Below, piece after piece: positions 1 through 64,000 of a stretch of 64,000 nucleotides of DNA. Source of the stretch: Streptomyces sp. GS7 (GTDB lineage: Bacteria; Actinomycetota; Actinomycetes; Streptomycetales; Streptomycetaceae); contig NZ_CP047146.1 of the NCBI RefSeq assembly GCF_009834125.1, positions 8,772,501 through 8,836,500 on the forward strand, given 5' to 3'. Within the stretch, counting starts at the first letter, position 1, and each line of letters opens with the position of its first letter. Made by a program: the position numbers and the translations under genes. The notes under the pieces were generated by a model. That model made no database searches and had not been told where the DNA came from. It worked only from the letters and a program-made list of their open reading frames with translations.

Positions 1-282
1 GAGGGCGTGCTGTGCACGATCAACACCGCCAACCGCGACGAGGACGTCTTCCCCGGCGGCGAAGCCCTCGACGTCACCCGCGACGCCCGCCGCCATGTCG
101 CCTTCGGTTTCGGCGTCCACCAGTGCCTGGGGCAGCCGCTCGCCCGGGTGGAACTCCAGATCGCCGTCGAGACCCTGATCCGACGGCTGCCCGGCCTGCG
201 GCTGGACATCCCCTTCGAGGACGTCGCGTTCCGCAGCGATATGGCCATCTACGGGGTGCACTCGCTGCCGGTCGCCTGGTAG
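1..282 (+). CDS. Cytochrome P450, C-terminal fragment
   Basis: The gene enters from the left edge, so only the last 93 codons are visible. The heme-binding loop FGFGVHQCLGQPLAR is intact, with the Cys that ligates the heme iron, followed by the L-helix and the usual short C-terminal beta region. This is the monooxygenase core of a soluble bacterial class I P450. The ferredoxin gene 72 bases downstream is the likely electron donor. The substrate cannot be inferred from this fragment. Family assignment is secure. Confidence 0.95.
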   Translation, partial: EGVLCTINTANRDEDVFPGGEALDVTRDARRHVAFGFGVHQCLGQPLARVELQIAVETLIRRLPGLRLDIPFEDVAFRSDMAIYGVHSLPVAW

Positions 283-354
283 CGGCCCGCGGCAGCCCCG
301 TACCCGACCCACCCTTCGTTCCGCACCCTTCGTTCCGCACCCTTGGGGAGAACC

Positions 355-549
355 ATGCGCATTCACGCCGACCAGGAGAAGTGCTGCGGCGCCGGAAGCT
401 GCGTGCTGGCCGCGCCGGACGTCTTCGACCAGCGCGAGGAGGACGGCATCGTCGTCGTCCTCGACGCGGAGCCGCCCGCCGCACTGCACGACGCGGTCCG
501 CGAGGCGGCGGCCATCTGCCCGGCCGCCGCGATCTCGGTGTCCGACTGA
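355..549 (+). CDS. Small [3Fe-4S]-type ferredoxin (P450 partner)
   Basis: A 64-residue acidic ferredoxin. The cluster motif is C10-x2-A13-x2-C16 plus a CP near residue 54. The Ala in place of the second Cys points to a [3Fe-4S] rather than a [4Fe-4S] cluster, as in other actinobacterial P450 ferredoxins. I chose ATG 355 because GGGGAG lies 5 bases upstream; an in-frame TTG at 343 is less likely. It follows the P450 directly and is probably co-transcribed to carry electrons to it. Confidence 0.93.
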   Translation: MRIHADQEKCCGAGSCVLAAPDVFDQREEDGIVVVLDAEPPAALHDAVREAAAICPAAAISVSD

Positions 550-554
550 CACCC

Positions 555-589
555 CGTACGGGCCCCGCACACCCCGCGGGGCCCGTACG
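555..589 (+). terminator. Hairpin terminator after the P450/ferredoxin operon
   Basis: A perfect 14-bp GC stem (555-568 with 576-589) begins six bases after the ferredoxin stop. It has a 7-base loop and no T-run, which is usual for Streptomyces terminators. Confidence 0.75.
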
Positions 590-726
590 CGACCGCCGAA
601 ACCCCGCCCCACCGCCGTATCGATACCGCGCCCCTCCTTCGGGTGACGGGGCACATCACCGGACGTCCGCACGGGCAGCGAAGCACAGCACCATGCCAAC
701 CGCCGTGTTACGAAAGGACGTTCCGC

Positions 727-1077
727 ATGCGTCAGCTCCGCCGCGCGCTGGCCGCAGCCGCCGGTTCGCTGATCCTGGCCCTGGCCCTGCCCGCCGCATC
801 GGCTCACGCCGCCACCGGCGACTTCACCTACGTCTACAACGACCCGTACCTGGGGCCGCTACCCGGCCGCCTCACCGACCCGCCGAGCCGGACGTGCCTC
901 AACCTCCCGGGGGCGATCCAGGAATATCTGCCACCCGCGCACACGCCACGCAACCACACCGCGTCCACCGCCACGGTCTTCACCGGCCTCGACTGCACCG
1001 GTGACCACTTCACGCTGCGGCCGAACGGCGGCCACGCCTCGGAGCGGCTCAAGCTCCGTTCCGTGGTGTTCTCCTGA
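727..1077 (+). CDS. Small secreted protein of unknown function
   Basis: A 116-residue protein. The start is ATG 727, with GAAAGGA 8 bases upstream; the longer upstream reading has no support. Residues 1-30 form a classical Sec signal peptide (RR, Ala/Leu-rich core, AHA-A cleavage region). The mature part is about 87 residues with two Cys (near SRTCLNLP and LDCTGD) that could form a disulfide, as in small extracellular Streptomyces proteins such as inhibitor-like folds. I do not recognise the family. Confidence 0.75.
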   Translation: MRQLRRALAAAAGSLILALALPAASAHAATGDFTYVYNDPYLGPLPGRLTDPPSRTCLNLPGAIQEYLPPAHTPRNHTASTATVFTGLDCTGDHFTLRPNGGHASERLKLRSVVFS

Positions 1078-1117
1078 CCCGTCTGGCGACAGTCCTGCCC
1101 GCCCAGCCGGACCGCCC

Positions 1118-2053
1118 CTACACTCCCGGCCCCGCCGCGTCCGGTGGCTCCGCCGCCAGTGCGCGCAGCGCCTCCGCGGACGGCGAGCCCGGTGCGGCGT
1201 GGTGGGTGACCAGGATCTGCTCGGGGTCGTCCGGCACCCCCAGCGACTCGTAGGCGAGGGTCAGCGGGCCCACCAGCGGATGGTTCAGCTGCTTCACGCC
1301 GAAGCCCTTGTCCTTGACGTCGTGCCGGGCCCAGAACCGTCGGAACTCCTCGCTGCGGTCGGCCAGTTCGGCGATCAGCGCGGCCAGCGCCGGATCGTCC
1401 GGCCAGCGCCCCACCTGCCGCCGCAGCAGGGCGACCAGCACACACGCCTTGCCCTCCCAGTTCACGTACAGCTCGCGCGTCGCCGGGTCCAGGAAGACCT
1501 GCCAGGCCATGTTGCGCCGCTCGGCGGGCATGGCCGGGAAGTCGCCGAACACGGCGCAGCCCAGCCGGTTCCAGCCGATGATGTCCAGCCGCCGGCCCAC
1601 GACGAAGGCGGGGATGTGCTCCATGGTGTCCAGCAGCTCCTGGAGGGCGGGCCGTATCCGCTGCGGCCGGTCGGCCGGACGGCTCCGGCGGGAGACCGGG
1701 CGGAGGAGGTGCCGCAGGTGGTCGCGCTCGGCCGGGTTCAGCCGCAGCGCGTCGGCGATGGCCTCCAGGACGGCGGCGGACACGTTACGGCCACGGCCTT
1801 GTTCCAGGCGGATGTAGTACGCGACGCTGACCCCGGCCAGCTGCGCCAGCTCCTCGCGGCGCAGCCCCGGCACCCGGCGCCGCCCGTGCTCCGGCAGCCC
1901 GACGTCCCCGGGCCGCAGCCGGGCCCGCCGCGAGCGCAGGAACTCGCTCAGCTCGGTGCGCTGGTCCACCGCCGCGATCCGCGGCCGTGCCGCGGGGCCG
2001 CCGGGCTCCCCGGGCCGCTGGGTGATTCCGTCAGTAGTAGGCACGCCATGCAT
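1118..2053 (-). CDS. XRE-family regulator with MltR/MmyB-like ligand domain
   Basis: A 311-residue protein. An N-terminal helix-turn-helix (around residues 35-95, with RREELAQLAGVSVAYYIRLEQG) is followed by the ligand-sensing domain typical of this actinobacterial family. ATG 2053 is the first good start; a GTG three codons inside is also possible. It is divergent from the alcohol dehydrogenase at 2106, with only 52 bases between them. In this family that arrangement normally means the regulator controls the neighbouring oxidoreductase and itself. The ligand is unknown. Confidence 0.9.
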   Translation of the reverse strand: MHGVPTTDGITQRPGEPGGPAARPRIAAVDQRTELSEFLRSRRARLRPGDVGLPEHGRRRVPGLRREELAQLAGVSVAYYIRLEQGRGRNVSAAVLEAIADALRLNPAERDHLRHLLRPVSRRSRPADRPQRIRPALQELLDTMEHIPAFVVGRRLDIIGWNRLGCAVFGDFPAMPAERRNMAWQVFLDPATRELYVNWEGKACVLVALLRRQVGRWPDDPALAALIAELADRSEEFRRFWARHDVKDKGFGVKQLNHPLVGPLTLAYESLGVPDDPEQILVTHHAAPGSPSAEALRALAAEPPDAAGPGV

Positions 2054-2105
2054 ATGTTCAAGAGTGCACTGGTTACCCCCGGAGCGATGACGCAGTCTCG
2101 GTGGC

Positions 2106-3161
2106 ATGACCCACACCTCTGTCGCCGCGTACGCCGCACCCGCCCCCAAAGCACCGCTGGAGCGGACCACGATTCCGCGCCGCGAGCTGGGTGCCCACGA
2201 CATCCTGATCGACATCAAGTTCGCCGGCATCTGCCACTCCGACATCCACACCGTGCGCGCTGAATGGGGCGACGGCGGGAACTTCCCGATCGTCCCCGGC
2301 CACGAGATAGCCGGTGTGGTCGCCGAGGTCGGCGCCGAGGTCACCCGCTACAAGGCGGGCGACCGGGTCGGCGTCGGCTGCTTCGTCGACTCCTGCCGCG
2401 AGTGCGAGAACTGCCGGGCGGGCGAGGAGCAGTACTGCACCGGCGAGCTCGGCAACGTCGGCACGTACAACGCCACCGGGCGGGACGGGGCGCCCACCTA
2501 CGGCGGCTACTCCACCCACCTCGTCGTCGACGAGAACTACGCCCTGCGCATCCCCGACACCATCCCGCTGGACGCCGCGGCCCCGCTGCTGTGCGCCGGC
2601 ATCACCCTCTACTCCCCGCTCGCCCACTGGAAGGCCGGACCCGGCAAGAAGGTCGCCGTCGTCGGCCTCGGCGGCCTCGGCCACATGGGCGTCAAGATCG
2701 CGCACGCGATGGGCGCGGAGGTCACCGTCCTCAGCCAGTCCCTGCGCAAGAAGGACGACGGCCTGCGGCTGGGCGCGGACCACTACTACGCGACGAGCGA
2801 CCCGGCCACCTTCGAGGCGCTGGCCGGCACCTTCGACCTGATCGTCAACACCGTCTCGGCCGATCTGGACCTCAACGCCTACCTCGGCCTGCTGCGCACC
2901 GACGGCACCCTGGTCCAGCTCGGCGCCCCGGAGAACCCGCTGCCGATCGCGCCGTTCGCGCTGATCACGCGCCGCCGGTCGTTCGCCGGATCGCTGATCG
3001 GCGGCATCCGCGAGACCCAGGAGATGCTCGACTTCTGCGGTGCGCACGGGCTGGCCGCGGAGATCGAGGTGATCAGCGCTGACCAGATCAACGACGCGTA
3101 CGAGCGGGTGCTGGCGAGCGACGTCCGCTACCGCTTCGTGATCGACACCTCGACGATCTGA
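2106..3161 (+). CDS. Zinc-dependent alcohol dehydrogenase (CAD/YahK type)
   Basis: A 351-residue medium-chain dehydrogenase that interconverts alcohols and aldehydes, most likely with NADPH. Visible motifs are the catalytic-zinc region GICHSDIH with GHEIAG, the structural-zinc loop [15 protein letters not shown], and the Rossmann GLGGLGHMG. Length and motif order match the cinnamyl-alcohol-dehydrogenase branch. It is divergent from the XRE regulator at 1118-2053, which probably controls it. Confidence 0.93.
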
Positions 3162-3278
3162 GCCATGGCGCGGCGGCCCTCCCCGGGACCGCCGGCGCGC
3201 GCCGTCCGCCCGGGGCCGCCCCCACAGGCCGCCCCGGGCGTTTGCGCGCCGTGACCCCGGCACGGCGACGACTCTACT

Positions 3279-3299
3279 TGGAAACGACTCCCATTTCCA
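3279..3299. promoter_or_regulatory. Zur-box-like inverted repeat upstream of rpmF
   Basis: TGGAAA (3279-3284) and TTTCCA (3294-3299) form an inverted repeat. Its left 15 bases, TGGAAACGACTCCCA, differ only by transitions from the Streptomyces Zur consensus TGaaaACGATtttCA as I recall it. It lies 55 bases before the start of a cysteine-free L32 gene, a class known to be repressed by Zur in Streptomyces. Binding is inferred. Confidence 0.55.
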
Positions 3300-3353
3300 T
3301 ATAGCCTCTGACCTCCTGCCCGACACCCACCCCACCGACGGAGGTCCCGCCCC

Positions 3354-3524
3354 ATGGCCGTACCCAAGCGCAAGCTCTCCCGCAGCAACACCCGGCACCG
3401 CCGCGCCCAGTGGAAGGCCACCGCGCCCCGACTGGTGCCGATCACCGTCGACGGCTCCGTGTACCGGGTCCCGCAGCACCTGGTGAAGGCGTACCGGCTG
3501 GGCCTGATCGACCCGAAGGACTGA
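3354..3524 (+). CDS. rpmF: 50S ribosomal protein L32, zinc-independent paralogue
   Basis: A 56-residue bL32. The N-terminus [20 protein letters not shown] is diagnostic. The C-terminal half has none of the four Cys that form the zinc ribbon in the standard paralogue, so this is the 'C-minus' version that replaces the zinc form under zinc starvation. The start is ATG 3354 with GGAGGT upstream. The Zur-like repeat at 3279-3299 supports zinc-dependent repression. Confidence 0.93.
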
Positions 3525-3727
3525 CCGGGCCGCACCTCGCCGCCGGCTCCCCCGACACGAAGCCCGGGCCGCCCAACTGCCGCTGCCACAAGGGGTGTCG
3601 ACCCACGGGGCGTTGACGGGAAAGGCCGCTTGACGACCCGCCCCCGGTTGCGGAAACGTGCGCTGCCCGGCGGCGTCCTCGGGGAGCCGATCGGACGACC
3701 ACGCGAACGACCAGGGGGACCGTTCCC

Positions 3728-3847
3728 ATGTACCGCACCGGGCCCGGCTTCCTCTTCCTCGTCCCCGTACTCGCCCTCCTGGTCGTCGGCGGTGCGGTGG
3801 CGGCTGTCGCGGCGGGGATCCGCGCGCGTCGGCGGCACCGCCGCTGA
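3728..3847 (+). CDS. Small single-pass membrane protein
   Basis: A 39-residue ORF: a short N-terminus, one hydrophobic helix (about residues 8-30), and an Arg-rich tail (IRARRRHRR) that would face the cytoplasm. ATG 3728 follows GGGGGACC. It is too short for family assignment. Codon third positions are GC-rich like its neighbours, so it is probably a real gene. Confidence 0.5.
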   Translation: MYRTGPGFLFLVPVLALLVVGGAVAAVAAGIRARRRHRR

Positions 3848-3973
3848 CCGGCCGCCGCCCCCACCCCGCGGAATTTCCGTCCGCCGCATCGGCAACCCCG
3901 GCCCCGGCCGCACGTCGTCACGGGTGAGGGCGCCATCAGGCGCCGCCCGTCGACGAACCAGGAGCAGCCGACC

Positions 3974-4459
3974 GTGACCCCCTCCCGTACCGCCCCCCGC
4001 CACCCCCGCCTGCGCCGCGCGGCCGGCGCCGGCCTGCTCGCGGCGATGGCGCTCGCCGCCGTATCGACCGCCGGTACCGCGTACGCCGCCGAGACCCCGA
4101 CCCCCTCGCCGCGGCCTACGCACGCCTCCCCGACCCCGGCCCCCACCCACGCCCCGGGCCACGGCACGCCCAGCCCGGCCCCGACCCGGCCCCCGGGCCA
4201 CGGCACCCCCTCCCCCTTGCCCACCCAGCCCCCGGGCCACCGGCCGACCGCCTCGCCCTCCGCCCCCGGCAGCTCCCGGCCGAGCCCCGTCCCCACCCAC
4301 CCCGGCAAGCCGGGCGCCGCCAACGGCCGCCAGGGCGAGCGGGAACTGGCGCACACCGGCGCCTCCTCCGCGGCCACCCTCGCGCTCGGCGGCGGCGCGG
4401 CGGCCCTCATCGCCGCGGGCGGCGGTACGGTCTACGCCGTCCGCCGGCGCCGCGCCTGA
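3974..4459 (+). CDS. Secreted Pro/Thr-rich LAxTG surface protein (sortase E substrate)
   Basis: A 161-residue wall-anchored protein. It has a signal peptide (residues 1-36, cleavage after AYA), a low-complexity Pro/Ser/Thr/His stretch with repeated APGHGTPSP-type units, and a C-terminal sorting signal made of LAHTG, a hydrophobic helix and an Arg-rich end. LAxTG is the motif used by Streptomyces class E sortases. The start is GTG 3974. No enzymatic domain is visible, so it is probably a spacer or surface-coat protein. Confidence 0.8.
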   Translation: MTPSRTAPRHPRLRRAAGAGLLAAMALAAVSTAGTAYAAETPTPSPRPTHASPTPAPTHAPGHGTPSPAPTRPPGHGTPSPLPTQPPGHRPTASPSAPGSSRPSPVPTHPGKPGAANGRQGERELAHTGASSAATLALGGGAAALIAAGGGTVYAVRRRRA

Positions 4460-4498
4460 GACAGCCCGCCACTCAGGCCCGCCCGCCCCGAGGAAACG

Positions 4499-5161
4499 AT
4501 GGTCCACTCCGTCACCCCGCACACCGCCCCGGTACGGTTCGCCCTGCCGGGGCTCCTCCGGCCCGTCCGCCGGTTGCGCCTGCTGCGCGCCGTCCGCCGC
4601 GAGACATCGCCGCAGCACCCCCGACTCCCCCACCGCGACGGCCCGTTGGCATACGGCGGGGACGCCGAACCGCCGCCGCCCACCATCACCGACCTCTACC
4701 ACGCCCACCGGCTGGCCATGGTCCGCCTGGCCGTCCTCCTCGTCGACGACCGCGCCACCGCCGAGGACGTCGTCCAGGACGCGTTCGCCGCGCTGTACAA
4801 GCGGCACGGCGAACACCTCGACGAGGTCGACAACGCCCTGGCCTACCTCCGGACCGCCGTCGTCAACGCGGCCCGCTCGGTGCTGCGCCGCCGCCGCACC
4901 GCCCGCGGCTACACCCCGCCCCACGAGGCCGACGCCCCCTCCGCCGAAGAGCGCATCGTCCTCGACGAGGAGCACCGCGAGGTCTTCGCCGCGCTCGGCG
5001 GCCTGACCGCCCGCCGCCGCGAGGTCCTGGTCCTCCGCTACTGGGGCGACCTGTCCGAAGCCGAGATCGCGACGACGCTGGGCATCAGCCGCGGTGCGGT
5101 GAAGTCCCTGGCCAGCCGTGCCCTGGACGCCCTGGAAAAGATCCTGGAGGCCCGGTCATGA
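4499..5161 (+). CDS. RNA polymerase sigma factor, SigE/ECF type
   Basis: A 220-residue sigma-70-family protein. Region 2 (LYHAHRLAMVRLAVLLVDDRATAEDVVQDAFAALY) and region 4 (AALGGLTARRREVLVLRYWGDLSEAEIA, then the HTH TTLGISRGAVKSLASRALDAL) are both clear. An unusual 60-residue Arg/Pro-rich N-terminal extension precedes region 2, so a later start is possible. The stop overlaps the start of 5158-5673 (ATGA), which suggests that gene encodes its membrane partner. Confidence 0.9.
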   Translation: MVHSVTPHTAPVRFALPGLLRPVRRLRLLRAVRRETSPQHPRLPHRDGPLAYGGDAEPPPPTITDLYHAHRLAMVRLAVLLVDDRATAEDVVQDAFAALYKRHGEHLDEVDNALAYLRTAVVNAARSVLRRRRTARGYTPPHEADAPSAEERIVLDEEHREVFAALGGLTARRREVLVLRYWGDLSEAEIATTLGISRGAVKSLASRALDALEKILEARS

Positions 5162-5673
5162 CCCCGCATGACACCGCCCCCCACGGCCCCGAACGCCCCG
5201 TCGAGGACCGTCTGCGCCGCGCCTTCGAGGCCCGCGCCCGAGCCGTCGGCGTACGCGACCTGCGTCCCGCCGCACCACCGGGCCCCCCGCTCCGCCACCG
5301 CCGCCGCACCGCGCTCACCCGCGCCTGGCTGCGCCGCTTCGCGCTGCCGCTGGCCGCCGCCACCGCGACCGCCGCCCTGGCCCTCGCCTACCTGGCCACC
5401 ACCCCCGGCACCCCGCCGGCCCGCCCCACCCCCGCGACACCCCCGAGCCCGGTCATCCCCACCCCGTCCCCCACCACCCCGGCCCCGAGCCCCGACCCGA
5501 CGAGCCCCGGCCCGAGCAGCCCCTCCCACCTCCCGCCCCGCACCGGCACCCCGTCCCACCGCCCGCCGCACCGCACCCCCTCTCCCACCCCGTCCCGCCC
5601 CGCCACCACGCCACCCTCCGCCACCCCCTCCCCACGCTTTTCGGACAACTCCCCGAGCCCCACCCCCACTTGA
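5158..5673 (+). CDS. Membrane protein, putative anti-sigma partner
   Basis: A 171-residue protein: a charged cytoplasmic N-terminus of about 60 residues (EDRLRRAFEARARAVGVRDLRP), one transmembrane helix (about residues 66-80), then an extracytoplasmic Pro/Ser/Thr-rich tail. This layout and the 4-base overlap with the sigma gene are typical of the anti-sigma or sensor partner of SigE-type factors in Streptomyces. No zinc anti-sigma HxxxCxxC motif is visible, so the anti-sigma role is inferred from context only. Confidence 0.65.
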   Translation: MTPHDTAPHGPERPVEDRLRRAFEARARAVGVRDLRPAAPPGPPLRHRRRTALTRAWLRRFALPLAAATATAALALAYLATTPGTPPARPTPATPPSPVIPTPSPTTPAPSPDPTSPGPSSPSHLPPRTGTPSHRPPHRTPSPTPSRPATTPPSATPSPRFSDNSPSPTPT

Positions 5674-5799
5674 CGCCCACCCCCCCCCCGCCGAGCAGGC
5701 CCCGCACCGCACCGCCCGCGCCCCATTCGGCACGTGACGCCCGCTCCGCGTTAACCGAGCATTAGCGACACGGCAACCACCTGGTCGAGAATCGTGTAC

Positions 5800-6447
5800 A
5801 TGCCGTCCCCGAACACCGCCGCCCCTCGCCGCAGCCGCCCGCTCGCGGCCCTGCTGCTGGCCGCGGCGGCCCTGCTGCCGCTGGCCGCCTGCCAGACCGG
5901 CGGCGCCGTGCAGGCCGAACGGGTCTCCTCCGACGTCTCACCCGCCGGCTCACCGTCCGCCGACCCCGGCCCCCGGGCCGCGCCGGGCGCCCCCGGAGCC
6001 CGCGCCCGGGTCGCCTGCACGCCCGACATGCTGCGGTTCCACGCCGGCGCGGAGCAGCACCCGGCCCGGCACATGCTGCTGACCGTCACCAACATCTCCG
6101 ACCGGACCTGCACCTTCGCCGGCCAGCCCTACCCCCTGCTGCGCCTCAGCGACCGCCACCCGGCCGCCGCCCCGCCCATCGCCCGCAGCAGGCCCCGCGC
6201 CCCGGTCGCGCTGGCCCCCGACGCGACCGCGTACGCCACGGTCACCATCGCCGGCCCCGATCGGCTCGGCGGCCGGAGCGCCCCGGGCGGCAAGGCCGAA
6301 AAGATCTCCCAGTTCGGCGTCACCCTGACCGCCCGGAGCGACCCGGCGCAGGTCGGCGTGGACGGCCGCGCCCCCGTCCCGGTGGACCCGGACACCGCCC
6401 GGGTCACGTACTGGCAGCGGAGCCTGGCGGACGCCGAGAAGTGGTGA
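5800..6447 (+). CDS. DUF4232-type lipoprotein
   Basis: About 215 residues. A lipobox (LAAC, Cys near residue 33) ends the signal peptide. The mature domain carries C...RFHAGAEQHPARHMLLTVTNISDRTCTFAGQPYPLLRL, matching the DUF4232 beta-sandwich found on many Streptomyces lipoproteins, with two conserved Cys. ATG 5800 and GTG 5794 are both possible starts. Function is unknown; it faces the cell exterior. Confidence 0.8.
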   Translation: MPSPNTAAPRRSRPLAALLLAAAALLPLAACQTGGAVQAERVSSDVSPAGSPSADPGPRAAPGAPGARARVACTPDMLRFHAGAEQHPARHMLLTVTNISDRTCTFAGQPYPLLRLSDRHPAAAPPIARSRPRAPVALAPDATAYATVTIAGPDRLGGRSAPGGKAEKISQFGVTLTARSDPAQVGVDGRAPVPVDPDTARVTYWQRSLADAEKW

Positions 6448-6615
6448 CCGGGCACCGGGCGGCGCCACGGGCGGGCGAGCGAGCGAGCGATAGCCCGTTC
6501 GTGCCGTATCGGCCGGCTCATCACCCACCAATGATCCAATTTTGCCGCTATTGATTTGCTTTGCACTGGTGCCGCTTGGCTGCGCCCGGTGCCGCAGGCC
6601 CGGTAGGCTTTCCGT

Positions 6616-6915
6616 GTGATCTTCAAGCGCATCGGAAATGGGCGGCCGTACCCCGACCACGGCCGGGAGAGCACCCGCCAGTGGGCGGACGTCGCCCCGC
6701 GCCCGGTACGCCTCGACCAATTGGTGACCACCAAGCAGCAGCTCGACCTCGAAACGCTGCTCGCCGAGGACTCGACGTTCTACGGCGATCTCTTCGCCCA
6801 TGTCGTCAAGTGGGAGGGCGACCTCTACCTGGAGGACGGGCTGCACCGCGCCGTCCGCGCGGCCCTCCAGCAGCGCCAGGTCCTGCACGCCCGGGTGCTC
6901 GAACTCGACAACTGA
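6616..6915 (+). CDS. Conserved actinobacterial protein, VapB-antitoxin-like
   Basis: A 99-residue soluble protein starting MIFKRIGNGRPYPDHGR. It is a strongly conserved small protein near upp and tadA in Streptomyces, often labelled a VapB-family antitoxin. I see no toxin gene beside it, so a toxin-antitoxin role is doubtful. The C-terminal part (TTKQQLDLETLLAEDSTFYGDLFAHVVKWEG) looks mainly helical. The start is GTG 6616. Confidence 0.7.
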   Translation: MIFKRIGNGRPYPDHGRESTRQWADVAPRPVRLDQLVTTKQQLDLETLLAEDSTFYGDLFAHVVKWEGDLYLEDGLHRAVRAALQQRQVLHARVLELDN

Positions 6916-7070
6916 CCGCCCGGTTTCCAGCGGTTTCTCCCGGCGTTCCGCCGATATCCCCCGGCGCCTCGCGGCCTTGCCATGGCCGGATTCGACCACT
7001 CGGGTTCTCCCGTACGCAACGCGTTGATCGTTTAGTAGGCACGGCCGACGGCCCGCACTACGCTGCGGCC

Positions 7071-7718
7071 ATGAGCATGCTGACGCCTCCAGGAATGGGC
7101 GGTAAGAGGTACCGCATCACAGGCGACAGGTATCCGCGGATGCGCCGCCCCCGCCACCGTCGCCGCATCGTCCTCAGCATCGTGGCCGGGGCCTGCGTCC
7201 TCGGACTGGCCGGTTGGGGGACCCTGCAGCTCATCGACGTCTTCGGCGGGAAGGGCAACACTGCCCAGGCCGCCCAGGACCGGAGACACTGCCCGCAGAA
7301 CGGTACGGCGGGCCGGGCCAACGCCATGCAGCCCGCAGCCGGCAGGCTCCCCGCGCCCGCCGCGCTGACCGTCAACGTCTACAACGCCACCGCGCGGCCG
7401 GGACTCGCCAAGCACACCGCCGACGAGCTCAAGAAGCGCGGCTTCAAGATCGGGAAGGTGGGCAACGCCCCGGCCCCCTACGACAAGAAGGTGGGCGGCA
7501 CCGGGATACTGCTCGGCCCCAAGGCCGCGGCCGAGGGACCGCTGAAGGTCCTGGCCACCCAGCTCGCCGGAGCGCAGCAGCAGACCGACGACCGCAAGAC
7601 CGCCGACCTCGACCTGATCATCGGCGGCACCTTCACCCAGCTCGCCGCCGAGCAGGACGCCGCGAAGGCCCTGGCCCAGCTGGCCCACCCCGCGCAGCAG
7701 CCCGCCGCCAAGTGCTGA
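7071..7718 (+). CDS. LytR C-terminal-domain envelope protein
   Basis: A 215-residue protein. A basic N-terminus is followed by one membrane anchor (about residues 34-55) and an extracytoplasmic LytR_C domain (LTVNVYNATARPGLAKHTADELKKRGFKIGKVGNAP). The LytR-CpsA-Psr catalytic domain is absent, so it is probably a wall-associated accessory protein rather than a ligase. ATG 7071 is used. It converges on upp, and a hairpin between the two genes serves both. Confidence 0.85.
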   Translation: MSMLTPPGMGGKRYRITGDRYPRMRRPRHRRRIVLSIVAGACVLGLAGWGTLQLIDVFGGKGNTAQAAQDRRHCPQNGTAGRANAMQPAAGRLPAPAALTVNVYNATARPGLAKHTADELKKRGFKIGKVGNAPAPYDKKVGGTGILLGPKAAAEGPLKVLATQLAGAQQQTDDRKTADLDLIIGGTFTQLAAEQDAAKALAQLAHPAQQPAAKC

Positions 7719-7729
7719 CCGCGCACCGC

Positions 7730-7763
7730 AAGGGCCCCGCACCACACCCGGTGCGGGGCCCTT
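7730..7763. terminator. Bidirectional terminator between LytR_C gene and upp
   Basis: A perfect 14-bp stem (7730-7743 with 7750-7763) between convergent stops. It is flanked by AA and TT, so it can act in both directions. Confidence 0.85.
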
Positions 7764-7775
7764 GAAACGGGGTGC

Positions 7776-8411
7776 TCAGTCGGCCGTGCCGTACATCCGG
7801 TCACCCGCGTCGCCCAGGCCCGGGACGATGTAGCGGTCGGCGTTCAGCCGCTCGTCGACGGCGGCGGTGACCACCGTCACCGGCGCCCCGGCCAGCTCCC
7901 GCTCCATGACCTCGACGCCCTCCGGCGCGGCCAGCAGGCAGATCGCGGTGACATCGTCCGCACCGCGCTTGATCAGCTCCCGGATCGCCGCGACCAGCGT
8001 GCCGCCGGTGGCCAGCATCGGGTCGACGACGTACACCTGCCGCCCCGACAGGTCGTCGGGCATCCGCGTCGCGTACGTGTGGGCCTCGTACGTCTCCTCG
8101 TTGCGGACCATGCCCATGAAGCCGACCTCGGCGGTGGGCAGCAGCCGGACCATGCCGTCCAGCATGCCCAGACCGGCCCGCAGGATCGGGACGACCATGG
8201 GCCGCGGGTGGGACAGCCGCACGCCGGTGGTCGCCGTCACCGGGGTCTCGATGTCGACCTGCTCGGTGCGCACATCACGGGTGGCCTCGTAGGCGAGCAG
8301 GGTGACCAGCTCGTCGGCGAGCCGCCGGAAGGTCGGGGAGTCGGTGCGCTTGTCGCGCAGAGTGGTGAGTTTGTGCGCCACCAGCGGGTGGTCGACGACG
8401 TGGATCCGCAT
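7776..8411 (-). CDS. upp: Uracil phosphoribosyltransferase
   Basis: A 211-residue pyrimidine-salvage enzyme making UMP from uracil and PRPP. Clear motifs are [17 protein letters not shown] and the PRPP loop [10 protein letters not shown], with a C-terminal uracil-binding segment ending [20 protein letters not shown] 8411 gives the standard length; longer upstream reading is not conserved-looking. The location beside tadA and tRNA-Ser matches the Streptomyces core chromosome. Confidence 0.97.
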
Positions 8412-8627
8412 GACATCGACAGTAACCGAGCCGGAAGGCCCCAGCGCCCGCCGTGCGCCCGCGGGAATCCGGCACGTGAGCGACATCTCTCACAACGTCC
8501 GCACGACGCAGCGCTGAAGACGGCGCGCGAAGGCGATGTTTCTGCCACGATTCCGAAGGGGCGGGACCATGGCGTGCAGCGCCGCCCCGCCCAGCCCGGC
8601 ACGCCTATGACCAGTGGGAGAGTCACG

Positions 8628-9149
8628 GTGTACTTCGCCGCACTGCTCGCGCGCACCGAAGACGGGTGGGAAGCGAGCGATACGGAGCTCGACAATGTGG
8701 AAACGCTGACCGATCTGGCCGACCTGGCCCGAGAGGCGGCGATCGACGACAACACGGTGGTGGCCCTCATCGAGCAGGAGGACGCCTGGTTCGGCGTCGT
8801 CCGGGTGGACGGCGAGGAGGACCCGCGGGTCTTCGTCTCCAACGCCGCCATCGCCAGCAGAAGCTCATACGGTGCGATGCTGACCGACGAACTCCTCGGC
8901 CGCGAGGACGACGCGGCCGACGAACTCGACAGCCTCGACCTGGACGGTACGGAGGACGGCGAACCCGAAGCGAACAACGACGTTGATGACGACGACGAGG
9001 TCGCGGCGGTGCGCGGCCCACTCGGCGACACCGGGCTGCTGAGCGACCTCGGCGTCTCCGAGAAGGAACTGCTCGCCCTCGACGGCGACGCGCTCGGCGA
9101 GATCGCCGACGCCCTGGGCTGCACGGACCTCCTGGAAGCCGTGCGCTGA
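8628..9149 (+). CDS. tRNA adenosine deaminase-associated protein
   Basis: A 173-residue acidic protein beginning VYFAALLARTEDGWEASDTELD, the signature of the actinobacterial family found next to tadA. GTG 8628 is chosen because GGGAG lies 8 bases upstream; ATG 8607 is an alternative. The middle is Asp/Glu-rich and the C-terminus (LLALDGDALGEIADALGCTDLLEAVR) is helical. The biochemical role is unknown; linkage suggests it assists TadA. Confidence 0.9.
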   Translation: MYFAALLARTEDGWEASDTELDNVETLTDLADLAREAAIDDNTVVALIEQEDAWFGVVRVDGEEDPRVFVSNAAIASRSSYGAMLTDELLGREDDAADELDSLDLDGTEDGEPEANNDVDDDDEVAAVRGPLGDTGLLSDLGVSEKELLALDGDALGEIADALGCTDLLEAVR

Positions 9150-9155
9150 GCCCCT

Positions 9156-9175
9156 CCCCCAGCCACCGCTGGGGG
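9156..9175 (+). terminator. Short hairpin between deaminase-associated gene and tadA
   Basis: An 8-bp stem (9156-9163 with 9168-9175) with a 4-base loop, starting six bases after the stop. It may only attenuate readthrough into tadA. Confidence 0.5.
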
Positions 9176-9242
9176 AAGCCCCCGCCGGGCCCACGCTCCG
9201 CCCCTGGGCCCGGCCCCCGGCCACGTCCACGACACTGGGGAC

Positions 9243-9743
9243 ATGACCGTCCCCCCATCCGCCCCTCTGCCCTCCGCCACGCCCGACCCGCTGCGCGACC
9301 CCTGGATCGCGCCGATGCGCCAGGCGCTCGCGGAGGCCACCCGCGCCCCCGGGACCGGTGACGTCCCGGTGGGCGCCGTCGTGCTGTCCGCCGACGGCAC
9401 GGTCCTGGGCACCGGCCACAACGAACGCGAGGCCACCGGCGACCCCACCGCCCACGCCGAAGTCCTCGCCCTGCGGGCCGCCGCGGAGGCCGTCGGAGAG
9501 TGGCGGCTGACCGGCTGCACCCTCGTCGTCACCCTCGAACCGTGCACGATGTGCGCCGGCGCGATCGTCCTCTCCCGCGTCGACCGCGTCGTCTACGGCG
9601 CCCGCGACGCCAAGGCCGGCGCCGTCGGCTCCCTCTGGGACGTCGTCCGCGACCGCCGCCTCAACCACCGCCCCGAGGTCATCACCGGCGTCCTCGAACC
9701 CGACTGCGCCGCGCTCCTCACCGCGTTCTTCCGCGACCGCTGA
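9243..9743 (+). CDS. tadA: tRNA-specific adenosine deaminase
   Basis: A 166-residue enzyme that converts the wobble A34 of tRNA-Arg(ACG) to inosine. The zinc and catalytic motif is H71-A-E73 with P100-C101-T-M-C104. ATG 9243 gives a slightly extended Pro-rich N-terminus. It is a single-copy essential gene in most bacteria, supporting the view that this side of the window is core chromosome. Confidence 0.95.
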   Translation: MTVPPSAPLPSATPDPLRDPWIAPMRQALAEATRAPGTGDVPVGAVVLSADGTVLGTGHNEREATGDPTAHAEVLALRAAAEAVGEWRLTGCTLVVTLEPCTMCAGAIVLSRVDRVVYGARDAKAGAVGSLWDVVRDRRLNHRPEVITGVLEPDCAALLTAFFRDR

Positions 9744-9826
9744 CCCCCGCTCCGCCGACCCCGCTCCGGCCCGCTCCCCGCAATCCGATTTCGGCACATG
9801 GCCCCCCGTGGGCTAAGCTCTCTCTC

Positions 9827-9911
9827 GGTAGCGTGTCCGAGCGGCCGAAGGAGCTCGCCTCGAAAGCGAGTGTGGCGCAAGTCACCGAGGGTTCAAATCC
9901 CTCCGCTACCG
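9827..9911 (+). tRNA. tRNA-Ser (anticodon CGA, codon UCG)
   Basis: The acceptor GGTAGCG (9827-9833) pairs with CGCTACC (9904-9910). The anticodon stem is CTCGC/GCGAG with loop CTCGAAA, giving anticodon CGA. A long variable arm (TGTGGCGCAAGTCACC region) identifies a class II serine tRNA. The T loop GTTCAAATCC is intact. No CCA is encoded. The tRNA remains complete although an integrase gene follows directly. Confidence 0.96.
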
Positions 9912-9991
9912 CTCACGAAAACCGCCTCTGACCTGCGAAAACAGGTCGGGGGCGGTTTTGCGTTGGCCTTTTGTCCACACGCCGTCCACAC
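9880..9991. other. Probable left attachment junction of the integrated element
   Basis: The tyrosine integrase gene begins 107 bases after an intact tRNA-Ser, the usual attL layout where the element restores the tRNA 3' end on integration. Two direct copies of GTCCACAC (9973-9980 and 9984-9991) could be integrase or excisionase arm sites. I did not find a second tRNA 3'-end copy in the window, so the right end is probably beyond 64000. The exact core is not determined. Confidence 0.5.
9918..9959 (+). terminator. Terminator of the tRNA-Ser gene
   Basis: A two-part stem: AAAACCGCC pairs with GGCGGTTTT (9918-9926 with 9951-9959), and inside it GACCTG pairs with CAGGTC around a CGAAAA loop. The T-run at the 3' side is unusual for the window and fits a strong tRNA terminator. 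Confidence 0.85.
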
Positions 9992-10017
9992 GGGACCTCC
10001 TTCTACGCTCTTTCGCC

Positions 10018-11238
10018 ATGGCATCAATCAAGACCCGAGCACGCGCCAACGGCGAGTTCAGCTACACCGTCGTCTGGCGAGAAGGCGGCAAGCGCGACGA
10101 CCCCGAGCGGGGTGAGACCTTCGACGACGAGACGTCAGCGAAACGATTCTGCGACCTCGTCAACGGTCACGGACAGCGAACTCCGCCCGGTTGGGTGAAG
10201 GGCGTTGGCTTCGTAGAGGAGCCCGAACCGGAGGTGGCCCCAACAGAGTTGTTCGAGGCGTACGCGAGCCGCTACATCGACCTCCTGACCGGCATTCAGT
10301 CGGGCACCCGGTCCAACTACCGGAAGATGCTCGAACGGCACCTGGAGCCCTGGTTCGCGGGGCTGTCAGTGCGCCAGGGCCCCGGTGGTATCGGGCAAGA
10401 CGAGATCAAGCAGTGGGTGAACGACCTTGAGGCCGGCAGGCCGGGTCCGCATCACCCACCCACGATCAAGCGAAAGCCCTTCGCAGCCAAGACAATCAGA
10501 AACCTTCACGGCCTGCTGTACGGCATCCTTCAAGCGACCGTGACCGCTGAGCCCCCGCTTCGTTCCACGAACCCCTGCGTGCATACTCGGCTTCCCGAGG
10601 ACAGCAGCATTGCGGACGAGCAGGTGTTTCTAGAGCGTGAGGAGTACGTCATCCTCCGTTCCTGCATGGACAGTGACTCCGTGGACCTCATCGACGCCTT
10701 GGCCGGCACGGGGTTGCGGTGGAGCGAGCTAACCGCGCTCCAGCCAAGGGACTTGACCCTGCATGGGGCTCGTCCCACCTTGCGCGTACAGCGCGCGTGG
10801 AAGCGGATTGACGGCGGCAAGGAGATGGGGCCGCCGAAGACGAAGAAGAGTCGGCGAACCATAGTGCTGTCGCCGTACCTGGTGGAACTGTTCAAGCGCA
10901 GGTGTAAGGGGAAGGACCCCCAGGATCACGTATTCACCGCTCCCGAGGGTGGCCCCTGGGACTCGGGAGGGTTCTATCACGCCCGATGGAAGCCGGCCCT
11001 GGACACAGCAGCCAAAGCAGGTCTGACCAAGCGCCCCCGCATCCACGACTTGCGTCACTCGCACGCGTCATGGCTCATAGCGCGCAAGGTTCCGCTGCCT
11101 GCAATTCAGGCGCGTTTGGGCCATGAGTCGATCACCACCACGGTAGATCGGTACGGACATCTTCTCGCCGAGCTGGATGCCGACATCATCGCGGCTGTCG
11201 AGTGGAGCATGACCCCGGCTGCATCGCTCGCCGCTTGA
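10018..11238 (+). CDS. int: Tyrosine site-specific integrase
   Basis: A 406-residue phage-type integrase. An N-terminal arm-binding-like region and a SAM-like core-binding domain (about residues 75-175) precede the catalytic domain. Visible active-site residues are R234 (GTGLRWSEL), H343 and R346 (HDLRHSH), H369 (RLGHES) and the nucleophile Y379 (VDRYGHLL). ATG 10018 is chosen; the upstream reading runs through the tRNA terminator. It catalyses integration at, and with an excisionase excision from, the tRNA-Ser gene. A strong hairpin follows at 11247-11292. Confidence 0.95.
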   Translation: MASIKTRARANGEFSYTVVWREGGKRDDPERGETFDDETSAKRFCDLVNGHGQRTPPGWVKGVGFVEEPEPEVAPTELFEAYASRYIDLLTGIQSGTRSNYRKMLERHLEPWFAGLSVRQGPGGIGQDEIKQWVNDLEAGRPGPHHPPTIKRKPFAAKTIRNLHGLLYGILQATVTAEPPLRSTNPCVHTRLPEDSSIADEQVFLEREEYVILRSCMDSDSVDLIDALAGTGLRWSELTALQPRDLTLHGARPTLRVQRAWKRIDGGKEMGPPKTKKSRRTIVLSPYLVELFKRRCKGKDPQDHVFTAPEGGPWDSGGFYHARWKPALDTAAKAGLTKRPRIHDLRHSHASWLIARKVPLPAIQARLGHESITTTVDRYGHLLAELDADIIAAVEWSMTPAASLAA

Positions 11239-11246
11239 CTCAGCCT

Positions 11247-11292
11247 TCGCGCGTTTGCCTTCCCTGTACGTGTAGAGAGGGCAAACGCGCGA
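11247..11292 (+). terminator. Terminator after integrase
   Basis: A perfect 13-bp stem (11247-11259 with 11280-11292) around a 20-base loop, beginning eight bases after the integrase stop. Confidence 0.75.
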
Positions 11293-11294
11293 GG

Positions 11295-11492
11295 ATGCCC
11301 GCTTGGTCTTGCCTACGTGTCGGACTGGGCAAGGAACGGCCGGAAGTCGCAGGCAACACAGCCTGGTACGTCCAGTACACACCCGGCGACGGAGACCGCT
11401 ACCGCGGTTCAGCTCAGAAAGTGCGGGACGTCGCCGAGTTCTGGCGGCACGCTGGAAAGCTCATGAAGCGGTTTACGGCGAAGTCCAAGTGA
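11295..11492 (+). CDS. Small ORF, possible gene remnant
   Basis: A 65-codon ORF from ATG 11295, with GAGG directly before it, ending RDVAEFWRHAGKLMKRFTAKSK. The second half (NTAWYVQYTPGDGDRYRGSAQKV) reads like part of a folded protein rather than a random frame. I do not recognise it. It sits directly after the integrase terminator and may be the remains of a larger element gene. Confidence 0.3.
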   Translation: MPAWSCLRVGLGKERPEVAGNTAWYVQYTPGDGDRYRGSAQKVRDVAEFWRHAGKLMKRFTAKSK

Positions 11493-11518
11493 GTTTCACT
11501 TTCCCCGCTGGCTGAACG

Positions 11519-12502
11519 ATGATCGGGCCCATGAATGGTCGCAGCCAGACTCGCATGGTTCCCGGTGACCTGCGGACGCAGGAACTCGCTCCGGGAGTAT
11601 TTGCCTTCATCCAGGCAGATGGGTCCTGGGGGTGGTCCAACGCTGGCTTGGTCGCCGACGCAGGGGACGCACTGCTTGTCGATACCTTCTTCACCCTCTC
11701 TCAGACCCGACGCCTCTTGGCTGCGGTCTCCGCCGCCGCGCCTGGAGCGCGAGTAACGACCATCGTGAACACGCATCTCAACGGTGATCACTGCCATGGG
11801 AACCAGCTGGTAGACGGAGCGCGGACGATCACCTCGGCGTGCGCAGCATCCGAGATCGAGCACGAACTCTCGCCAGCCACTTACCAGTGGCTTCAGAACC
11901 ACCCGCCAGAAGGAGTCGCTGGTCGGTACATGACACGGCATTTCGCCGGGTTCGACTTCTCCGGCATCGAGCTGTCGCCACCGACCACGACGTTCAGCGA
12001 TCGACTCACACTTCAGGTGGGCCGGATCACCGTCAACCTCATGGAACTCGGGCCGGCTCACACCGACGGGGACGTGGCGGTGCACATCCCGGAGGCAGGG
12101 GTCGTGTTCTGCGGCGATCTCCTCTTCCAGGGAGATCATCCGGTGGTGTGGTCGGGGCCTCTTCTGGGCTGGGCGGACGCCTGCGATGCTCTCCTGGCAA
12201 CTGCGGCCACCGCCTTCGTCCCCGGGCACGGCCCGGTTGTGGGCCGCGAAGAGGTCGCGCGATTCGGCGAGTACCTGCGCGACCTTCACGGACAGGCATC
12301 CGAGGCGGCGGATGCGGGACTTCCTGTGGAGGAAGCAGCAGCTCAGCTGTCGCTGGATGCCTACGGCGCTCTCGGGCTGCCGGAGCGAGTCCTAACCGCG
12401 GTCGCGGCGGTCTACCGCGAGCGCGGGCTCCCCGCCCCGGCAACTCCCCTCGAACTGCTGGGCCCGGTGGCTCAGCTCGCCGAGAAGCTCTCTCACTCCT
12501 GA
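11519..12502 (+). CDS. MBL-fold metallo-hydrolase
   Basis: A 327-residue metallo-beta-lactamase-fold hydrolase. The metal motif is T-H86-L-N88-G-D90-H91-C-H93, the HxNxDH variant of the canonical HxHxDH. GPAHTDGD, GDLLF and GHGP supply the remaining ligands. The likely start is ATG 11519 or ATG 11531. The substrate is unknown; this subgroup includes quorum-lactone, glyoxalase-II-like and SoxH-like enzymes. Its stop overlaps the stop of the convergent XRE gene by 10 bases. Confidence 0.85.
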   Translation: MIGPMNGRSQTRMVPGDLRTQELAPGVFAFIQADGSWGWSNAGLVADAGDALLVDTFFTLSQTRRLLAAVSAAAPGARVTTIVNTHLNGDHCHGNQLVDGARTITSACAASEIEHELSPATYQWLQNHPPEGVAGRYMTRHFAGFDFSGIELSPPTTTFSDRLTLQVGRITVNLMELGPAHTDGDVAVHIPEAGVVFCGDLLFQGDHPVVWSGPLLGWADACDALLATAATAFVPGHGPVVGREEVARFGEYLRDLHGQASEAADAGLPVEEAAAQLSLDAYGALGLPERVLTAVAAVYRERGLPAPATPLELLGPVAQLAEKLSHS

Positions 12503-13347
12503 CCCGTTTCTTGGGGCAGGAGCGTGATGAAACGCATCGTCATGTTGCCCATCGGAGCCAGCGCCATGATCTTCACCGGCATGACCCGATTCGAGTTGGG
12601 CAGGCGGATGCCCCGCACGTGGCCGTCGGGATGGTGGATCGCCTCGTTCTCCGCCCAGAGCTCACGTGCCACTGGGTTTCCCGACAGCAGATCGTCCTTG
12701 AGGACGTGGAGTCCCTCGTGGTCCGGATACATCGCCAAGGCGACGCGCACCTGAGCGAGGAAGGGCCTGGCCCAGCCCTCCTTCCAGGGCACCAACTGCT
12801 GCTGAGCCTCGGGGTAGAGGAAAGCGAGGCGCATCATGTTGCGCTCGTAGGGCAGCCACGGGAACCAGTCGTCAAGCGCCGGATTGTTGGCGACGATGTC
12901 CCAGCAGAGGTTGGACAGGTAGGCCGGGTACGGCGCCATCTGGTCCAGCATGAGCTGCATATCCGGTTCGACCTTGTCGGCCTCGGACAGCTGCGGACGC
13001 TGCGGCGGAGCCTGCCCTTTCGCCAGCTGGAACAAGACGGCCTGCTCGGTCTCCGAGAGCCTCAGCGTCATCGCCAGACGCAGGAGGAACCGATCCGAAA
13101 AATCGTGTCTGGTTCCCTTCTCCAACGCCCTGTACCAGGTGAGGCCGACACCCGTTAGGTGAGCCACCTCGGCTTGGGTTAGTCCCGGCTTGAGACGCCG
13201 ACGTTGCGTGTCGACACCGGCGATGCGGCGGGGATCGAGGCGCTCCCGCCAGAAAACCAGCAATTTGCCCAGTTCGTCCGGTCCACCGTCAACGACATTG
13301 GGACGTTGCTCACACTCTTGCACTGCGTTCCTCAGTATTTCCGTCAT
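12493..13347 (-). CDS. XRE-family regulator with MmyB-like ligand domain
   Basis: A 284-residue protein. The HTH lies at about residues 45-105 (LTQAEVAHLTGVGLTWYRALEKGT). The sensor half contains the family's WDIVANNPALDDWFPW segment. It faces the MBL gene tail-to-tail and is divergent from the FabG-like gene. A perfect 18-bp palindrome at 13459-13476 lies between the two divergent starts and is a good operator candidate. Confidence 0.88.
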   Translation of the reverse strand: MTEILRNAVQECEQRPNVVDGGPDELGKLLVFWRERLDPRRIAGVDTQRRRLKPGLTQAEVAHLTGVGLTWYRALEKGTRHDFSDRFLLRLAMTLRLSETEQAVLFQLAKGQAPPQRPQLSEADKVEPDMQLMLDQMAPYPAYLSNLCWDIVANNPALDDWFPWLPYERNMMRLAFLYPEAQQQLVPWKEGWARPFLAQVRVALAMYPDHEGLHVLKDDLLSGNPVARELWAENEAIHHPDGHVRGIRLPNSNRVMPVKIMALAPMGNMTMRFITLLPQETGQE

Positions 13348-13458
13348 CTGCCGGTTGACCGCGAAGCCCCGATCTCCCGCGATCTAACAGTCGATGCCGG
13401 GCAGCCACCTCACGTATGGGCAGGTCACACGCGATATCCGACCCATGGGGTGGATGTT

Positions 13459-13476
13459 TGGAGGTCTAGACCTCCA
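13459..13476. promoter_or_regulatory. 18-bp perfect palindrome, likely operator
   Basis: TGGAGGTCTAGACCTCCA is fully self-complementary. It lies 112 bases upstream of the XRE regulator start and 156 bases upstream of the FabG-like gene, the only gene-free stretch between them. A second GC palindrome follows at 13478-13489. Autoregulation by the XRE protein is inferred. Confidence 0.5.
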
Positions 13477-13631
13477 GGCGGCGCCGCCAGAGTTCTTCCA
13501 GCCTTCAACCTTCGTCGCTACGACTGTCATCACTCCGACTGACGACAGTAGGCGCACATGATGTGGAACGTCGAACTGAGAGTCATATCTGGTTCATGAG
13601 TTTGCTCACGACCTGCGGAGGTTGATCATCT

Positions 13632-14336
13632 ATGTCCCGTTCCGTCCTCGTCACCGGAGGAAACCGCGGCATCGGCCTGGCCATTGCTCGCGTCTTCGCT
13701 GAAGCAGGTGACAAGGTCGCCATCACCTACCGGTCGGGCGAGCCGCCGGCGGGGTTCTTGGCCGTGAAGTGCGACATCACGGACGCCGAGCAGGTCGAGC
13801 AGGCGTACAAGGAGATCGAGGAGAAGCACGGTCCGGTCGAGGTGTTGGTGTCCAACGCCGGCATCACCCGTGACCAGCTGCTGATGCGGATGTCCGAGGA
13901 GGACTTCAGCGCGGTCCTGGACACCAACCTGACCGCGGCCTACCGCGTGGCAAAGCGCGCCAGCCGCGGCATGCTGCGCATGCGGCGCGGGCGCCTGATC
14001 TTCGTCGCCAGCGCCGTCAGCATGCTCGGTCAGGCCGGCCAGGCGAACTACGCAGCGAGCAAGGCCGGACTCATCGGCTTCGCCCGTTCCCTTGCCCGCG
14101 AACTGGGAAGCCGCGGGATCACGAGCAACGTGGTCTCCCCCGGGACGACGGAGACCGACATGGTCGCCGCTCTCACCCCCGAGCAGATCGACGCGATGGT
14201 CCAGCACGCCCCTCTCAAGCGCATGGCTCGACCGGAGGAGATCGCAGCGGCTGTGGCGTTCCTGGCCTCCGATGAGGCCGGCTACATCACCGGCGCGGTG
14301 CTTCCCGTCGATGGCGGCGTCGGCATGGGGCACTGA
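13632..14336 (+). CDS. SDR oxidoreductase, FabG-like (3-oxoacyl-ACP reductase type)
   Basis: A 234-residue short-chain dehydrogenase. The NADPH-binding motif is TGGNRGIG (residues 8-15), the structural NAG is at 75-77, and the catalytic set is N99, S127, Y140 and K144 (GQANYAASKAG). ATG 13632 has GGAGG 11 bases upstream. It closely resembles the FabG1 branch that reduces 3-ketoacyl-ACP, but no fatty-acid genes are nearby. It may be a resistance-type duplicate or an accessory reductase carried as cargo. Confidence 0.88.
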   Translation: MSRSVLVTGGNRGIGLAIARVFAEAGDKVAITYRSGEPPAGFLAVKCDITDAEQVEQAYKEIEEKHGPVEVLVSNAGITRDQLLMRMSEEDFSAVLDTNLTAAYRVAKRASRGMLRMRRGRLIFVASAVSMLGQAGQANYAASKAGLIGFARSLARELGSRGITSNVVSPGTTETDMVAALTPEQIDAMVQHAPLKRMARPEEIAAAVAFLASDEAGYITGAVLPVDGGVGMGH

Positions 14337-14347
14337 GCCCCTCCGGT

Positions 14348-14809
14348 CTACTTCCCTCGCTTGCCCTCGAACCGCTCGCGCCAGCGGACCTCTGTCACCG
14401 CTCGGGCTCGCGCGAGCCGTTCGAGGGGCACCTCGTAGAGCGCGGAGAGGACGACTCCCCACTCATCGCGCAGGGCCCCGGTGCCCTGCTCCATCTCTGA
14501 GACGTCGGAGGATTGGACCTCCAGCGCATCAGCCACGTCCTCCTGCCGGAGCCCAGCTCGCGTCCGGAGGGTGGCCAGGTCGGCCTCGTCCGCGAGCGGG
14601 ACGAGGAGGCGCTTCTTCGGGACTGCGAGGACGTCCGCCAGGGCGGCAAACAGCCTGGGGCTTGGCGCCCCTCGCCCGTTCTCCCAGCGCCCAACGGTGC
14701 CGGGAGTGGAGCCGATGGCCTTGGCGACGTCGGCCGCTGACAGCCCGGCGGCGAGCCGGACCTCTTTGAGCTTGGCGGGGTCGAAGTCCTCAACGCTCTT
14801 CACCGTCAC
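14348..14809 (-). CDS. XRE-family regulator with two HTH modules
   Basis: A 153-residue protein, GTG start 14809. Two helix-turn-helix units are visible: LSAADVAKAIGSTPGTVGRWENG (about residues 24-46) and LRQEDVADALEVQSSDVSEMEQG (about 88-110). No sensor domain is present. It converges on the FabG-like gene with 11 bases between stops. It could be a phage-type repressor controlling the maintenance genes that begin at 15147. Confidence 0.8.
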   Translation of the reverse strand: MTVKSVEDFDPAKLKEVRLAAGLSAADVAKAIGSTPGTVGRWENGRGAPSPRLFAALADVLAVPKKRLLVPLADEADLATLRTRAGLRQEDVADALEVQSSDVSEMEQGTGALRDEWGVVLSALYEVPLERLARARAVTEVRWRERFEGKRGK

Positions 14810-15146
14810 AGTGTGCCAAACGCTCGGTTACTCTCCCGACAAAGATCAAGAGAAGGAAATGATGGGTCGCAAATGATGCTACGATGATGTTGCTGCGCTG
14901 GCGAGGATTCTCGTCAGAGTGGCGTGTTCTCGGCGACGCCGAGAAGAGTCCGGCCCGCTGGCTGAAGCGGGAACTTCGTGCCAGCGGGCCGGACTTGGGA
15001 GGAACCTCCCAGGAAATCAGTGCAGACCGCAGCGGGCATAGGAAACCTCGCGGTCGCGCACCGGGCCGGTGGCGGCGGAGCATCGCTCCGTCGTCACCCG
15101 ATCGGCAAGCGGACATCAGCCTGCTTGCTCAAGGAGTGATTGTCTC
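14810..15146. other. Intergenic region between XRE repressor and maintenance genes
   Basis: A 337-base gap. It holds the upstream region of the minus-strand XRE gene, then the strong hairpin at 14947-14995, and AAGGAGTG just before the gene at 15147. I see no convincing gene in it; plus-strand readings here have non-Streptomyces codon use. Confidence 0.6.
14947..14995. terminator. 16-bp perfect hairpin upstream of the maintenance operon
   Basis: AGTCCGGCCCGCTGGC (14947-14962) pairs perfectly with 14980-14995 across a 17-base loop. It lies between divergently oriented genes, so it could insulate the maintenance operon or act as an attenuator in its leader. Confidence 0.6.
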
Positions 15147-15530
15147 ATGGGACACCCCGCAGGGGCACCTATCGCGGGAACAGCCAACTACGGCGACCTC
15201 GAAAAGCTCGCCGTAGTTCTTCGGCTGATCACGAACGGCGGGGAGCTTGACACTCTGCTGCGCAAGCTCGACACCACTTTGCACGTGGGCTATGAGGAGG
15301 CCGCGCGCCGGCTTCAGATACCAGAATTCTGGTTGCGAAAGCGCATCAACTCGCTCCCTCATCGAAAGATGGGGAAGCACGTCGTTTTCGCAGACGATGA
15401 TCTCAGGGCTATTTCCGCAATGCACGCCGTGCGGCCTGGAGAAAGAGCTAATTCGGCCAATGCCGCGCACGGCACGGCGATTGCGACGCTGACGCCTTCG
15501 CAGCGTTCCCGGCCGCGATCCCGCGCGTAG
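15147..15530 (+). CDS. Excisionase-like MerR/HTH_17 DNA-binding protein
   Basis: A 127-residue protein; ATG 15147 follows AAGGAGTG. The core EEAARRLQIPEFWLRKRINSLPHRKMGKHVVFADDDLRAI (about residues 49-88) is the winged-HTH pattern of excisionases and AlpA-like activators. The Arg/Ser-rich tail is probably disordered. In an element with a tyrosine integrase this is the best candidate for the recombination directionality factor, although it lies 4 kb from int. Confidence 0.7.
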   Translation: MGHPAGAPIAGTANYGDLEKLAVVLRLITNGGELDTLLRKLDTTLHVGYEEAARRLQIPEFWLRKRINSLPHRKMGKHVVFADDDLRAISAMHAVRPGERANSANAAHGTAIATLTPSQRSRPRSRA

Positions 15531-15591
15531 AGCAAGCCCAGGAATAGCCGCGCCTCTGTGCGCTCCTCTGTGACCCTCCAGGAGCAATCCG

Positions 15592-15906
15592 ATGACACCT
15601 GACGTCGTCTTTGAAGAGCTTCCCCCGTCTCCCCGCATCACGCCAACCGCGAACCCCCGGCACACGGAAATCGTTAAGCAGCTCAAGGCCCGACCCAATG
15701 AGTGGGCCCGAATTCAAGAACGCGATAAGCCGGGAGACGCCGCCGGGGTCGCTTATCAGATACGAAAGGGCATTCTCTCCGCCTTTCGTCCGGCTGGCCA
15801 TTTTGAGGCTAAATCCAGGACAGTGAACGATACGTTCTGCGTGTACGCGCGCTATGTCGGACCCGCTACGAACACCCTCCTCGATCCGGAATCGGACCAT
15901 ATCTGA
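15592..15906 (+). CDS. Hypothetical small protein
   Basis: A 104-residue protein with AGGAG nine bases before ATG 15592. The middle (HTEIVKQLKARPNEWARIQERDKPGDAAGVAYQIRKGILSAFRPAGHFEAKSRTVN) has the look of a small alpha/beta nucleic-acid-associated protein seen in Streptomyces integrative elements. I do not recognise a named family. The stop shares one base with the ATG of the WhiB-like gene, so the two are coupled. Confidence 0.65.
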   Translation: MTPDVVFEELPPSPRITPTANPRHTEIVKQLKARPNEWARIQERDKPGDAAGVAYQIRKGILSAFRPAGHFEAKSRTVNDTFCVYARYVGPATNTLLDPESDHI

Positions 15907-16298
15907 TGGCGCCGGAAATAGAAGAGGCCGCAGAATCCGCACTCCACGGGAACTGGGCTCCGCTCCTCGATGCAGCAAGAGAGGCTCCGGGTAAACACTG
16001 GGCCGAGGACGCCCGATGCGCAGGACGGGATATCAACCTGTTCTTCCCGGGTTCGGATACGCCCTGGATTTCCCCAGACGAAGTGCGGCACACGTACGGA
16101 CTGCTGCTGAATCGCCCCTTGAACCTGTGCGCTGACTGCCCACTGGCTGTGGCAGCACGATGCCTTGTGGAGGCACTGCGACAGGACGCCAGGTACGGAA
16201 TCCGTGGCGGGCTTCTGGCCTCGGATCGATCCGCACTCCACCACGCCTGGAAGCAGCGGCACCAGCAAACCGACACAAACAAGCTACGGGCTGCGTAG
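15906..16298 (+). CDS. WhiB-family iron-sulfur regulator (variant spacing)
   Basis: A 130-residue Wbl protein. The cluster Cys are C38 (DARCAGRDINLFFP), C75, C78 (CADCP) and C86. The conserved turn GIRGG at 99-103 replaces the usual GVWGG. The spacing between the last two Cys is seven residues (C78 to C86) instead of the usual five. Mobile-element Wbl proteins usually bind a sigma factor region 4 and alter host transcription; here it probably regulates transfer or maintenance genes. Confidence 0.85.
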   Translation: MAPEIEEAAESALHGNWAPLLDAAREAPGKHWAEDARCAGRDINLFFPGSDTPWISPDEVRHTYGLLLNRPLNLCADCPLAVAARCLVEALRQDARYGIRGGLLASDRSALHHAWKQRHQQTDTNKLRAA

Positions 16299-16375
16299 GT
16301 CGGTTCCCGAAACCCCCTCTCTCACCAGAGAACCATTCTTTCGCAAGGAGTTCCTTGCGCATCCCGGAGTTCCCC

Positions 16376-16735
16376 ATGACTTACGACACTCCACCGGCGG
16401 CGCCCTTTCCTATGCTCGTCGGCACGATAGGAGCTTTGGTTCCCACCACGGCGCTTGTCCGCATCTTTCCTCCCGCCCGAGCTGTTACCCACTTCTATTG
16501 CGACGAATTCCTCCGAGTCTGGGTGCGACCGGATGTCGAACGTGAGGTCACTCGCCGCATCAAAAAGCACTTCACCGGCATTGCGGACTGGCGACACGCT
16601 CACGATTTTCACGTCTCAACAGGGCGCCTCTACCTGACGCCTGAGCCTTACCAGCGCGGTTATGTGCCAGAGGACGATGGAACTTTTGGAACGGACCCTC
16701 AGCGGCTCGTCGCCGTGGCTGGTGGTGCTCAGTGA
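16376..16735 (+). CDS. Hypothetical protein of the element
   Basis: A 119-residue ORF; GGAG precedes ATG 16376. It is moderately hydrophobic at the start (FPMLVGTIGALVPTTALVRIF) with a charged C-terminus. No family recognised. Its TGA overlaps the GTG of the winged-helix gene, so it is part of the same operon. Confidence 0.55.
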   Translation: MTYDTPPAAPFPMLVGTIGALVPTTALVRIFPPARAVTHFYCDEFLRVWVRPDVEREVTRRIKKHFTGIADWRHAHDFHVSTGRLYLTPEPYQRGYVPEDDGTFGTDPQRLVAVAGGAQ

Positions 16736-17517
16736 GCACGATTGCGACGGATGCGGTTTGGACCTCCTCTCAATCCAAGAGAGGTGCACGTCTCGTGATG
16801 CTGGCATTGGCGCGTGAGGCAGACACTCAGGGCAGTGCGTCTCTGTCCCTGGAGGACATTGCAGAACTCACGGGCCTGACTTCTCGGACGGTAAAACACT
16901 GCCTTGATGAGCTTTACAAGCTGCGCGAGTTGACGCACACGCCCGGTGGGGGCCGGGGCAACCGCAACTGCTACCGCATACTCCTTGGCCCCTGCACCGA
17001 GACGGATTCCCGCTCTGAAGCGGGAAGCGATTTCATGGAATCCCCTTCCGTAAGTGGGAAGTCGGAGCGTGAAAGCGGGAAGTCTCTTCCGAGAAAGGGG
17101 GAAGTCCCGTCCTCGCGTGCGGGTGTTAATACTCCCGTAGGGAGTATTAACACCTCCAAGCAAGCTAGCTCGCCTAGTTCCTGTTCTGAGTCGGTTGCTG
17201 TGCCGGATTCCGCTAAGGCGGTCGTCACGGCCATGACGAAGGCGGGGATGCTCGTCGGTTGGCGGCTCACTGAGGCCGAATGGGCTCGGGTAACAGCTCT
17301 CTCGGCCCGCTGGGGCGTGGATCAGCTTGTCGAGTTCATCGCGCGGCGGTGGGATCCTTCCCGGCCGCCCAAGTCTGCCCGCTACCTGCTGCGCATCTGG
17401 GCGGATCTCCCCTCACAGGCCCCCGTCGATGGGACAGGCAACGTCGTCCCGCTCCGGCGCGACGGCTGGAAGCCCTTCCGGAGTCCGGACACGAGCGCCT
17501 ACCAGAACGGTTTTTGA
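16732..17517 (+). CDS. Winged-helix DNA-binding protein, possible replication initiator
   Basis: A 261-residue protein starting GTG 16732, overlapping the previous stop. The N-terminal winged helix (LVMLALAREADTQGSASLSLEDIAELTGLTSRTVKHCLDELYKLREL) resembles replication-initiator or DnaD-N domains. A low-complexity linker (about residues 85-155) leads to a C-terminal helical domain with RWDPSRPPKSARYLLRIWADLP. The DnaC-like ATPase directly follows. A DnaD/DnaC-type helicase-loading pair is inferred from order and domain type. Confidence 0.65.
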   Translation: MSTIATDAVWTSSQSKRGARLVMLALAREADTQGSASLSLEDIAELTGLTSRTVKHCLDELYKLRELTHTPGGGRGNRNCYRILLGPCTETDSRSEAGSDFMESPSVSGKSERESGKSLPRKGEVPSSRAGVNTPVGSINTSKQASSPSSCSESVAVPDSAKAVVTAMTKAGMLVGWRLTEAEWARVTALSARWGVDQLVEFIARRWDPSRPPKSARYLLRIWADLPSQAPVDGTGNVVPLRRDGWKPFRSPDTSAYQNGF

Positions 17518-17519
17518 TC

Positions 17520-18239
17520 ATGGCAAAGCCTGAACTTGCGGGCCACGCCCGGACCATGCAGGCGCTGGAGCGCATCATCGCCTCAAAGGGCATCCGGCTC
17601 GCTCCGCCCCTGGACGAAGAGGATCACAGCCACTCAGGTGCCCAGGCTTGGCGCCACGAAGCACGCGCTTCCTACGCGCTGAACCGCTGGAGGGCGGCTA
17701 CGCCGCCCCGCTTTCAGGACGCCCAGACCACGATCCCGGAGGTTGCGGCATGGGCGGACACGACGCTCGCCGAACCCGGCTCCGCCGGAGCCCTGTTGCT
17801 GACGGGGTTGACCGGAACGGGCAAGACGCACGAGGCGTATGGGGCACTTCGGCGCATCGCCGCTGGTGGCCCCGACCGCTACGAGCTGGTTGCCATGAAC
17901 AGCGCGGACATGTACGGCCATCTGCGGCCGACCAAGGAGGTTGGCGCTATGGAGGATCGGTTGCGTCGCCTTTCCCAGGTTCAGTACCTCCTCCTCGACG
18001 ACCTTGGGACAACCAAGGTCAGCGAATGGACTGAGGAGATCACGTACCGCTTGATCAATCACAGGTACAACCACTGTCTCCCGACCATCATCACCTCGAA
18101 TCTGCCGGCCCGTGACGCTAACGGCCCGGACCTCACGGACTTCGTAGGAGACCGGGTCGCCAGCAGGCTGGCGGAGATGGTGAGCACACTCGTACCGATG
18201 GTCGGTGTTGATCGTCGGCGAGGGCGGGGGGCGGCGTGA
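17520..18239 (+). CDS. DnaC/IstB-like AAA+ ATPase
   Basis: A 239-residue ATPase. Walker A is GLTGTGKTH (K102), Walker B is YLLLDDLG, followed by a sensor-1-like ITSNLPA and a C-terminal DRVASRLAEM Arg-finger region. This is the helicase-loader architecture (DnaC, DnaI, IstB). No transposase is beside it, so an IstB role is unlikely. It lies two bases after the winged-helix gene and probably works with it in replication of the excised element. Confidence 0.82.
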   Translation: MAKPELAGHARTMQALERIIASKGIRLAPPLDEEDHSHSGAQAWRHEARASYALNRWRAATPPRFQDAQTTIPEVAAWADTTLAEPGSAGALLLTGLTGTGKTHEAYGALRRIAAGGPDRYELVAMNSADMYGHLRPTKEVGAMEDRLRRLSQVQYLLLDDLGTTKVSEWTEEITYRLINHRYNHCLPTIITSNLPARDANGPDLTDFVGDRVASRLAEMVSTLVPMVGVDRRRGRGAA

Positions 18240-18601
18240 TCCCGACCCGCCTTCGCGGTTCCGCCCGCACGGCCGCCTCCGCTCCGCGACGCTGCGTCTA
18301 CGTGGGCCACGGGACCCGGTACGAGAACCCGTTCACGCCGGGCGATCCGAGCCCGAGTTCACCTGGTCAGCAGATGACGGCAGAGGAGGCTGTGAACCTC
18401 TTCGCAGCCATGCTCCGAGGGCCGATCGGACGCTACTACGCCGCCCGGTTCGCCACCGTCCTGCGCGGACTCGACCTGGTGTGCACCTGCCCCTTGAACA
18501 CGCCGTGCCACGCCGACGTGCTTCTTTGTCTCGCCAACGGTTCCGTCAGTCGTCGCGATGCACGCGGCTCCACCTGCTCATTGGAAGGACCACCCCGATG
18601 A
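18236..18601 (+). CDS. DUF4326 protein
   Basis: A 121-residue protein starting GTG 18236, overlapping the ATPase stop. The family signature is clear: CVYVGHGTRYENPF and LRGLDLVCTCPLNTPCHADVLLCLAN, with a Cys/His cluster that may bind metal. DUF4326 is common in phages and plasmids; its role is unknown. Confidence 0.82.
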   Translation: MIPTRLRGSARTAASAPRRCVYVGHGTRYENPFTPGDPSPSSPGQQMTAEEAVNLFAAMLRGPIGRYYAARFATVLRGLDLVCTCPLNTPCHADVLLCLANGSVSRRDARGSTCSLEGPPR

Positions 18602-19017
18602 CCCACCCGATCATGCTCGCTGCGGCCGATGAGCTCACCACCGCCGAGGGACGGCGGATCGCTGAACGGGATAGCCGGTGGCGGTCCTGGGGGCCGAGGT
18701 CCGTGACTGCGGGGGCTGCGTACGCCCGCGTGGTGCTCGGCGCTGAGGCTGCGACGCTCGAATGGGAGGTGCTGGGGCTCCTGCCTTTCGAAGGGCACCT
18801 GCAAGCCGTCGCGGTGCTCGACACGGTCGGCGGTCAGCGTATGGAGCTGTACTACAGCGGTGAGGGGGACGTGGAGCGGCTCATGCTGCGTGTGTCGTGC
18901 GCGTCTTGCCCATCTCAGATGGTGGAGGAGGTGACCTCGCTGGAGGGGCTGGGCCAGTTGCTGTCCCAGACGCCGGCCTGGAAGGTCATCGCCCCGCGGA
19001 CGGGCGGTGAGGTCTGA
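18598..19017 (+). CDS. Hypothetical protein of the element
   Basis: A 139-residue protein. ATG 18598 overlaps the DUF4326 stop and its own stop shares a base with the next ATG, so it lies inside a tight operon. A beta-rich central part (ARVVLGAEAATLEWEVLGLLPFEGHLQAVAVLD) is followed by a CASC pair. No family recognised. Confidence 0.65.
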   Translation: MTHPIMLAAADELTTAEGRRIAERDSRWRSWGPRSVTAGAAYARVVLGAEAATLEWEVLGLLPFEGHLQAVAVLDTVGGQRMELYYSGEGDVERLMLRVSCASCPSQMVEEVTSLEGLGQLLSQTPAWKVIAPRTGGEV

Positions 19018-20123
19018 TGTCACGCGAGCGGATACGTCCCGTCGCCCCCGAGGCACGGATGACGGGGTGGGACTACGGAGCGGTGGTCATCTTGGCCAGC
19101 GTCGGCTTCATCCTCTCCTACGACGCGCTACGTCAGGTCGCCGTTGCCATCCACGTTCGTCCGCTGCTCTCCTACCTGTTTCCGGTCGTGGTCGACGGCT
19201 TCATCGCCTATGGAGTAAGGGCGATTCTTCTCCTGCGGGACCGCCCTTTCGGGGCCCGGCTCTACGCCTGGATCCTGTTCTTCGTCGCGACCGGAGCGAG
19301 CCTTTGGGCGAACGCTCTGCACGCGATCACGCTCAACCGCAGGCTCCCCTCCGGACCGTCCGCTCTGCACTTGGCGGACAGCATCGTTGGGGTCCTTTCG
19401 ACTCTCGCGCCGCTCGCCCTGGCGGGCTCAGTGCACCTCTGGATCATCATGGCGCGGACGGCCGACTCGTCCGTCCCGGACCAGTGCACGCGCCGTCCGG
19501 GACCGGTCCGGAGTGATACCGCGCGCCATGAGGTGGTGCGAACGGATAGTGAGAAGAGCGCGCTCAGGGCGAGCCACGAACTGCCTCCGCAACCTGGTCC
19601 ATCCGCTGCGGACGGACCGAAAGAGACCCCTGCGGACAAGCAGAAGCCACCCGCCAGCAAGGCTTCTGCCCCCGCCGCACCCTGCCATGGCGAAGAGGAA
19701 AGCGCACCGTCAACCGTCCGGAACGGTGCTCCGTCCGGACCGAACGGACCGGGTCGTCCCGAGCCTCAAACCACGCCGGACAGCAACCCGATTTCCACCC
19801 CGTCAGGCGGGAGGGAATCGGCGCGCTCGGAAGACGGGAGCAACCTCGCGGCTTACCAAGACTTGTCCGTCCCGGACGGCAGCGATGCCCCTCGGGACAG
19901 GGAGCCCGTGGACGAGTGGATGAAGGAACTTCTGCCGATCGCCCGGGAGGCGTCACGCGTCGCGGGACGCATCAGCCGATCCGCGGTCCAGGACGCGGTA
20001 CGTGCCCGGCAACCCATCAGCAACGATCGGCTCGGCGAACTGCTCGCCCAGCTCAGGCAAGAGGAAGAGGAGGCGCAGGCGCGGACGCTGGTACCCGCCA
20101 GCCCCGGCAGGGCGCTTTGGTGA
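19017..20123 (+). CDS. DUF2637 membrane protein
   Basis: A 368-residue protein. Four transmembrane helices fill residues 20-150 (YGAVVILASVGFILSYDAL, YLFPVVVDGFIAYGVRAILL, LYAWILFFVATGASLWANAL, LAPLALAGSVHLWIIM), matching DUF2637. A long Pro/Ser/Asp-rich linker follows, then a C-terminal HTH-like segment (REASRVAGRISRSAVQDAVRARQPISNDRLGELLAQL). This fusion is typical of Streptomyces integrative elements and plasmids. It may be a membrane-tethered DNA-binding protein used in spread or partition; the role is not known. Confidence 0.85.
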   Translation: MSRERIRPVAPEARMTGWDYGAVVILASVGFILSYDALRQVAVAIHVRPLLSYLFPVVVDGFIAYGVRAILLLRDRPFGARLYAWILFFVATGASLWANALHAITLNRRLPSGPSALHLADSIVGVLSTLAPLALAGSVHLWIIMARTADSSVPDQCTRRPGPVRSDTARHEVVRTDSEKSALRASHELPPQPGPSAADGPKETPADKQKPPASKASAPAAPCHGEEESAPSTVRNGAPSGPNGPGRPEPQTTPDSNPISTPSGGRESARSEDGSNLAAYQDLSVPDGSDAPRDREPVDEWMKELLPIAREASRVAGRISRSAVQDAVRARQPISNDRLGELLAQLRQEEEEAQARTLVPASPGRALW

Positions 20124-20210
20124 TCTGATCGACGAATGGCTCCCTGGCGGTCGCTGCGTCGGAACGTCCCAGCGCAGCGACCGTACTGGGCCCAGAAGGA
20201 AGGGAAAGCC

Positions 20211-20780
20211 GTGCGGCGACGGCGAGACAACATGACGATCGAGGCTGCCCGGTACGAGGCTGAGCAGGCGGCAACGCTGCTCGACCAGCACCTCCAGGCC
20301 GGCGGCTCCTTGCACCCGGTGCCCGCTCCCGGTCTGGCCCTGGACGACGGTGAGACGGCGTACGCGAACGCGGCCTGTGGGGTTGCCCGCTGGTATGCCG
20401 CGGACGTGATCCATCCGCCGAGGGCCGGGTACTACGAGGACCACCCCAGCTTCGGGCGCCGGTGGGTACCCAACCCCCGTCTGGACGCCCGGCGTCGACA
20501 GCAGGCTGAGGCTGAGGCCCAAGCATGCTGGCGTGACCACTGCCATGGGCGTGTCGTGCTGACGTCTGATGGCTTCCGCATCTTGCCGGACCAGACATCG
20601 ACCTGGCTCCCGTTCGACCACGCACTCCTGACCGGCATCACGGTGGCACCCGCACGACACGAACTGACCGTGTCCTACAGCGTATGCGCCCCGGTCCTGC
20701 TGTCGGGGCTAGCGGTTCCCTGGCTCGCGGTCGCCCTCCCGTTCCTCTCCCCTGCGACGCCCGTCTACCTGGAGAACTGA
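20211..20780 (+). CDS. Hypothetical protein with C-terminal hydrophobic segment
   Basis: About 189 residues from GTG 20211, which has GAAGGGAAA just upstream; ATG 20136 and ATG 20232 are alternatives. The central part (AQACWRDHCHGRVVLTSDGFRILPDQTSTWLPFDHALLTGITVA) is beta-rich, and a hydrophobic helix closes the protein (VLLSGLAVPWLAVALPFL). No family recognised. It is the last gene before a 456-base non-coding stretch. Confidence 0.6.
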   Translation: MRRRRDNMTIEAARYEAEQAATLLDQHLQAGGSLHPVPAPGLALDDGETAYANAACGVARWYAADVIHPPRAGYYEDHPSFGRRWVPNPRLDARRRQQAEAEAQACWRDHCHGRVVLTSDGFRILPDQTSTWLPFDHALLTGITVAPARHELTVSYSVCAPVLLSGLAVPWLAVALPFLSPATPVYLEN

Positions 20781-20798
20781 ATTCAGGAAGCCAATTCC

Positions 20799-20839
20799 CG
20801 GAAAAAAATTCCCACTTATCCAGATGGGAGTTTTTCCGG
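20799..20839. promoter_or_regulatory. AT-rich imperfect hairpin
   Basis: An A-run strand followed by TTCCCA (20799-20815) pairs imperfectly with TGGGAGTTTTTCCGG (20825-20839) around CTTATCCAGA. The T-run on the 3' side fits an intrinsic terminator for the upstream operon. An operator is also possible. Confidence 0.5.
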
Positions 20840-20932
20840 AGCCCCTGCCACGATTTCCGTACGGCCAACGCCTTGGCGTTCTAACGGCCGTGCGGTTTTC
20901 GTATACCCGGAAATACAGGGGAGCACGACTTC

Positions 20933-21115
20933 ATGCGTTCACGCACCACACCATCCCGGCTGGCAGCCACCATAGTGGCCGCCGGGGTGGTGGGCACCCT
21001 GCCCTGAGCCCCTGCTGCGGGTGCGGCCGACAAGTATGGTCCTGGCTTTCAGATCCCAGATTCTGAGGGGCACGCCGCCCTGCCGTCGCCAGCAGACCCC
21101 GGCCAACGCCGGTAA
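20933..21115 (+). pseudogene. Secreted small protein interrupted by an in-frame TGA
   Basis: ATG 20933, with GGGGAG upstream, opens a signal-peptide-like sequence (MRSRTTPSRLAATIVAAGVV) that stops at TGA 21005-21007. The same frame then continues APAAGAADKYGPGFQIPDSEGH to a TAA at 21113-21115, which looks like the end of a signal peptide and a mature N-terminus. Either a nonsense or compensated frame change broke the gene, or only the 24-residue peptide is made. Confidence 0.4.
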
Positions 21116-21153
21116 CAGCCCGCAGGAGTAGTCCCCCCAGCTCTCCTGCGAAG

Positions 21154-21192
21154 GGGTGTTGCGGCCCTTTCCTGCCCTGGGCCGCAACACCC
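21154..21192 (+). terminator. 14-bp GC hairpin before the transfer operon
   Basis: 21154-21167 pairs perfectly with 21179-21192 around an 11-base loop. It lies 45 bases before the lipoprotein gene, so it would insulate the transfer operon from upstream transcription. Confidence 0.75.
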
Positions 21193-21236
21193 ACTCCCTC
21201 GTCTGATCTTCACTGCACCAAGGTCGTGGTTCCCTT

Positions 21237-21839
21237 ATGTCTCCCTCCATCCGCTTCATACCTATATCTGCGACAATAGGTGTTTCGGCTTCCCTTGCCG
21301 TGTTGTCGTCCGGCTGCTCCAGCTCGACCGGCGAACACTCACCGACCACAGGTTCCCGCCCTCACTCGGTCTCCGCAGGCATCAGCGAGTCGGCCACGCC
21401 GACCACGGCGAACCCCGTCGCAGCCCCGAGCACAGCTCTTCCGGCCGATGTTGAGAGCACGGCTCGGGCCTTCACCACGGCTTACGCACAGCACGATGCA
21501 CGCGACGGTAAGGACCTGTCGTACGCCGAGGCCGGTACCCGAGCCGCCCGCTTCGCCACTGGTGAGCTGACGGACGTCCTGGCCCAAAAGCGCCCCGGCC
21601 AGGACGTGCTTTGGACGGCTCTTCGGTCACAACAGGCCAGGCAGTCGGCTCGGATTACGTCTGTCGTCGTGCCGGACGGCGCTCCCACCGTGACCTCCTC
21701 CACCGCGCTCGTACGGGTCGGCTACATCGTCACGACGACCCCGACATCCGGGCCCGTACAAAGCAGCAACGAGCAGCTCGCGCTCCGGCTGGAGCACACC
21801 GCCAGCGGCTGGCGTGTCGCTGCGCTGCCGTGGGCCTGA
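21237..21839 (+). CDS. Lipoprotein at the head of the transfer operon
   Basis: A 200-residue protein. The lipobox LSSGC puts the lipidated Cys at residue 27. A Ser/Thr-rich linker follows, then an NTF2/VirB8-like fold pattern (ARAFTTAYAQHDARDGKDLSYAEAGTRAARFATGELTDVL, and a C-terminal strand pair ending GWRVAALPWA). It is probably a surface-exposed subunit or scaffold of the mating apparatus. It is separated by only 10 bases from the peptidoglycan hydrolase. Confidence 0.7.
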   Translation: MSPSIRFIPISATIGVSASLAVLSSGCSSSTGEHSPTTGSRPHSVSAGISESATPTTANPVAAPSTALPADVESTARAFTTAYAQHDARDGKDLSYAEAGTRAARFATGELTDVLAQKRPGQDVLWTALRSQQARQSARITSVVVPDGAPTVTSSTALVRVGYIVTTTPTSGPVQSSNEQLALRLEHTASGWRVAALPWA

Positions 21840-21849
21840 CGGGGTTCCG

Positions 21850-22824
21850 ATGAAGAACGTACGTCTAGTCCTCGGCCTGGTTACAGCCATGGCCATCAGT
21901 GGCGTCGTGCTGATGATGACTTTTGGCGGTGCGGATAGCGCCAAGGCCCAAGAGACAGGCTTCGGCGGCGGCATCGCGCCGGACGCTCCGGTGCCCGGGT
22001 GGCTCCGGACTCTCATCAATAAGAACGCCGGCAAATGCCCGCAGGTCACGGCCTCGATTCTGGCTGCGCAGTTGTACACCGAATCCAACTTCAACCCGAG
22101 GGCCAAGAGCCCCGTGGGGGCGCTGGGGATCGCTCAGTTCATGCCCTCGACCTGGGCTCAGTACGGAGTCGATGGCGACAATGATGGAGTCAAAGACGTC
22201 TTCAACCCGGCTGACGCCGTGGCCGCTCAGGCCGCCTACGACTGCGCCCTGGCCGGGGAAGTGAAGTCCGTTCCTGGCGATTCCACGGACCTCATGCTTG
22301 CTGCGTACAACGCCGGCGGCGGCGCCGTGATCAAATACCGCGGCATTCCGCCCTACGCGGAGACCCGCAGCTACGTAAAGGCGATCCGCGACCTGGCCGC
22401 GAAGTGGGGATCGGCGGTGAACCCCAACGTGCCCGCGGGCAAGGGTGCTGCGACTGCCATCGCCGCTGCGCGGACGGCGTTGGGGACCTGGTACCAGTGG
22501 GGTGGCGACTGCATATCGCCGTACAAGGGGCAGAGCGGCTGCGACTGCTCTTCGCTGACCAAGATGGCCTGGAGCCATGCCGGGGTGAATCTCCCCCGTG
22601 TCACGTACGACCAGGTCCACTCCGGGACCGCTGTCCACGCGGTTAGCCAACTCCAGCCGGGTGACCTGCTATTTAGCGTGCCCGGCTCCTCCGGGCCGGA
22701 ACACGTCGGCATGTACATCGGCAATGGCGAGGTCATCGAGGCGCCGCACACCGGGGCTCAGGTGCGGATCAAGCCCTTGAGCTATTGGACGCCGCAGATC
22801 ATCGCGATGCGCCACGTTGGCTAA
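21850..22824 (+). CDS. Bifunctional lytic transglycosylase / NlpC-P60 peptidoglycan hydrolase
   Basis: A 324-residue secreted enzyme. The signal or anchor is residues 1-34. The SLT domain (about 50-190) has the catalytic E78 in LYTESNFNP, plus GALGIAQFMPSTW and AAYNAGGG. The NlpC/P60 domain (about 200-324) has the catalytic Cys near 233 (GCDCSSL) and H285 (EHVGMYIG). This two-domain layout matches VirB1-type hydrolases of Gram-positive conjugation systems, which open the cell wall locally for the transfer channel. Confidence 0.92.
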   Translation: MKNVRLVLGLVTAMAISGVVLMMTFGGADSAKAQETGFGGGIAPDAPVPGWLRTLINKNAGKCPQVTASILAAQLYTESNFNPRAKSPVGALGIAQFMPSTWAQYGVDGDNDGVKDVFNPADAVAAQAAYDCALAGEVKSVPGDSTDLMLAAYNAGGGAVIKYRGIPPYAETRSYVKAIRDLAAKWGSAVNPNVPAGKGAATAIAAARTALGTWYQWGGDCISPYKGQSGCDCSSLTKMAWSHAGVNLPRVTYDQVHSGTAVHAVSQLQPGDLLFSVPGSSGPEHVGMYIGNGEVIEAPHTGAQVRIKPLSYWTPQIIAMRHVG

Positions 22825-22874
22825 CCCCTCCCGATTCCCAAACATCAATTCACTCTGCACCAAAGGTAATTCAC

Positions 22875-23213
22875 ATGCACACTCTGATTTCTGCTGCCAC
22901 TGACCCGTCGCTGCACTCCATTCTTGCGGCCGGGATTGACACGGTGTCCGGGGTCAAGCCGGACTGGGGCCCCTTCGGCAAGTTGGGCGGCACGGCGAAG
23001 GTCCTGCTCGGCGTTATCGCGGCTGTCGTGCTGGTGGCCGGGGTCGCCGCATTCCTCGTCGGCGTCGGCAAGAGTAAGGGCTGGTTCGGCGAGGGCCACT
23101 CCACAATGGACAGCTCTCGTGGCAAGGGAATGATGGTCGGGGGCTTGACCTGCATCTTCCTTGTCGCCTCTCTCGGGACGATCCTCGCCATCGTCTACGG
23201 CATGGGTGTGTGA
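22875..23213 (+). CDS. Small two-helix membrane protein of the transfer system
   Basis: A 112-residue protein with two hydrophobic helices (about residues 43-65, VLLGVIAAVVLVAGVAAFLVGV, and 88-110, GGLTCIFLVASLGTILAIVYGM). Size, topology and position before the VirB8- and VirB6-like genes resemble VirB2/TrbC-type or PrgI-like small subunits. I infer a structural channel role without sequence proof. ATG 22875. Confidence 0.7.
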   Translation: MHTLISAATDPSLHSILAAGIDTVSGVKPDWGPFGKLGGTAKVLLGVIAAVVLVAGVAAFLVGVGKSKGWFGEGHSTMDSSRGKGMMVGGLTCIFLVASLGTILAIVYGMGV

Positions 23214-23216
23214 CCC

Positions 23217-24530
23217 ATGGCTGCCCGAACCCACCGGAGGAGAGATTCCTCCACCACCAGCCGCGAGACACAACGGTCAGGGGCGCGACTCTGGGGCATC
23301 GGCGCCGGGATCGTCGCGGCAGTCACGGTTGCCGGACTTGCCCTGACCCTGATCACGGGCCACGACTCGATGCCCGCCCCGGCTGGTTCGGCCACTGCCA
23401 GCGCGAGACCGAAGGCCCCGGAGACCCGCGGCCGGGTCACGAACGGTGTCCCCGTCGGCTACCCGCGGACCGAGGCCGGCGCCAAGGCGGCTGCTGCCAA
23501 CTACACGACGATCAGTTCAAGTTCTGCATTTTTGACCAACGCGCAGGCCCGGCACCGGGCCGTAGCGGTCATGGCCGCGCGCAGTGCGGCGCCAACAGCC
23601 GTCCAGGAGGCTGATCATGTGGCGGGGCGGGCGGAAGCTGAGCTGAAGGGAGACAACGCCAAGCTCGACCCGAAGCAAGCCATCGCCCGGACCGGAGTCC
23701 TTTCTGCCCACACCCTTGGGTTCGATATCCACAAGGCCACAATCCGGCTGTGGACAACCACTGTTCGAGGTAGCGCCACGGGGCATGCGACGCCGAAGGC
23801 AGCCTTCCGCTCCGTGACCGTCAACCTGGTCTGGGAGAACAACGACTGGAAGTTGTCGGACAGTTCGGCCAGCAAGGGCTTGATGGCTCCCATCGATATC
23901 CGGCAAGCGACGAATGGTCCTCGTGACTTCGCCGACTACATACCGAGCCAGGCCGCCGACGCCATCGCCACCGGTGCCACCGGCACGGACGACTTTCCTG
24001 TTTCGTACACGCGTACGAAACAAGGGGCCCGTGCCGCCGCGACGAACGCCACCATGCTGTACGGCGATCCGCGGTTCTTCACGAACCCCGGCTGGCGGCA
24101 CCGGATGCTCGCAGCTACAGCGGCGCCGAACGTGCTCGGCACGGTCACCTCCGACGCTGACTCGATGGCTCACCTGGTCGCGCAGAACCGGGCGCTCGGC
24201 GACGACGGCAAGACCGTGGATGGTGGTCTGCTGGTGACAAGGACCGCGGTTCTTGCCACCCGGGCTGTGGCGTACTCGGACCAGGCCGCGAGCATCGAGC
24301 TGTGGACCGCGTCTGTGGGCGGCGTCGCCGGTAAAGACGAAACGCAGCGCCCGCAGATTGCCTTTCTGCGGATGACGGTCGATCTCACCTGGACGGGCAA
24401 GACCTGGAAGACAACGGCCGTCACGCCGTCGGAGCCCCTGGTGCCCTCGCCACCGGCGGCCGAGCAAGCCCCCCCGGCCAGCAGCTTCACCGAGGTTGGG
24501 GGTGTCAGCGATGCGCCTTCGACTGCGTGA
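23217..24530 (+). CDS. TcpC/VirB8-like conjugation protein with duplicated domain
   Basis: A 437-residue protein: a short basic cytoplasmic end, one membrane helix (about 26-46), then two homologous extracytoplasmic domains. The repeat is visible as GVPVGYPRTEAGAKAAAANYTTI...FLTNAQARHRAVAVMAA and DFPVSYTRTKQGARAAATNATML...FFTNPGWRHRMLAATAA, about 185 residues apart. Tandem NTF2-like domains after one anchor are the TcpC (Gram-positive VirB8) layout. Its end overlaps the start of the channel gene. Confidence 0.8.
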   Translation: MAARTHRRRDSSTTSRETQRSGARLWGIGAGIVAAVTVAGLALTLITGHDSMPAPAGSATASARPKAPETRGRVTNGVPVGYPRTEAGAKAAAANYTTISSSSAFLTNAQARHRAVAVMAARSAAPTAVQEADHVAGRAEAELKGDNAKLDPKQAIARTGVLSAHTLGFDIHKATIRLWTTTVRGSATGHATPKAAFRSVTVNLVWENNDWKLSDSSASKGLMAPIDIRQATNGPRDFADYIPSQAADAIATGATGTDDFPVSYTRTKQGARAAATNATMLYGDPRFFTNPGWRHRMLAATAAPNVLGTVTSDADSMAHLVAQNRALGDDGKTVDGGLLVTRTAVLATRAVAYSDQAASIELWTASVGGVAGKDETQRPQIAFLRMTVDLTWTGKTWKTTAVTPSEPLVPSPPAAEQAPPASSFTEVGGVSDAPSTA

Positions 24531-26157
24531 GGACGCACCGGGCCTCGTCTCAGTCGAGCGGACGGGGCCAGGCCGTAGCTGGGCCCGTCGTCTTCAGACG
24601 GTCGCGGTAGTCAACATCACCCTCGGATTCATCCTCGTGCCGTCAGCGGTGGCCAGCCCCTGGTACTGCTACATCCCCATGGTCTGCGAGGCGAAAGCGG
24701 CGATCGACTTCGCTTCGGACCCGTTGGGCTTCCTGCTGCAAAAGCTCACAGAAGCCAACTTGTGGTTCCTGACCAAGTTGGTTGAGCTGATGCAGAACAC
24801 GTCGAAAATCGACCTGACGTCGCCTGGCTTTTTGCAGCAGTACGCCATCATCTTCGCCGCAAGCTCGATCATGACGGTGGCACTGTGGCTCATTGCAGTG
24901 GCCAAGCGTGCGGTGCGCGGGGTGTCTCTTGCCCAAGCCGTCGGTGAGGCCATCGGCTTCCTGATGCTCCAGTTCGTCGTCAACGCCATCACACCTGGCG
25001 CTATTGCCCTGCTGCTAAAGGTGATTGATGACGTCACGGGCATCTTCGAGCCGTATGCCATCAAGAACTTCCGACCGTTCCTGGAGACCGTGCTCAAGGT
25101 CCTGGCGGCGAACCCAAGCCAGGGCGTGGGCCAGCTCCTGACCGTCAACTCGCTCATGCTGCTCTCCGTCCTGCTGATGTGGGTGGAGCTGCTAATCCGC
25201 AGCGCCGCCATCTATGTCGCTGTGGCGCTCGGCCCGATCGTCAACAGCGCTCTCGTGGACCGGGACTTGTGGAGCAAGAGCAAGAAGTGGTTCGCAGCAC
25301 TTTTCGCCTTGGGCTTGAGCAAACCTGTCCTATTCGCCCTGCTCGGCCTGGGTGGAGCGATCTTCAGCGACACGACGGGCAACTTGTCCGACTCGGTTTC
25401 CAGGACACTGGTCGGCGCGCTGATCCTGTTCCTCGCCGTCTTCGCCAGCGCCACCCTCTACAAGTGGCTGCCGGCCTTCGGTGATGACATGGCGGCGCTG
25501 CACCACGATCGAAAGGCCGCGCAGTCCTCTGGGCCGGCGGCTGCCGTTGACGGCCCGGCTCAGCACGCCAATCGCGCCATGAGCACACACATCCAGGACT
25601 CGTTGGTTAGCGGGAAATCCGCCGGATCCGCAGGCTCTGTTTCAGCGGCTGGCGGCAAAGGCGCCGCCTCTTCGGCGGTCGGACGGGCCGGTACGGCAAG
25701 CGCCAAGACTGCGGCTTCCGGTACCGGGGCCGGTGTGGCGGCGGCCGGTCCGGCTGCTCCTGTGGCTGCTGCTAAGGCAGGTTTCGATCTGGCCAAGGCC
25801 AAGGTGTCGTCCTCGCCCGGAATGCAAGGAGCCGATGCGTCGAATGGTGGGGCGGGCCAGGGGCAAGGCAGTGACCCATCCGGCGCTCCGGCTGCTGCGC
25901 GGGCCCGGGGGACCGGCTCTGATCCGGTCGTCGGTTCAGGCGGGCAGTCCACCCGGCCGTCGTCCCAGGGGGCTCCGGCGTCTGCACGCAGCCAGCCCGC
26001 CGGATCGGGGCCCGTCGTTGGACCTGCCCCCGCCCAGGGACCCCCGCAGGCTCCGTCGTCTCCGTCTGCTCCCTCACGTCCCGCGCCACCGCTCCCGCCG
26101 ACGCAGCCGTCTGGCGGTGGGGCGCCCATCAAGCCGCCTACCAGCAAGGACAAGTGA
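24511..26157 (+). CDS. VirB6/TrbL-like polytopic channel protein
   Basis: About 548 residues from ATG 24511 (GTG 24502 is possible). An N-terminal hydrophobic segment is followed by six or so membrane helices between residues 100 and 330, including GLSKPVLFALLGLGGAIF, a typical VirB6/TrbL central region. The last 200 residues are Ala/Ser/Gly/Pro-rich and probably cytoplasmic and disordered. It is the central membrane component of the transfer channel. It overlaps the VirB8-like gene by 20 bases. Confidence 0.82.
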   Translation: MRLRLREDAPGLVSVERTGPGRSWARRLQTVAVVNITLGFILVPSAVASPWYCYIPMVCEAKAAIDFASDPLGFLLQKLTEANLWFLTKLVELMQNTSKIDLTSPGFLQQYAIIFAASSIMTVALWLIAVAKRAVRGVSLAQAVGEAIGFLMLQFVVNAITPGAIALLLKVIDDVTGIFEPYAIKNFRPFLETVLKVLAANPSQGVGQLLTVNSLMLLSVLLMWVELLIRSAAIYVAVALGPIVNSALVDRDLWSKSKKWFAALFALGLSKPVLFALLGLGGAIFSDTTGNLSDSVSRTLVGALILFLAVFASATLYKWLPAFGDDMAALHHDRKAAQSSGPAAAVDGPAQHANRAMSTHIQDSLVSGKSAGSAGSVSAAGGKGAASSAVGRAGTASAKTAASGTGAGVAAAGPAAPVAAAKAGFDLAKAKVSSSPGMQGADASNGGAGQGQGSDPSGAPAAARARGTGSDPVVGSGGQSTRPSSQGAPASARSQPAGSGPVVGPAPAQGPPQAPSSPSAPSRPAPPLPPTQPSGGGAPIKPPTSKDK

Positions 26158-26160
26158 TCC

Positions 26161-27681
26161 ATGTCTACGTATCAGTTCGGAAAGCACAGGCCGACGGGGT
26201 TGGTGGGCCGTAGGGACCTCGGCGAGCAGGTCGTCCTCGGGTGCGGGGCAGGTGGCGGCATCATGTGCGGCTTCCTCTTCAACAGCGTGCCCCTGCTGGC
26301 TGGTGTGGGCCTGGTCCTGCCGATCGCCCTCGCGCTCGTGATTGTGTACATGCCCTACCGGCCGAAGGGCACGACGCAACGTCGCACGATCTACCGGTGG
26401 TGGCGGATCAACCGCTATTACAAGAAGGCTACGGCCCGTACCGGCGGAGTGTGGGCCTCCCCCGCGGTGGAGGCCGGCGTGCGCCGTGATGGGACTCCGC
26501 CGGACGCCGCTCTGACAGAGCCGGAGGGTATCGCCGGGATGACCTGGGTGCCCGCAACCGTGCGCGGTCAGCAGGCTGTAGTGGTGCTCCAGCCCGAGGC
26601 CGGGTGCGTTACTGCCACCCTGGAGATCGCTTCCCCCGGGCTGGGAGGCAAGGAAGTGGGGGAACAGGTCGTCGCCCTGGAGCGCTGGGGCGAACTGCTA
26701 GATGCCTTCGGCAACGTTGAGGAACACCCGGTGAAGAGGATCCAGGTCCTCGCCCGGCAGATGAAGTCGGACCCCTACGCCCATCAAAAGTTCATCGCGC
26801 AGCGCGACGAGTCCGCAGCGACGGCCGACGCTCCGCAGTGGCTGAAGGACTCGTACGACGTGCTCGCCAACGCCGTGTCCACGTCCGCCGAGGAGCACCG
26901 CTACTACATCACCATCCACGCCAAGTTCACCCGCGACTTGGCGGCCGAAGGCGCGGCCCGGGGCACTGGCGACGAAGGGGTCGCCGCCGCGATGGCCGCG
27001 TACCTTGAAGAACTGTGGTCCCGCGCGGAGGACGCTGGCCTCTCGGTGATCGCGCCTCTGGACGAGGGCCGGATGGCCGCGTACATCCGCAACTCCTACG
27101 ACCCGGACCACGCCATCTGGGACACCGGCCTCCCGCAGGCTCACGCGTTCCCCCGCAATGTCGACGTTCGCCGTGGGGCACACGTGGCCACCCGCGCCGC
27201 GGGTTCCACCGATAGCTGGTTCCACGCCACGGCGGCCGTCGTCGGATGGCCCACCACGCCCGTCGGCCCGGATTTCCTGTCGCCTCTTCTCATCGGGATG
27301 CCCGACGTGATCCGCACCATCGCGATCACCCAGCAGCTGGAGCCGAACGACAAGGCCGTGGAACGGATGCTCGCAGAGGACACGAACAACCTGGCGGAGA
27401 TGGACCGCGACCGTAAGCGCGGCAAGAACATCGACCCTCGGGACCGGGTCGCGGCGGACGCCACCGGATCGCGGGGCATGGCCCTGGCCTCCTCGGGCGC
27501 GGCCGGCTCCGCCGTCGTCGGGTACATCACCATCTCCTCGCGCAGCGCCTCGGAGCTGGAGCGCACGAAGCGGACGACCGCTTCCCGTGCCCGCAATGCC
27601 CACCTCCGGATCGAATGGCTCGACCTCGAACACGCAAGGGCCTTCGCCACCACTCTCCCTCTCGCCGGAGGCATCAAGTGA
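26161..27681 (+). CDS. SCO6880-type conjugation protein (VirB4 N-terminal half / PrgI-like)
   Basis: A 506-residue protein. Two N-terminal membrane helices (about residues 28-64) are followed by a soluble domain that carries no Walker motif but resembles the N-terminal VirB4 region (GYITISSRSASELERTKRTTASRARNAHLRIEWLDLEHARAFATTLPLA). The ATPase half is the next gene, with a GTGA overlap at 27678. Together they correspond to one VirB4/TraU protein split in two. Family name by resemblance to the actinobacterial SCO6880 family. Confidence 0.82.
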   Translation: MSTYQFGKHRPTGLVGRRDLGEQVVLGCGAGGGIMCGFLFNSVPLLAGVGLVLPIALALVIVYMPYRPKGTTQRRTIYRWWRINRYYKKATARTGGVWASPAVEAGVRRDGTPPDAALTEPEGIAGMTWVPATVRGQQAVVVLQPEAGCVTATLEIASPGLGGKEVGEQVVALERWGELLDAFGNVEEHPVKRIQVLARQMKSDPYAHQKFIAQRDESAATADAPQWLKDSYDVLANAVSTSAEEHRYYITIHAKFTRDLAAEGAARGTGDEGVAAAMAAYLEELWSRAEDAGLSVIAPLDEGRMAAYIRNSYDPDHAIWDTGLPQAHAFPRNVDVRRGAHVATRAAGSTDSWFHATAAVVGWPTTPVGPDFLSPLLIGMPDVIRTIAITQQLEPNDKAVERMLAEDTNNLAEMDRDRKRGKNIDPRDRVAADATGSRGMALASSGAAGSAVVGYITISSRSASELERTKRTTASRARNAHLRIEWLDLEHARAFATTLPLAGGIK

Positions 27682-29114
27682 ACCTGCTCGATCTCGCCCC
27701 GCTGTCCCCGATGCACGAGACGGTGCGCCGCCCGCTCTACACGGAGACGACTACCAGTCAGGCCCTGTACCTTCCCATCGCGCCGCCGACCCTCGGTACC
27801 GCGGGCGCGATCATCGGCCGGGAGCTGTATTCAGGGAAGGCGTTCATTTACTGCCCCTTCTCCTCGTTCGGCGACGGCCTGCCCGGCGGGAACATGATCG
27901 TTCTCGGCGACACCGGCCGGGGGAAGTCCGCGCTCACCAAGACCTACGCCGGGCGGCAGATCCGCCTGGGCCGTCAGGTGGTCGTGCTCGACACCAAGGA
28001 ACAAACGGAGCGCGAGGAGGGCGAGTGGGCCGCCCTCGGACGCTCACTGACCGGCACGGACCCAGTGAAATTCGCCCCGGGTGGCGGTCCCGGTGCCTCA
28101 TGCATCAACCCGATGGACCCCGCCATCGCAGGCAAACGACAGGTCGAGTTGGTTCGGACGATCCTAGAACTCGGCCTCGGCAAGCCCCTGGACGAATTCG
28201 CCGGCTCCGCGCTGCGCATAGCCATCCGCCGGGCCCACCAGCGGGCGGGTGACCTCGGCCGCACGCCTGTCCTGGCGGACGTCGCCGCCGCGCTCCGGTC
28301 ACCGGAGGAGTCCGACGCCACGGCCAAGAAGCGGACGCGGGACGAACTCCTCAGTGACGGTCTGGAGGCGTCCTACGTACTGGACCGGCTCTGCGGAAGC
28401 GAACAGGACACGGCGACCGGCGACCTCACGGGCATGCTCGACGGGCCGACCAGCCTAGGCGTAGACCTCGACGCCGACATGATCGTCTTCGATCTGACAA
28501 AGGTTCCCAGCGGCGGCGTCGCCATGACCATCCTCGTAGCCGTCATCAGCGTGTTCCTCGAAGAGGTGTGGCTGCGCCCGTTGTGTGAGTGCGGGACGGA
28601 GCCGAGCCAGCACGAACGCGTTGTGGTCGACGCCAAGTCCGGTGCCTGGGAACTCGGGCCGAACCCGGAATCGGGCTGCCGCCGCTACACCCAGCGCAAG
28701 CGCATCCTCGTCGCCGAGGAGGCATGGCACATCCTCGGAACTCCCCAACTCGCCTCGCTGCTGGAGCGGTTCCTCAAATTCGCGCGCGGCTACGGGCTGT
28801 CCTGCATTTTCATCGTCCACCACCTGAGCGACATCGACGACAGCCCGGAGACCCAAGCGGCCCTAAAGATGGCGGACACCATCGTCATCTACTCGCAGAA
28901 AAAGGCCGAGGCCGAAGAGACAGTGTCTCGGCTTGGCCTCCCATCCTGGACGGCCGAGCACATCATGCGCCTGCGCCGCGGGATCGCTCTGTGGAAGGTC
29001 GGGGAGGTCATCTATCCCGGCGTCCAACACCTCCTGGTCGAAGCCGAGACACACCTGTGCTTCAGCTCAGGCTCGATGAGGGACCTTGCCAACACCTCCC
29101 CGGACACCGAATGA
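27678..29114 (+). CDS. VirB4-like conjugative ATPase (motor domain)
   Basis: A 478-residue ATPase starting GTG 27678, overlapping the previous stop. Walker A is GDTGRGKS (residues 77-84). Walker B is ILVAEEAWH (about 343-351), followed by the VirB4/TraG-type GLSCIFIVHHLSDI. It energises assembly or substrate transfer in the T4SS-like machine. The separate N-terminal partner is encoded just upstream. Confidence 0.88.
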   Translation: MNLLDLAPLSPMHETVRRPLYTETTTSQALYLPIAPPTLGTAGAIIGRELYSGKAFIYCPFSSFGDGLPGGNMIVLGDTGRGKSALTKTYAGRQIRLGRQVVVLDTKEQTEREEGEWAALGRSLTGTDPVKFAPGGGPGASCINPMDPAIAGKRQVELVRTILELGLGKPLDEFAGSALRIAIRRAHQRAGDLGRTPVLADVAAALRSPEESDATAKKRTRDELLSDGLEASYVLDRLCGSEQDTATGDLTGMLDGPTSLGVDLDADMIVFDLTKVPSGGVAMTILVAVISVFLEEVWLRPLCECGTEPSQHERVVVDAKSGAWELGPNPESGCRRYTQRKRILVAEEAWHILGTPQLASLLERFLKFARGYGLSCIFIVHHLSDIDDSPETQAALKMADTIVIYSQKKAEAEETVSRLGLPSWTAEHIMRLRRGIALWKVGEVIYPGVQHLLVEAETHLCFSSGSMRDLANTSPDTE

Positions 29115-29497
29115 CCAGGTACCGCCACATCTCCGCCGCCACCCCCTTCCACGCAGATTCGGAGCGCGCCACCTCCATGACCATCACCACCGACGAGATC
29201 GCGCTCTCGGCCGACGAGCACGCGGCGCGACAGGACATCGACCAGCTGCACGCCGATGCCCTCGAACTCGCCCGCCGTACAAGGGCACTGGCCACTGTGC
29301 TGGACCACGGTGACTACTCCGCCGCGGGTGGCCGCGTCCGCACAGCAGTCACTCACATCTGGCGAGCGGCGGAAGATCTCCACAGCGCCTTCCACACGGC
29401 TCCGCCGCGCTGTGCCGGGCCCGATGCTTCGCTCTCCCGGCTCTGCGGCCGGCGGATGCGCTACCTCGCGGCCCGGGTCGCGCGGAGGGCCGAGTAG
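29111..29497 (+). CDS. Small helical protein of the transfer operon
   Basis: A 128-residue protein; ATG 29111 overlaps the ATPase stop, with an alternative ATG at 29177. Residues 30-70 (ADEHAARQDIDQLHADALELARRTRALATVLDHGD) form a probable coiled coil. No membrane segment. Family unknown; co-translation suggests an accessory to the ATPases. Confidence 0.65.
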   Translation: MTRYRHISAATPFHADSERATSMTITTDEIALSADEHAARQDIDQLHADALELARRTRALATVLDHGDYSAAGGRVRTAVTHIWRAAEDLHSAFHTAPPRCAGPDASLSRLCGRRMRYLAARVARRAE

Positions 29498-29760
29498 TGG
29501 ACTTCATGCCGAGCGGGATCTCCCTGGCCCTGTACGCCCTTGCTGGCGTGTGCGCGGTTGCCCTGGTGACGCTCTGGGCCCTGACAAACCGGGGCCGACA
29601 TAACGCCGGGTTCGCATCCAAGGGGCAGCTCAAACGCCAGATGTCGGCCAAGACGGTTATCAAGGCCACGGAGATCCGCCCCTCCCTTACCCGCGGTGAA
29701 GACCACCCCGACCGCACATCAGCGGTGAGCCTCGCGAAGAACAGTTCCGCCGGTTCCTGA
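29497..29760 (+). CDS. Small membrane protein, putative anchor of the coupling protein
   Basis: An 87-residue protein starting GTG 29497, one base overlapping the previous stop. One membrane helix (about residues 7-28, ISLALYALAGVCAVALVTLWAL) is followed by a basic cytoplasmic segment (GFASKGQLKRQMSAKTVIKATEIRPSL). VirD4 proteins normally have such a segment fused at their N-terminus; the ATPase 36 bases downstream lacks it. I infer a split coupling protein. Confidence 0.7.
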   Translation: MDFMPSGISLALYALAGVCAVALVTLWALTNRGRHNAGFASKGQLKRQMSAKTVIKATEIRPSLTRGEDHPDRTSAVSLAKNSSAGS

Positions 29761-29796
29761 CCCGCCGCCTCGCCTCACCTCGTTCCGGAGCACGTC

Positions 29797-31242
29797 ATGC
29801 GCCACCCCCTCAATCCTCACGACTTCGGCTATTCGCTGGGTACCTCGCAACGCCCGAAGGGCGTAGAGCTGTGGTCCCGCGCCGACAAGACATGCCGGGT
29901 CATCGGCCCCATGGGCAGCGGAAAAACGCTGAGGTTCTTCGCCCCAACCATCCGCAACTGGGCCGGACCGGTCCTGGCCACCTCGACCAAGCCGGACCTG
30001 GTGGAACTGACCCTCGATGCACGGCGGCGCGATGGCCGACCGGTCATGGTCTTCGACCCACAGAACATCGCTCCCTCTCTCCCCAAGTTCCGTTGGACGC
30101 CGATCACGGGCGCGTCCGAGACCGAGATCGCGATGATGCGGGCCAAAGCGTTCGTCGCCGGCTCCAGGACCCCCGGGTCCGCCACACAGTCCAGCGAAGG
30201 CAGCACCTTCTACAAGGGACAGGCGTCAAAGATCCTCGCCGCGTTCTTCCACGCCGCAGCTCTCGACGGCGCCAATCTGGACTGGGTGCTGAAGTGGGCG
30301 CGAAAGTTGACTGACCCCGCACCGCTCGGCATCCTCAACGCCCACCCCGGCGCCGGCCCCGGCTGGGCGGACATGCTCCGCACGGCCACGACCGGCGACA
30401 GCCGTACCGTCGGCAACACCGCCGCGACCCTCGATGCAGCCCTTGAACCCCTCATGCACCAGTCGGTGATCCGGGCTCTGCAAGGAGATGGAGAGGACCC
30501 TACGGACTTCCACGAGTTCCTTGACGCTGAAGGCACCATTTATCTGCTCGGCAAGGACAGCGAAGTGAACAGCGTCGCTCCGCTGACCACGGCGATAGCT
30601 GAAGGCCTACTAGACCTCGCCGAGGCTCACGCCCTCGCGTCCCCAGCAGGGCGTCTCGACCCGGCCCTCCTGGCGGCCCTGGACGAGGCGCCGAATATCG
30701 CGCCGATCCCCTCTCTGCGCCAACGTGTCGCCGACGGCCGGGGCCGAGGCATCACGGTGATCTACGGCCTTCAAGGGTGGGCGTCCGCCATCGCCCGCTT
30801 CGGCGAGGACACAGCGAACGAGCTGGCGGCATTCACCAACCACGTCGTGGTGTTCGGTGGAGCGAAGGACCCCGTCTTCCTCAAGGACATGTCCGACCTG
30901 TGCGGACAGGTCGAGCGGGAACGCACCACAAAGACCACTACCGGGGGAGACCGCGGCGGCCACTCGACCGCTACTCACATGGCGTTGGAACCGGTCCTGC
31001 GCGGGGACGAGATCAGGGCTCTTCCCGAAGGTCACGCCTTGGTGCTCGCGGACAACCTCCCGCCAGTCGTCACCCGTCTCGATGGCATGTGGACCTGGGC
31101 GTCCTGGGCCGAGATCGAAGGTCGCGTACGGGACCTTCGATCTGCGAATGAGGCGGAGCGCTCCCGGCAGGCCGCCGAGCAGAAGAGGCAGGCCGAGGCT
31201 CATGCCGCTGCCTGGGCAAAGCGTCAGGGAGTCGCCGCGTGA
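29797..31242 (+). CDS. VirD4/TraG-type coupling ATPase
   Basis: A 481-residue soluble ATPase. Walker A is GPMGSGKT (residues 37-44). Walker B is LLAALDEAPNIAPI, followed by the TraG-family GRGITVIYGLQGWASAIARFGED. A TraG-like C-terminal region (FTNHVVVFGGAKDP, DLCGQVERERTT) and a coiled-coil tail follow. It links the relaxase-DNA complex to the channel. No transmembrane segment is present; the likely anchor is the preceding 87-residue protein. Confidence 0.88.
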   Translation: MRHPLNPHDFGYSLGTSQRPKGVELWSRADKTCRVIGPMGSGKTLRFFAPTIRNWAGPVLATSTKPDLVELTLDARRRDGRPVMVFDPQNIAPSLPKFRWTPITGASETEIAMMRAKAFVAGSRTPGSATQSSEGSTFYKGQASKILAAFFHAAALDGANLDWVLKWARKLTDPAPLGILNAHPGAGPGWADMLRTATTGDSRTVGNTAATLDAALEPLMHQSVIRALQGDGEDPTDFHEFLDAEGTIYLLGKDSEVNSVAPLTTAIAEGLLDLAEAHALASPAGRLDPALLAALDEAPNIAPIPSLRQRVADGRGRGITVIYGLQGWASAIARFGEDTANELAAFTNHVVVFGGAKDPVFLKDMSDLCGQVERERTTKTTTGGDRGGHSTATHMALEPVLRGDEIRALPEGHALVLADNLPPVVTRLDGMWTWASWAEIEGRVRDLRSANEAERSRQAAEQKRQAEAHAAAWAKRQGVAA

Positions 31243-31712
31243 CCACGAACCCCCTTGCCCGCCTGACGCCCTTCCCGGAACCGCCTTCGCTAATCGCCGA
31301 GTACCTCGCGGAGAGGGCAGTGGTGCAGTCGGTGGTGGACGGCCCAGCGCCGTGGGACATCGGTGCGCTGACTCAGGAGTTGGTCGACGCCATGTCGGTA
31401 TGGCTGGACGCGGTGTGCAGGTGGCTGAACGCGTCCTACGCCTGGCAGCCGCACCAGGTCATTCCACCGTGCTGGACGGAACATGATCACCTTCCGTACG
31501 AGGTCGCCGCGTTCGCCTTCGCCCGGATCGACGCCTACAACGACGCCGGAAGTGTGATCGTCTGGCACGAGCAGTACGACCGCTTCGTCACCCGGATGAA
31601 CAACGCCCTCGGCAAAACCGCCGACGATTGCCGCGCAGGCAAGCACGACGCCCGCCCGTCCCGATTCGCCCTCGCCTCCTGGCCCACGCGGGTAGAAGAG
31701 GAGCTGGTCTGA
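31239..31712 (+). CDS. DUF4913-like protein
   Basis: A 157-residue protein with GTGA overlap to the coupling protein. The pattern of Trp, one Cys and His (WLNASYAWQPHQVIPPCWTEHDHLPYEVAAFAFARIDAY...WHEQYDRFVTRMNNALGKTADDCRAGKHDARP) matches the DUF4913 proteins that accompany actinobacterial transfer genes. Function unknown. Confidence 0.7.
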   Translation: MTTNPLARLTPFPEPPSLIAEYLAERAVVQSVVDGPAPWDIGALTQELVDAMSVWLDAVCRWLNASYAWQPHQVIPPCWTEHDHLPYEVAAFAFARIDAYNDAGSVIVWHEQYDRFVTRMNNALGKTADDCRAGKHDARPSRFALASWPTRVEEELV

Positions 31713-32161
31713 TGCATCCCGAGCCCCACGTGACCTTCGCCTCCGACCCCCGCCGCGGACTAGTGGCCCGGAGCGGGTGGGAGCAGGAGGAAGCTCGAAC
31801 TGTCCTGCGTGACCTCGGCTGGGAGTGGGACGAGCACGTCCACGCGATGATGCCGCCAGACGACGCCGACCCCTCGGACGCCGGAGTGCAAGCTGTGCTG
31901 GAACTGCACCGTCACGGGCACCTGACGGGCTACCGCCACGGCCCTTACGGCACGCTGCAATTCCGGCTCGCCGAGGCGGACCGTGTCTTCACCCAGATCA
32001 TCGCGGGGAAGCCCTCGGCCGCCACAAACAGGCCGGAGACACCTGACGACGGTCCATCTCGGCGGGCCACGGGAGGCACTCCTCCGTCGTACGCGGACAA
32101 GTACGCAGGGAACGTCGACAACGAGGCCCCGGGGCGGCTCACCACGACGCCCGAGCTGTGA
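31712..32161 (+). CDS. Hypothetical last gene of the transfer operon
   Basis: A 149-residue protein; ATG 31712 shares a base with the previous TGA. The first 95 residues are ordered (ARSGWEQEEARTVLRDLGWEWDEHVHAMMPPDDADPSDAGVQAVLELHRHGHLTGYRHGPYGTLQF), the rest is polar and probably disordered. No family recognised. A strong terminator follows. Confidence 0.65.
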   Translation: MHPEPHVTFASDPRRGLVARSGWEQEEARTVLRDLGWEWDEHVHAMMPPDDADPSDAGVQAVLELHRHGHLTGYRHGPYGTLQFRLAEADRVFTQIIAGKPSAATNRPETPDDGPSRRATGGTPPSYADKYAGNVDNEAPGRLTTTPEL

Positions 32162-32532
32162 AGCACCTTGGCCAGAGGTGAGCTGGCCCACGCTTCCCGA
32201 GCACACCGCTCTCGCGCGCCGCCGCATTGTCAGACACAGTGGGTACGTTCGGGTGTGCACACAGGCGAAGGTGCCCCGCCCCAGCTGACCGGGGGCGGGG
32301 CACCTTCATGTGGTGGGTCAGTGTAGGTTCCCGCGCTCCGAGGCCAATTGGCCCCTAACGACCTGCGGGTTTACCCGCAGCAGCTGTACGGAGTCGGGAT
32401 GCCTTCCCGGAGTTCGTGGCCACTTCCTACGGGCCGAAGGCCGTTGGTGGGGCGTTGACCTGCGCAGACCTGCCGTTGGCCTCCGAGTGGCCCTGGATGC
32501 TGGGAAGTGGCCCCGTTTCCGGGAACCTACAG
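32162..32532. other. Convergent intergenic region after the transfer operon
   Basis: 371 bases between the transfer operon and the minus-strand DUF397 gene. It holds the terminator at 32268-32306. The remaining 225 bases show no gene or repeat that I can support. Confidence 0.6.
32268..32306. terminator. 15-bp hairpin ending the transfer operon
   Basis: 32268-32282 pairs perfectly with 32292-32306; the stem starts with AA and ends with TT, so it can work from either side. Confidence 0.85.
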
Positions 32533-32736
32533 TCAGGCGCGGAAGTACCCGTCGCGAACGCCGGCGATGAACGCCGAGTACGCGTCCGGCGGGAAGGCCA
32601 GAGCCGGCCCTTCAGGGTTTTTGCTGTCCCGAACGGGGACAACGCCCCTCAGGTTGTGCGCGACCTCGACGCACTGGGAGTTGCCCCCGGAGTACTTGGA
32701 CTTGAAGTACTTCGCGCCGGTCAGGTCAACGTTCAT
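32533..32736 (-). CDS. DUF397 protein
   Basis: A 67-residue protein with the DUF397 signature (KYFKSKYSGGNSQCVEVA ... VPVRDSKNPEGPALAFPPDAYSAFIAGV). It overlaps the XRE gene by 4 bases. In Streptomyces, DUF397 proteins pair with an XRE/DUF5753 regulator in WhiJ/BldB-type systems that affect development and antibiotic production and in some cases act like toxin-antitoxin pairs. Confidence 0.93.
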   Translation of the reverse strand: MNVDLTGAKYFKSKYSGGNSQCVEVAHNLRGVVPVRDSKNPEGPALAFPPDAYSAFIAGVRDGYFRA

Positions 32737-33599
32737 GATTGGAGCTCCTCCAGTTGTTCTCGTAGAAACTGCTGCGAGTCCCCATGAGTGAGGGACACAG
32801 AAGCGATGGACTCGAACTCGTCCGACTGAACGTCGAACAGCTCGGGGTCTTCGGTATGGCTTCCGCCGCCTGGCCCGTCGATGCTGGTCACTGACGGCCA
32901 GGGATGCGCGAACGACAGCAGTGTGAACGCGCCGTCGGCGCCATACGCCGGATGCGTAGTCAACGGGATGATCTGGATGGTAACGCCCGGGAGTTCGGAG
33001 TAGTCGATCATCTGGCGCAGCTGCTCGCGCATCACTATGGTGCCGGACTTGAAGTGCGCTTTGAGCGCGGTCTCGTGCACCAAGGCGTGTACCTGCACCG
33101 GGACGTCGCGCGTAAACACCTCCTGCCTGCCGGTACGGATTGCAACAAGCCTCTTCACTGGACGCTCAGATGGTGCGGCGCCCTCGCGAGAGATGATCTC
33201 CCTTGCGTAGCCCGGAGCTTGAAGCAGACCCGGAATTACGGTGGGGTGATGGGTTCGGATGGTCGTCGCTTCCGATTCCAGCTCGATGAAGTCCAGATAC
33301 GCCTGGCTGACGAACGGTGCGTACGGCGCCCACCATCCCGTGCCGAGCGGCACTTCCGCGGCCTCGGCAACGGCCTCGATCGCCGCTTCATCGTCGAATT
33401 CGTACAACTTGGCGAAGGTCCGAACCCGCTCCGCCTTGACCGGGTAGACACCACGCTCCATGCGGGACAGCTGTGGACCGTCCAGGCCAACCAGCTTCGC
33501 GGCATCGCGTGGCTTCAAGCCAGCGGCTTCGCGCCAGAGGCGCAACTGGCCGCCAACCCTGCGTCGTTTAACCGGCTCGGTCGCCCGTTTCTGCGTCAT
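32733..33599 (-). CDS. XRE/DUF5753 regulator (WhiJ-like)
   Basis: A 288-residue protein. An N-terminal HTH (about residues 15-75, LRLWREAAGLKPRDAAKLVGLDGPQLSRMERGVYPVK) precedes the DUF5753 domain (TTIRTHHPTVIPGLLQAPGYAREII ... DYSELPGVTIQIIPLTTHPAYGADGAFTLLSF). ATG 33599. With the DUF397 gene it forms a WhiJ-type pair at the edge of the lanthipeptide cluster and could repress the plus-strand genes starting at 33881. Confidence 0.92.
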   Translation of the reverse strand: MTQKRATEPVKRRRVGGQLRLWREAAGLKPRDAAKLVGLDGPQLSRMERGVYPVKAERVRTFAKLYEFDDEAAIEAVAEAAEVPLGTGWWAPYAPFVSQAYLDFIELESEATTIRTHHPTVIPGLLQAPGYAREIISREGAAPSERPVKRLVAIRTGRQEVFTRDVPVQVHALVHETALKAHFKSGTIVMREQLRQMIDYSELPGVTIQIIPLTTHPAYGADGAFTLLSFAHPWPSVTSIDGPGGGSHTEDPELFDVQSDEFESIASVSLTHGDSQQFLREQLEELQS

Positions 33600-33880
33600 G
33601 GAGGAAGTCTGGCACTCCTCAGGCGCTTTGGAAATACAACAAGCGGTTGCCTCCTTTTGTAACTCCTGCTTACACGTTGCAAGTTGGCTTGCAATTGGAG
33701 CATGCTGGCGATGGGCAGTGACGCGAGGTCACCTTGTGATCACCGACGGCAGAGGTGCTGCCCAACTTCCGTCGTGCGACTGGGCGTTGATGGGCTCCAG
33801 CTCGCGCGGCATCACGTGGCCGTGCCTTCTATGAGAGGCGGGGGTACGGCCACGTCTTCCCCCGCTTGCTGGAGGCGACG

Positions 33881-34069
33881 ATGAGCAACAGCAGCAATCC
33901 GAAACGGCCCGAGACGCAGACGTCGCGACGGCGGGCCATGGGCATAAAGGCCCGTGACGCTCGGCGCACGCTGGCCGCCGAACGCCGGGACTTCCGCCAG
34001 CGCCACGGCGACCCCGCCCATTGGGGCAGCTACGAATGCGACCTGTACTTGGGCTTGGGTGGCATCTGA
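33881..34069 (+). CDS. Small basic protein at the head of the RiPP-side operon
   Basis: A 62-residue protein; GGAGG lies 7 bases before ATG 33881. It is very basic (TSRRRAMGIKARDARRTLAAERRDFRQRH) and ends ECDLYLGLGGI. One Cys. No family recognised. The stop shares a base with the next ATG. Confidence 0.6.
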   Translation: MSNSSNPKRPETQTSRRRAMGIKARDARRTLAAERRDFRQRHGDPAHWGSYECDLYLGLGGI

Positions 34070-34572
34070 TGGCCAACGATCTCGTGAAGCGATCCCTGCT
34101 CAGCCAGGCGCCACGCAACACCGAGTGGATGGACAGGGACAACGACGTCACGCTCGCGCGGCGACCGCGCGTCTCGGTGGATCCGGCCTTACGACTTCGC
34201 CACCTTCGCAAGTCGTATAACGACCACGTCAAGGAACTGTTCGCGGGCCCGTCGCACCGGCGGCTGGTCAGCTACGTGATCCGGCCGCCCGGGGCGGACG
34301 CCTCCGCCGTGCAGTCGCAGCTCCGCGAGCTGGCAGAGACTCGCGGACGCCACGTGATCTACGACATCACGGACACCACCGCCTGTGACCTGCGCAGGCG
34401 AGAAGGCTACGCCAAGGCCATCAGCATGATCTACGCCGGCCGGGCCGACGGCCTTGTTATCCCGGACATGGCGACCATCACCGCGGACTACGCGCATTAC
34501 GAGCAGCAGGTTCGCTGGCTCGGCGAGCGCAATGCCTTCCTATACCTCCTCATCCCCGAGGGCCAGCAGTGA
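34069..34572 (+). CDS. Resolvase-fold-like protein without catalytic serine
   Basis: A 167-residue protein. Residues 65-165 follow the serine-recombinase N-terminal pattern: LVSYVIRPPGADASAVQSQLRELAETRGRHVIYDITD, then R-EGYAKAISMIYAGRADGLVIPDMATI, then ERNAFLYLL. The position of the catalytic Ser (YxRxS in resolvases) reads YVIRPP, so recombinase activity is unlikely. It may have been recruited as a regulator. The assignment is by eye and moderate. Confidence 0.5.
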   Translation: MANDLVKRSLLSQAPRNTEWMDRDNDVTLARRPRVSVDPALRLRHLRKSYNDHVKELFAGPSHRRLVSYVIRPPGADASAVQSQLRELAETRGRHVIYDITDTTACDLRRREGYAKAISMIYAGRADGLVIPDMATITADYAHYEQQVRWLGERNAFLYLLIPEGQQ

Positions 34573-34691
34573 AGCCGTGGCACGTCTTGCTGGACGAACG
34601 CGGCTGGCGACAGATCGCCGCCCAGGTCGTCTACGTCGGCCTGCTCATCGTCCTAATGGTCCTGCTCGCCTTCGGGATCTCCTCGCACTGA
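34569..34691 (+). CDS. Tiny membrane protein (40 aa)
   Basis: GTG 34569 overlaps the previous stop. The sequence is a short soluble start (VKPWHVLLDERGWRQI) and one hydrophobic helix (VVYVGLLIVLMVLLAFGI). Coupled translation supports it as real. Role unknown; producer-immunity peptides can look like this, but nothing proves it. Confidence 0.5.
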   Translation: MKPWHVLLDERGWRQIAAQVVYVGLLIVLMVLLAFGISSH

Positions 34692-34706
34692 TCGAAAGGC
34701 CCCTTG

Positions 34707-35357
34707 ATGAAATCGCTGGCCACCCCCCGTGCACAAGCCGGAGCCGGCCGCATGGCCGCCACACTGGTGCCCGAGACCCGTAGCCCGGACTACTGGGACC
34801 ACGCGTACTGGAAAGGCGCCAGGTTCCTGTCCGTCGGGCGGGAGGAGCGGCAACTGCTACGCGCCTACACCCAGCTCAAGTCAGGCCAGTTCGCGGTAGA
34901 TGCCGGATGCGGGCGCGGTTCGCTGGCCGCCACGATGAACGGCTGGGGCCTCAACGTCCTCGCGCTGGACTTCTCCGAAGTCGCCATCGACGCGGCCAGG
35001 AACACGTTCCAAGAGTTTGAGAACCTGCGGTTCGACCGGTTCGACTTCAATGCCGACTCGGAGCACCACATGCTCCAGCCCGGCACGGTGGACCTGATCA
35101 CCTGCCGCCTGACGTTCGCCTTCCTCGACCGCCCCCGCTTCCTCGGCGACTGCCGTCGGTGGCTGAAGGCCGACACCGGCACCCTGCACATCACCACGGC
35201 CGTGCATGAGCTGGCGCCGCCGGAACACGCGCACCGCGGCCTGACGCTGGCCGAGATCAACGCGCTCGACGACGGCCATTGGCAGCACGTGACGCGCTAC
35301 CCGATCACCTTGGGCGGCTCCGTGCAGGGAATCGTCCTGCGCGGCCCCATCCGCTGA
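34707..35357 (+). CDS. Class I SAM-dependent methyltransferase
   Basis: A 216-residue methyltransferase. Motif I is VDAGCGRGSLA (64-74), then LDFSE (motif II) and LITCRLTFAFLDRP (motif IV region). ATG 34707 with GAAAGG upstream. It is not related to the FxLD methyltransferases downstream; it resembles small-molecule or peptide methyltransferases found beside RiPP genes. Substrate unknown. Confidence 0.82.
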   Translation: MKSLATPRAQAGAGRMAATLVPETRSPDYWDHAYWKGARFLSVGREERQLLRAYTQLKSGQFAVDAGCGRGSLAATMNGWGLNVLALDFSEVAIDAARNTFQEFENLRFDRFDFNADSEHHMLQPGTVDLITCRLTFAFLDRPRFLGDCRRWLKADTGTLHITTAVHELAPPEHAHRGLTLAEINALDDGHWQHVTRYPITLGGSVQGIVLRGPIR

Positions 35358-35455
35358 CCCCACCACGCGCAACGACGACAGGCCCAGCTCCACCCCACTC
35401 CTGGGCCCACTGCCGGCCTTTTACTTCCTGACATCACTGCGGAACAGGTGACCCC

Positions 35456-35890
35456 GTGGCTGCGCTGACTCCTACCGCCCCCGACAAAGTTCAGGTCTTG
35501 ACGCTCGTCGAACGGGCGCTCGCCTGGGACCCGGAGAACCTGACCACTCCAGACCTCGACACTGTCCTGGACATGATCGAGCACTTCAGCCAGTACGGAC
35601 GCGTCGTCGCAAACGAACTGCGCGTGCTGTGCCGCAGCCTCCCTGTTGGGTCGGCCGTCGCTGTGCGCGCACGGGCCACACTCGGCGAGGCAGACCGGCG
35701 ACTCAACCTCCCACGCTCGATCGCCAACCGGCAGGCCAGACACCGCGCCCAGAACCTGGCCCGTCTCCTCAAGGCCCTGCACCGCGCCACCGGCCTGGTC
35801 TACGAAGAGTGGCCGCATACCGCGGGCCAGGTTCCACGACACACCTCTACGGCTGAGGTGGACCACTCGGAGACGGACCGGCCCCCGTAG
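35456..35890 (+). CDS. DUF6415-like protein
   Basis: A 144-residue all-helical protein from GTG 35456. The pattern (TTPDLDTVLDMIEHFSQYGRVVANELRVLCRSLPVGSAVAVRARATLGEADRRLNL ... ARLLKALHRAT) resembles the DUF6415 'natural product biosynthesis' family of Streptomyces. Role unknown. It sits 92 bases before the Cys-rich ORF. Confidence 0.6.
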   Translation: MAALTPTAPDKVQVLTLVERALAWDPENLTTPDLDTVLDMIEHFSQYGRVVANELRVLCRSLPVGSAVAVRARATLGEADRRLNLPRSIANRQARHRAQNLARLLKALHRATGLVYEEWPHTAGQVPRHTSTAEVDHSETDRPP

Positions 35891-35982
35891 GCGTCTGAGT
35901 CTCTCCGGCGCCACGCCCGGTTCATGCTCTGCGCCCCTACACGTCGCAGGGCACACCCCAGTAAGAGACGAGAAAGGACATC

Positions 35983-36153
35983 GTGAACAAGGCAAGGTTC
36001 ACCGTCCAGGCGGCGAAGACCGCTGGTGACAGGGACAACAACGGCCGCAGCAAGGCCGAACGGCAAGAACAGCTCGGTATTCGCCACACACGGCAGACCC
36101 ACGTCTGCGAGGACTACTGCAACGACCCGTGCCCGCTGAACAAACCGAACTAG
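35983..36153 (+). CDS. Cys-rich small ORF, possible peptide precursor
   Basis: A 56-residue ORF, GTG 35983 with GAAAGGA 6 bases upstream. The first 40 residues are basic and polar; the end HVCEDYCNDPCPLNKPN has three Cys at 42, 46 and 50 (C-x3-C-x3-C). The true lanthipeptide precursor at 39275 also has C-x3 spacing. It lacks the WDLD leader motif and has few core Ser/Thr, so a lanthionine product is not obvious. It could be a metal-binding regulator instead. Confidence 0.5.
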   Translation: MNKARFTVQAAKTAGDRDNNGRSKAERQEQLGIRHTRQTHVCEDYCNDPCPLNKPN

Positions 36154-36552
36154 CCCGGGCCTGCGGATAAGTCCCAGGTAGAAGCCGGGCAGATCCGGCG
36201 GGCCGCACCCCCGAGGCGGCCTACCTCACCCGGACCTGCTCTACCCGCCCACCTCGGCGGGCGGGTGCACCACCTGGCAGCCGGACCTGAATGAGGCTCG
36301 GTGCCGGACGAACGGTGGGGAGGGCGGTCCCACGGGGCCCTCCCCATCCCGACTGCTCGACGGAGAGAGGGATAACAACAACGATCAGCTCCACACCGCT
36401 TTTCAGCCGATCCCCGACGCACATCCCTCGTAGCGGCGCGTATTCGCCACGGAGACCAGCTTCCTGACTAGCGTGATCTGCCTGACGAGACGACCCAACG
36501 CGCCTATCGCTACGTGCAGTTGTACGAGATCCCTGACGAAGGAAACCGCTCT
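36154..36552. other. 399-base leader before the methyltransferase operon
   Basis: It holds two hairpins: 36244-36249 with 36256-36261, and a perfect 9-bp stem 36317-36325 with 36337-36345. They probably terminate the upstream unit. The AT-rich stretch after 36370 probably holds the promoter of the methyltransferase gene. No gene is visible. Confidence 0.55.
36317..36345 (+). terminator. 9-bp hairpin before the lanthipeptide operon
   Basis: GGGGAGGGC at 36317-36325 pairs with GCCCTCCCC at 36337-36345, followed by ATCCC. It separates the Cys-rich ORF unit from the methyltransferase unit. Confidence 0.6.
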
Positions 36553-37776
36553 ATGACCGATGTGCCCTTGGACCCCGACGCGGCCACCCAGCTCCGCAAT
36601 AAGGTCGTCGACCAGCTCAAGAAGGACGGCACGATCGTGTCGCCTGGCGTCGAGGCTGCCATGCGTAAGGTGCCCCGTCACCTGGCCGTACCGGAGGCGT
36701 CGCTCGATGACGCCCACAGTACGTACAAGGCCGTGGTCACCCAGGAGGACGAGCACGGCAATCACACCAGTTCTGTGTCCGCTCCGCAGATTCAGGCCAT
36801 GCAGTTGGAGCAGGCCGGCATCCGGTCCGGTGACAACGTGCTGGAGATCGGCACCAGCGGACCGAATGCCGCCTACCTCGCGGAGCTGGTGGGGCCTTCC
36901 GGGCAGGTTACGACCGTCGACATCGACCCCACGCCTGCCGCCCGCGCCGAGCGGTTCCTGACCGAGACCGGTTACACGAACGTCAACGTCGTCGTCGCTG
37001 ATGCCGAGGGCGGCTTTCCCAAGAACGCCCGCTACGACGCGATCGTGGTGACGGTCGGCGCTTGGGACATCCCGCCCACGTGGATCGATCAGCTCAAGGA
37101 CGATGGCCGGCTCGTCGTACCGCTCCGCATCAACGGCCTGGCCCGCACCTACGGGTTCGTTCGAGAGAGCGACCACCTGGTCGCCACCAGTGCCCACCCG
37201 TGCGGGTTCGTGGCGATGCAGGGCGCTGGCTCCCACACCGAGAAGGCGATGCAACTGCCCGGAGACGAGGGTGTCACCCTGCACTTCGACGAGGGGCCGC
37301 CCGCCGACCCGTCGCTGCTGACCGGTGTCCTGGACACCGTTCGCGTCGAGACATGGACCGGGGTGACCGTCGCCAACCGGGAGCCCATCGGCACCCTTCA
37401 GATGTACCTGGCGACGCACGTGCCGACGTATTGCAGCATGTCCATCAACCCCGAACTGGCCTCCGGCGCGATCGGCCCCACCGGTCTCGGGTTCTCGATG
37501 GTCGCGATCGATGGCCCGAACTTCGGCTACGTCGTGGTGCGCCGCAACCCGGAGAAGCAGAACGCGGAGTTCGGGTTCCATGCCTTCGGTCCCGACGGGG
37601 CCGGCTTCGCCGGGCGGCTGGCCGACATCGTCCGCACTTGGGGCAAGGACTACCGCGGCGCTTCCGACCCGCGCATCACTGTCTACCCGGCGGGCACACC
37701 CGATGACCGGATCACCGGAGACCGGACCATCGACAAGCAGCACAGCCGGATCTCAGTCTCCTGGTCGGCCGCGTAG
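36553..37776 (+). CDS. FxLD-system methyltransferase, copy 1 (PIMT-like)
   Basis: A 407-residue protein homologous to protein-L-isoaspartate O-methyltransferases, in the family tied to FxLD lanthipeptides. Such enzymes methylate an Asp in the modified peptide, which then rearranges through a succinimide to isoaspartate. Motif I reads EIGTSGPNAAYLAEL (98-112); the Gly/Pro pattern departs from the usual GxGxG. SVSAPQIQAMQLEQA and VTVGAWDIPPTWIDQL are family signatures. ATG 36553 has GAAGGAAA upstream. Confidence 0.88.
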   Translation: MTDVPLDPDAATQLRNKVVDQLKKDGTIVSPGVEAAMRKVPRHLAVPEASLDDAHSTYKAVVTQEDEHGNHTSSVSAPQIQAMQLEQAGIRSGDNVLEIGTSGPNAAYLAELVGPSGQVTTVDIDPTPAARAERFLTETGYTNVNVVVADAEGGFPKNARYDAIVVTVGAWDIPPTWIDQLKDDGRLVVPLRINGLARTYGFVRESDHLVATSAHPCGFVAMQGAGSHTEKAMQLPGDEGVTLHFDEGPPADPSLLTGVLDTVRVETWTGVTVANREPIGTLQMYLATHVPTYCSMSINPELASGAIGPTGLGFSMVAIDGPNFGYVVVRRNPEKQNAEFGFHAFGPDGAGFAGRLADIVRTWGKDYRGASDPRITVYPAGTPDDRITGDRTIDKQHSRISVSWSAA

Positions 37777-37833
37777 GACGCGGCGCCTGACCAGGTCTCT
37801 CGCACCATCCCATCGGACAGAGAGAGTGATCAC

Positions 37834-37926
37834 ATGACCACTGCTCTACGAGCAGCATCACCGCCCCAGTTGGGCTGCCGCTCCCGGGCAGCTCCGCCTG
37901 TACCCTTCGCGCACGCCTCGTTCTAA
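37834..37926 (+). CDS. 30-residue ORF between the methyltransferase genes
   Basis: ATG 37834 follows a GAGAGAG stretch. It encodes MTTALRAASPPQLGCRSRAA and ten more residues with one Cys. It could be a degenerate precursor or a chance ORF; the preceding gene copy may have carried a precursor here. Low confidence. Confidence 0.25.
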   Translation: MTTALRAASPPQLGCRSRAAPPVPFAHASF

Positions 37927-37993
37927 CGAATGGCAACGGAGCCCCTACAGAGAGTGCCGGGGCTGCACGGAACACGAACGATTGGGTGAGTAA

Positions 37994-39205
37994 ATGACTA
38001 CGGTCCGTGAAAAGAGCGTGGGGGACGAAGCGGCCTCGCTGCGGGCGGAAATGGTATGGGAACTACGCAATCTAGGCGCGATCACCTCCGAATCCCTCGC
38101 CAGCGCTGTAGCCACCGTGCCCCGGCATCTGTTCGCCGCCGATGAGCCGCTGAAGGCCGCGTACGCGGCTGATCAAGCTCTGGTGATCAAGCGCGATCAG
38201 GACGGTACTGCCCTCAGTTCTCTGTCGTCCGCCCATATCCAGACGGTGATGCTGGAGCAGGCCGAAATCGAACCTGGCATGCGAGTCCTCGAAGTTGGCT
38301 CAGGGGGCTACAACGCCGCGCTCATCGCAGAACTTGTCGGCGACGCCGGATCGGTTACCTCAGTGGACATCGATGCGGAGATCGTCGAGCGCGCTCGCAC
38401 GTGCCTGGACACGGCTGGATACCACCAGGTGGAGGTGGTGCAGTCGGACGCCATCGGCGGCGTACCCAAGCACGCACCGTTCGACCGCATCGTCGTCACA
38501 GCCGGAGCGTGGGACATCCCCTCGGCGTGGCTCGACCAGCTCTCCGAGCGCGGCAGGATCGTCGTCCCGTTGCGTTTGCGGGGGCTCACCCGCTCGATCG
38601 CGTTTGACCGCGCCGGAGAGGGCCTGGTCAGCGACAGTTACCGGCTGTGCGGCTTTGTGCCGATGCAAGGAGCCGGCGCCTACACCGAGCGGCTCATCCG
38701 CGTCGCCGACGGCATCGGGCTGCGAGTCGATGACCAGAGGCAGGACTTCGACATCGAGACCCTGGCCGCGGCCGTGCGCTCGCCTCGGCTGGAGGTGTGG
38801 TCCGGGGCGGCCTTCGACCTGCCGGACGAGCTGGAGCTGTTCCTGGCGACCAGCACACCTGAGATGGTGATGCTGCACGGCAGCAAGGGCCTCGTCGAGC
38901 AGGGCGTCTTCGCGCTGTCGGTGACACGCGGAGTACCGACACTGGTCGTCGGTGGGAGCTTCGCGTACCGCACCAAACGACCGAATGAGGAGACGGGCGG
39001 CTTCGAGAGTGGAGTCTTCGCCCACGGGCCCGATGCGGAGTCGGTCGCGGCACGCTACGTCGAACTGCTGCGCCGTTGGGCCTCCGATCACCGGCGGCGC
39101 GGGGCGGCCCGCATCCAGTACAGGCCGATGCCCGCCGGCACGGCTGAACCCTCCCAGGGGATTGTGGCGAAACAGCTCGGAGCCGTCGAGATCTCCTGGA
39201 CATAG
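37994..39205 (+). CDS. FxLD-system methyltransferase, copy 2 (PIMT-like)
   Basis: A 403-residue paralogue of the preceding methyltransferase. Motif I is VLEVGSGGYNAALIAEL (98-114), the canonical PIMT form, with SSLSSAHIQTVMLEQA before it and VTAGAWDIPSAWLDQL after. ATG 37994. It lies 70 bases upstream of the precursor gene. The core Asp-Asp-Gly at residues 47-49 of that precursor is a plausible target. Of the two copies this one looks more likely to be the active enzyme. Confidence 0.9.
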   Translation: MTTVREKSVGDEAASLRAEMVWELRNLGAITSESLASAVATVPRHLFAADEPLKAAYAADQALVIKRDQDGTALSSLSSAHIQTVMLEQAEIEPGMRVLEVGSGGYNAALIAELVGDAGSVTSVDIDAEIVERARTCLDTAGYHQVEVVQSDAIGGVPKHAPFDRIVVTAGAWDIPSAWLDQLSERGRIVVPLRLRGLTRSIAFDRAGEGLVSDSYRLCGFVPMQGAGAYTERLIRVADGIGLRVDDQRQDFDIETLAAAVRSPRLEVWSGAAFDLPDELELFLATSTPEMVMLHGSKGLVEQGVFALSVTRGVPTLVVGGSFAYRTKRPNEETGGFESGVFAHGPDAESVAARYVELLRRWASDHRRRGAARIQYRPMPAGTAEPSQGIVAKQLGAVEISWT

Positions 39206-39274
39206 ACTCCCCGCCCCAAGGTCGTCGCGGGGTACGGGGAATTGCGCACCACCCAACTCATCAGGGAGGTAATT

Positions 39275-39466
39275 GTGTCCGTCCAGTTCGAAGACGCAAC
39301 GGCGACGTCGCGCCCGCAGAAGGCAGGCCATGAAGGGGACTTGAAGGGCTGGGATCTGGATGTCTCCATCGTCGAGTCCGGCCCTTCGGCCGACCGGCTC
39401 ATCCGGATGACCGACGACGGTTGCGGCCAGACCTGCGAGTCCGCCTGCTCAGCGACCTGCCCGTAA
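39275..39466 (+). CDS. lanA: FxLD-family lanthipeptide precursor
   Basis: A 63-residue precursor. GTG 39275 has GGGAGGT 4 bases upstream, a near-perfect ribosome site. The leader carries the family motif as G25-W26-D27-L28-D29-V-S-I-V-E-S, with W in place of F. The C-terminal core holds Thr46, Thr53, Ser56, Ser59, Thr61 and four Cys at 50, 54, 58 and 62 (three C-x3-C steps), ready for lanthionine rings. Asp48-Gly49 is a classic succinimide-forming pair and the likely methyltransferase site. Modified by the LanB and LanC below. Confidence 0.92.
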   Translation: MSVQFEDATATSRPQKAGHEGDLKGWDLDVSIVESGPSADRLIRMTDDGCGQTCESACSATCP

Positions 39467-39490
39467 TAGGCAGTCCGGAATCCTAACCGC

Positions 39491-39517
39491 GGTGTCCGGC
39501 CGACTTGGCCGGACACC
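39491..39517 (+). terminator. Attenuating hairpin between precursor and lanB
   Basis: An 11-bp perfect stem (39491-39501 with 39507-39517) with a GACTT loop, 24 bases after the precursor stop. Weak terminators here are usual in lanthipeptide operons; they keep precursor mRNA more abundant than enzyme mRNA. Confidence 0.75.
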
Positions 39518-39525
39518 GCCCGCCG

Positions 39526-42500
39526 ATGGGAGTGCCGGTGTACGAGTACGTCGATGCCGCCATGCTGCGGGCCGTGGCCTGGCCGCCGGGTCACCAGGTC
39601 CGGTCATGGCCCGATCCGACCGCAGGTGCGGCGTCCTGGCGGACGTGGCTGAAGCAGACCCTGCGCATACCCGGCTTCGCAACCGCGTTGGATCAGGCCA
39701 GTCCCACACTGGGGCACCGCGTACGGGACATTTGCGGCGGCAAGCAACTGCCGGAGCCCGCCGTGTGGAAGGCGGTGCTGGCCGTCACGCGCTATCTGCT
39801 GCGCGCTTCGAGCCGGGCCACCCCGTTCGGCCTGTTCGCCGGGGTGATGCCTGCCCGGATCGCTGAGGTGCCGACTGTGCACATCGGCGCCGGGCACCGA
39901 GCCGTCGCCATGCCGGACGCCGCGTGGCTGACCGCGGTGATCGAACGATTGGAAGTCGAATCCGCGCTTCTGCCGCGCCTGACGGTTCAAGCCCACGCGC
40001 TCGTGGTCGAGAAGGAGGGCCACCTGATTCTCAGGCACCGCGGCGACGGCAGCTTGGGCGGCCCCCCAGCCCACGTCCGGGTCCGCGCCACCATACCCGT
40101 CAGGTCGGCCATGGACGCGGCGCGGCAACCCATCCGTGCGGTATCCCTCGCGTCCAAACTGGCCGCCGACTTCCCCCACGTCCCCTCCGACGTGATTGAC
40201 AAGCTGCTGGTGGACCTGACCGCCCAGCGCCTCCTGATCACGAACCTGCGCGGCCCGATGACAACGACAGATCCGCTGGGCCATCTGCTAGATGTCCTCA
40301 AGGCAGCGGAGGTTGAGGACATCACCACCGTGGCCGACATCGCCGCCCAGCTACGCCAGATAGCTGACGGTTTAGCCCGGCACAACACCACCTCCACCCG
40401 AGCGCGAGAGCAGCGCGCCCAGCTCACCAGCGCGATGCAGCACCTCCACCCCTGCTCCAGGCCGCCGCTCGGTGTCGACCTGCGGCTCAAGGGAGAGGTG
40501 ACGATCCCGCATGAGGTGGCTGCCGAGGCCGCTCGGGCCGCGACGGCACTGGTACGGCTGGCTCGCCGCCCCTTCCTCAGCCGCGCCTGGACCCGCTGGC
40601 ACGGCCGCTTCCTGGAACGCTACGGCCCGCGCGCCCTGGTGCCGGTCCTGGAGGCTGTGGACGACACTGGCCTTGGCTACCCGGAGGGCTTCCTGGGTGG
40701 GCCACCCGCCGAGGCAAATGGCTCGCTGACTGAGCGAGATCTGAAACTGCTGGCGCTCGCGCAGAACGCAGCGCTGCGCCGCCAGGGCGAGATCGTTCTG
40801 GACGACTCCATGATCGCCGACCTGGCCGCCGCAGGCCCCGAGATGCGCGTCCAGCCGACCACAGAACTGACCGTGCGCGTCCACGCCGCCAGCGCCCGAG
40901 ACCTGGAGCCAGGGGAGTTCACCCTCGCGGTCACCGGAGTGTCGCGCACCGCCGGCACGGTCACCGGCAGGTTCCTTCACCTCCTCGAACCCGGTGACCG
41001 CGAGCGGATGACGAAGGCGTATGCAGCTGCGGCCACCGCGACCGAGGGCGCCTTGCCCATACAGGTCTCTGCACCCCCGCTGTACGTGGGCGCCGAGAAC
41101 GTCGCGCGGGCTCCCCTGGCGATGCCCGCCGTCCTTACCCTTGGCGAGTGCCACGAGCACACCGACAACAGGCGGGTGCTCCTGGAAGACGTCGCGGTCA
41201 CCGCGGACACACACCGCCTCTACCTGATCTCGCAGACCATGCGCCGACCGCTGGAGTTCGTAACCCTCAATGCGGTGGAGCCAACCCACCGCACGCATCC
41301 GCTCGTTCGGTTCCTCACCGAGGCCAACAACTCGATGAGCGTCCCGTGCACGAACTTCGACTGGGGAGCGGCGACGAGCCTGCCGTTCCTCCCCGCGCTG
41401 CGCTACCGACGCACGATCCTGGCTCCGGCACGCTGGCGGCTCACGGCCGATGAACTGGCCGACCGTGAGGCAGACGGAGCGCAGTGGAACCGTGCCCTGA
41501 CCGCGTGGCGGGACCAAGTGGCCGCCCCAAGCACTATCTATGCCGGCGACGGCGACCAGCGCATCCGCCTGGACCTGACCGAACCTGCGCACCGGGCGCT
41601 ACTGCGAGCACAGGTGCAACGCGACGGGGTCGCCGTGCTCCGCGCGGAAACGGCCCCTGACGCGGGATGGGTCGACGGGCGCGCCCACGAACTCGTCATC
41701 CCCCTCGCCTTCAACGGCGAGCCCGGACCGGCACCACAGTGGCTCGATAGTGGGAAGACCGTCGGGCGTGAGCATGGTCATCTCCCCGGTTGCGACGGGC
41801 GATTCCTCGTGAAGCTCTACGGCCACCCTGACCACTACGGCAGCATTCTCACCCGTTTCCTTCCGCACCTGCTCACCGAACTGGGCAGCACCGTGCGGTG
41901 GTGGTTCCTGCCCTACAGCGACCCGAACGACCATCTGCGGCTGCGTCTTATCGTGCCGACCGACCGCGCCGCGAGTACCCCCGGCGCGATCGGCGCCTGG
42001 ACTCAGAGGCTGCGCCAGGCTGGGTTGATCTCCCGAGTGCAGTGGGACACCGATTTCCCCGAAACCGCCCGCTTCGGAGGCGTCCAGGCGATCGACGCTG
42101 CTGAGGCGTACTTCGCGGCGGACTCCAAGGCCGCCGCCGCACAGATCACCTACAGCTCGACGAAAGGCGGCCCTGACGCACGGGCCCTGACGGCCGCCAG
42201 CATGCTCGACCTCACGACCAGCCTGATCGGGAACCCCGCCGAAGCAATGTCCTGGCTGATCGACCACGCACAGACCACCAGCACACCTCCCGCCCGGGAC
42301 TTGTACGACCAGGCGGTCACCCTGGGGAACCCGAACGACCGCTGCGATCTGGCCCGGCAGCCCGACGGCGAGCAGATCCTCGCCCGCTGGGCCCAGCGGC
42401 GCGAAACTCTGGCTGCCTACAAGGCCGTGCTCGACACGGCGGGCACGGCCAGCGCGACCGCGCTGCTGCCAGAACTGCTGCATCTGCACCACACCCGCAT

Positions 42501-42594
42501 AGCCGGACTCGACCTGAAGGCAGAAGGCCAATGCCTGCACCTGGCCCGCGCCGCAGCGTTGAGCTGGACCGCACGAGGTAGAAGCGGCTCATGA
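39526..42594 (+). CDS. lanB: Class I lanthipeptide dehydratase LanB
   Basis: About 1022 residues from ATG 39526; GTG 39538, with GGGAG upstream, is an alternative. The glutamylation domain shows the family signature RASSRATPFGLFAGV, and the C-terminal elimination domain (SpaB_C, about 760-1022) shows YGSILTRFLPHLLTEL and PYSDPNDHLRLRL. It uses glutamyl-tRNA to dehydrate Ser/Thr of the precursor core. It overlaps lanC by ATGA. Full-length LanB, so both half-reactions are encoded in one protein. Confidence 0.93.
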   Translation: MGVPVYEYVDAAMLRAVAWPPGHQVRSWPDPTAGAASWRTWLKQTLRIPGFATALDQASPTLGHRVRDICGGKQLPEPAVWKAVLAVTRYLLRASSRATPFGLFAGVMPARIAEVPTVHIGAGHRAVAMPDAAWLTAVIERLEVESALLPRLTVQAHALVVEKEGHLILRHRGDGSLGGPPAHVRVRATIPVRSAMDAARQPIRAVSLASKLAADFPHVPSDVIDKLLVDLTAQRLLITNLRGPMTTTDPLGHLLDVLKAAEVEDITTVADIAAQLRQIADGLARHNTTSTRAREQRAQLTSAMQHLHPCSRPPLGVDLRLKGEVTIPHEVAAEAARAATALVRLARRPFLSRAWTRWHGRFLERYGPRALVPVLEAVDDTGLGYPEGFLGGPPAEANGSLTERDLKLLALAQNAALRRQGEIVLDDSMIADLAAAGPEMRVQPTTELTVRVHAASARDLEPGEFTLAVTGVSRTAGTVTGRFLHLLEPGDRERMTKAYAAAATATEGALPIQVSAPPLYVGAENVARAPLAMPAVLTLGECHEHTDNRRVLLEDVAVTADTHRLYLISQTMRRPLEFVTLNAVEPTHRTHPLVRFLTEANNSMSVPCTNFDWGAATSLPFLPALRYRRTILAPARWRLTADELADREADGAQWNRALTAWRDQVAAPSTIYAGDGDQRIRLDLTEPAHRALLRAQVQRDGVAVLRAETAPDAGWVDGRAHELVIPLAFNGEPGPAPQWLDSGKTVGREHGHLPGCDGRFLVKLYGHPDHYGSILTRFLPHLLTELGSTVRWWFLPYSDPNDHLRLRLIVPTDRAASTPGAIGAWTQRLRQAGLISRVQWDTDFPETARFGGVQAIDAAEAYFAADSKAAAAQITYSSTKGGPDARALTAASMLDLTTSLIGNPAEAMSWLIDHAQTTSTPPARDLYDQAVTLGNPNDRCDLARQPDGEQILARWAQRRETLAAYKAVLDTAGTASATALLPELLHLHHTRIAGLDLKAEGQCLHLARAAALSWTARGRSGS

Positions 42595-43820
42595 GACCGA
42601 TACCGCAGGCGTTGACCGCCGCAGACATCCTCGCCGCGGCGCTGGCCGACCCGTGCACCGCCTGGGTCGCAGCACCCGGTAAGCGAGCGTGGGCGCAATC
42701 GCTGGCCGGTGGCGCAGCCGGGATCGCCCTGCTCCACATCGAACGTGCCCGCACCGGTCGTGGCGACTGGAACACCGCACACGCCTGGTTATCCCAGGCA
42801 GCCTCCGAGGACCTCACCGCCGCCTCCAACGCAAGCCTCTACCTCGGGGCCCCCGCCCTGGCCTTCGTTCTGCGCGCCGCCGCAGGCTCCACCGGCCGGT
42901 ACCGAAGCGCGCTGGAGAAACTGAACGACGCCACCATCGCGGTCACCCAGCGGCGACTGGCACAGGCCCACGCCCGCATCGATCGAGGCGAACGCCCCGC
43001 CATGAAGGAGTTCGACCTGATCCGCGGACTCGCCGGGCTGGGCGCCTACCACCTCGCCCACCAACCGCACCACAAGATCACCACCGATGTGCTGACCTAC
43101 CTGGTGCGCCTTACCGATCCCCTTCCCAAACAGGGCGACCTCCCCGCCTGGTGGACCGACGTCTCCCCCAATGGCGAGCCGACCGCGGGCTTCCCCGGAG
43201 GGCACGGGAACTTCGGGCTGGCACACGGCATCGGCTCAGCCTTATCCGTGATGTCACTGGCGCTCCTGTACGGCCTGGATGTACCGGAGATGACCGACGC
43301 AGTCGCACGAATCTGCACCTGGACCGACCGGTGGCGCCAAGGAGATGACACCAGCCCGTGGTGGCCAGGCTTCATCTCGATCGAGCAGGCCACTGACGGG
43401 CATATCGACCTGGCACTGCGGCCCCGGCCATCCTGGTGCTATGGCGTCAGCGGCACCGCCCGCGCCCAACAGTTGGCCGGTCTGGCACTGGGCGAGCCCG
43501 CACGCGTGCAGGCCGCCGAGAACGCCATCCTTGCGGCTCTGCGCGACCCGATCCAACTAGACCTGCTCCCCGAGATCGGCCTGTGCCACGGGACGGCCGG
43601 ACTGCTGCACACCGCGTGGCGGATGGCCGACCAGACAACGAACCCCGCGATCATCGCGGAGCTGCCGCGCGTAACCGATCGCCTGATTGCCGTGCTCGAC
43701 CGTTTCGACCACGAGCCCGAACTGCTCGATGGCACCGCTGGAGCAGCCCTCGCTCTGCACACCGCCGGCACCGCGACCGCACCCGTATCGCGCTGGGACG
43801 CCTTTCTCGCCCTGGCGTGA
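42591..43820 (+). CDS. lanC: Lanthionine cyclase LanC
   Basis: A 409-residue cyclase starting ATG 42591 (overlap with lanB). Zinc ligands are C283 (SWCYGVSG), C332 and H333 (GLCHGTAG), with H212 (GLAHGIGS) as the likely acid/base. It adds core Cys thiols to dehydrated residues to close the (methyl)lanthionine rings. All catalytic residues are present. Confidence 0.93.
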   Translation: MRPIPQALTAADILAAALADPCTAWVAAPGKRAWAQSLAGGAAGIALLHIERARTGRGDWNTAHAWLSQAASEDLTAASNASLYLGAPALAFVLRAAAGSTGRYRSALEKLNDATIAVTQRRLAQAHARIDRGERPAMKEFDLIRGLAGLGAYHLAHQPHHKITTDVLTYLVRLTDPLPKQGDLPAWWTDVSPNGEPTAGFPGGHGNFGLAHGIGSALSVMSLALLYGLDVPEMTDAVARICTWTDRWRQGDDTSPWWPGFISIEQATDGHIDLALRPRPSWCYGVSGTARAQQLAGLALGEPARVQAAENAILAALRDPIQLDLLPEIGLCHGTAGLLHTAWRMADQTTNPAIIAELPRVTDRLIAVLDRFDHEPELLDGTAGAALALHTAGTATAPVSRWDAFLALA

Positions 43821-43838
43821 TCACACTGGAGACGTCTG

Positions 43839-44714
43839 ATGGACAACTCGCCCGCGTGGCACCAGGTCAACATCGCCTTCCCCGACTGGCACCGTGCCGA
43901 GCAAACCGCCCTGGCCCACCTCACCCCCCTCCTGTGCACCGCCGAGGACGAAGGCGCGATAGGTACCTGGTTCCTCATCCGCAAACGCCCGTGCTGGCGC
44001 GTGCGCTACCTGCCTGCCCCCGACACCCACGTCCGCATCGGCCGAGAGCTGGAGGCGCTGACAGTCGCAGGGCACATCGCCACCTGGACACCTGCCATCT
44101 ACGAGCCCGAAGTGCACGCCTTCGGTGGCGCCGAAGCGATGATGGTGGCCCACCGCCTCTTCCACCGCGACAGCCGTGGCCTGCTGACCTACCTCCAGCA
44201 TGAGGACGGAACCGCGCGCGGCCATCGCCGGGAAATGTCCCTCATGCTGTGCAGCATCCTGATGCGGTCGGCCGGCCTGGACTGGTACGAGCAGGGCGAC
44301 GTCTGGGCGAGGGTGGTCGCCCACCGACCACTGCCCGCCGCCGACCAGAGCAACACCGGCCGACTGCACGCTGCCGTGCACCGGCTGATCACCGTGGACA
44401 CAGAGGACCAGCTCAGCCAGGAGGGGCCCCTGGCCCACGCCGCGGGATGGGCCAGTGCCTACACCGCCGCCGGACACGAGCTGGCCCACCTCGCCGCCTC
44501 CGGAGCGCTACACCGCGGCCTACGCGCCATCCTGGCCCACCACCTGCTCTTCGCCTGGAACCGGATCGGCCTGCCCTACGCCACCCAAGCCGCCCTCGCA
44601 GCCACCGCCAAGTCCGTGATCTTCGGCCCCGATCCCACCACAGAAAACAGCGCCACCGCAGTGAACATCGGCATCAACACCACGCCCAGCGGCCCGGCCT
44701 CGGCACCCCGCTGA
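43839..44714 (+). CDS. Stand-alone thiopeptide-type (SpaB_C-like) protein
   Basis: A 291-residue protein matching the 'thiopeptide-type bacteriocin biosynthesis' domain: WHQVNIAFPDWHRAEQTALAHLTPLL, then TWFLIRKRPCWRVRYLP and a helical second half with HRLFHRDSRGLL. It is a second SpaB_C-type protein beside the one fused in LanB, a pairing seen in FxLD clusters. In related systems the stand-alone form may add a second elimination or substrate-binding function; the role here is inferred. Confidence 0.85.
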   Translation: MDNSPAWHQVNIAFPDWHRAEQTALAHLTPLLCTAEDEGAIGTWFLIRKRPCWRVRYLPAPDTHVRIGRELEALTVAGHIATWTPAIYEPEVHAFGGAEAMMVAHRLFHRDSRGLLTYLQHEDGTARGHRREMSLMLCSILMRSAGLDWYEQGDVWARVVAHRPLPAADQSNTGRLHAAVHRLITVDTEDQLSQEGPLAHAAGWASAYTAAGHELAHLAASGALHRGLRAILAHHLLFAWNRIGLPYATQAALAATAKSVIFGPDPTTENSATAVNIGINTTPSGPASAPR

Positions 44715-44749
44715 ACGCGTCATCACGCTCCGCCTACCCCGGGGGCCCC

Positions 44750-45850
44750 ATGGACCCGCACGGACCGATAGCCCAACGCTTCCCACTCGTCGCCCGCGCC
44801 CGCCCCGCCTGCCTACCACTGCCCCAACGCGTGCAGGGACTGGTCGACCTTGCCGAGAGCGCAGAACGCCAGGCCGACCAAGGATTCGCCTCGGCCGTCT
44901 ACAACCAGTCGGCGCTCATCGCGTCTGACCTCAACCTCCCCGAACTCGCGGGGAAGTTGTGCCACCAGCACGCCGATGCCTACCTGCACGCCTGCCCATT
45001 GCCCGGCAAGAGTGCCATCCGCGGGCTAGAACCCATCGTGAACCTGGCCCGCTTGCAGATCCGTGCAGGAAAAGCCGACGACGGTCGACGGCACCTCCTC
45101 AACCTCTACGAAGCCGTCAGCACAGGCACAGCCGCACAATTCGGCGATATCGCCCTACCCGCACACCTCACCGCCACGCCGGACGACCGCCATGAAGTCC
45201 GCGCCTGGCTGTGGACAGTCCTCCTCGCCGATGGCACGAGAACCCTCACCTCCAAGGGGCGCTGGGACGAGGCACTAACCCACATCGAGGAACACCGCGG
45301 CGTGGGCAAGCGGATGCTCGACGGACGACAAGTCGCCGTCCTCGCCGCACTCGTCGCAGGCGACCCAGCAGGCGCCGTAGATCTCCTCGAAGAGACCACG
45401 CCCGGCGAACCCTGGGAACAGGCCGTGACCGCGTGCCTCACCGCACTATGTCATCGCGCCGCCAGCCAACCGGCCGCTCACCGCACGCACACCCTGGCGA
45501 ACATGTACGCCAAGCTGGAGCCTGCACGCGGCATGGCCGTCTTCGATGCTCGCCTCGGACTGACGATCTTGGACGTCATCGGCAGCGACCAGGAGCCCGT
45601 CACGCACCGAGTCGTCGACACGTTGTACAGCCGGACAACGACACTGAACGACGGACACGCCGCCCGCGAGAATCTGGCGCACCCCTTGTTCACCACTCTC
45701 GTCACCGGCAAACAGCAGAAGAACTGCCAAGACATCGTGGACGCGTGCGCGCTCGGTGCTGGAAAACTCCCCGACGAGCTGCATGACCAACTCGCCATGG
45801 CGCTGCGTACGAGCGACCGCACCATCCGGAAAGGTGTCACCAGTAAATAG
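44750..45850 (+). CDS. TPR-like helical protein of the lanthipeptide cluster
   Basis: A 366-residue protein from ATG 44750. It is almost wholly helical with repeat-like spacing (VYNQSALIASDLNLPELAGKLCHQHADAYLHACPLP, ARLQIRAGKADDGRRHLLNLYEAV), like the TPR halves of actinobacterial regulators, but it has no DNA-binding domain. It may be a regulatory or scaffold protein, or immunity-related. It ends the plus-strand cluster. Confidence 0.6.
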   Translation: MDPHGPIAQRFPLVARARPACLPLPQRVQGLVDLAESAERQADQGFASAVYNQSALIASDLNLPELAGKLCHQHADAYLHACPLPGKSAIRGLEPIVNLARLQIRAGKADDGRRHLLNLYEAVSTGTAAQFGDIALPAHLTATPDDRHEVRAWLWTVLLADGTRTLTSKGRWDEALTHIEEHRGVGKRMLDGRQVAVLAALVAGDPAGAVDLLEETTPGEPWEQAVTACLTALCHRAASQPAAHRTHTLANMYAKLEPARGMAVFDARLGLTILDVIGSDQEPVTHRVVDTLYSRTTTLNDGHAARENLAHPLFTTLVTGKQQKNCQDIVDACALGAGKLPDELHDQLAMALRTSDRTIRKGVTSK

Positions 45851-45974
45851 CCCCGCTCACGGCCGGAGTGGCTTCCGCGTGAGCAAATTGAGCGAGAACG
45901 ACCAAGGTCGGCGGCCGGTGTAACAGCTCACGACCACCTGTGCCTCAGATCCCCCCGCGCCGCGTGCGAGCCAT

Positions 45975-48900
45975 CTACAGCAATGGTTCAGCTGAGGGAG
46001 CTTCCGGTGCTTCATGGTGCTGCTGGACGTCCGTGACAGTGCGGTTGGCGTACAGAGAAGCGGGCTGTGGCTTCTGCGATGGCTCCTGGGCCTCTTGCCC
46101 AGCGACCTGCGTCCCCGTACGCCGGGACAGCGCCTCTCGGAGTCCGGCTTCTCTGTAGGCGGCGCCCCGGGCGGTGCTTCGGGCCTTCGTCGCCTCCCCC
46201 CGGACGCTCTTAGCGGCCTGGTTGTCCTTGTTCTGGGCACGGCGCAGGAGGACGGTTTTGTCGCGCCCCAGTGTCTCTGCTTCGGCGATCACGGCCTCGT
46301 GCTCCTCGGCGGGACCGGCAAGGGAGCAAAGCTCCTGAAGACGGTCGTGCAATGCCTCCAGTTCACGCGCGGCCTCGATGCGCTGTTGCTGGAGCGTTCC
46401 GCGTTCAGCCTCGGCGTGGACACGGTCGTCACCGCGTAGTACGGGACGGCCGAACCGGCCGGTGGCGGTCAACTGATAGTCAAGCTGGTGCAGTCGTTCT
46501 TCCACTTCGCGCTTTGCGTGAGTGTGCTGGGCGACCACGTCCGTGAGGGTACGGATCTCGCAGATCGCCTCGGCGCGTGCGGTGAGGTCCTGGTGCCTCC
46601 GGTTGAGGGCAAGCACGTTCGGTCCTGTTCCCGCTGCGGCTTGTTGTTCGGCGCGGTCGGCTACTGCCTCCGCCTTTTCGGCTGCCGTACGGGTGGCGCG
46701 GGCGGCCGTGGCAGCCTTGCGAATCGCGTCGTGCAGAGCCACATTGCTGAGGTGTGCGTACGGGCAGCCAGTCGTGGGGGCGGTTTCCGTTGCTGAGGCC
46801 GACGGCGCGGGTCGCTCCGTGGTGCTCGGGGTGGGGCGGTCCTCGGGCTGCGGCGCGTCTTCCGGGCCGTCCGCCTCGTACGGGTCGCCAGTTCCGGGAG
46901 CGCGGGGGGTCGGCAGATCGGCTACCGCCTGTCGGACGTGGGCGGGGACCGCGGCCGTCGGAAGTTCGGTGAGGATCATGCGCTCTTCGGTGCCGGTCTC
47001 AACCTCGCGGATGAGGCCGGCGACAGCACGGTCTAGCTGTTCCTGGTCGGTGAGCGCCTCTCCTCCGCGGGCACGGTCGGCGTCGGTTTCGTAGACGGAC
47101 AGCGGGAGGAAGAGGTGGGACTCCTTCTTGTCTCGGCTCATCATCGTGTAGAGGGCATTGGCCTGCGCGCCGGGGCCGTAGACCAGGGTTTCCTGAACGC
47201 TGAGGCCCTGGCTCTTATGGCCGGTGATCGCGTAGCCAAGACTCAGGCCGCCCTGGGCGATGTAGTCCGCATCAACCCATTCGGCGTGGTCTTCGTGGCC
47301 GTCGACCGTCTTGACTCGCCACTCGACGAGAACACGGCGTTCGTCGTCCACTGCGCGGACGATTCCGCGGAGCCCGTTGAGCACGTCTTCGTTCGCACCG
47401 CGGCTCTTCTTGGCGCGGTAGTCGTTGACGCGCAGGAGGACCTGGTCCCCCACAGAGAGGGTCAGTTCACGTCCACCGGCGAGCGCATAGGTGTGCTCGG
47501 GGCCGATGAGATCGCCGGTGGTCTTGCGCAGGGCCCGGGCTCCGAGGTTGAGCTCTTCGACGATCTCGTTCGTGGCGGCCAGCATCAGCAGCTGCTGCAC
47601 GGCAGTGTGGTCGTCGCTGTGCGCGGAGCGCTTGTCGGCCCAGATGGTGAGCATCGCAGCGAGCGTCTCGTCCTTGTTAGCGAGCGCGTGCACGCGGCCC
47701 GTGCCGGCGAAGGTCCGCAGCGATTCCACGCGCCGGTCGTCGCGCCACAGCTGGAGCGCGCGGCGTTCGACGGCGTCCTTCTGCCGGAAGTTCTCCGTCA
47801 GCCTCAGACCGCCCACGATGCGGTGGACTGCGCCGAAGTGGCCGCCGACGCCCGGCGAGTGCAACTGCTTGGGGTCGCCGATGCCGACGACCTTCGTGCC
47901 GGTCTTCGCGGCGTGTTCGAGGAGTTCGGCGATATCGCGGTCATCGCACATGGCGTCTTCGTCCACGACCAGAACGTCCACACCGGCAAGCCCTCGCCCG
48001 CCCTTGCGGATGCCCATGAGCCAGGAGGCGAGGGTGCGGGAGGTGATCCCGGCTTCCGCCTTGAGGTTGGCGGCGGCGACGGCCGCCGTGCTCGCTCCCG
48101 CGATTACCAGGCCCTGGGCCTCCCATGCCTGCCGGGCGGCGTCCATGAGCGTCGTCTTGCCCGCGCCCGCGACGCCCTCGACAGAGTCAATGCCGTGTCC
48201 AGCGGTGAGGAGCCGTTCGAGGACGGCGCGCTGCTCGGCGGAGAAGGGGAAGCCCTGCTGGGCCTCGACTGTGGACAGGGTCATCACGACCGTGTCGCCG
48301 CTGACGACGGCGGACTGTTCGTTCAGGCGCCGGGTGGTCTCAGTGACGATCAGCGCTTCGGCGGCGACGATGTCCGCGGTCGTGTACCGGTCGGCGTGCG
48401 CGTAGTGCTGGGCGCCCCGGGGGTTGAGCTTGACGGCGTACCCGGCCTGCTGGAGCACGGAGTTGGTGAGCTTCTCGGCTTCGGCGGCGGTACCGATCCC
48501 GTTCGGGAGCGCGTCAAGCACGGCCGCGATGGCGGCGGCGTGCGTGAATTCCTTGGAGTGGCTGGTGAGGCCGGTCTTCGGGTCGAAGACGATGCTGCAC
48601 AGCTCTTCCAGGCTCGGGTTGAGCTGATCGACGGATTCGCCGACGGCTCCGGTGGTGATGGCGTCGGGGTCGTCACCGGCGGCGCGTCCTTCGGCCTGCC
48701 AGTACGCGCGCAGGACGTCATCCTCGACGCCTGCGGCTTCGCCGTTCTTGGCGGCCTTGGAGGCGGCGGAGGCGGCGGTGCGTTCGCGCAGGGTGGCGCT
48801 GTCGTAGTCGAGTCCGAGTTTGCTGAGCAGTTGACGGATCTGGCTGTCGCGCTTGCTGAAGAGTCGGATGGTGGCTTCGGGGATGGCGGCAATTTCCCAT

Positions 48901-50423
48901 GCCCCGGTGCGTTCTTCGCGGCGGAAGCTGATGCCGTAGCGGTCGCCGAGTTCGCGGCGGATGCGGGCGTTCATCAGGGACTGGGTCGCTCGGGTATGGC
49001 GATGAATGTCCCGGCCGCCTGCGGCCACGGTGGACCATTGCCCGTCATCGCCCTTGGCCATGTTGGCCAGAGTGAAGTGCAAGTGGAAGTGGGGGTCGCC
49101 ATAGGGCGCGCCGCCGACCGGCCGGGCCGCGCGGTGGATCATCAGCCACCCGGAGAACCCGCTGGTTCCGATGACGTCGGCGGACTGGCCGTCGCCGTGA
49201 CGACCGCGCATCCCGTAGGCGGTCCAGCTTTGGAGGGCCTCGATGGCCTCGCATCCGGCGGAGGTGAAGATGTCCTCTACCTCGGCGGCCAACTTCGGCG
49301 GGGCGTATGCGAGGAATGCTGACTTGCTCTTGGCCAGGTCCAAGGTGACGTCGGTGCCCCGGTTGCCGACTTCCACGCGGCCTTCCCGCATGGCGGCCTT
49401 GATTTCTTCCGCGTCCCAGACCTGCTCCGGAGCGATACCAGCGGCCTTGGCCATGGCGATGGCTTCGCGGACGTCCATGGGCAGATCGCGAAGCCGACGG
49501 CCGCCTTCGGTCTCGGTCTGCTGGTAACGCCGTTTCATGGACCGGGAGTCGAACAGGTCCGTGGGCTGCTGCCCCGTCGCGCGGGCCTTCTCCTCGACGG
49601 CATGCAGGAGTGCACGGGCGTCGAGTCGCCCGCCGGCCTCGGCGAGAAGTGCCTTCTCCAGGGCCTGTTCGCCGTAGAGCTCGACGGCGTCAATGCCGAC
49701 GGCGCCGGCGAGTTTGAGCAGGGTGGAGGCGGGTACCTTGTGGGCTTCGCCAAACCGGGTCAGTTGCCGCTCCATGGTGGCGAAGGCGGCCTTCTTGCGC
49801 TGAGAGTCGAGCAGTGAATCCGGCTTCACGCCGCGCTCGGCGGCACTGCGGCGGATGGCCCGGACCAGGGGGGCCGCAGACAGCTTGGCGGCCGGGGCGA
49901 TGGCGAGCTTCGGTTCCACCAGGGTCTGCCCGGTGCGCGGGTCCTCGCCGCGCATGAGGCGTCGAGCAGCTTGGAATTGCTCGGGCGTGAGGGTGCTGCC
50001 GGGGACGATGTCGAACTCGGCTAGGCCGTTCCCGATCCACATCAGCGGGCGTTCGCTCGCGTTCAGGTGGTAGTCGACCTGTCCGTCGGCTGCCGGGGCG
50101 GGGGCAATGGTCTCCCCGTAGAGTTCGTGGGCGTCGAGCCCTGCTGCGGAGGCGACTTCGACGGCGTCGAATGTAGTGAACCGGGCGGTCTTGGCGTTCC
50201 TCAACTGGGCGCGGGCGCGGAAGAATGCCTTCTTGGCCTCGGTGGAGCCGAGGAGTCTGGCGACGCTGGTTCCAGCTTCTTCGGCCTTGGCCTCGATGGC
50301 GGCCACGAGCGGGGCGGCATCGACGGTGGCGGCTTTCCCGCAGCCGTGGCCTCCGGTCAGGCGGTACTCGGTCTGCTCGTCCGACGAGCCGATCACGGTT
50401 GCCCACCCCACCGGCTCGCCCAC
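45975..50423 (-). CDS. MobF relaxase-helicase (TraA/TrwC type)
   Basis: A 1482-residue protein from GTG 50423, with GGAGGGG before it. The relaxase part contains the metal-binding His triad DPHFHLHFTLAN (about 443-454). The helicase part has Walker A GVAGAGKTTL (about 750), VLVVDEDAM (Walker B), and later TraA-type motifs (GYAITGHKSQGLS). It nicks oriT, stays bound to the 5' end and unwinds the strand for transfer. The N-terminal third carries three copies of a 70-residue helical module. A coiled-coil-rich tail ends the protein. Confidence 0.92.
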   Translation of the reverse strand: MGEPVGWATVIGSSDEQTEYRLTGGHGCGKAATVDAAPLVAAIEAKAEEAGTSVARLLGSTEAKKAFFRARAQLRNAKTARFTTFDAVEVASAAGLDAHELYGETIAPAPAADGQVDYHLNASERPLMWIGNGLAEFDIVPGSTLTPEQFQAARRLMRGEDPRTGQTLVEPKLAIAPAAKLSAAPLVRAIRRSAAERGVKPDSLLDSQRKKAAFATMERQLTRFGEAHKVPASTLLKLAGAVGIDAVELYGEQALEKALLAEAGGRLDARALLHAVEEKARATGQQPTDLFDSRSMKRRYQQTETEGGRRLRDLPMDVREAIAMAKAAGIAPEQVWDAEEIKAAMREGRVEVGNRGTDVTLDLAKSKSAFLAYAPPKLAAEVEDIFTSAGCEAIEALQSWTAYGMRGRHGDGQSADVIGTSGFSGWLMIHRAARPVGGAPYGDPHFHLHFTLANMAKGDDGQWSTVAAGGRDIHRHTRATQSLMNARIRRELGDRYGISFRREERTGAWEIAAIPEATIRLFSKRDSQIRQLLSKLGLDYDSATLRERTAASAASKAAKNGEAAGVEDDVLRAYWQAEGRAAGDDPDAITTGAVGESVDQLNPSLEELCSIVFDPKTGLTSHSKEFTHAAAIAAVLDALPNGIGTAAEAEKLTNSVLQQAGYAVKLNPRGAQHYAHADRYTTADIVAAEALIVTETTRRLNEQSAVVSGDTVVMTLSTVEAQQGFPFSAEQRAVLERLLTAGHGIDSVEGVAGAGKTTLMDAARQAWEAQGLVIAGASTAAVAAANLKAEAGITSRTLASWLMGIRKGGRGLAGVDVLVVDEDAMCDDRDIAELLEHAAKTGTKVVGIGDPKQLHSPGVGGHFGAVHRIVGGLRLTENFRQKDAVERRALQLWRDDRRVESLRTFAGTGRVHALANKDETLAAMLTIWADKRSAHSDDHTAVQQLLMLAATNEIVEELNLGARALRKTTGDLIGPEHTYALAGGRELTLSVGDQVLLRVNDYRAKKSRGANEDVLNGLRGIVRAVDDERRVLVEWRVKTVDGHEDHAEWVDADYIAQGGLSLGYAITGHKSQGLSVQETLVYGPGAQANALYTMMSRDKKESHLFLPLSVYETDADRARGGEALTDQEQLDRAVAGLIREVETGTEERMILTELPTAAVPAHVRQAVADLPTPRAPGTGDPYEADGPEDAPQPEDRPTPSTTERPAPSASATETAPTTGCPYAHLSNVALHDAIRKAATAARATRTAAEKAEAVADRAEQQAAAGTGPNVLALNRRHQDLTARAEAICEIRTLTDVVAQHTHAKREVEERLHQLDYQLTATGRFGRPVLRGDDRVHAEAERGTLQQQRIEAARELEALHDRLQELCSLAGPAEEHEAVIAEAETLGRDKTVLLRRAQNKDNQAAKSVRGEATKARSTARGAAYREAGLREALSRRTGTQVAGQEAQEPSQKPQPASLYANRTVTDVQQHHEAPEAPSAEPLL

Positions 50424-50467
50424 CCCCTCCGGTCAGCTTCGGTCGAATTCAGTCATCTTGGCCGATT

Positions 50468-50490
50468 GTATCGTCACGAAGTGACGATAC
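50468..50490. repeat. 23-bp palindrome upstream of the relaxase
   Basis: GTATCGTCAC and GTGACGATAC flank a GAA spacer, 45 bases before the relaxase start. It could be a relaxase or accessory-protein binding site at oriT, or an operator for relaxase expression. Confidence 0.6.
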
Positions 50491-50567
50491 CTTGGTCCTC
50501 TAAATTCAAGATCATGATCAACGAGGGCGAACCTCGGGCACTCGGAGCGGCCTGGTCGCTCCTGCGG

Positions 50568-50588
50568 ATCAGGCTCCTGGAGCCTGAT
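50568..50588. repeat. 21-bp palindrome in the oriT candidate region
   Basis: ATCAGGCTCC and GGAGCCTGAT flank a single T. It would form a tight cruciform or hairpin in single-stranded DNA. Confidence 0.55.
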
Positions 50589-50708
50589 GTCCTGTTGGAC
50601 TGTTACCTCTGTGCGAGGCGCGCGGGCTGAGGCGCCGTACGCGTTGAGGCGGTATGACGATCCGATGTCGGTGTAGTACCTGCGCGGGGCTGTGTCGTTG
50701 GCCCGCCT

Positions 50709-50903
50709 ATGGAGCACACCCCGTATCCGGCGGCTTCCCGCCGGTTCGCCGAGTTGTCGGGCCCGTACTGGATGGCCTCGGACTCCCCGGCGTACGGAGT
50801 CGACGCGGAAGGCCGGTTCGGACCGGGACGTCAGACTCCGCCCCCGCAACCGGGCGAACGGCCGGAGGGAGGAGCGGGCTCCCGACAGGCGGGGGGCTCG
50901 TAG
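50709..50903 (+). CDS. Possible small Pro/Gly-rich protein
   Basis: A 64-codon ORF from ATG 50709: MEHTPYPAASRRFAELSGPY, then a Pro/Gly-rich tail. The first 35 residues look protein-like, but no ribosome site is evident. It may be a real small gene or a relic. Confidence 0.35.
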   Translation: MEHTPYPAASRRFAELSGPYWMASDSPAYGVDAEGRFGPGRQTPPPQPGERPEGGAGSRQAGGS

Positions 50904-50977
50904 CCGCCGATATGTCGCCCTGCTGTCGGGTCGAGCGGTCTTGGTTGGGCCCTGCCCGACCCGCAAGCGCCTGGTGA

Positions 50978-51024
50978 CATGACGAAGGTCCCCGCTCCGG
51001 GTCGGAGCGGGGACCTTCGTCATG
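50978..51024. terminator. 21-bp perfect hairpin terminator
   Basis: 50978-50998 is perfectly complementary to 51004-51024 with a GGGTC loop, the longest uninterrupted stem in the window. It ends the minus-strand operon that starts at 51882 and could also serve the plus-strand ORF at 50709. Confidence 0.9.
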
Positions 51025-51048
51025 CTGGCCGTGTGGCTCGGCCGACGG

Positions 51049-51225
51049 CTATGTGTTCAGGGGCCACTCGCCGAACGGCACCGGCGCCTGACCTCGGGCT
51101 TCGCGAACGGCTTCCTCCGTACCGCACGTGGTGCAGATAAAGACCTCGCGGTCGGTGGTCAGACGGGAACGTGCGGGCCGTTCACCGAGCGGGCCGCCGC
51201 AGCGCGGACAGCGGGTGTCGGGCAC
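51049..51225 (-). CDS. Small zinc-ribbon protein
   Basis: A 58-residue protein, GTG 51225. CPRCGG (6-11) and CTTCG (31-35) form a zinc ribbon. It begins three bases after the stop of the next gene upstream, so it is co-transcribed with it. Similar tiny ribbon proteins are common on Streptomyces plasmids; the role is unknown. Confidence 0.75.
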   Translation of the reverse strand: MPDTRCPRCGGPLGERPARSRLTTDREVFICTTCGTEEAVREARGQAPVPFGEWPLNT

Positions 51226-51228
51226 GGG

Positions 51229-51882
51229 TCACTCCTCGGGGTGCTCGCGAGCGGAGTTGAGGATGAGGTTCCAAGTCGGGCGGGAGTAGGTCTTCTCCGT
51301 CTGCCCCTGAAGCTGCGGGATCAGTTCGGCGTTCTTCGCCCCGGGGTTCGCCGCAATGGCCTGCCGTGCGAGGGTCAGCCGCTCGTCTCCTTGGTACGGG
51401 TAGGCCAGTCCGCGGCGGCCGGTGGGCCGTCCGCCGGCGTGCCCGCGGCCCTTGCGGTCCGCGAGGTACTGCCACAGCCTCCAACGCTTCCACTTCGGAC
51501 GCCGCCGGGTCGGTAGCTCGTCCCAGTCGTCGGGCGCGGGCCACCCCTCGGGCGGGTTCTTGACGTAGTGGGAGACGGTGGTGGAATCGGCGAACCCGCA
51601 GACCTTCGCAGCTTCGGCGGGGCCGACCATCTCTTCGGGGTCGCCGTCGAGCTTCGGCGGGTTGGTGGTGCTGGCGGCGGCGCGCTGCCGCTGAAGCTCG
51701 TGGTGCCACGTCGCCCATACGTCGCCGTCCCAGTGCATGACGCCGTCGATGGTGTCCGCGACGGGCGGGTGCCCGTTGTTCTCCCGGTCGGTCCAGAGGT
51801 TCTGAAGCGTCGGCTCGCTGATGCCGTGGACCTTGCGCAGGTCCGCGCGTGAGTAGAGCGTGCGGCCGGTCTTGCGGGACAC
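51229..51882 (-). CDS. HTH-containing plasmid-type protein
   Basis: A 217-residue protein. GTG 51882 has AGGAGG 6 bases upstream, which decides the start. Two DNA-binding-like parts are visible: LYSRADLRKVHGISEPTLQNLWTDRE near the N-terminus and VGPAEAAKVCGFADSTTVSHYVKN in the middle, followed by a basic Trp-rich segment. It may be an adaptor or regulator of the plasmid-type genes. No named family recognised. Confidence 0.7.
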   Translation of the reverse strand: MSRKTGRTLYSRADLRKVHGISEPTLQNLWTDRENNGHPPVADTIDGVMHWDGDVWATWHHELQRQRAAASTTNPPKLDGDPEEMVGPAEAAKVCGFADSTTVSHYVKNPPEGWPAPDDWDELPTRRRPKWKRWRLWQYLADRKGRGHAGGRPTGRRGLAYPYQGDERLTLARQAIAANPGAKNAELIPQLQGQTEKTYSRPTWNLILNSAREHPEE

Positions 51883-51926
51883 GGTCGCCTCCTGTTCTTG
51901 GTCGGGGTCGTGACCGCTCGGCACGG

Positions 51927-52205
51927 TCACTGGATGTCGTCCGGGTCCGGGGCCGGCGCCCACGTACGACTGCCCGCCGGTTCGAGCCGGGTGAGGGTGG
52001 CTATGTCGGCCAGGGGGACGGCGGCGGCCCAGTCGGCGCGGCCTGGGTGGTCGACGGGGAGGTTGAGCACGAGATGCCGGCCGGTCGGGGGGAAGTCCTC
52101 GACGATGACGAAGCTGTCGCCGGGGTCGGCGCCGATGCTGTTACCCCTCGTGAGCTGGGCGATGTCGCCGGGCTGGGGACAGTCGGGGTGTCGGTCGCAT
52201 AGCAT
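51927..52205 (-). CDS. Hypothetical small plasmid-type protein
   Basis: A 92-residue protein from ATG 52205. It has an N-terminal MLCDRHPDCPQPGDIAQLTRG with a Cys pair and a conserved-looking AAVPLADIATLTRLEPAG end. The leader carries CTCTCACCAG (52219-52228) and, further up, the diverged promoter-like copy E. Function unknown. Confidence 0.65.
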   Translation of the reverse strand: MLCDRHPDCPQPGDIAQLTRGNSIGADPGDSFVIVEDFPPTGRHLVLNLPVDHPGRADWAAAVPLADIATLTRLEPAGSRTWAPAPDPDDIQ

Positions 52206-52405
52206 GGTGGGGTTCTTTCTGGTGAGAGAACATCGACGGCCAGCGCCTTGTTGCCCTTGTGCGCTGGCCGTCATCTGTTGTCTGGGGTGCGTGGCGCCCG
52301 TGGGACGCACGGCCGGTCGGAGGTTGCCCGCTCCGCTGACGGCGGAGTAATTAAACCACCTTTGGGTTGAGCGGGGCGGGGCCCTGATCCGGAGGACGGC
52401 GGTCA
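52206..52405 (-). promoter_or_regulatory. Leader cassette copy E (diverged)
   Basis: The TTTAAT box (minus strand, 52355-52350) and the hairpin core GGGCAACC with flanking CGACCG resemble the other cassettes, but the -35 hexamer is not recognisable. GGAG pairs with CTCC around the core, a covarying change from the G/C pairs in the other copies. CTCTCACCAG follows at 52228-52219. Confidence 0.5.
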
Positions 52406-53014
52406 TCAGAAGAGAGCCCCTTGATCTGTAGGGCGTCGGCCCCGGTCGATGGGTGGCCGGGTGACGCGGAGTTCGTAGCGGGGGCGTCCCGTGTACGGCG
52501 GGGCGTGAGCTTCGCGGCGGTAGCGGCGCCACGCCACGACGGGGGCGCCCTGGTCGATCCAGCCCGCCGGGTACTGGGAGGTGAGCTGAGCCCAGCGGCT
52601 CCGGCTGCGCGGGACGGCCCACCGGTCCTCGACCGTGGTGATCGGCGGCAGCGCCCGCCAGCCGGGGAAACAGTGGTCGTGCGCGTCCTCCACCGCCTCG
52701 TTGTCACCGTCCCCGAACCCGTTGCCGGAGTGCACGGGGCCTTCCCACTCGCACGCGAGACACCCGCCCCGGAACTCCTGCTCGTCCCCCCGGCGGCCGG
52801 TCGGCCGGCTGCGGGAGAGCAGGGTCGGGGCGTGGTGTTCGGGCGGGTCCAGCTCATGGCCGAGGTCGCTGTACGCGCCGCCGGGGTGTCCGGGCTGAAT
52901 GTGCCACGCCTGCCCGGCGCTCCCGGGTGACTGGCGCGTCCGCGCGTTGCGCACCCGCCAGTAGTACGTCTGCCGTGCCCGTGCTCCGGTCGGCTCGGCG
53001 ACGGTCGCGGTCAT
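52406..53014 (-). CDS. DUF6349-like protein
   Basis: A 202-residue protein. CLACEWEGPVHSGN with a following DAHDHCFPGW suggests a Cys/His metal site, as in the DUF6349 family of Streptomyces plasmids. Much of the rest is Arg/Gly/Pro-rich. ATG 53014 overlaps the stop of the upstream gene (ATGA), so they are translationally coupled. Confidence 0.65.
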   Translation of the reverse strand: MTATVAEPTGARARQTYYWRVRNARTRQSPGSAGQAWHIQPGHPGGAYSDLGHELDPPEHHAPTLLSRSRPTGRRGDEQEFRGGCLACEWEGPVHSGNGFGDGDNEAVEDAHDHCFPGWRALPPITTVEDRWAVPRSRSRWAQLTSQYPAGWIDQGAPVVAWRRYRREAHAPPYTGRPRYELRVTRPPIDRGRRPTDQGALF

Positions 53015-53412
53015 GATGGCCCACCCCCGGCGGCGGCGAGCACTTCGCGCAGAGGATCAGCGAGTACGGCCTGTTCGTCCGGGGCGTCGAGGAATCGGGA
53101 CCCGTACGCGCGGCGCACGGCCCGGCGGGCGTCCTGGTGGCGGTCGAGCTCCGGGTAGTACGGCGATCGGTCGAGCACGTCATAGCCGTGCTGGGTGAGC
53201 ACGGCGGAGATGAGCGACCGGACCCGTACCGGGTCGAGGGCGGTGAGGTCGGTTTCCCCCGGGGCCGCGAGGAGTACGCGGATCAGCTCGGCCGCGGTGA
53301 GCCGGGGTTGAAGGGGGACGCCGACTCGGTGGACGCCGTCCCGGCTGGGGGTGGCGGCTCCTCGGCGGCTCGGCGTCCTGGTGGTGCTGCGGGCTTCTGT
53401 CGTCTCGTCCAT
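53011..53412 (-). CDS. Hypothetical small helical protein
   Basis: A 133-residue protein from ATG 53412. After a polar start comes a helical domain (LTAAELIRVLLAAPGETDLTALDPVRVRSLISAVLTQHGYDVL ... RRAVRRAYGSRFLDAPDEQAVLADPLREVLA). It overlaps the DUF6349-like gene by four bases. No family recognised. Confidence 0.65.
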   Translation of the reverse strand: MDETTEARSTTRTPSRRGAATPSRDGVHRVGVPLQPRLTAAELIRVLLAAPGETDLTALDPVRVRSLISAVLTQHGYDVLDRSPYYPELDRHQDARRAVRRAYGSRFLDAPDEQAVLADPLREVLAAAGGGPS

Positions 53413-53456
53413 CGTGCTGGCCTTCGATGACTCGGGATGCTGTCGGGCGTCGGGTG

Positions 53457-53885
53457 TCAGAACAGGGCGTGTTCGGCGCGGGCGGCGGCGGTGCGGAACG
53501 CGTGGGCGGCGTCGGCGGCGGTGCGGCCGGGCTCGGCGCTCCACCGGTCGATGGCCTCGCGGTGCAGGGCTTTGGCGGCGGCGGGGTCGTCGGCGTCGAC
53601 GGGGTGACCGGTGAGGGTTTCCGCGAGGATGCCGAACGCCTGGTCGCGGGCGCGGTCGATGCGGTCCCAGTCGTACGTCCGGCCGGCGGCTCCCCGCCCG
53701 TGGCCGGCTGCGACTTCGAGGGCGCCGCGCGGCCAGCACGGCAACGTGGCCGTACGGCCGGGACCGGCGAACAGACGGGGGCCCTGGTGGATGCCGACGT
53801 GTTCGATGTGGCGAGCGGCCCATTGCAGGATCGCGGCGGGGGTGTCCGCGATGACGATGCTTTCGGGGGTGTGGCGGGTCGGCAC
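53457..53885 (-). CDS. DUF6197-like protein
   Basis: A 142-residue protein from GTG 53885. The N-terminal half (ILQWAARHIEHVGIHQGPRLFAG, LPCWPRGALEVAAG) and the distal EAIDRWSAEPGRTAADAAHAFRTAA fit the DUF6197 pattern found in phages and plasmids of actinobacteria. The fit is by eye. Confidence 0.6.
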   Translation of the reverse strand: MPTRHTPESIVIADTPAAILQWAARHIEHVGIHQGPRLFAGPGRTATLPCWPRGALEVAAGHGRGAAGRTYDWDRIDRARDQAFGILAETLTGHPVDADDPAAAKALHREAIDRWSAEPGRTAADAAHAFRTAAARAEHALF

Positions 53886-53948
53886 GGTGCTGTCCTTCGG
53901 GAGGGCGGGGGCGGCGGCGCGCTGCCGCCGCCGCCCCCGGTGGGGCTG

Positions 53949-54593
53949 CTAGTGGTAGGCGGTGATCAGTCGGCGGACCTTGTCCTCTCCGATGCACCCG
54001 CCCTTGTGACGGCGCGCGCTCGGCGGCTCTCCGTTGCGACCGCGCAGGTGGCTCCAGAACTTCGGGCCTTCCCACGGGCACAATTCACAGCTGAGGAACC
54101 AGTGGTTATCGCTGCCGGGGAACCCGGTGAGGACTGCCCGCCAGTGGTGGGCCCGGAGTCCCGCGAACGCGATCTGGGCGCCCTCGATGTTGCGATCGTT
54201 GACCGGCATCCGCGGGTGCAGGAGAGGCACCGGCCCGCACAACGGTGTGGGGGCCTCGGCGAGCACCTGGTCCAGGGGGACGGCGCCGATCCGACCGGCG
54301 GCGTACTGCTCCGCGAGATGGGCGGCGGCCATCTCGGTGCCGGGTGTCCCCTTCGGCGGGCGGCGGAGGTTGCGTTCGCCCTCGGTGGTGACGACGAACC
54401 AGTCCCGGTGCCACCTGTAGGCGCGGCCGATGACCTGGTCATCGCCGATGATCACGGGGTATCGGCACTGGATGTCGGGGGCGCCGACGCGGTACGTCGG
54501 GACGGTGGTGGTGCCCTCGGTCGCGGGGACGATGAGCCTGCCCGCTTCGGTGTCGGTGACGGTCGCGGGTCGTTCGAGGAGTTGCGTGGTCAT
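53949..54593 (-). CDS. Hypothetical plasmid-type protein with zinc-finger-like tail
   Basis: A 214-residue protein from ATG 54593. The C-terminal CELCPWEGPKFWSHLRGRNGEPPSARRHKGGC has a CxxC...H...C arrangement, which is a likely metal site and is reminiscent of the CLACEWEG motif in the 52406 product. CTCTCACCAG lies at 54617-54608. Function unknown. Confidence 0.65.
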   Translation of the reverse strand: MTTQLLERPATVTDTEAGRLIVPATEGTTTVPTYRVGAPDIQCRYPVIIGDDQVIGRAYRWHRDWFVVTTEGERNLRRPPKGTPGTEMAAAHLAEQYAAGRIGAVPLDQVLAEAPTPLCGPVPLLHPRMPVNDRNIEGAQIAFAGLRAHHWRAVLTGFPGSDNHWFLSCELCPWEGPKFWSHLRGRNGEPPSARRHKGGCIGEDKVRRLITAYH

Positions 54594-54665
54594 GGTGGTG
54601 CCCTGTTCTGGTGAGAGAGGGGCCCGCCCCAGGGCGCTCGGCCGCCGGGGCGGGCGGGGGCGTGG

Positions 54666-56354
54666 TTACGCGGCCTCGGCCGGGGCCTGAGGGGCGGCGG
54701 TCCATTCACGGCGCGGGGTGACGCCCAGGTCCGAAAGGACCGGGTCGAGACTCCCGTTGTCGGGCACCCATTCCCAGTCGGCACCTTCAACGCCGGGCCG
54801 ATCCGTCCAGGTGAGCATGTAGGAGCGGCCGGAGGTGCGGGGGTCGCCGCACACGGCCTGTGCCTCGCGACGTGTCATCGCCCACAAGGCGCGCTTACGG
54901 GAGCGGCGGGAGTTCTTCGAGGCGATGAGCACCAGCGCCATGTCCTCCTGCCTGTTCTCCCCCGCGGCGGGGGCCGACGCGGGGGTCGGCTTCCCTTCGG
55001 GGGCGTGGTGGCAGTGAGCGCACCGGCGTACTTCCGCGTGCCACTGGCTGGAGTGGCACATGGGGCACGTCTCGGCCACCGGTGCCGACTCCTCGACCGG
55101 CGGGGCCTGCTCGGCCTGCTCCTGGTGTTCGGTGGCCTCCGGGGCGGGTGCGGGCCCGGCCTTGAAGTTCTGCGGCTTGGCGTACCCGCACACGGTGCAC
55201 ATGCCGCGCGCCGTGCTGAACCGCTTCTCGCCCTTCGCCACGCGCTTGCAGTGCGGGCACACGGTCCGCTCTGCCTCGGGCTCGGGCTCCGTCGCTTCAA
55301 GGCGCGCGATGTCGGCGCCGCTGGCCCATCCGCGCACCGCGTCATACGGAAGGGTCTGGGTGTCGCAGGTGCACCGCTTCCCGCCCTTACACGGCGAGGG
55401 GTGCCCGTAGTACACCGTTCCGGCCGTGCACTCGCGGTCTCTGGACCGCATCACCGTCATACCGGTACGGGTCAGCAGGTGTGGCACGGTCACGCTCTTC
55501 TTGTTCACCCGCAGCACCTCGCGCCAGGTGCCGCCTGCGTTCACGAAATCGCCCTTCGTGAAGTCGTCGGGCCCCCACACCTTGAAGCCCCGGGCCTCAG
55601 CCTCAGCGATCACCGCTTCCTCAAACGCGATCTTCTCCAGGACCACGTCCCGCTCAGTGGCCAGCGTTGCCAGACCCTCCGGCGTGGTCGAGCTGGTGAA
55701 ACCGCACGCGGACTCTCCGCGCTGCCACTTCTCGATGTCGCGGAGCTCCTTACGCAGCTTCTCCAGGCGCCGCAAGGTCCGGTTGGGGTCCCGGCGGAAC
55801 GCCTCGAAGTGCTCGGCCGCCGCCGCACGGTCAGCCCAGTAGGAAGCCTTCCGGCTCTCCTCGATACCGCGCCGCATGTGGTTGTCCATGCGTTCGACGT
55901 CGCGGCGGTGCCTGCGCTCCGAGTGGTGACCGATCTTGATCGGCTCGCCGGTCATGTACTCCGAGATGTCGTGCGCGGCCCGGTGCGCGCCCTCGGCCCG
56001 GGAGGCGGCGTTCCCGGCGTATTCGGCGTAGCGCTCGGTGCGGGCCTCGGCGCGCTCGATCCGCTCGGCCTCCGCTTCGGCGTAGCTGCGCCGCTTGTGG
56101 TCGTCGATGTCAACGGCGACTGTGTACCCGGCCTCTTCGAGGTAGCCGCGCAGCTTGTTGACCGTCCACCGGTCGGCCGCGTGATCCCGGGAGTGGCGCA
56201 GGTACCAGCACTGAAGGTCATGCCCCCAGCGGAAGGCCAGGCCGCCCCGGCGCCCGTACTCCTTGCGCATGAGGATCTTCCCGGCCTCGTCGCCTTTCTC
56301 GGTCCCCTCGACCAGGGTTCCTTCTCGGCGGGTGTGGGTGATCTTGATAGTCAC
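54666..56354 (-). CDS. DUF3560 protein with C-terminal zinc ribbons
   Basis: About 562 residues from GTG 56354. The DUF3560 core (AEAERIERAEARTERYAEYAGNAASRAEGAHRAAHDI, then GEPIKIGHHSERRHRRDVERMDNHMRRGIEES) is clear. The C-terminal half adds several Cys pairs: CTCD, CPHC...CTVC and CPMC...CAHC, so at least two zinc ribbons. DUF3560 proteins are widespread on actinobacterial plasmids; function unknown. The 330-base leader is highly structured. Confidence 0.85.
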   Translation of the reverse strand: MTIKITHTRREGTLVEGTEKGDEAGKILMRKEYGRRGGLAFRWGHDLQCWYLRHSRDHAADRWTVNKLRGYLEEAGYTVAVDIDDHKRRSYAEAEAERIERAEARTERYAEYAGNAASRAEGAHRAAHDISEYMTGEPIKIGHHSERRHRRDVERMDNHMRRGIEESRKASYWADRAAAAEHFEAFRRDPNRTLRRLEKLRKELRDIEKWQRGESACGFTSSTTPEGLATLATERDVVLEKIAFEEAVIAEAEARGFKVWGPDDFTKGDFVNAGGTWREVLRVNKKSVTVPHLLTRTGMTVMRSRDRECTAGTVYYGHPSPCKGGKRCTCDTQTLPYDAVRGWASGADIARLEATEPEPEAERTVCPHCKRVAKGEKRFSTARGMCTVCGYAKPQNFKAGPAPAPEATEHQEQAEQAPPVEESAPVAETCPMCHSSQWHAEVRRCAHCHHAPEGKPTPASAPAAGENRQEDMALVLIASKNSRRSRKRALWAMTRREAQAVCGDPRTSGRSYMLTWTDRPGVEGADWEWVPDNGSLDPVLSDLGVTPRREWTAAPQAPAEAA

Positions 56355-56683
56355 TGAACTGGTCTTTTCTGGTGAGAGTTTGTGGTCCGGCCGGAGGGTG
56401 GACCGTGTGCTGGCAGCGGCGCTGCACCACGGGCGCGGGCCGTGAGGGACGATCGGCTCGCGGGTCGTCGCGCCTGCGCGGCGACAGGGGCTGTCGCGCC
56501 CCGGCGGGGCGCGTCCGCTGCGGTCCGGTGCCCGTCGTCGGTCGGCGGAGCCGCCTGCGGCGGAGTCGGCCGGCGGCGGTGAACGCACCGGACCTGTCCT
56601 GCCGCCCCGAAGGGGTGTCCGCTTGGGTGCTGGGGCCCGCAGGTCCGGAGGTGTTGCCCTCCCCCGGACCTGCGGGGCCTTGG
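56355..56683 (-). other. Structured leader upstream of the DUF3560 gene
   Basis: 329 bases without a gene. It contains a terminator-like stem (56636-56648 with 56664-56676) next to the upstream gene's stop, a large hairpin with arms GGTCCGGTGC and GCACCGGACC (56522-56531 and 56585-56594), a small GCGACAG/CTGTCGC hairpin (56480-56496), and CTCTCACCAG at 56378-56369. Possible riboregulator; unproven. Confidence 0.5.
56636..56676 (-). terminator. 13-bp hairpin after the 56684 gene
   Basis: 56636-56648 pairs perfectly with 56664-56676. The loop contains GTTGCCCTCC, the core also used in the leader cassettes. Confidence 0.7.
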
Positions 56684-57106
56684 TCAGCTGCGGTGGAGCG
56701 TGTGGCGGGCGGCCGGGTCGGCGTCGGCCAGTCCGGCCCGCTCGCGCCATGCCTGGCGGACGGCGGCGCGGAGCGCGTCCCCGTCGTCGTAGGCGAACCG
56801 GCCCCGGCGCAGGCTGCGGACGATGTCGCGGAACGTGTCCTGGTGCATCGTGGTCAGCGTGTCGTCCAGCGGGGTCAGCTCGTGCGGGAACATCGCCTGG
56901 ACGCTGTCGCCCGGCTGCGGGGCACCGAGGGTGAAGAACCAGACCACGGACATGGTGGCCTCGTCCGCGAACTCCGGCCCGCCGAACGGGCCGACGACGA
57001 CGGCGGGGCGGGTGTCGAGCTGGTGGCCCCGGAACCAGGGTCCGCCGATCACGAGCGTCGCGGTGGGGAAGTCCTGGACGGTGGGCTTCTGGTCGGTAGT
57101 GAGCAT
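56684..57106 (-). CDS. Hypothetical plasmid-type protein
   Basis: A 140-residue protein from ATG 57106. The first half is beta-rich (TLVIGGPWFRGHQLDTRPAVVVGPFGGPEFADEATMSVVWFFTLGAPQPGDSVQAMFPHELTPLDDTL); the end is helical. In-frame ATG 57202 in cassette A would extend it by 32 residues, so a longer product is possible. Family unknown. Confidence 0.65.
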   Translation of the reverse strand: MLTTDQKPTVQDFPTATLVIGGPWFRGHQLDTRPAVVVGPFGGPEFADEATMSVVWFFTLGAPQPGDSVQAMFPHELTPLDDTLTTMHQDTFRDIVRSLRRGRFAYDDGDALRAAVRQAWRERAGLADADPAARHTLHRS

Positions 57107-57233
57107 GTCGTTCCTGTCCTGCCTGGTGAGAGGTCCCGCCGGGGCCGGTCGGGCCCGGCGGGGGTGTCGGTCGGGGGGTTGCCCTCCCCCTTCCGACACC
57201 ATTAATTAAACCATGTTCTTGGGTTTGGGTCAA
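57107..57233 (-). promoter_or_regulatory. Leader cassette copy A
   Basis: The promoter is TTGACC (57233-57228), 17 bp, TTTAAT (57210-57205). Two and five bases after TTTAAT come start-like codons (ATG GTG) that open MVSEGGGQPPDRH. The hairpin region of G-run, GGGCAA and C-run is at 57167-57191, and CTCTCACCAG is at 57132-57123. The -35 box overlaps the stop codon of the ArdC-N-like gene. Confidence 0.7.
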
Positions 57234-58120
57234 CCGGTCACGGCAAGTTCGCGGCGGTGCTCGGCGGCCATCGTGGCGGCGCGGGCGATGGCGCGGCCGG
57301 TCTCGATGGCCCGTACGGCGGACTCGTGAATCGGGGGCTTCTTGTCCTGGGTGATGATGCCCGCGAGCGGTGGCATGACGGCGGGGCCTGGAGCGATGTT
57401 CAGGATGAGCGCGGCGACGTGGGCGGCTGAGGCGACTTCGGCGGCGTGCTGGCCGGGAAGGGGGGCGTCCGCCTCGGTGATACGTCGCCACGCGTGGCCG
57501 TACAGGAGGATGCGGACGGCGTTGTCGGGGGCTTCCTGGGTGAAGTCGAACCCTCCGGCCTGCTCGGGGTCCTCGTGGTACTGGTCGCGGTACTGGTTCA
57601 CCAGGACATCGCGGATGACCTCGGCGGCGAGCGGGGCGGCGGCGGGCGGCTCGTAGGCGTCGCCGTCGGTCTGGCTGATGTCGAAAACCGGCCCGGCTTT
57701 GAAGCCGGACACCTTGCGCGTCTCACCCCCGGCGGTCTCGCCGGTGGCCTCGCGCTGCCCGCCGTCGGCGGCTGCGGCCGTGGCCTCCTGGCCCTCCTCG
57801 GGCCGCCGCTTGATCGGCGTCCAGATGCGGAGGGAGGTGGAGCCCTTGACCGGGAAGCGTCCGGCCTTTCGCCAGTCTCCGGAGCTGAGTACGTGGGTGG
57901 CGTTGGGGTGCTGGGCGGCGATGGCGATGCAGTTGGTGGGGCTGCGGTCGTCGCGGTCCGGGTGGGTCAGGTTCGCGGCCGTGCGCATGACGGTGGCCCA
58001 GAAGTCTTCACTGGCGACCATCGCGCCGTACGCGCGATCCATGACGGCTTCGAGTTCACCGCGCATCTTGGCGGAGTAGGCCCTGCGCTCTTCGTCGGTC
58101 ATCTTCGGCTTACGGGGCAT
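57230..58120 (-). CDS. ArdC N-terminal-like (antirestriction type) protein
   Basis: A 296-residue protein from ATG 58120. The ArdC-N ssDNA-binding pattern is clear: RSPTNCIAIAAQHPNATHVLSSGDWRKAGRFPVKGSTSLRIWTPIKR, then VSGFKAGPVFDISQTDGD. The metalloprotease domain of classical ArdC is missing: I see no HExxH. ArdC-type proteins protect incoming single-stranded DNA during conjugation. The C-terminal part (about 190-296) is a helical domain of unknown role. Confidence 0.82.
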   Translation of the reverse strand: MPRKPKMTDEERRAYSAKMRGELEAVMDRAYGAMVASEDFWATVMRTAANLTHPDRDDRSPTNCIAIAAQHPNATHVLSSGDWRKAGRFPVKGSTSLRIWTPIKRRPEEGQEATAAAADGGQREATGETAGGETRKVSGFKAGPVFDISQTDGDAYEPPAAAPLAAEVIRDVLVNQYRDQYHEDPEQAGGFDFTQEAPDNAVRILLYGHAWRRITEADAPLPGQHAAEVASAAHVAALILNIAPGPAVMPPLAGIITQDKKPPIHESAVRAIETGRAIARAATMAAEHRRELAVTG

Positions 58121-58242
58121 GTCGCGGTCCTCCTGGTGAGAGATCGTCCGGGGCCGGCTGGCCCCACGGTGTCGGTCGGGGGGTTGCCCTCCCCCTTCCG
58201 ACATCATTAATTAAACCATGTTCTTGGGTGATCGGCAACCCC
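58121..58242 (-). promoter_or_regulatory. Leader cassette copy B
   Basis: The promoter is TTGCCG (58238-58233), 17 bp, TTTAAT (58215-58210). Start-like ATG ATG follows, opening MMSEGGGQPPDRH, in frame with the ArdC-N-like gene. The hairpin is within 58170-58197. CTCTCACCAG at 58142-58133 adjoins an AGGAGG ribosome site. Confidence 0.7.
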
Positions 58243-58602
58243 CTAAATCCAGTACAACCCTGCTTCGTTGCTCACGGCCCGGTATGCGGCTATGACCTCA
58301 TCCTCTATTTGCGTCCAGCGTTCGAGGATATCGGGGGCGGTCTTGTTGTCGCTGGCCGCGCGCTTGGCCCTGCGCCACTCAATGGCGATTTTGAGTGTGC
58401 GGAGTTGGGAACGGGTCAGTTCCCATCGGCCGGAGTCCGGGAGTTGATCGCCGTAGGCCATCGCCACGGCGTTGTTGATGTGCTCGGTGCCGGACCACAC
58501 GTCCTGTGTAGCCTGGAGCGCAAGAGCGCGTTTGAGGATGCACCGGAGGTGCGGGGCCTGCACGATCCATTGCGGCTCGATCGTGAATACATCGGCGCTC
58601 AT
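58243..58602 (-). CDS. Hypothetical helical protein
   Basis: A 119-residue protein from ATG 58602. Almost entirely helical (ILKRALALQATQDVWSGTEHINNAVAMAYGDQLPDSGRWELTRSQLRTLKIAIEWRRAKRAAS). Codon use is less GC-biased than its neighbours, which suggests recent acquisition. No family recognised. Confidence 0.65.
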   Translation of the reverse strand: MSADVFTIEPQWIVQAPHLRCILKRALALQATQDVWSGTEHINNAVAMAYGDQLPDSGRWELTRSQLRTLKIAIEWRRAKRAASDNKTAPDILERWTQIEDEVIAAYRAVSNEAGLYWI

Positions 58603-58661
58603 CCTGGGGCCTTTCTGGGGGGCGGCGCGCTGGGGTAGCGCGCCGCCGTGACGCGTGGGAA

Positions 58662-59294
58662 TTAGAGGGCGTATCCGTCGACGTATTCGCCGCGCTCTCC
58701 CTCGGGGGTCTGAACATGGGGAAGGAATCGGCTCACCGCGAATACGACGGCGTCAGCGATAATCCGGGGTACGTCGTTGAGTACAAGACTCACCGTGTCG
58801 CCGTCGAGTCCGATACGGACTTCGCCCGGTTCAAGATCCATGTAGACAAAGGCGGTTGTGCCGTCGATTCGGGTTCGCGCTCCGGGAAGTCGGGCGGAGA
58901 GATCGCGTGCGGCTTCCTCAACACCCCGGCGCATTGCGGCCTGTGCGCGGTTGTGCTCCTTCACCCGCTCGTGAACCTCGCGGTGCACGGGGATGAGATC
59001 GGCGGCGATCCGGGCCGCAATGTCCGCCGGGTCCTCGCTCATGGCAACTCGGACCGTGTCACGCTCGCCCCTACGGAACGGGTAGTCGGTGGTGGGGAAC
59101 GCGCCCCGGATGTGCAGATGCCCGGGGTCATCGAATCGCTCGGAGAGGTGGAGCTGTCGGCCGTCCAGGTGGGTGAACGTGGCGGCGTGGTCCAGCTCCT
59201 GGACGCCGTGGCGCGCGGGCTGCGGTCGCCAGTTTCCGCCGAGTTCGAGGGCGATCGGGTGGGACAGTTCCGCGACGGTGTGAGGCGTGTTCAT
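58662..59294 (-). CDS. Hypothetical plasmid-type protein
   Basis: A 210-residue protein from ATG 59294. An N-terminal beta-rich domain (ATFTHLDGRQLHLSERFDDPGHLHIRGAFPTTDYPF) is followed by a helix-rich segment (ADLIPVHREVHERVKEHNRAQAAMRRGVEEAARDLSARLPGARTRIDG). Function unknown. Preceded by cassette C. Confidence 0.65.
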   Translation of the reverse strand: MNTPHTVAELSHPIALELGGNWRPQPARHGVQELDHAATFTHLDGRQLHLSERFDDPGHLHIRGAFPTTDYPFRRGERDTVRVAMSEDPADIAARIAADLIPVHREVHERVKEHNRAQAAMRRGVEEAARDLSARLPGARTRIDGTTAFVYMDLEPGEVRIGLDGDTVSLVLNDVPRIIADAVVFAVSRFLPHVQTPEGERGEYVDGYAL

Positions 59295-59411
59295 CGTCCA
59301 TCTCCTGGTGAGAGAGGTTGTCGGCGGCCGGTCGGCCTACCGGGTGCCGGTCGGGGGTTGCCCTCCCCTTCCGACATCACTAATTAAACCATGTTCTAGG
59401 GGTTGGGTCAA
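59295..59411 (-). promoter_or_regulatory. Leader cassette copy C
   Basis: The promoter is TTGACC (59411-59406), 17 bp, TTTAAT (59388-59383), then GTG ATG opening MSEGEGNPRPAPG. The hairpin is one base pair shorter on each arm than in A (4 G, 5 C). The leader frame ends in a TGA overlapping the ATG of the main gene, so leader translation would couple to it. CTCTCACCAG is at 59314-59305. Confidence 0.7.
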
Positions 59412-59845
59412 CCCGGATAGACGCTCTGACCTGCTCTTTTCCTCCACCGGCGACCCGCACCCGCCCGGCCGGGCCCGGCCACAACGGGCCTGGGCGGGGT
59501 TCCCTCCTCGGTCGGACAGCTCCGCCGTATCAGGGTTCCGGGCGCGGTGTCCTGGCTCGCGCAGCGACCGCGTAGCGGCTTGGCCTGGACGCCGTGTCCG
59601 GGTTCCTGGTACGCCCCTTGGGGTGTCCGGCCGAGGAGGGAACCCCGCCTTCACCACCCGCACCACAACGGCGCGGCACCCGACCGACCAGCCCCCTCCC
59701 CCTCCGAGGAGGACCCGCCGGAGGCTGCCTTTCGCTCTGGCCGGCACCCAACGAATCTGTTCGCCGGAGTCGCTGTTGGTTGGACGCGGCGCCTGTGCGG
59801 CCGGGGTCCGCGGGTGGTGCGGAGGGCTCCTCGGATGCATCACCG
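59412..59845. other. Intergenic region with a long palindrome
   Basis: 434 bases without a gene between the end of 59846-60955 and cassette C. It holds the 157-bp palindrome (59493-59649). Positions 59650-59845 show only short GC hairpins near the stop of the 59846 gene. Confidence 0.6.
59493..59649. repeat. 157-bp long inverted repeat (structured element)
   Basis: The outer arms 59493-59517 and 59625-59649 are complementary over 25 bases with a single G-U-type mismatch (T59512). The inner part is a second imperfect inverted repeat around GGGTTCCGG...GTGTCCTGGC and GGCCTGGACGCC...GGGTTCCTG, with a short GCGACCGCG apex. The whole region would fold as one long stem in RNA or a cruciform in DNA. 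No ORF supports coding. Possible origin, terminator or a small inverted-repeat element. Confidence 0.75.
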
Positions 59846-60955
59846 TCACCACAAGGCGGGTTGCACGGCGGTGTGCCGGTGCAGGGGCAGGATGATCCGG
59901 ACGGGCGGGTTCGCGGGGGCGCCTGCTGCGGGGCGCGGGGTGTCCGCGCCGGGGCAGTAGCCGCCCTCGTCCTCCCACCGGTCGACGGCGTCGCGCTCGG
60001 CGCGGGCCTGCTGTTCGGTGAGAGTGACCGGCTTCCGGTACAACTTCCGCGCGCTGGAATCGAGCGGCGGGAGCACGCGGGCGGCGGCCTTCTGGTCGTC
60101 GCGGCGCTTGTGGCGTCGCCGGACCCGGGCGAACCGTGCCTCGTAGGCGGCCTGGTCGCTGCCGTGGAGCCCGGCGGGATGGAGCCGGGCCAGTTCAAGT
60201 GCGACTTGGCCCATCGGGCTGGGCGTCAGTACGCGGGTGCCGTCGTCCTGACGGACGGCGACGAGGAACCGCGCGGCGAACAGGGCCTGGGTTCGCTCGC
60301 GACTGATCCGCCGGCCACCGTTCCACACGCCGTGCCGCGCTGCCTGCCGGGCCCGCCCGCCTCGCCAGTACAGGCGCCCGGACGCGGCGGCCTCCAGCAC
60401 ACGGACGTGTCCCGCCGTCCAACCGAGTTCGGCAACGTGCCCTTCGGCGAGATACCGGTTCCTCGCCGCCCGGTCCCGGTTGTCCGCGTCCATGCCGGTG
60501 GCCGCGCGCTCCTCGGCCTCCTTCTCGGCTTCTTCCCGGCGGCGTTCGGTCTCCCGCTCGGCGTACTCGGCCGCCGTCAACTTCCGCTCCAGTTCGGCCC
60601 GCAGGTCGGCGGCCGTCGTCTCGACTCCGGCGGCCGACTGTGCCCGAACAGCGTGGTCGACGGCCGCACGGGCGCAGTACAAGGGGGCGCTGCTCGGCAT
60701 GGTGGGGTCGTCGGCGTATTGCTCGGCGCGGTCGGCGTGACCCTCGGCTTCGACGGCTTCCTTGTGGGCCGCGTGCATGGCCGCCTCCAGGCGGGCGGTG
60801 GCGCCGGATCGGTTGCGGCAGATGGCAGTCATGGCGTCGTCGGCTGCGGTGACGGCGAGGATCGCGGCCTGCCTGGCGATCTGGAGACAGGTCTGCGGAG
60901 ACGGGTCTCCCGCGGGGGCAACCTGATGTTGGACGGCGGACGCGTTCTTGGGCAT
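59846..60955 (-). CDS. Coiled-coil plasmid-type protein
   Basis: A 369-residue protein from ATG 60955. The middle (residues about 75-165) is rich in Ala/Glu/Arg heptads (HADRAEQYAD, LRAELERKLTAAEYAERETERRREEAEKEAEERAAT) typical of a coiled coil. The C-terminal half has an HTH-like segment (GRRISRERTQALFAARFLVAV) that resembles a winged helix. Function unknown; a structural or partition role is possible. Confidence 0.65.
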   Translation of the reverse strand: MPKNASAVQHQVAPAGDPSPQTCLQIARQAAILAVTAADDAMTAICRNRSGATARLEAAMHAAHKEAVEAEGHADRAEQYADDPTMPSSAPLYCARAAVDHAVRAQSAAGVETTAADLRAELERKLTAAEYAERETERRREEAEKEAEERAATGMDADNRDRAARNRYLAEGHVAELGWTAGHVRVLEAAASGRLYWRGGRARQAARHGVWNGGRRISRERTQALFAARFLVAVRQDDGTRVLTPSPMGQVALELARLHPAGLHGSDQAAYEARFARVRRRHKRRDDQKAAARVLPPLDSSARKLYRKPVTLTEQQARAERDAVDRWEDEGGYCPGADTPRPAAGAPANPPVRIILPLHRHTAVQPALW

Positions 60956-61331
60956 GGGGTGTTCCTCGGGATCTCGGCGGTGCGGTCGGCGGCGTGCCGT
61001 TCCGACGTCGGGGAGGTGCCGCCCGTGGTCGCGCGGAGCGCGATGGACAGGGCCGTCGTGCCCGCAGAGCACGTCCGTCGGCCCGGCGTCCGGACGGGAC
61101 GGGAGGGCCGCCCGCGGCCCGGACGTTTCGGCCGGCTGCGAGCCGGGCCGGGCTGAGTCGTCCCGGAGGGACGCCCTTCGTACGGGGGCCGGTGAGCGGG
61201 GCCGGCCGCCGACGCGGGTGGCCCCGGTCGGTGGTGGGCGGAGCGTGGGGTGGGCGGCTCGATGCCGCCCACCCCACGGCCCGGCGGCCGGGGTCCGGCC
61301 GGGCGGTGGCTCCGGCCCGGCCGGGCTGCTG
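60956..61331. other. GC-rich intergenic region upstream of the coiled-coil gene
   Basis: 376 bases. It contains the hairpin at 61244-61278 just after the stop of the 61332 gene. The rest is over 80% GC with many short repeats of CCGG-type sequence. I see no promoter of the cassette type and no gene I can support. Confidence 0.55.
61244..61278 (-). terminator. 15-bp perfect hairpin after the 61332 gene
   Basis: 61244-61258 pairs with 61264-61278 around a TCGAT loop. Confidence 0.8.
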
Positions 61332-62549
61332 CTACGCGGCGACCGGTTCGCGTGCGGCGACGCGGCACCGGGTGAGTACGGTCTGCGCGGTCTCGCCGTA
61401 GATGCTGTGGTCCTTGACCGTGCCGGTCAGCTCGACCTCGTCGCCCTGGTCGGGGACATCGGCGGCGGAGCTGAACCAGACGAACACGTTGCCGCTCGGG
61501 TCCTGGAACTTCACCAGTCGGCGGCGCTGGGTGTGGTAGCCGTACGTCCGGCCTTCCAGCTCGACCACGGTGGTGACGGTGGCGTTGGTGGTGATGCGCT
61601 CGCCCACGGTGCCCTGCGGCTTGCTGTTCTGGGCGGCGCGCTCGGTGGCCTCCTTCTCCTGGTCGCGGTACCAACCGGCGATGGCGGACACGAGCGTCGG
61701 CAGGTGGCGCGGGTCGACCGTTTCCGCCTTGGCGAGCTGGCCCACCTTGTGGCGGTAGTCGGAGAGGCTGCCGTATCCCTGGACGGCCCATGCCCGGACG
61801 GCGGCGGCGGTGGTCGGCGCGTCGGGGTCGGCGTCAATGGCAGCCCGCCAGTCCATCGGGGCCTTGCGGTCGAAGAAGTACGCTTCGACGCCGTCGGCGG
61901 TCGGCGGGGTGTTCTTCCACTGCTCGGACCGGCTGTAGAACCGGCCCTCCGTCTTGACGATGGCGGCGGTCACCCGAAGGACCTCGATCACCGGGACACG
62001 GAGATCGGCCGGGATGCCGCCCTCCTCGCCGTCCCAATCGGAGTCCTTCAGCGTGCCGAACCGCCACAGGGCCTCAAGCCCCTTGATCGGCAGACCGGTG
62101 TACGGCTCGACGCACGTCGTGCCCAACTGCCGCATCTCGCCGTTCTCGTGGCGCGCGAGATAGGTGGCGGTGCGGTGGCGGGCGACTGCGCACCCGTGGC
62201 AGAAGTTCTCGATGGCGCGGTACTGGCGCGCGGCCTCGGCGTCCTGCTCAGGAAGTCCGGGGAACAGGCTGGTGATCGTCTCGCCCTCCTCGTCGTGGTC
62301 CAGGCGGGCGATGACGGTCCAGCCGTGGTGACGGGGGATGTCACCGGAGATCGTCACGGTGACGGTGGGGCGCTGGCCGATCAGGCGGCCGTCGATGTCG
62401 TGGTAGTCGGCAAGGAACGGCTTGGAGATGTCGAGCGCGTACGCGCTGAGGTGGTGGACGGCGGCGCGGGCGTTGGTGGCCTCGACAAGCTGACGGACGC
62501 GGGACTGGGCCGTGGCGGGGATGGAAAACCGCATGGCTGCGCTGGTCAT
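61332..62549 (-). CDS. Hypothetical plasmid-type protein with zinc motif and OB-like end
   Basis: A 405-residue protein from ATG 62549. The N-terminal half holds CHGCAVARHRTATYLARHENGEMRQLGTTCVEPYTG, a plausible Cys4/His metal site. The last 90 residues (ERITTNATVTTVVELEGRTYGYHTQRRRLVKFQDPSGNVFVWFSSAADVPDQGDEVELTGTVKDHSIYG) have the strand pattern of an OB-fold, as in ssDNA-binding proteins. It could act on single-stranded transfer intermediates. Family name unknown; similar proteins occur in actinophages. Confidence 0.7.
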   Translation of the reverse strand: MTSAAMRFSIPATAQSRVRQLVEATNARAAVHHLSAYALDISKPFLADYHDIDGRLIGQRPTVTVTISGDIPRHHGWTVIARLDHDEEGETITSLFPGLPEQDAEAARQYRAIENFCHGCAVARHRTATYLARHENGEMRQLGTTCVEPYTGLPIKGLEALWRFGTLKDSDWDGEEGGIPADLRVPVIEVLRVTAAIVKTEGRFYSRSEQWKNTPPTADGVEAYFFDRKAPMDWRAAIDADPDAPTTAAAVRAWAVQGYGSLSDYRHKVGQLAKAETVDPRHLPTLVSAIAGWYRDQEKEATERAAQNSKPQGTVGERITTNATVTTVVELEGRTYGYHTQRRRLVKFQDPSGNVFVWFSSAADVPDQGDEVELTGTVKDHSIYGETAQTVLTRCRVAAREPVAA

Positions 62550-62715
62550 CGTGGGTGCTCCTGCTGGCGAGAGAGGAATCGAGGGCCCGGCCGGGCGGGT
62601 TGCCCTCCGCATGCGGCCGGGGTCGGGGCCGACTTACGGCCCGTGGTGTCGGTCGGCGGGTTGCCCTCCCCCTTCCGACACAATTAATTAAACCATGTTT
62701 TGAGGTGTGCGGCAA
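62550..62715 (-). promoter_or_regulatory. Leader cassette copy D (with duplicated hairpin core)
   Basis: The promoter is TTGCCG (62715-62710), 17 bp, TTTAAT (62692-62687), then ATT GTG opening VSEGGGQPADRHHGP and a stop. The hairpin core occurs twice, near 62655-62672 and again near 62596-62612 (GCGGAGGGCAACCCGCC on the minus strand). CTCTCGCCAG, one change from the other copies, is at 62573-62564. The TTTAAT box contains the TAA stop of the 62688-63110 gene. Confidence 0.7.
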
Positions 62716-63110
62716 GCAACCCGGCCGGGGATGTCGAGTGCGGCGCGGTCGCGCAGGAAGGCGGCGAACAGGGCGGCGGTGTAGCTGTCGGCGGTGCCGT
62801 ACGTGCGGCGGCAGTCCAGCGCTCCGATGCGCTCGCCCCTGTGGCGGACGGGGAACGGCTGGCCGGGGGCCGGGATGGCGAGCGCGTACAGTCCGCGCGG
62901 GGTGTCCACGCGCAGGACGACGGCGGCGGCCTGGTGGTCGTAGGCGGCGGACCAGCGGGCGGGCCCGATGCCGAACTCCGCGAGCCCGGACGCGATGGCG
63001 CGGGCCTGCATGATGTCGGCGGTGGTGCCGGGATCGGGCTCGGCGGGGGCTGGGACGCATCCGCAACCGTGATCGTCGGCGTGGGTCTCGAACAGAACTG
63101 TACGGGTCAC
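62688..63110 (-). CDS. Hypothetical small plasmid-type protein
   Basis: A 140-residue protein from GTG 63110, with GGAG 9 bases upstream. It contains HADDHGCGCVPAPAEP near the N-terminus and a well-ordered middle (AIASGLAEFGIGPARWSAAYDHQAAAVVLRVDTPRGLYALAIPAPGQPF). The stop codon lies inside the promoter of cassette D. No family recognised. Confidence 0.65.
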   Translation of the reverse strand: MTRTVLFETHADDHGCGCVPAPAEPDPGTTADIMQARAIASGLAEFGIGPARWSAAYDHQAAAVVLRVDTPRGLYALAIPAPGQPFPVRHRGERIGALDCRRTYGTADSYTAALFAAFLRDRAALDIPGRVACRTPQNMV

Positions 63111-63177
63111 TGTGGGGCTCCTGGGGCGGCCGGGGGCGGGCGGGATTCCCGCCCCCGGCGTCGGGCGGCTGAGGTGG

Positions 63178-64000
63178 TTAGGCGGCGGCTTCGTCGTCGC
63201 TTGCCGGGTCGTCGGCTTCCTCGGCCTCCGGCTCGCCCGTCTCCTCGTCGGTGCCGGGCTCCTGCTCGGCCTCCGGCTCACTGCCGGACGTGATCGCCGC
63301 GCGGGGCTTCTTCTTCGACGGGTCGTACGGCTCGTCGTCCACGACCGACTGCTCAATGGGCGTGAGCGGGTACCCGAGGGACGCGAGCACCTGGAACCAT
63401 CGGCCGGTGGGCGTCCGCGTCCACGGGGCGCGCTGGCTGTCCGTCCTCCACGCTGACCGGTTCGCGCACTTCTCCCGGACGGCGGCGATGGCGGCGAACT
63501 GAAGCTGCGGGGCCCTGCGGGGGTCCTTGGCGACGTGCCCGGCGAAGCTGCCCCGGTCCTTGGCCTGTTCGGTGTTCAGGCCCAGGAAGGCGGCCAGGAT
63601 CTCGGTCGTCGGCTCCTTGTTCAGATCGTCGCAGATTCCCCAACTGCCGTTCAGCAGAGCATTATTCACGTGCCCGATCAGGGTGTTGGTCGTGGTCTTC
63701 GGGAGGTTGCGCCGCTTGATCAGGTCAGTGATCCACTTCCGGCGCAGGGCCTCGGCCGCGTCCCAGTCAACGTTCCCCTTCTTGACGGCGGCGCGGGCGG
63801 CACGCTCGGCCTCCACCTGGGCGGCGGTCTTCGTGCCGCCGGTGCCGCTGCTGCCCTCGGGCACCGTGTGCCCGTACAGGCCGGGGGCGGAGCAGTAGGG
63901 CTCGTACCGGTCGCCCCGCCGCTCATCGAACACCCACACCTGCCCCTTGCACTCGGCGTGCTCCTCGGTGCTGATGCCGCGCAGTCGCCACACGGGCATG
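63178..64000 (-). CDS. ParB/Spo0J-family partition protein, 3' part
   Basis: The gene runs off the right edge; 273 residues of the C-terminal part are visible. A Cys/His-containing link (HAECKGQVWVFDERRGDRYEPYCSAPGLYGHTVPEG) is followed by the Streptomyces plasmid ParB-like helical domain (KTAAQVEAERAARAAVKKGNVDWDAAEALRRKWITDLIKRRNLPKTTTNTLIGH) and a long acidic tail. The ParB nuclease-like N-terminus must lie beyond 64000. It probably stabilises the element. Confidence 0.75.
   Translation of the reverse strand, partial: MPVWRLRGISTEEHAECKGQVWVFDERRGDRYEPYCSAPGLYGHTVPEGSSGTGGTKTAAQVEAERAARAAVKKGNVDWDAAEALRRKWITDLIKRRNLPKTTTNTLIGHVNNALLNGSWGICDDLNKEPTTEILAAFLGLNTEQAKDRGSFAGHVAKDPRRAPQLQFAAIAAVREKCANRSAWRTDSQRAPWTRTPTGRWFQVLASLGYPLTPIEQSVVDDEPYDPSKKKPRAAITSGSEPEAEQEPGTDEETGEPEAEEADDPASDDEAAA

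Follow-up and report, generated by a model that had tools for sequence, protein, structure and literature searches.

The window, that is, the whole stretch of 64,000 nucleotides from the Streptomyces sp. GS7 chromosome that was analysed, carries a mobile-type block of minus-strand genes, several of them preceded by recurrent cassettes (Table 1). The ArdC-like naming of the protein behind cassette B depends on its relatives: the window protein gave no Pfam match and an E-value of 0.0036 against phrog_7245 (anti-restriction), its homologue P0109 (80% identical) bears the NCBI name 'ArdC-like ssDNA-binding domain-containing protein', and the Pfam profile ArdcN passes its cut-off in 2 of the 10 family members scanned, namely the L124 homologue (29.6 bits against 22.6) and the distant P0151. 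The family profile misses a solved ArdC chain, and no useful solved structure was found for the family. The ParB-like naming is supported by an L037 homologue, 94% identical to the window protein, in which ParB_N scores 42.3 bits.

Table 1. Cassettes, solitary pre-SD boxes and genes of the cassette-bearing block (window coordinates)
Feature	Position	Strand	Context	Parts	Score
Cassette A	57123..57235	-	before DUF6409 gene	TTGACC 57233-57228; TTTAAT 57210-57205; hairpin 1 57200-57163; loop GGGCAAC 57184-57178; hairpin 2; then pre-SD box CTCTCACCAG 57132-57123	R1: 122 bits
Cassette B	58133..58240	-	before 296-aa ArdC-like gene	TTTAAT 58215-58210; loop GGGCAAC 58189-58183; box 58142-58133	119.2 bits
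Cassette C	59305..59413	-	before 210-aa gene	TTTAAT 59388-59383; loop GGGCAAC 59363-59357; box 59314-59305	111.1 bits
Cassette D	62564..62717	-	before 405-aa gene	TTTAAT 62692-62687; loop GGGCAAC 62666-62660; box CTCTCGCCAG 62573-62564	74.5 bits (62617-62717)
Cassette E (diverged)	52219..52372	-	before DUF6211 gene, then winged-HTH gene	GGTGGTTTAATTA without TTGNC; box 52228-52219	24.8 bits
Pre-SD box CTCTCACCAG without cassette	54608..54617	-	before 214-aa gene 54593-53949		
Pre-SD box CTCTCACCAG without cassette	56369..56378	-	before DUF3560 gene 56354-54666		
TrwC-type (MOBF) relaxase-helicase gene	45975..50423	-	block end		TrwC 130.1 bits
217-aa protein, two winged-HTH-like units	51229..51882	-	candidate regulator		
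DUF6211 protein	51927..52205	-	behind cassette E		
DUF6409 protein	56684..57106	-	behind cassette A		
ArdC-like family protein, 296 aa	57230..58120	-	behind cassette B		
210-aa protein without family	58662..59294	-	behind cassette C		
405-aa protein, phrog_2319, function unknown	61332..62549	-	behind cassette D		
ParB-like protein, 591 aa, C-terminal part	63178..64000	-	gene reaches ~64953; cassette outside window		

Cassettes A to D are built as the first-pass annotation had described them, with TTGACC (A and C) or TTGCCG (B and D), a spacer of exactly 17 bp and TTTAAT in 4/4, together with TCGGAAGGGG, GGGCAACC and CGACCG. The diverged fifth copy that it had listed is likewise genuine, positions 52361-52348 of cassette E matching ACATGGTTTAATTA with 2 mismatches. 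At up to 3 mismatches, ACATGGTTTAATTA occurs five times in the window as against 0.13 expected, a number reached in 0/100 shuffles, and the members of the 73-nt family share 75-92% identity with the reference copy. Two more exact copies, missed in that annotation, lie to the right of the window at genome positions 8837549 and 8839288 (about 65049 and 66788 in window numbering). Missed as well was a second block, CTCTCACCAG, which sits before the Shine-Dalgarno sequence and is referred to here as the pre-SD box. Exact copies of it number seven in the window, six of them inside the cassette-bearing block, as against 0.16 expected, and 14 in the 9.07-Mb genome, with 8/14 on the same strand within 8824719-8839220. 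From alignment of 66 leaders, the order of parts is TTG(A/C)C, 17 bp, TGGTTTAATTA, hairpin 1, a variable hairpin 2, CTCTCACCAG and the Shine-Dalgarno sequence, hairpin 1 with its loop AGGGCAAC standing at the predicted 5' end of the RNA. Hairpin 1 of cassette C has one G and one C fewer.

The block recurs in Streptomyces, Streptacidiphilus and Kitasatospora, where it lies in mobile-type regions and on plasmids. Of the 152 distinct pattern matches, 138 were kept as copies (126 of version I, 9 E-type and 3 from Kitasatospora) after removal of 13 that came from a viral contig or from unrelated taxa and of one palindrome artefact on the reverse strand; in 131 of the 138, the pre-SD box is intact or has a single mismatch. 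The invariance of GGTTTAATT and GGGCAA is partly an artefact of selection, the matches having been picked on both; an RNA-model search, with a model built from the same matches, returned 145 distinct rows, of which 142 have GGTTTAATTA, and TTGCC or TTGAC stands in 116 of the 145 distinct rows of alignment A3. Phage records held no cassette match, the single match in viral contigs was judged from its context to be due to chance, and Rfam 15 at its curated gathering score returned only the tRNA at 9827-9911 in the window, the cassettes giving no match. In agreement with the first-pass annotation, no Streptomyces description of such a leader was found in the open-access literature searched.

The proposal that one cis element precedes different genes is supported by BLAST, which places 125 of 129 downstream ORFs in seven recurring families. 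Each of the 129 testable copies is followed by an ORF, 60 codons or longer, that begins 13-26 nt past the pre-SD box, a long ORF by itself being a weak control in GC-rich DNA. A C5 DNA methylase gene (35.4 bits) lies directly behind a cassette in L121; in L119 a cassette stands directly before the ArdC-like gene, yet the ArdcN score is just under the cut-off, and in L124 that gene has no detected cassette immediately ahead of it. The cassettes could hardly be recently duplicated or homogenised repeats devoid of a function of their own: the core parts are near-identical and several G388 copies hardly differ along their full length, as such an origin would predict, but the class-specific flanks and second hairpins are conserved between species, and the copies before the recurring genes keep a fixed spacing. 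The identity of hairpin 2 is 0.70 within the same gene class across loci and 0.34, the level of unrelated pairs, between classes within a locus; because hairpin 2 tracks gene class and not locus, selection rather than recent copying is indicated.

It had also been claimed that a start-like codon 2-5 bases past TTTAAT opens a leaderless leader peptide, MSEGGGQPPDRH. The codon is indeed there in the window, in cassette D as TTG or GTG, and it lies 5 nt past TTTAAT in 117 of 126 copies; the peptide, however, has to be given up, as neither its reading frame nor its length is conserved. Cassette C, having one G fewer and thereby another frame, does not encode MSEGGGQPPDRH. The distance from the start-like codon to GGGCAAC falls into two frames (66 against 48 copies, with 3 in the remaining one), 105 of 113 leader frames continue beyond the real start codon, and the leader frame relative to the main start is mixed (53, 35 and 25). 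The Shine-Dalgarno sequences of the real starts are located about 75-130 nt further downstream than the start-like codon. Conservation of NTG is equally well explained by its being the foot of hairpin 1, and we consider such a peptide an extremely improbable functional product.

Hairpin 1 does show the compensatory changes that a covariation test was proposed to look for. In alignment A3, which was fitted to the structure, 10 of the 14 pairs are changed on both sides, as against a mean of 4.2 in shuffles that leave relatedness in (0/500 reach 10) and 1-4 in slid versions. Arms of the same copy form 5.75 pairs, compared with 4.35 when swapped between copies (maximum of 200 swaps, 4.64). G-U pairs outnumber A-C mismatches by 99 to 79 over all 14 pairs (p 0.15) and by 92 to 30 when the two basal pairs are left out, a choice made post hoc. 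Other pairings were tried and rejected. A helix that would join the -15 region to the pre-SD box (RNAalifold; UGGU/ACCA, with look-alikes in other versions) is equalled or beaten in 15% of permutations over seven versions; between the pre-SD box and the Shine-Dalgarno sequence of the same copy there are 3.37 pairs, against 3.13 when shuffled (sd 0.09), but 3.39 when the two are swapped between copies; and a complementarity of the -35 region to the loop, noticed only by eye, was dropped because version IV alters the loop yet retains TTGACC.

The TTG and the fixed 17-bp spacer have a promoter-like geometry. A plain sigma-70 reading is disfavoured because the second position of the -10 hexamer is not A in TTTAAT, and a standard sigma-70 promoter scan of 50000-64000, which requires that A, found none. 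Our preferred explanation, held with roughly even confidence on the strength of sequence comparison, is that the cassettes serve as common control units for a regulon of establishment type in a Streptomycetaceae mobile-element family, with the 217-aa winged-HTH protein as candidate regulator. Transcription would start at the foot of hairpin 1, and the cassettes would let the ArdC-like, the ParB-like and, in a relative, the DNA-methylase genes be co-produced on entry of the element into a new cell. The regulon would then be turned off by a factor that the element encodes, most probably the winged-HTH protein of the E operon, through binding to the box across the -10 region, while the hairpin and the pre-SD box may tune mRNA stability or translation, perhaps via a second, RNA-binding factor. 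In keeping with an establishment-type content, along with the ArdC-like, ParB-like and DNA-methylase genes, a relaxase gene follows the block in four stretches (TrwC in the window and L126, MobA/VirD2 type in L121 and L122); in the stretches examined of L033, L034 and L035 no relaxase gene adjoins it, and L034, a Kitasatospora plasmid, is typed as non-mobilizable.

The candidate regulator reaches an E-value of 0.0026 against an excisionase/regulator PHROG, and its AlphaFold2 model has pLDDT 85 and pTM 0.48; it has no sequence match in the PDB, and Foldseek gave no match at E <= 0.001. The E core lies upstream of the DUF6211 and winged-HTH genes in 5 of 7 loci examined and in ten loci a member of the winged-HTH family adjoins the block, whereas the gene was not found in the stretches examined of type III (L119, L120 and L124), L034 and L125. 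That the regulator is a candidate only, and that the hairpin foot falls at the expected position of the transcription start, would suit a rather unlikely alternative, in which the cassettes are constitutive units, a strong promoter with a 5'-terminal mRNA-protecting hairpin and no dedicated trans-acting factor, their sequence kept for high expression. Protection alone, however, requires neither a fixed loop nor a pre-SD box of 10 fixed nt, box and loop versions shift together by element, and TTTAAT is a non-standard -10 box.

Related elements carry other versions of the cassette, with two or three parts different. To the anatomy, the recurrence and the compensatory changes in hairpin 1, all read directly from the sequences, is added the observation that promoter-like box, loop and pre-SD box follow one version per element in 28/28 copies from eight diverged elements, single-base variation being allowed, a pattern in favour of cis-trans coevolution within the proposed regulon. 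A tentative extension of the regulon, to which we give much less credence than to the regulon itself, is a two-layer, element-specific control, in which a DNA-level box across the -10 region would have as its reader a DNA-binding protein of the element or an altered polymerase, and the 5' hairpin and pre-SD box an element-encoded RNA-binding factor, making up a coevolving private code whereby each element would control only its own establishment genes and leave alone those of other elements in the same cell. If the establishment reading is right, the versions would be a natural test of the coevolution of cis code and reader, and the cassette would be a sequence handle for arrival genes, including candidate anti-defence genes, in anonymous DUF-rich actinobacterial regions.

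Processive antitermination or attenuation appears improbable; here the nascent RNA would be the target of hairpin 1 and the downstream box (nut/put-like), allowing polymerase to read long operons. It could draw on the operon-initial hairpin with its invariant loop, which is repeated in second hairpins of D (an additional hairpin at about 62610-62595) and of E (GGGCAAC in two hairpins, one being a terminator-like stem at about 52272-52235). Against it, a simple scan of the minus strand over 50000-64000 found no intrinsic terminator, and CTCTCACCAG also occurs directly before single genes within an operon (54608 and 56369), which fits translation better than elongation.

What is known of establishment genes and of how they are controlled comes from a few proteobacterial and Bacillus plasmids. 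The cassettes may be regarded as analogous to the EGeRS of Bacillus plasmids, and not as a member of them. In excerpts of PMC8708921, EGeRS2 is described as a conserved promoter-bearing sequence before several operons, ardC included, of p576 and clade II pLS20-family plasmids, with a ribbon-helix-helix regulator encoded under one copy and a dual TTATCCC operator. As far as that account extends, the present cassettes are alike in placing one conserved regulatory sequence ahead of several operons of the same element and in having a candidate regulator encoded under one copy (cassette E); the ardC gene of that regulon may have its counterpart here in a family called ArdC-like by name and remote domain match, the window protein itself being below detection. 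They differ in that the E-operon protein is modelled as tandem winged-HTH-like rather than as a ribbon-helix-helix repressor and that conservation extends over the 5' UTR as far as the Shine-Dalgarno sequence and includes an RNA-type hairpin; the p576 operators TTATCCCnnTTATCCC had 0 matches in the window at up to 3 mismatches. EGeRS1 of pLS20, according to the same excerpts, spans 420-750 bp, contains multiple inverted repeats, was promoterless in tests and is G+C-richer than the plasmid (PMC8708921). Like the cassettes, so far as described there, it is conserved, is structured and immediately precedes the ribosome-binding site in several putative establishment operons, but the cassette is about 110 nt long and has a promoter-like TTGNC-17-TTTAAT.

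Frpo/ssi of F-type leading regions are single-strand promoters, in which folding of the ssDNA places -35 and -10 in a stem (excerpted from PMC11541004), and resemble the cassettes, to that extent, as repeated non-coding units before genes that help the incoming element; folding, unlike in that account, brings the cassette -35 and -10 into no duplex. Activity as such a promoter on the incoming single strand seems very unlikely, since -35 and -10 are both mostly paired in 0/122 copies on either strand (DNA parameters), even with hairpins, several same-strand operons and adjoining relaxase genes in four stretches in its favour.

The top, though weak, Foldseek match of the winged-HTH protein is 4p0y, TraN of Enterococcus pIP501 (E 0.33, TM 0.21 on the query). 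TraN acts as a transfer repressor, and the candidate regulator, as modelled and with this weak structural match, may be likened to it as a tandem winged-helix protein of a conjugative-type element.

The cassette is a real and conserved promoter-and-leader module of the mobile-type regions of Streptomycetaceae, undescribed within the open-access literature covered; no description of it was found in the one open-access collection searched. In the window, the four copies A-D and the diverged fifth copy E lie where the first-pass annotation had placed them, and A-D each carry TTGACC or TTGCCG, a spacer of exactly 17 bp and TTTAAT. Five window matches to ACATGGTTTAATTA (≤3 mismatches) were obtained against 0.13 expected, and six exact copies of this 14-mer occur in the whole chromosome, all on the same strand and within ~9.6 kb, the family continuing beyond the right edge of the window. 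A second fixed block, CTCTCACCAG, absent from that annotation, sits immediately 5' of the Shine-Dalgarno sequence; seven exact copies were counted in the window (0.16 expected; six within the cassette block) and 14 genome-wide (eight in the block). The seventh window copy is probably due to chance. Two operon-internal genes have CTCTCACCAG without a cassette, so this sequence can act apart from promoter and hairpin.

Coordinates of cassettes and associated features
Feature	Location	Strand	Remark
Cassette A	57107-57233	-	version I
Cassette B	58121-58242	-	version I
Cassette C	59295-59411	-	version I
Cassette D	62550-62715	-	version I
Cassette E	near 52300-52355	-	diverged
217-aa winged-HTH gene	51229-51882		candidate regulator
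CTCTCACCAG without cassette	54608-54617	-	before operon-internal gene
CTCTCACCAG without cassette	56369-56378	-	before operon-internal gene
Seventh CTCTCACCAG copy	16319-16328	+	other strand, far from block (CCCTCTCTCACCAGAGAACC); ATG ~50 nt downstream
26-nt inverted repeat	59493-59518 / 59624-59649		arms 96% complementary with 105 nt between them; lies in the gap 5' of cassette C
tRNA gene	9827-9911	+	only Rfam match in window
Cassette of locus L121	6474-6567	-	another version
C5 methylase gene of L121	4781-6463	-	adjoins MobA/VirD2-type relaxase gene
ORF of locus L122	12885-19853	-	very long (2322 aa), unannotated, upstream of cassette block in G320 element

The anatomy was derived from 66 aligned leaders and 145 distinct matches to R1, the covariance model of the cassette. 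The 5' part reads G-G-TTG(A/C)C, 17-bp spacer, AACATGGTTTAATTA, and is followed by hairpin 1 (NTGTCGG-AA-GGGG(G)-A-GGGCAAC-CCCC(C)-GA-CCGACAC), the foot of which starts ~4-5 nt after TTTAAT; 3' of it come a second hairpin of variable sequence, the pre-SD box (C/T)TCTCACCAG, the Shine-Dalgarno sequence and the start codon. At ≤1 mismatch the pre-SD box was matched in 131 of 138 copies, the other seven being truncated by the locus end (two), of the Kitasatospora version (three) or without a box at the expected place (two, L053 and L055). The loop is repeated in the second hairpin of D-type cassettes and, in E-type leaders, in a long stem immediately 5' of the pre-SD box. The placement in front of genes noticed at first pass proved general, the pre-SD box starting 13-26 nt upstream of the first qualifying start codon in every one of the 129 copies whose sequence extends far enough. 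Of the 129 genes downstream of these copies, 125 fall into seven families (DUF6409, 24; 405-aa, 22; ParB-like, 22; ArdC-like, 19; DUF2786, 18; 210-aa, 11; DUF6211, 9).

Because the spacing is fixed and TTGNC is present, the cassette would, judged from its sequence, contain a promoter; TTTAAT lacks the A of the standard housekeeping -10, which counts against a standard promoter. The leaderless leader peptide of the first-pass annotation fails on frame: an NTG lies 5 nt after TTTAAT in 117/126 copies, but in two frames and in mixed relation to the main start. A single-stranded DNA promoter was rejected too, since 0/122 copies fold with both -35 and -10 paired on either strand; Frpo promoters (PMC11541004) are structurally different.

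Hairpin 1 stood up to the covariation check suggested earlier: two-sided changes occur in 10 of 14 pairs over 145 distinct rows, against a mean of 4.2 in shuffles (0/500 reaching 10) and 1-4 with slid partners, in an alignment fitted to the model and with shuffles that leave relatedness among rows uncorrected. Pairing holds in 90.6% of cells. In a test independent of the model-fitted alignment, the two arms of a copy matched each other better than they matched arms exchanged from other copies. Copy C has lost a G from one arm and a C from the opposite arm. G-U versus A-C cells number 99 versus 79 over all pairs, which is not significant, and 92 versus 30 with two basal pairs excluded (a post hoc choice); basal pair 40-81 alone supplies 49 A-C cells.

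Cassette versions in diverged elements located with R1
Version	Elements	-10 box	Loop	Pre-SD box
II	L035, L123	TGGTTCAATAG	GGGCAAC	CTTCACGA
III	L119 + L120 (one contig), L124	AAGGCA(G/T)(A/T)ATTAG	TGGCAG(C/T)	CCTTCAAC
IV	L121	(T/C)TGATTGAATTAG	GGGAATC	CCTCA(A/G)C(G/A)
IVb	L122	TTGAGAGTATTGG	GGGAATC	CCTCAAC
V	L034, Kitasatospora	TGGTTTAATTG	GGGCAAC	CCACC(A/G)AC
VI	L125, one copy	AAGGTAAATTA	GGGCAAA	CCTCACAAG

The GGGCAAC loop is common to versions I, II and V, and the -10 and pre-SD boxes are different in most versions. Each element keeps to one version for all parts (28/28 copies), with patterns that were defined after the copies were seen and tolerate single-base variation. Within version I, second hairpins share an identity of 0.70 for one gene class across loci and of 0.34 between classes in one locus, no higher than unrelated pairs; being alike by gene class and not by locus, these cassettes did not arise by recent copying of one another. 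Several copies in genome G388 match almost perfectly from end to end, and recent copying may have occurred there. One version per element, together with the absence of recent copying within version I, suggests that a factor differing between element groups would read box, loop and pre-SD box. The cassette mechanism is thus far one that we infer, at the DNA level and at the RNA level.

The block genes follow on one strand in the order DUF2786, ParB-like, 140 aa, 405 aa, 369 aa, 210 aa, 119 aa, ArdC-like 296 aa, DUF6409, DUF3560, 214 aa, DUF6197, 133 aa, DUF6349, DUF6211, winged-HTH 217 aa and TrwC relaxase. The 296-aa family is ArdC-like by the NCBI name of a homologue at 80% identity; ArdcN scored 29.6 bits in the L124 member (cut-off 22.6), remained below cut-off in L119 (21.5) and protein P0109 (19.0), and gave nothing in several others. 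ArdC-N is described in PMC5512222 as a single-stranded-DNA-binding domain of conjugative elements. In L121 a C5 DNA methylase gene (35.4 bits, cut-off 22) stands immediately behind a cassette. The relaxase gene after the block is TrwC in the window and L126 and of MobA/VirD2 type in L121 and L122; no relaxase gene follows the block in the stretches retrieved for L033, L034 and L035.

The 217-aa winged-HTH protein is a lead as candidate regulator of the cassettes. Its homologues in ten loci that carry version I, II, IV or IVb are 37-94% identical, and the stretches retrieved for versions III, V and VI yielded none. Its gene comes after DUF6211 in the E operon, and the E core lies upstream of DUF6211 in 5/7 loci examined, the pattern having no match in L126 and L123. 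The AlphaFold2 model predicts two winged-HTH-like units (pLDDT 85, pTM 0.48); Foldseek returned no match at E ≤ 0.001, the best being TraN of an Enterococcus conjugation system (E 0.33), followed by lower-ranked MerR-type proteins, BldC and an excisionase.

Among described systems, the Bacillus establishment-gene regulatory sequences come closest in logic: according to PMC8708921, one conserved sequence precedes several operons, an ardC gene included, and in p576 one of the system's own promoters drives a repressor gene. The logic is alike, but sequence, operator and regulator type differ from those given there, and the cassette is therefore not classed with them. The likeliest reading, held at even odds, is that the cassette controls an establishment regulon as its common unit, whose genes would be made together when a mobile element enters a new cell.

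Among 295 sampled Streptomyces genomes the exact 14-mer occurs in seven, GS7 included (six with 4-6 copies, one with a single copy). A longer pattern gave 63 stretches in 84,980 species genomes. Of these, 51 are spread over 24 assemblies of Streptomyces or Streptacidiphilus; the other 12 come from unrelated taxa, each a lone match lacking the rest of the cassette. R1 matched 12/293 genomes (2/9 genera) at order level and 3/345 (1/126 genera) at class level, in samples that both include GS7 and, exceeding 40 genomes, were run under strict filters that lose weak matches. Phage records held no cassette match, and the plasmid search proposed at first pass recovered the cassette in 3/72,556 records: S. 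alboflavus pMDJK44.2 (MOBF), an S. europaeiscabiei plasmid (MOBP) and the Kitasatospora plasmid of L034, typed non-mobilizable.
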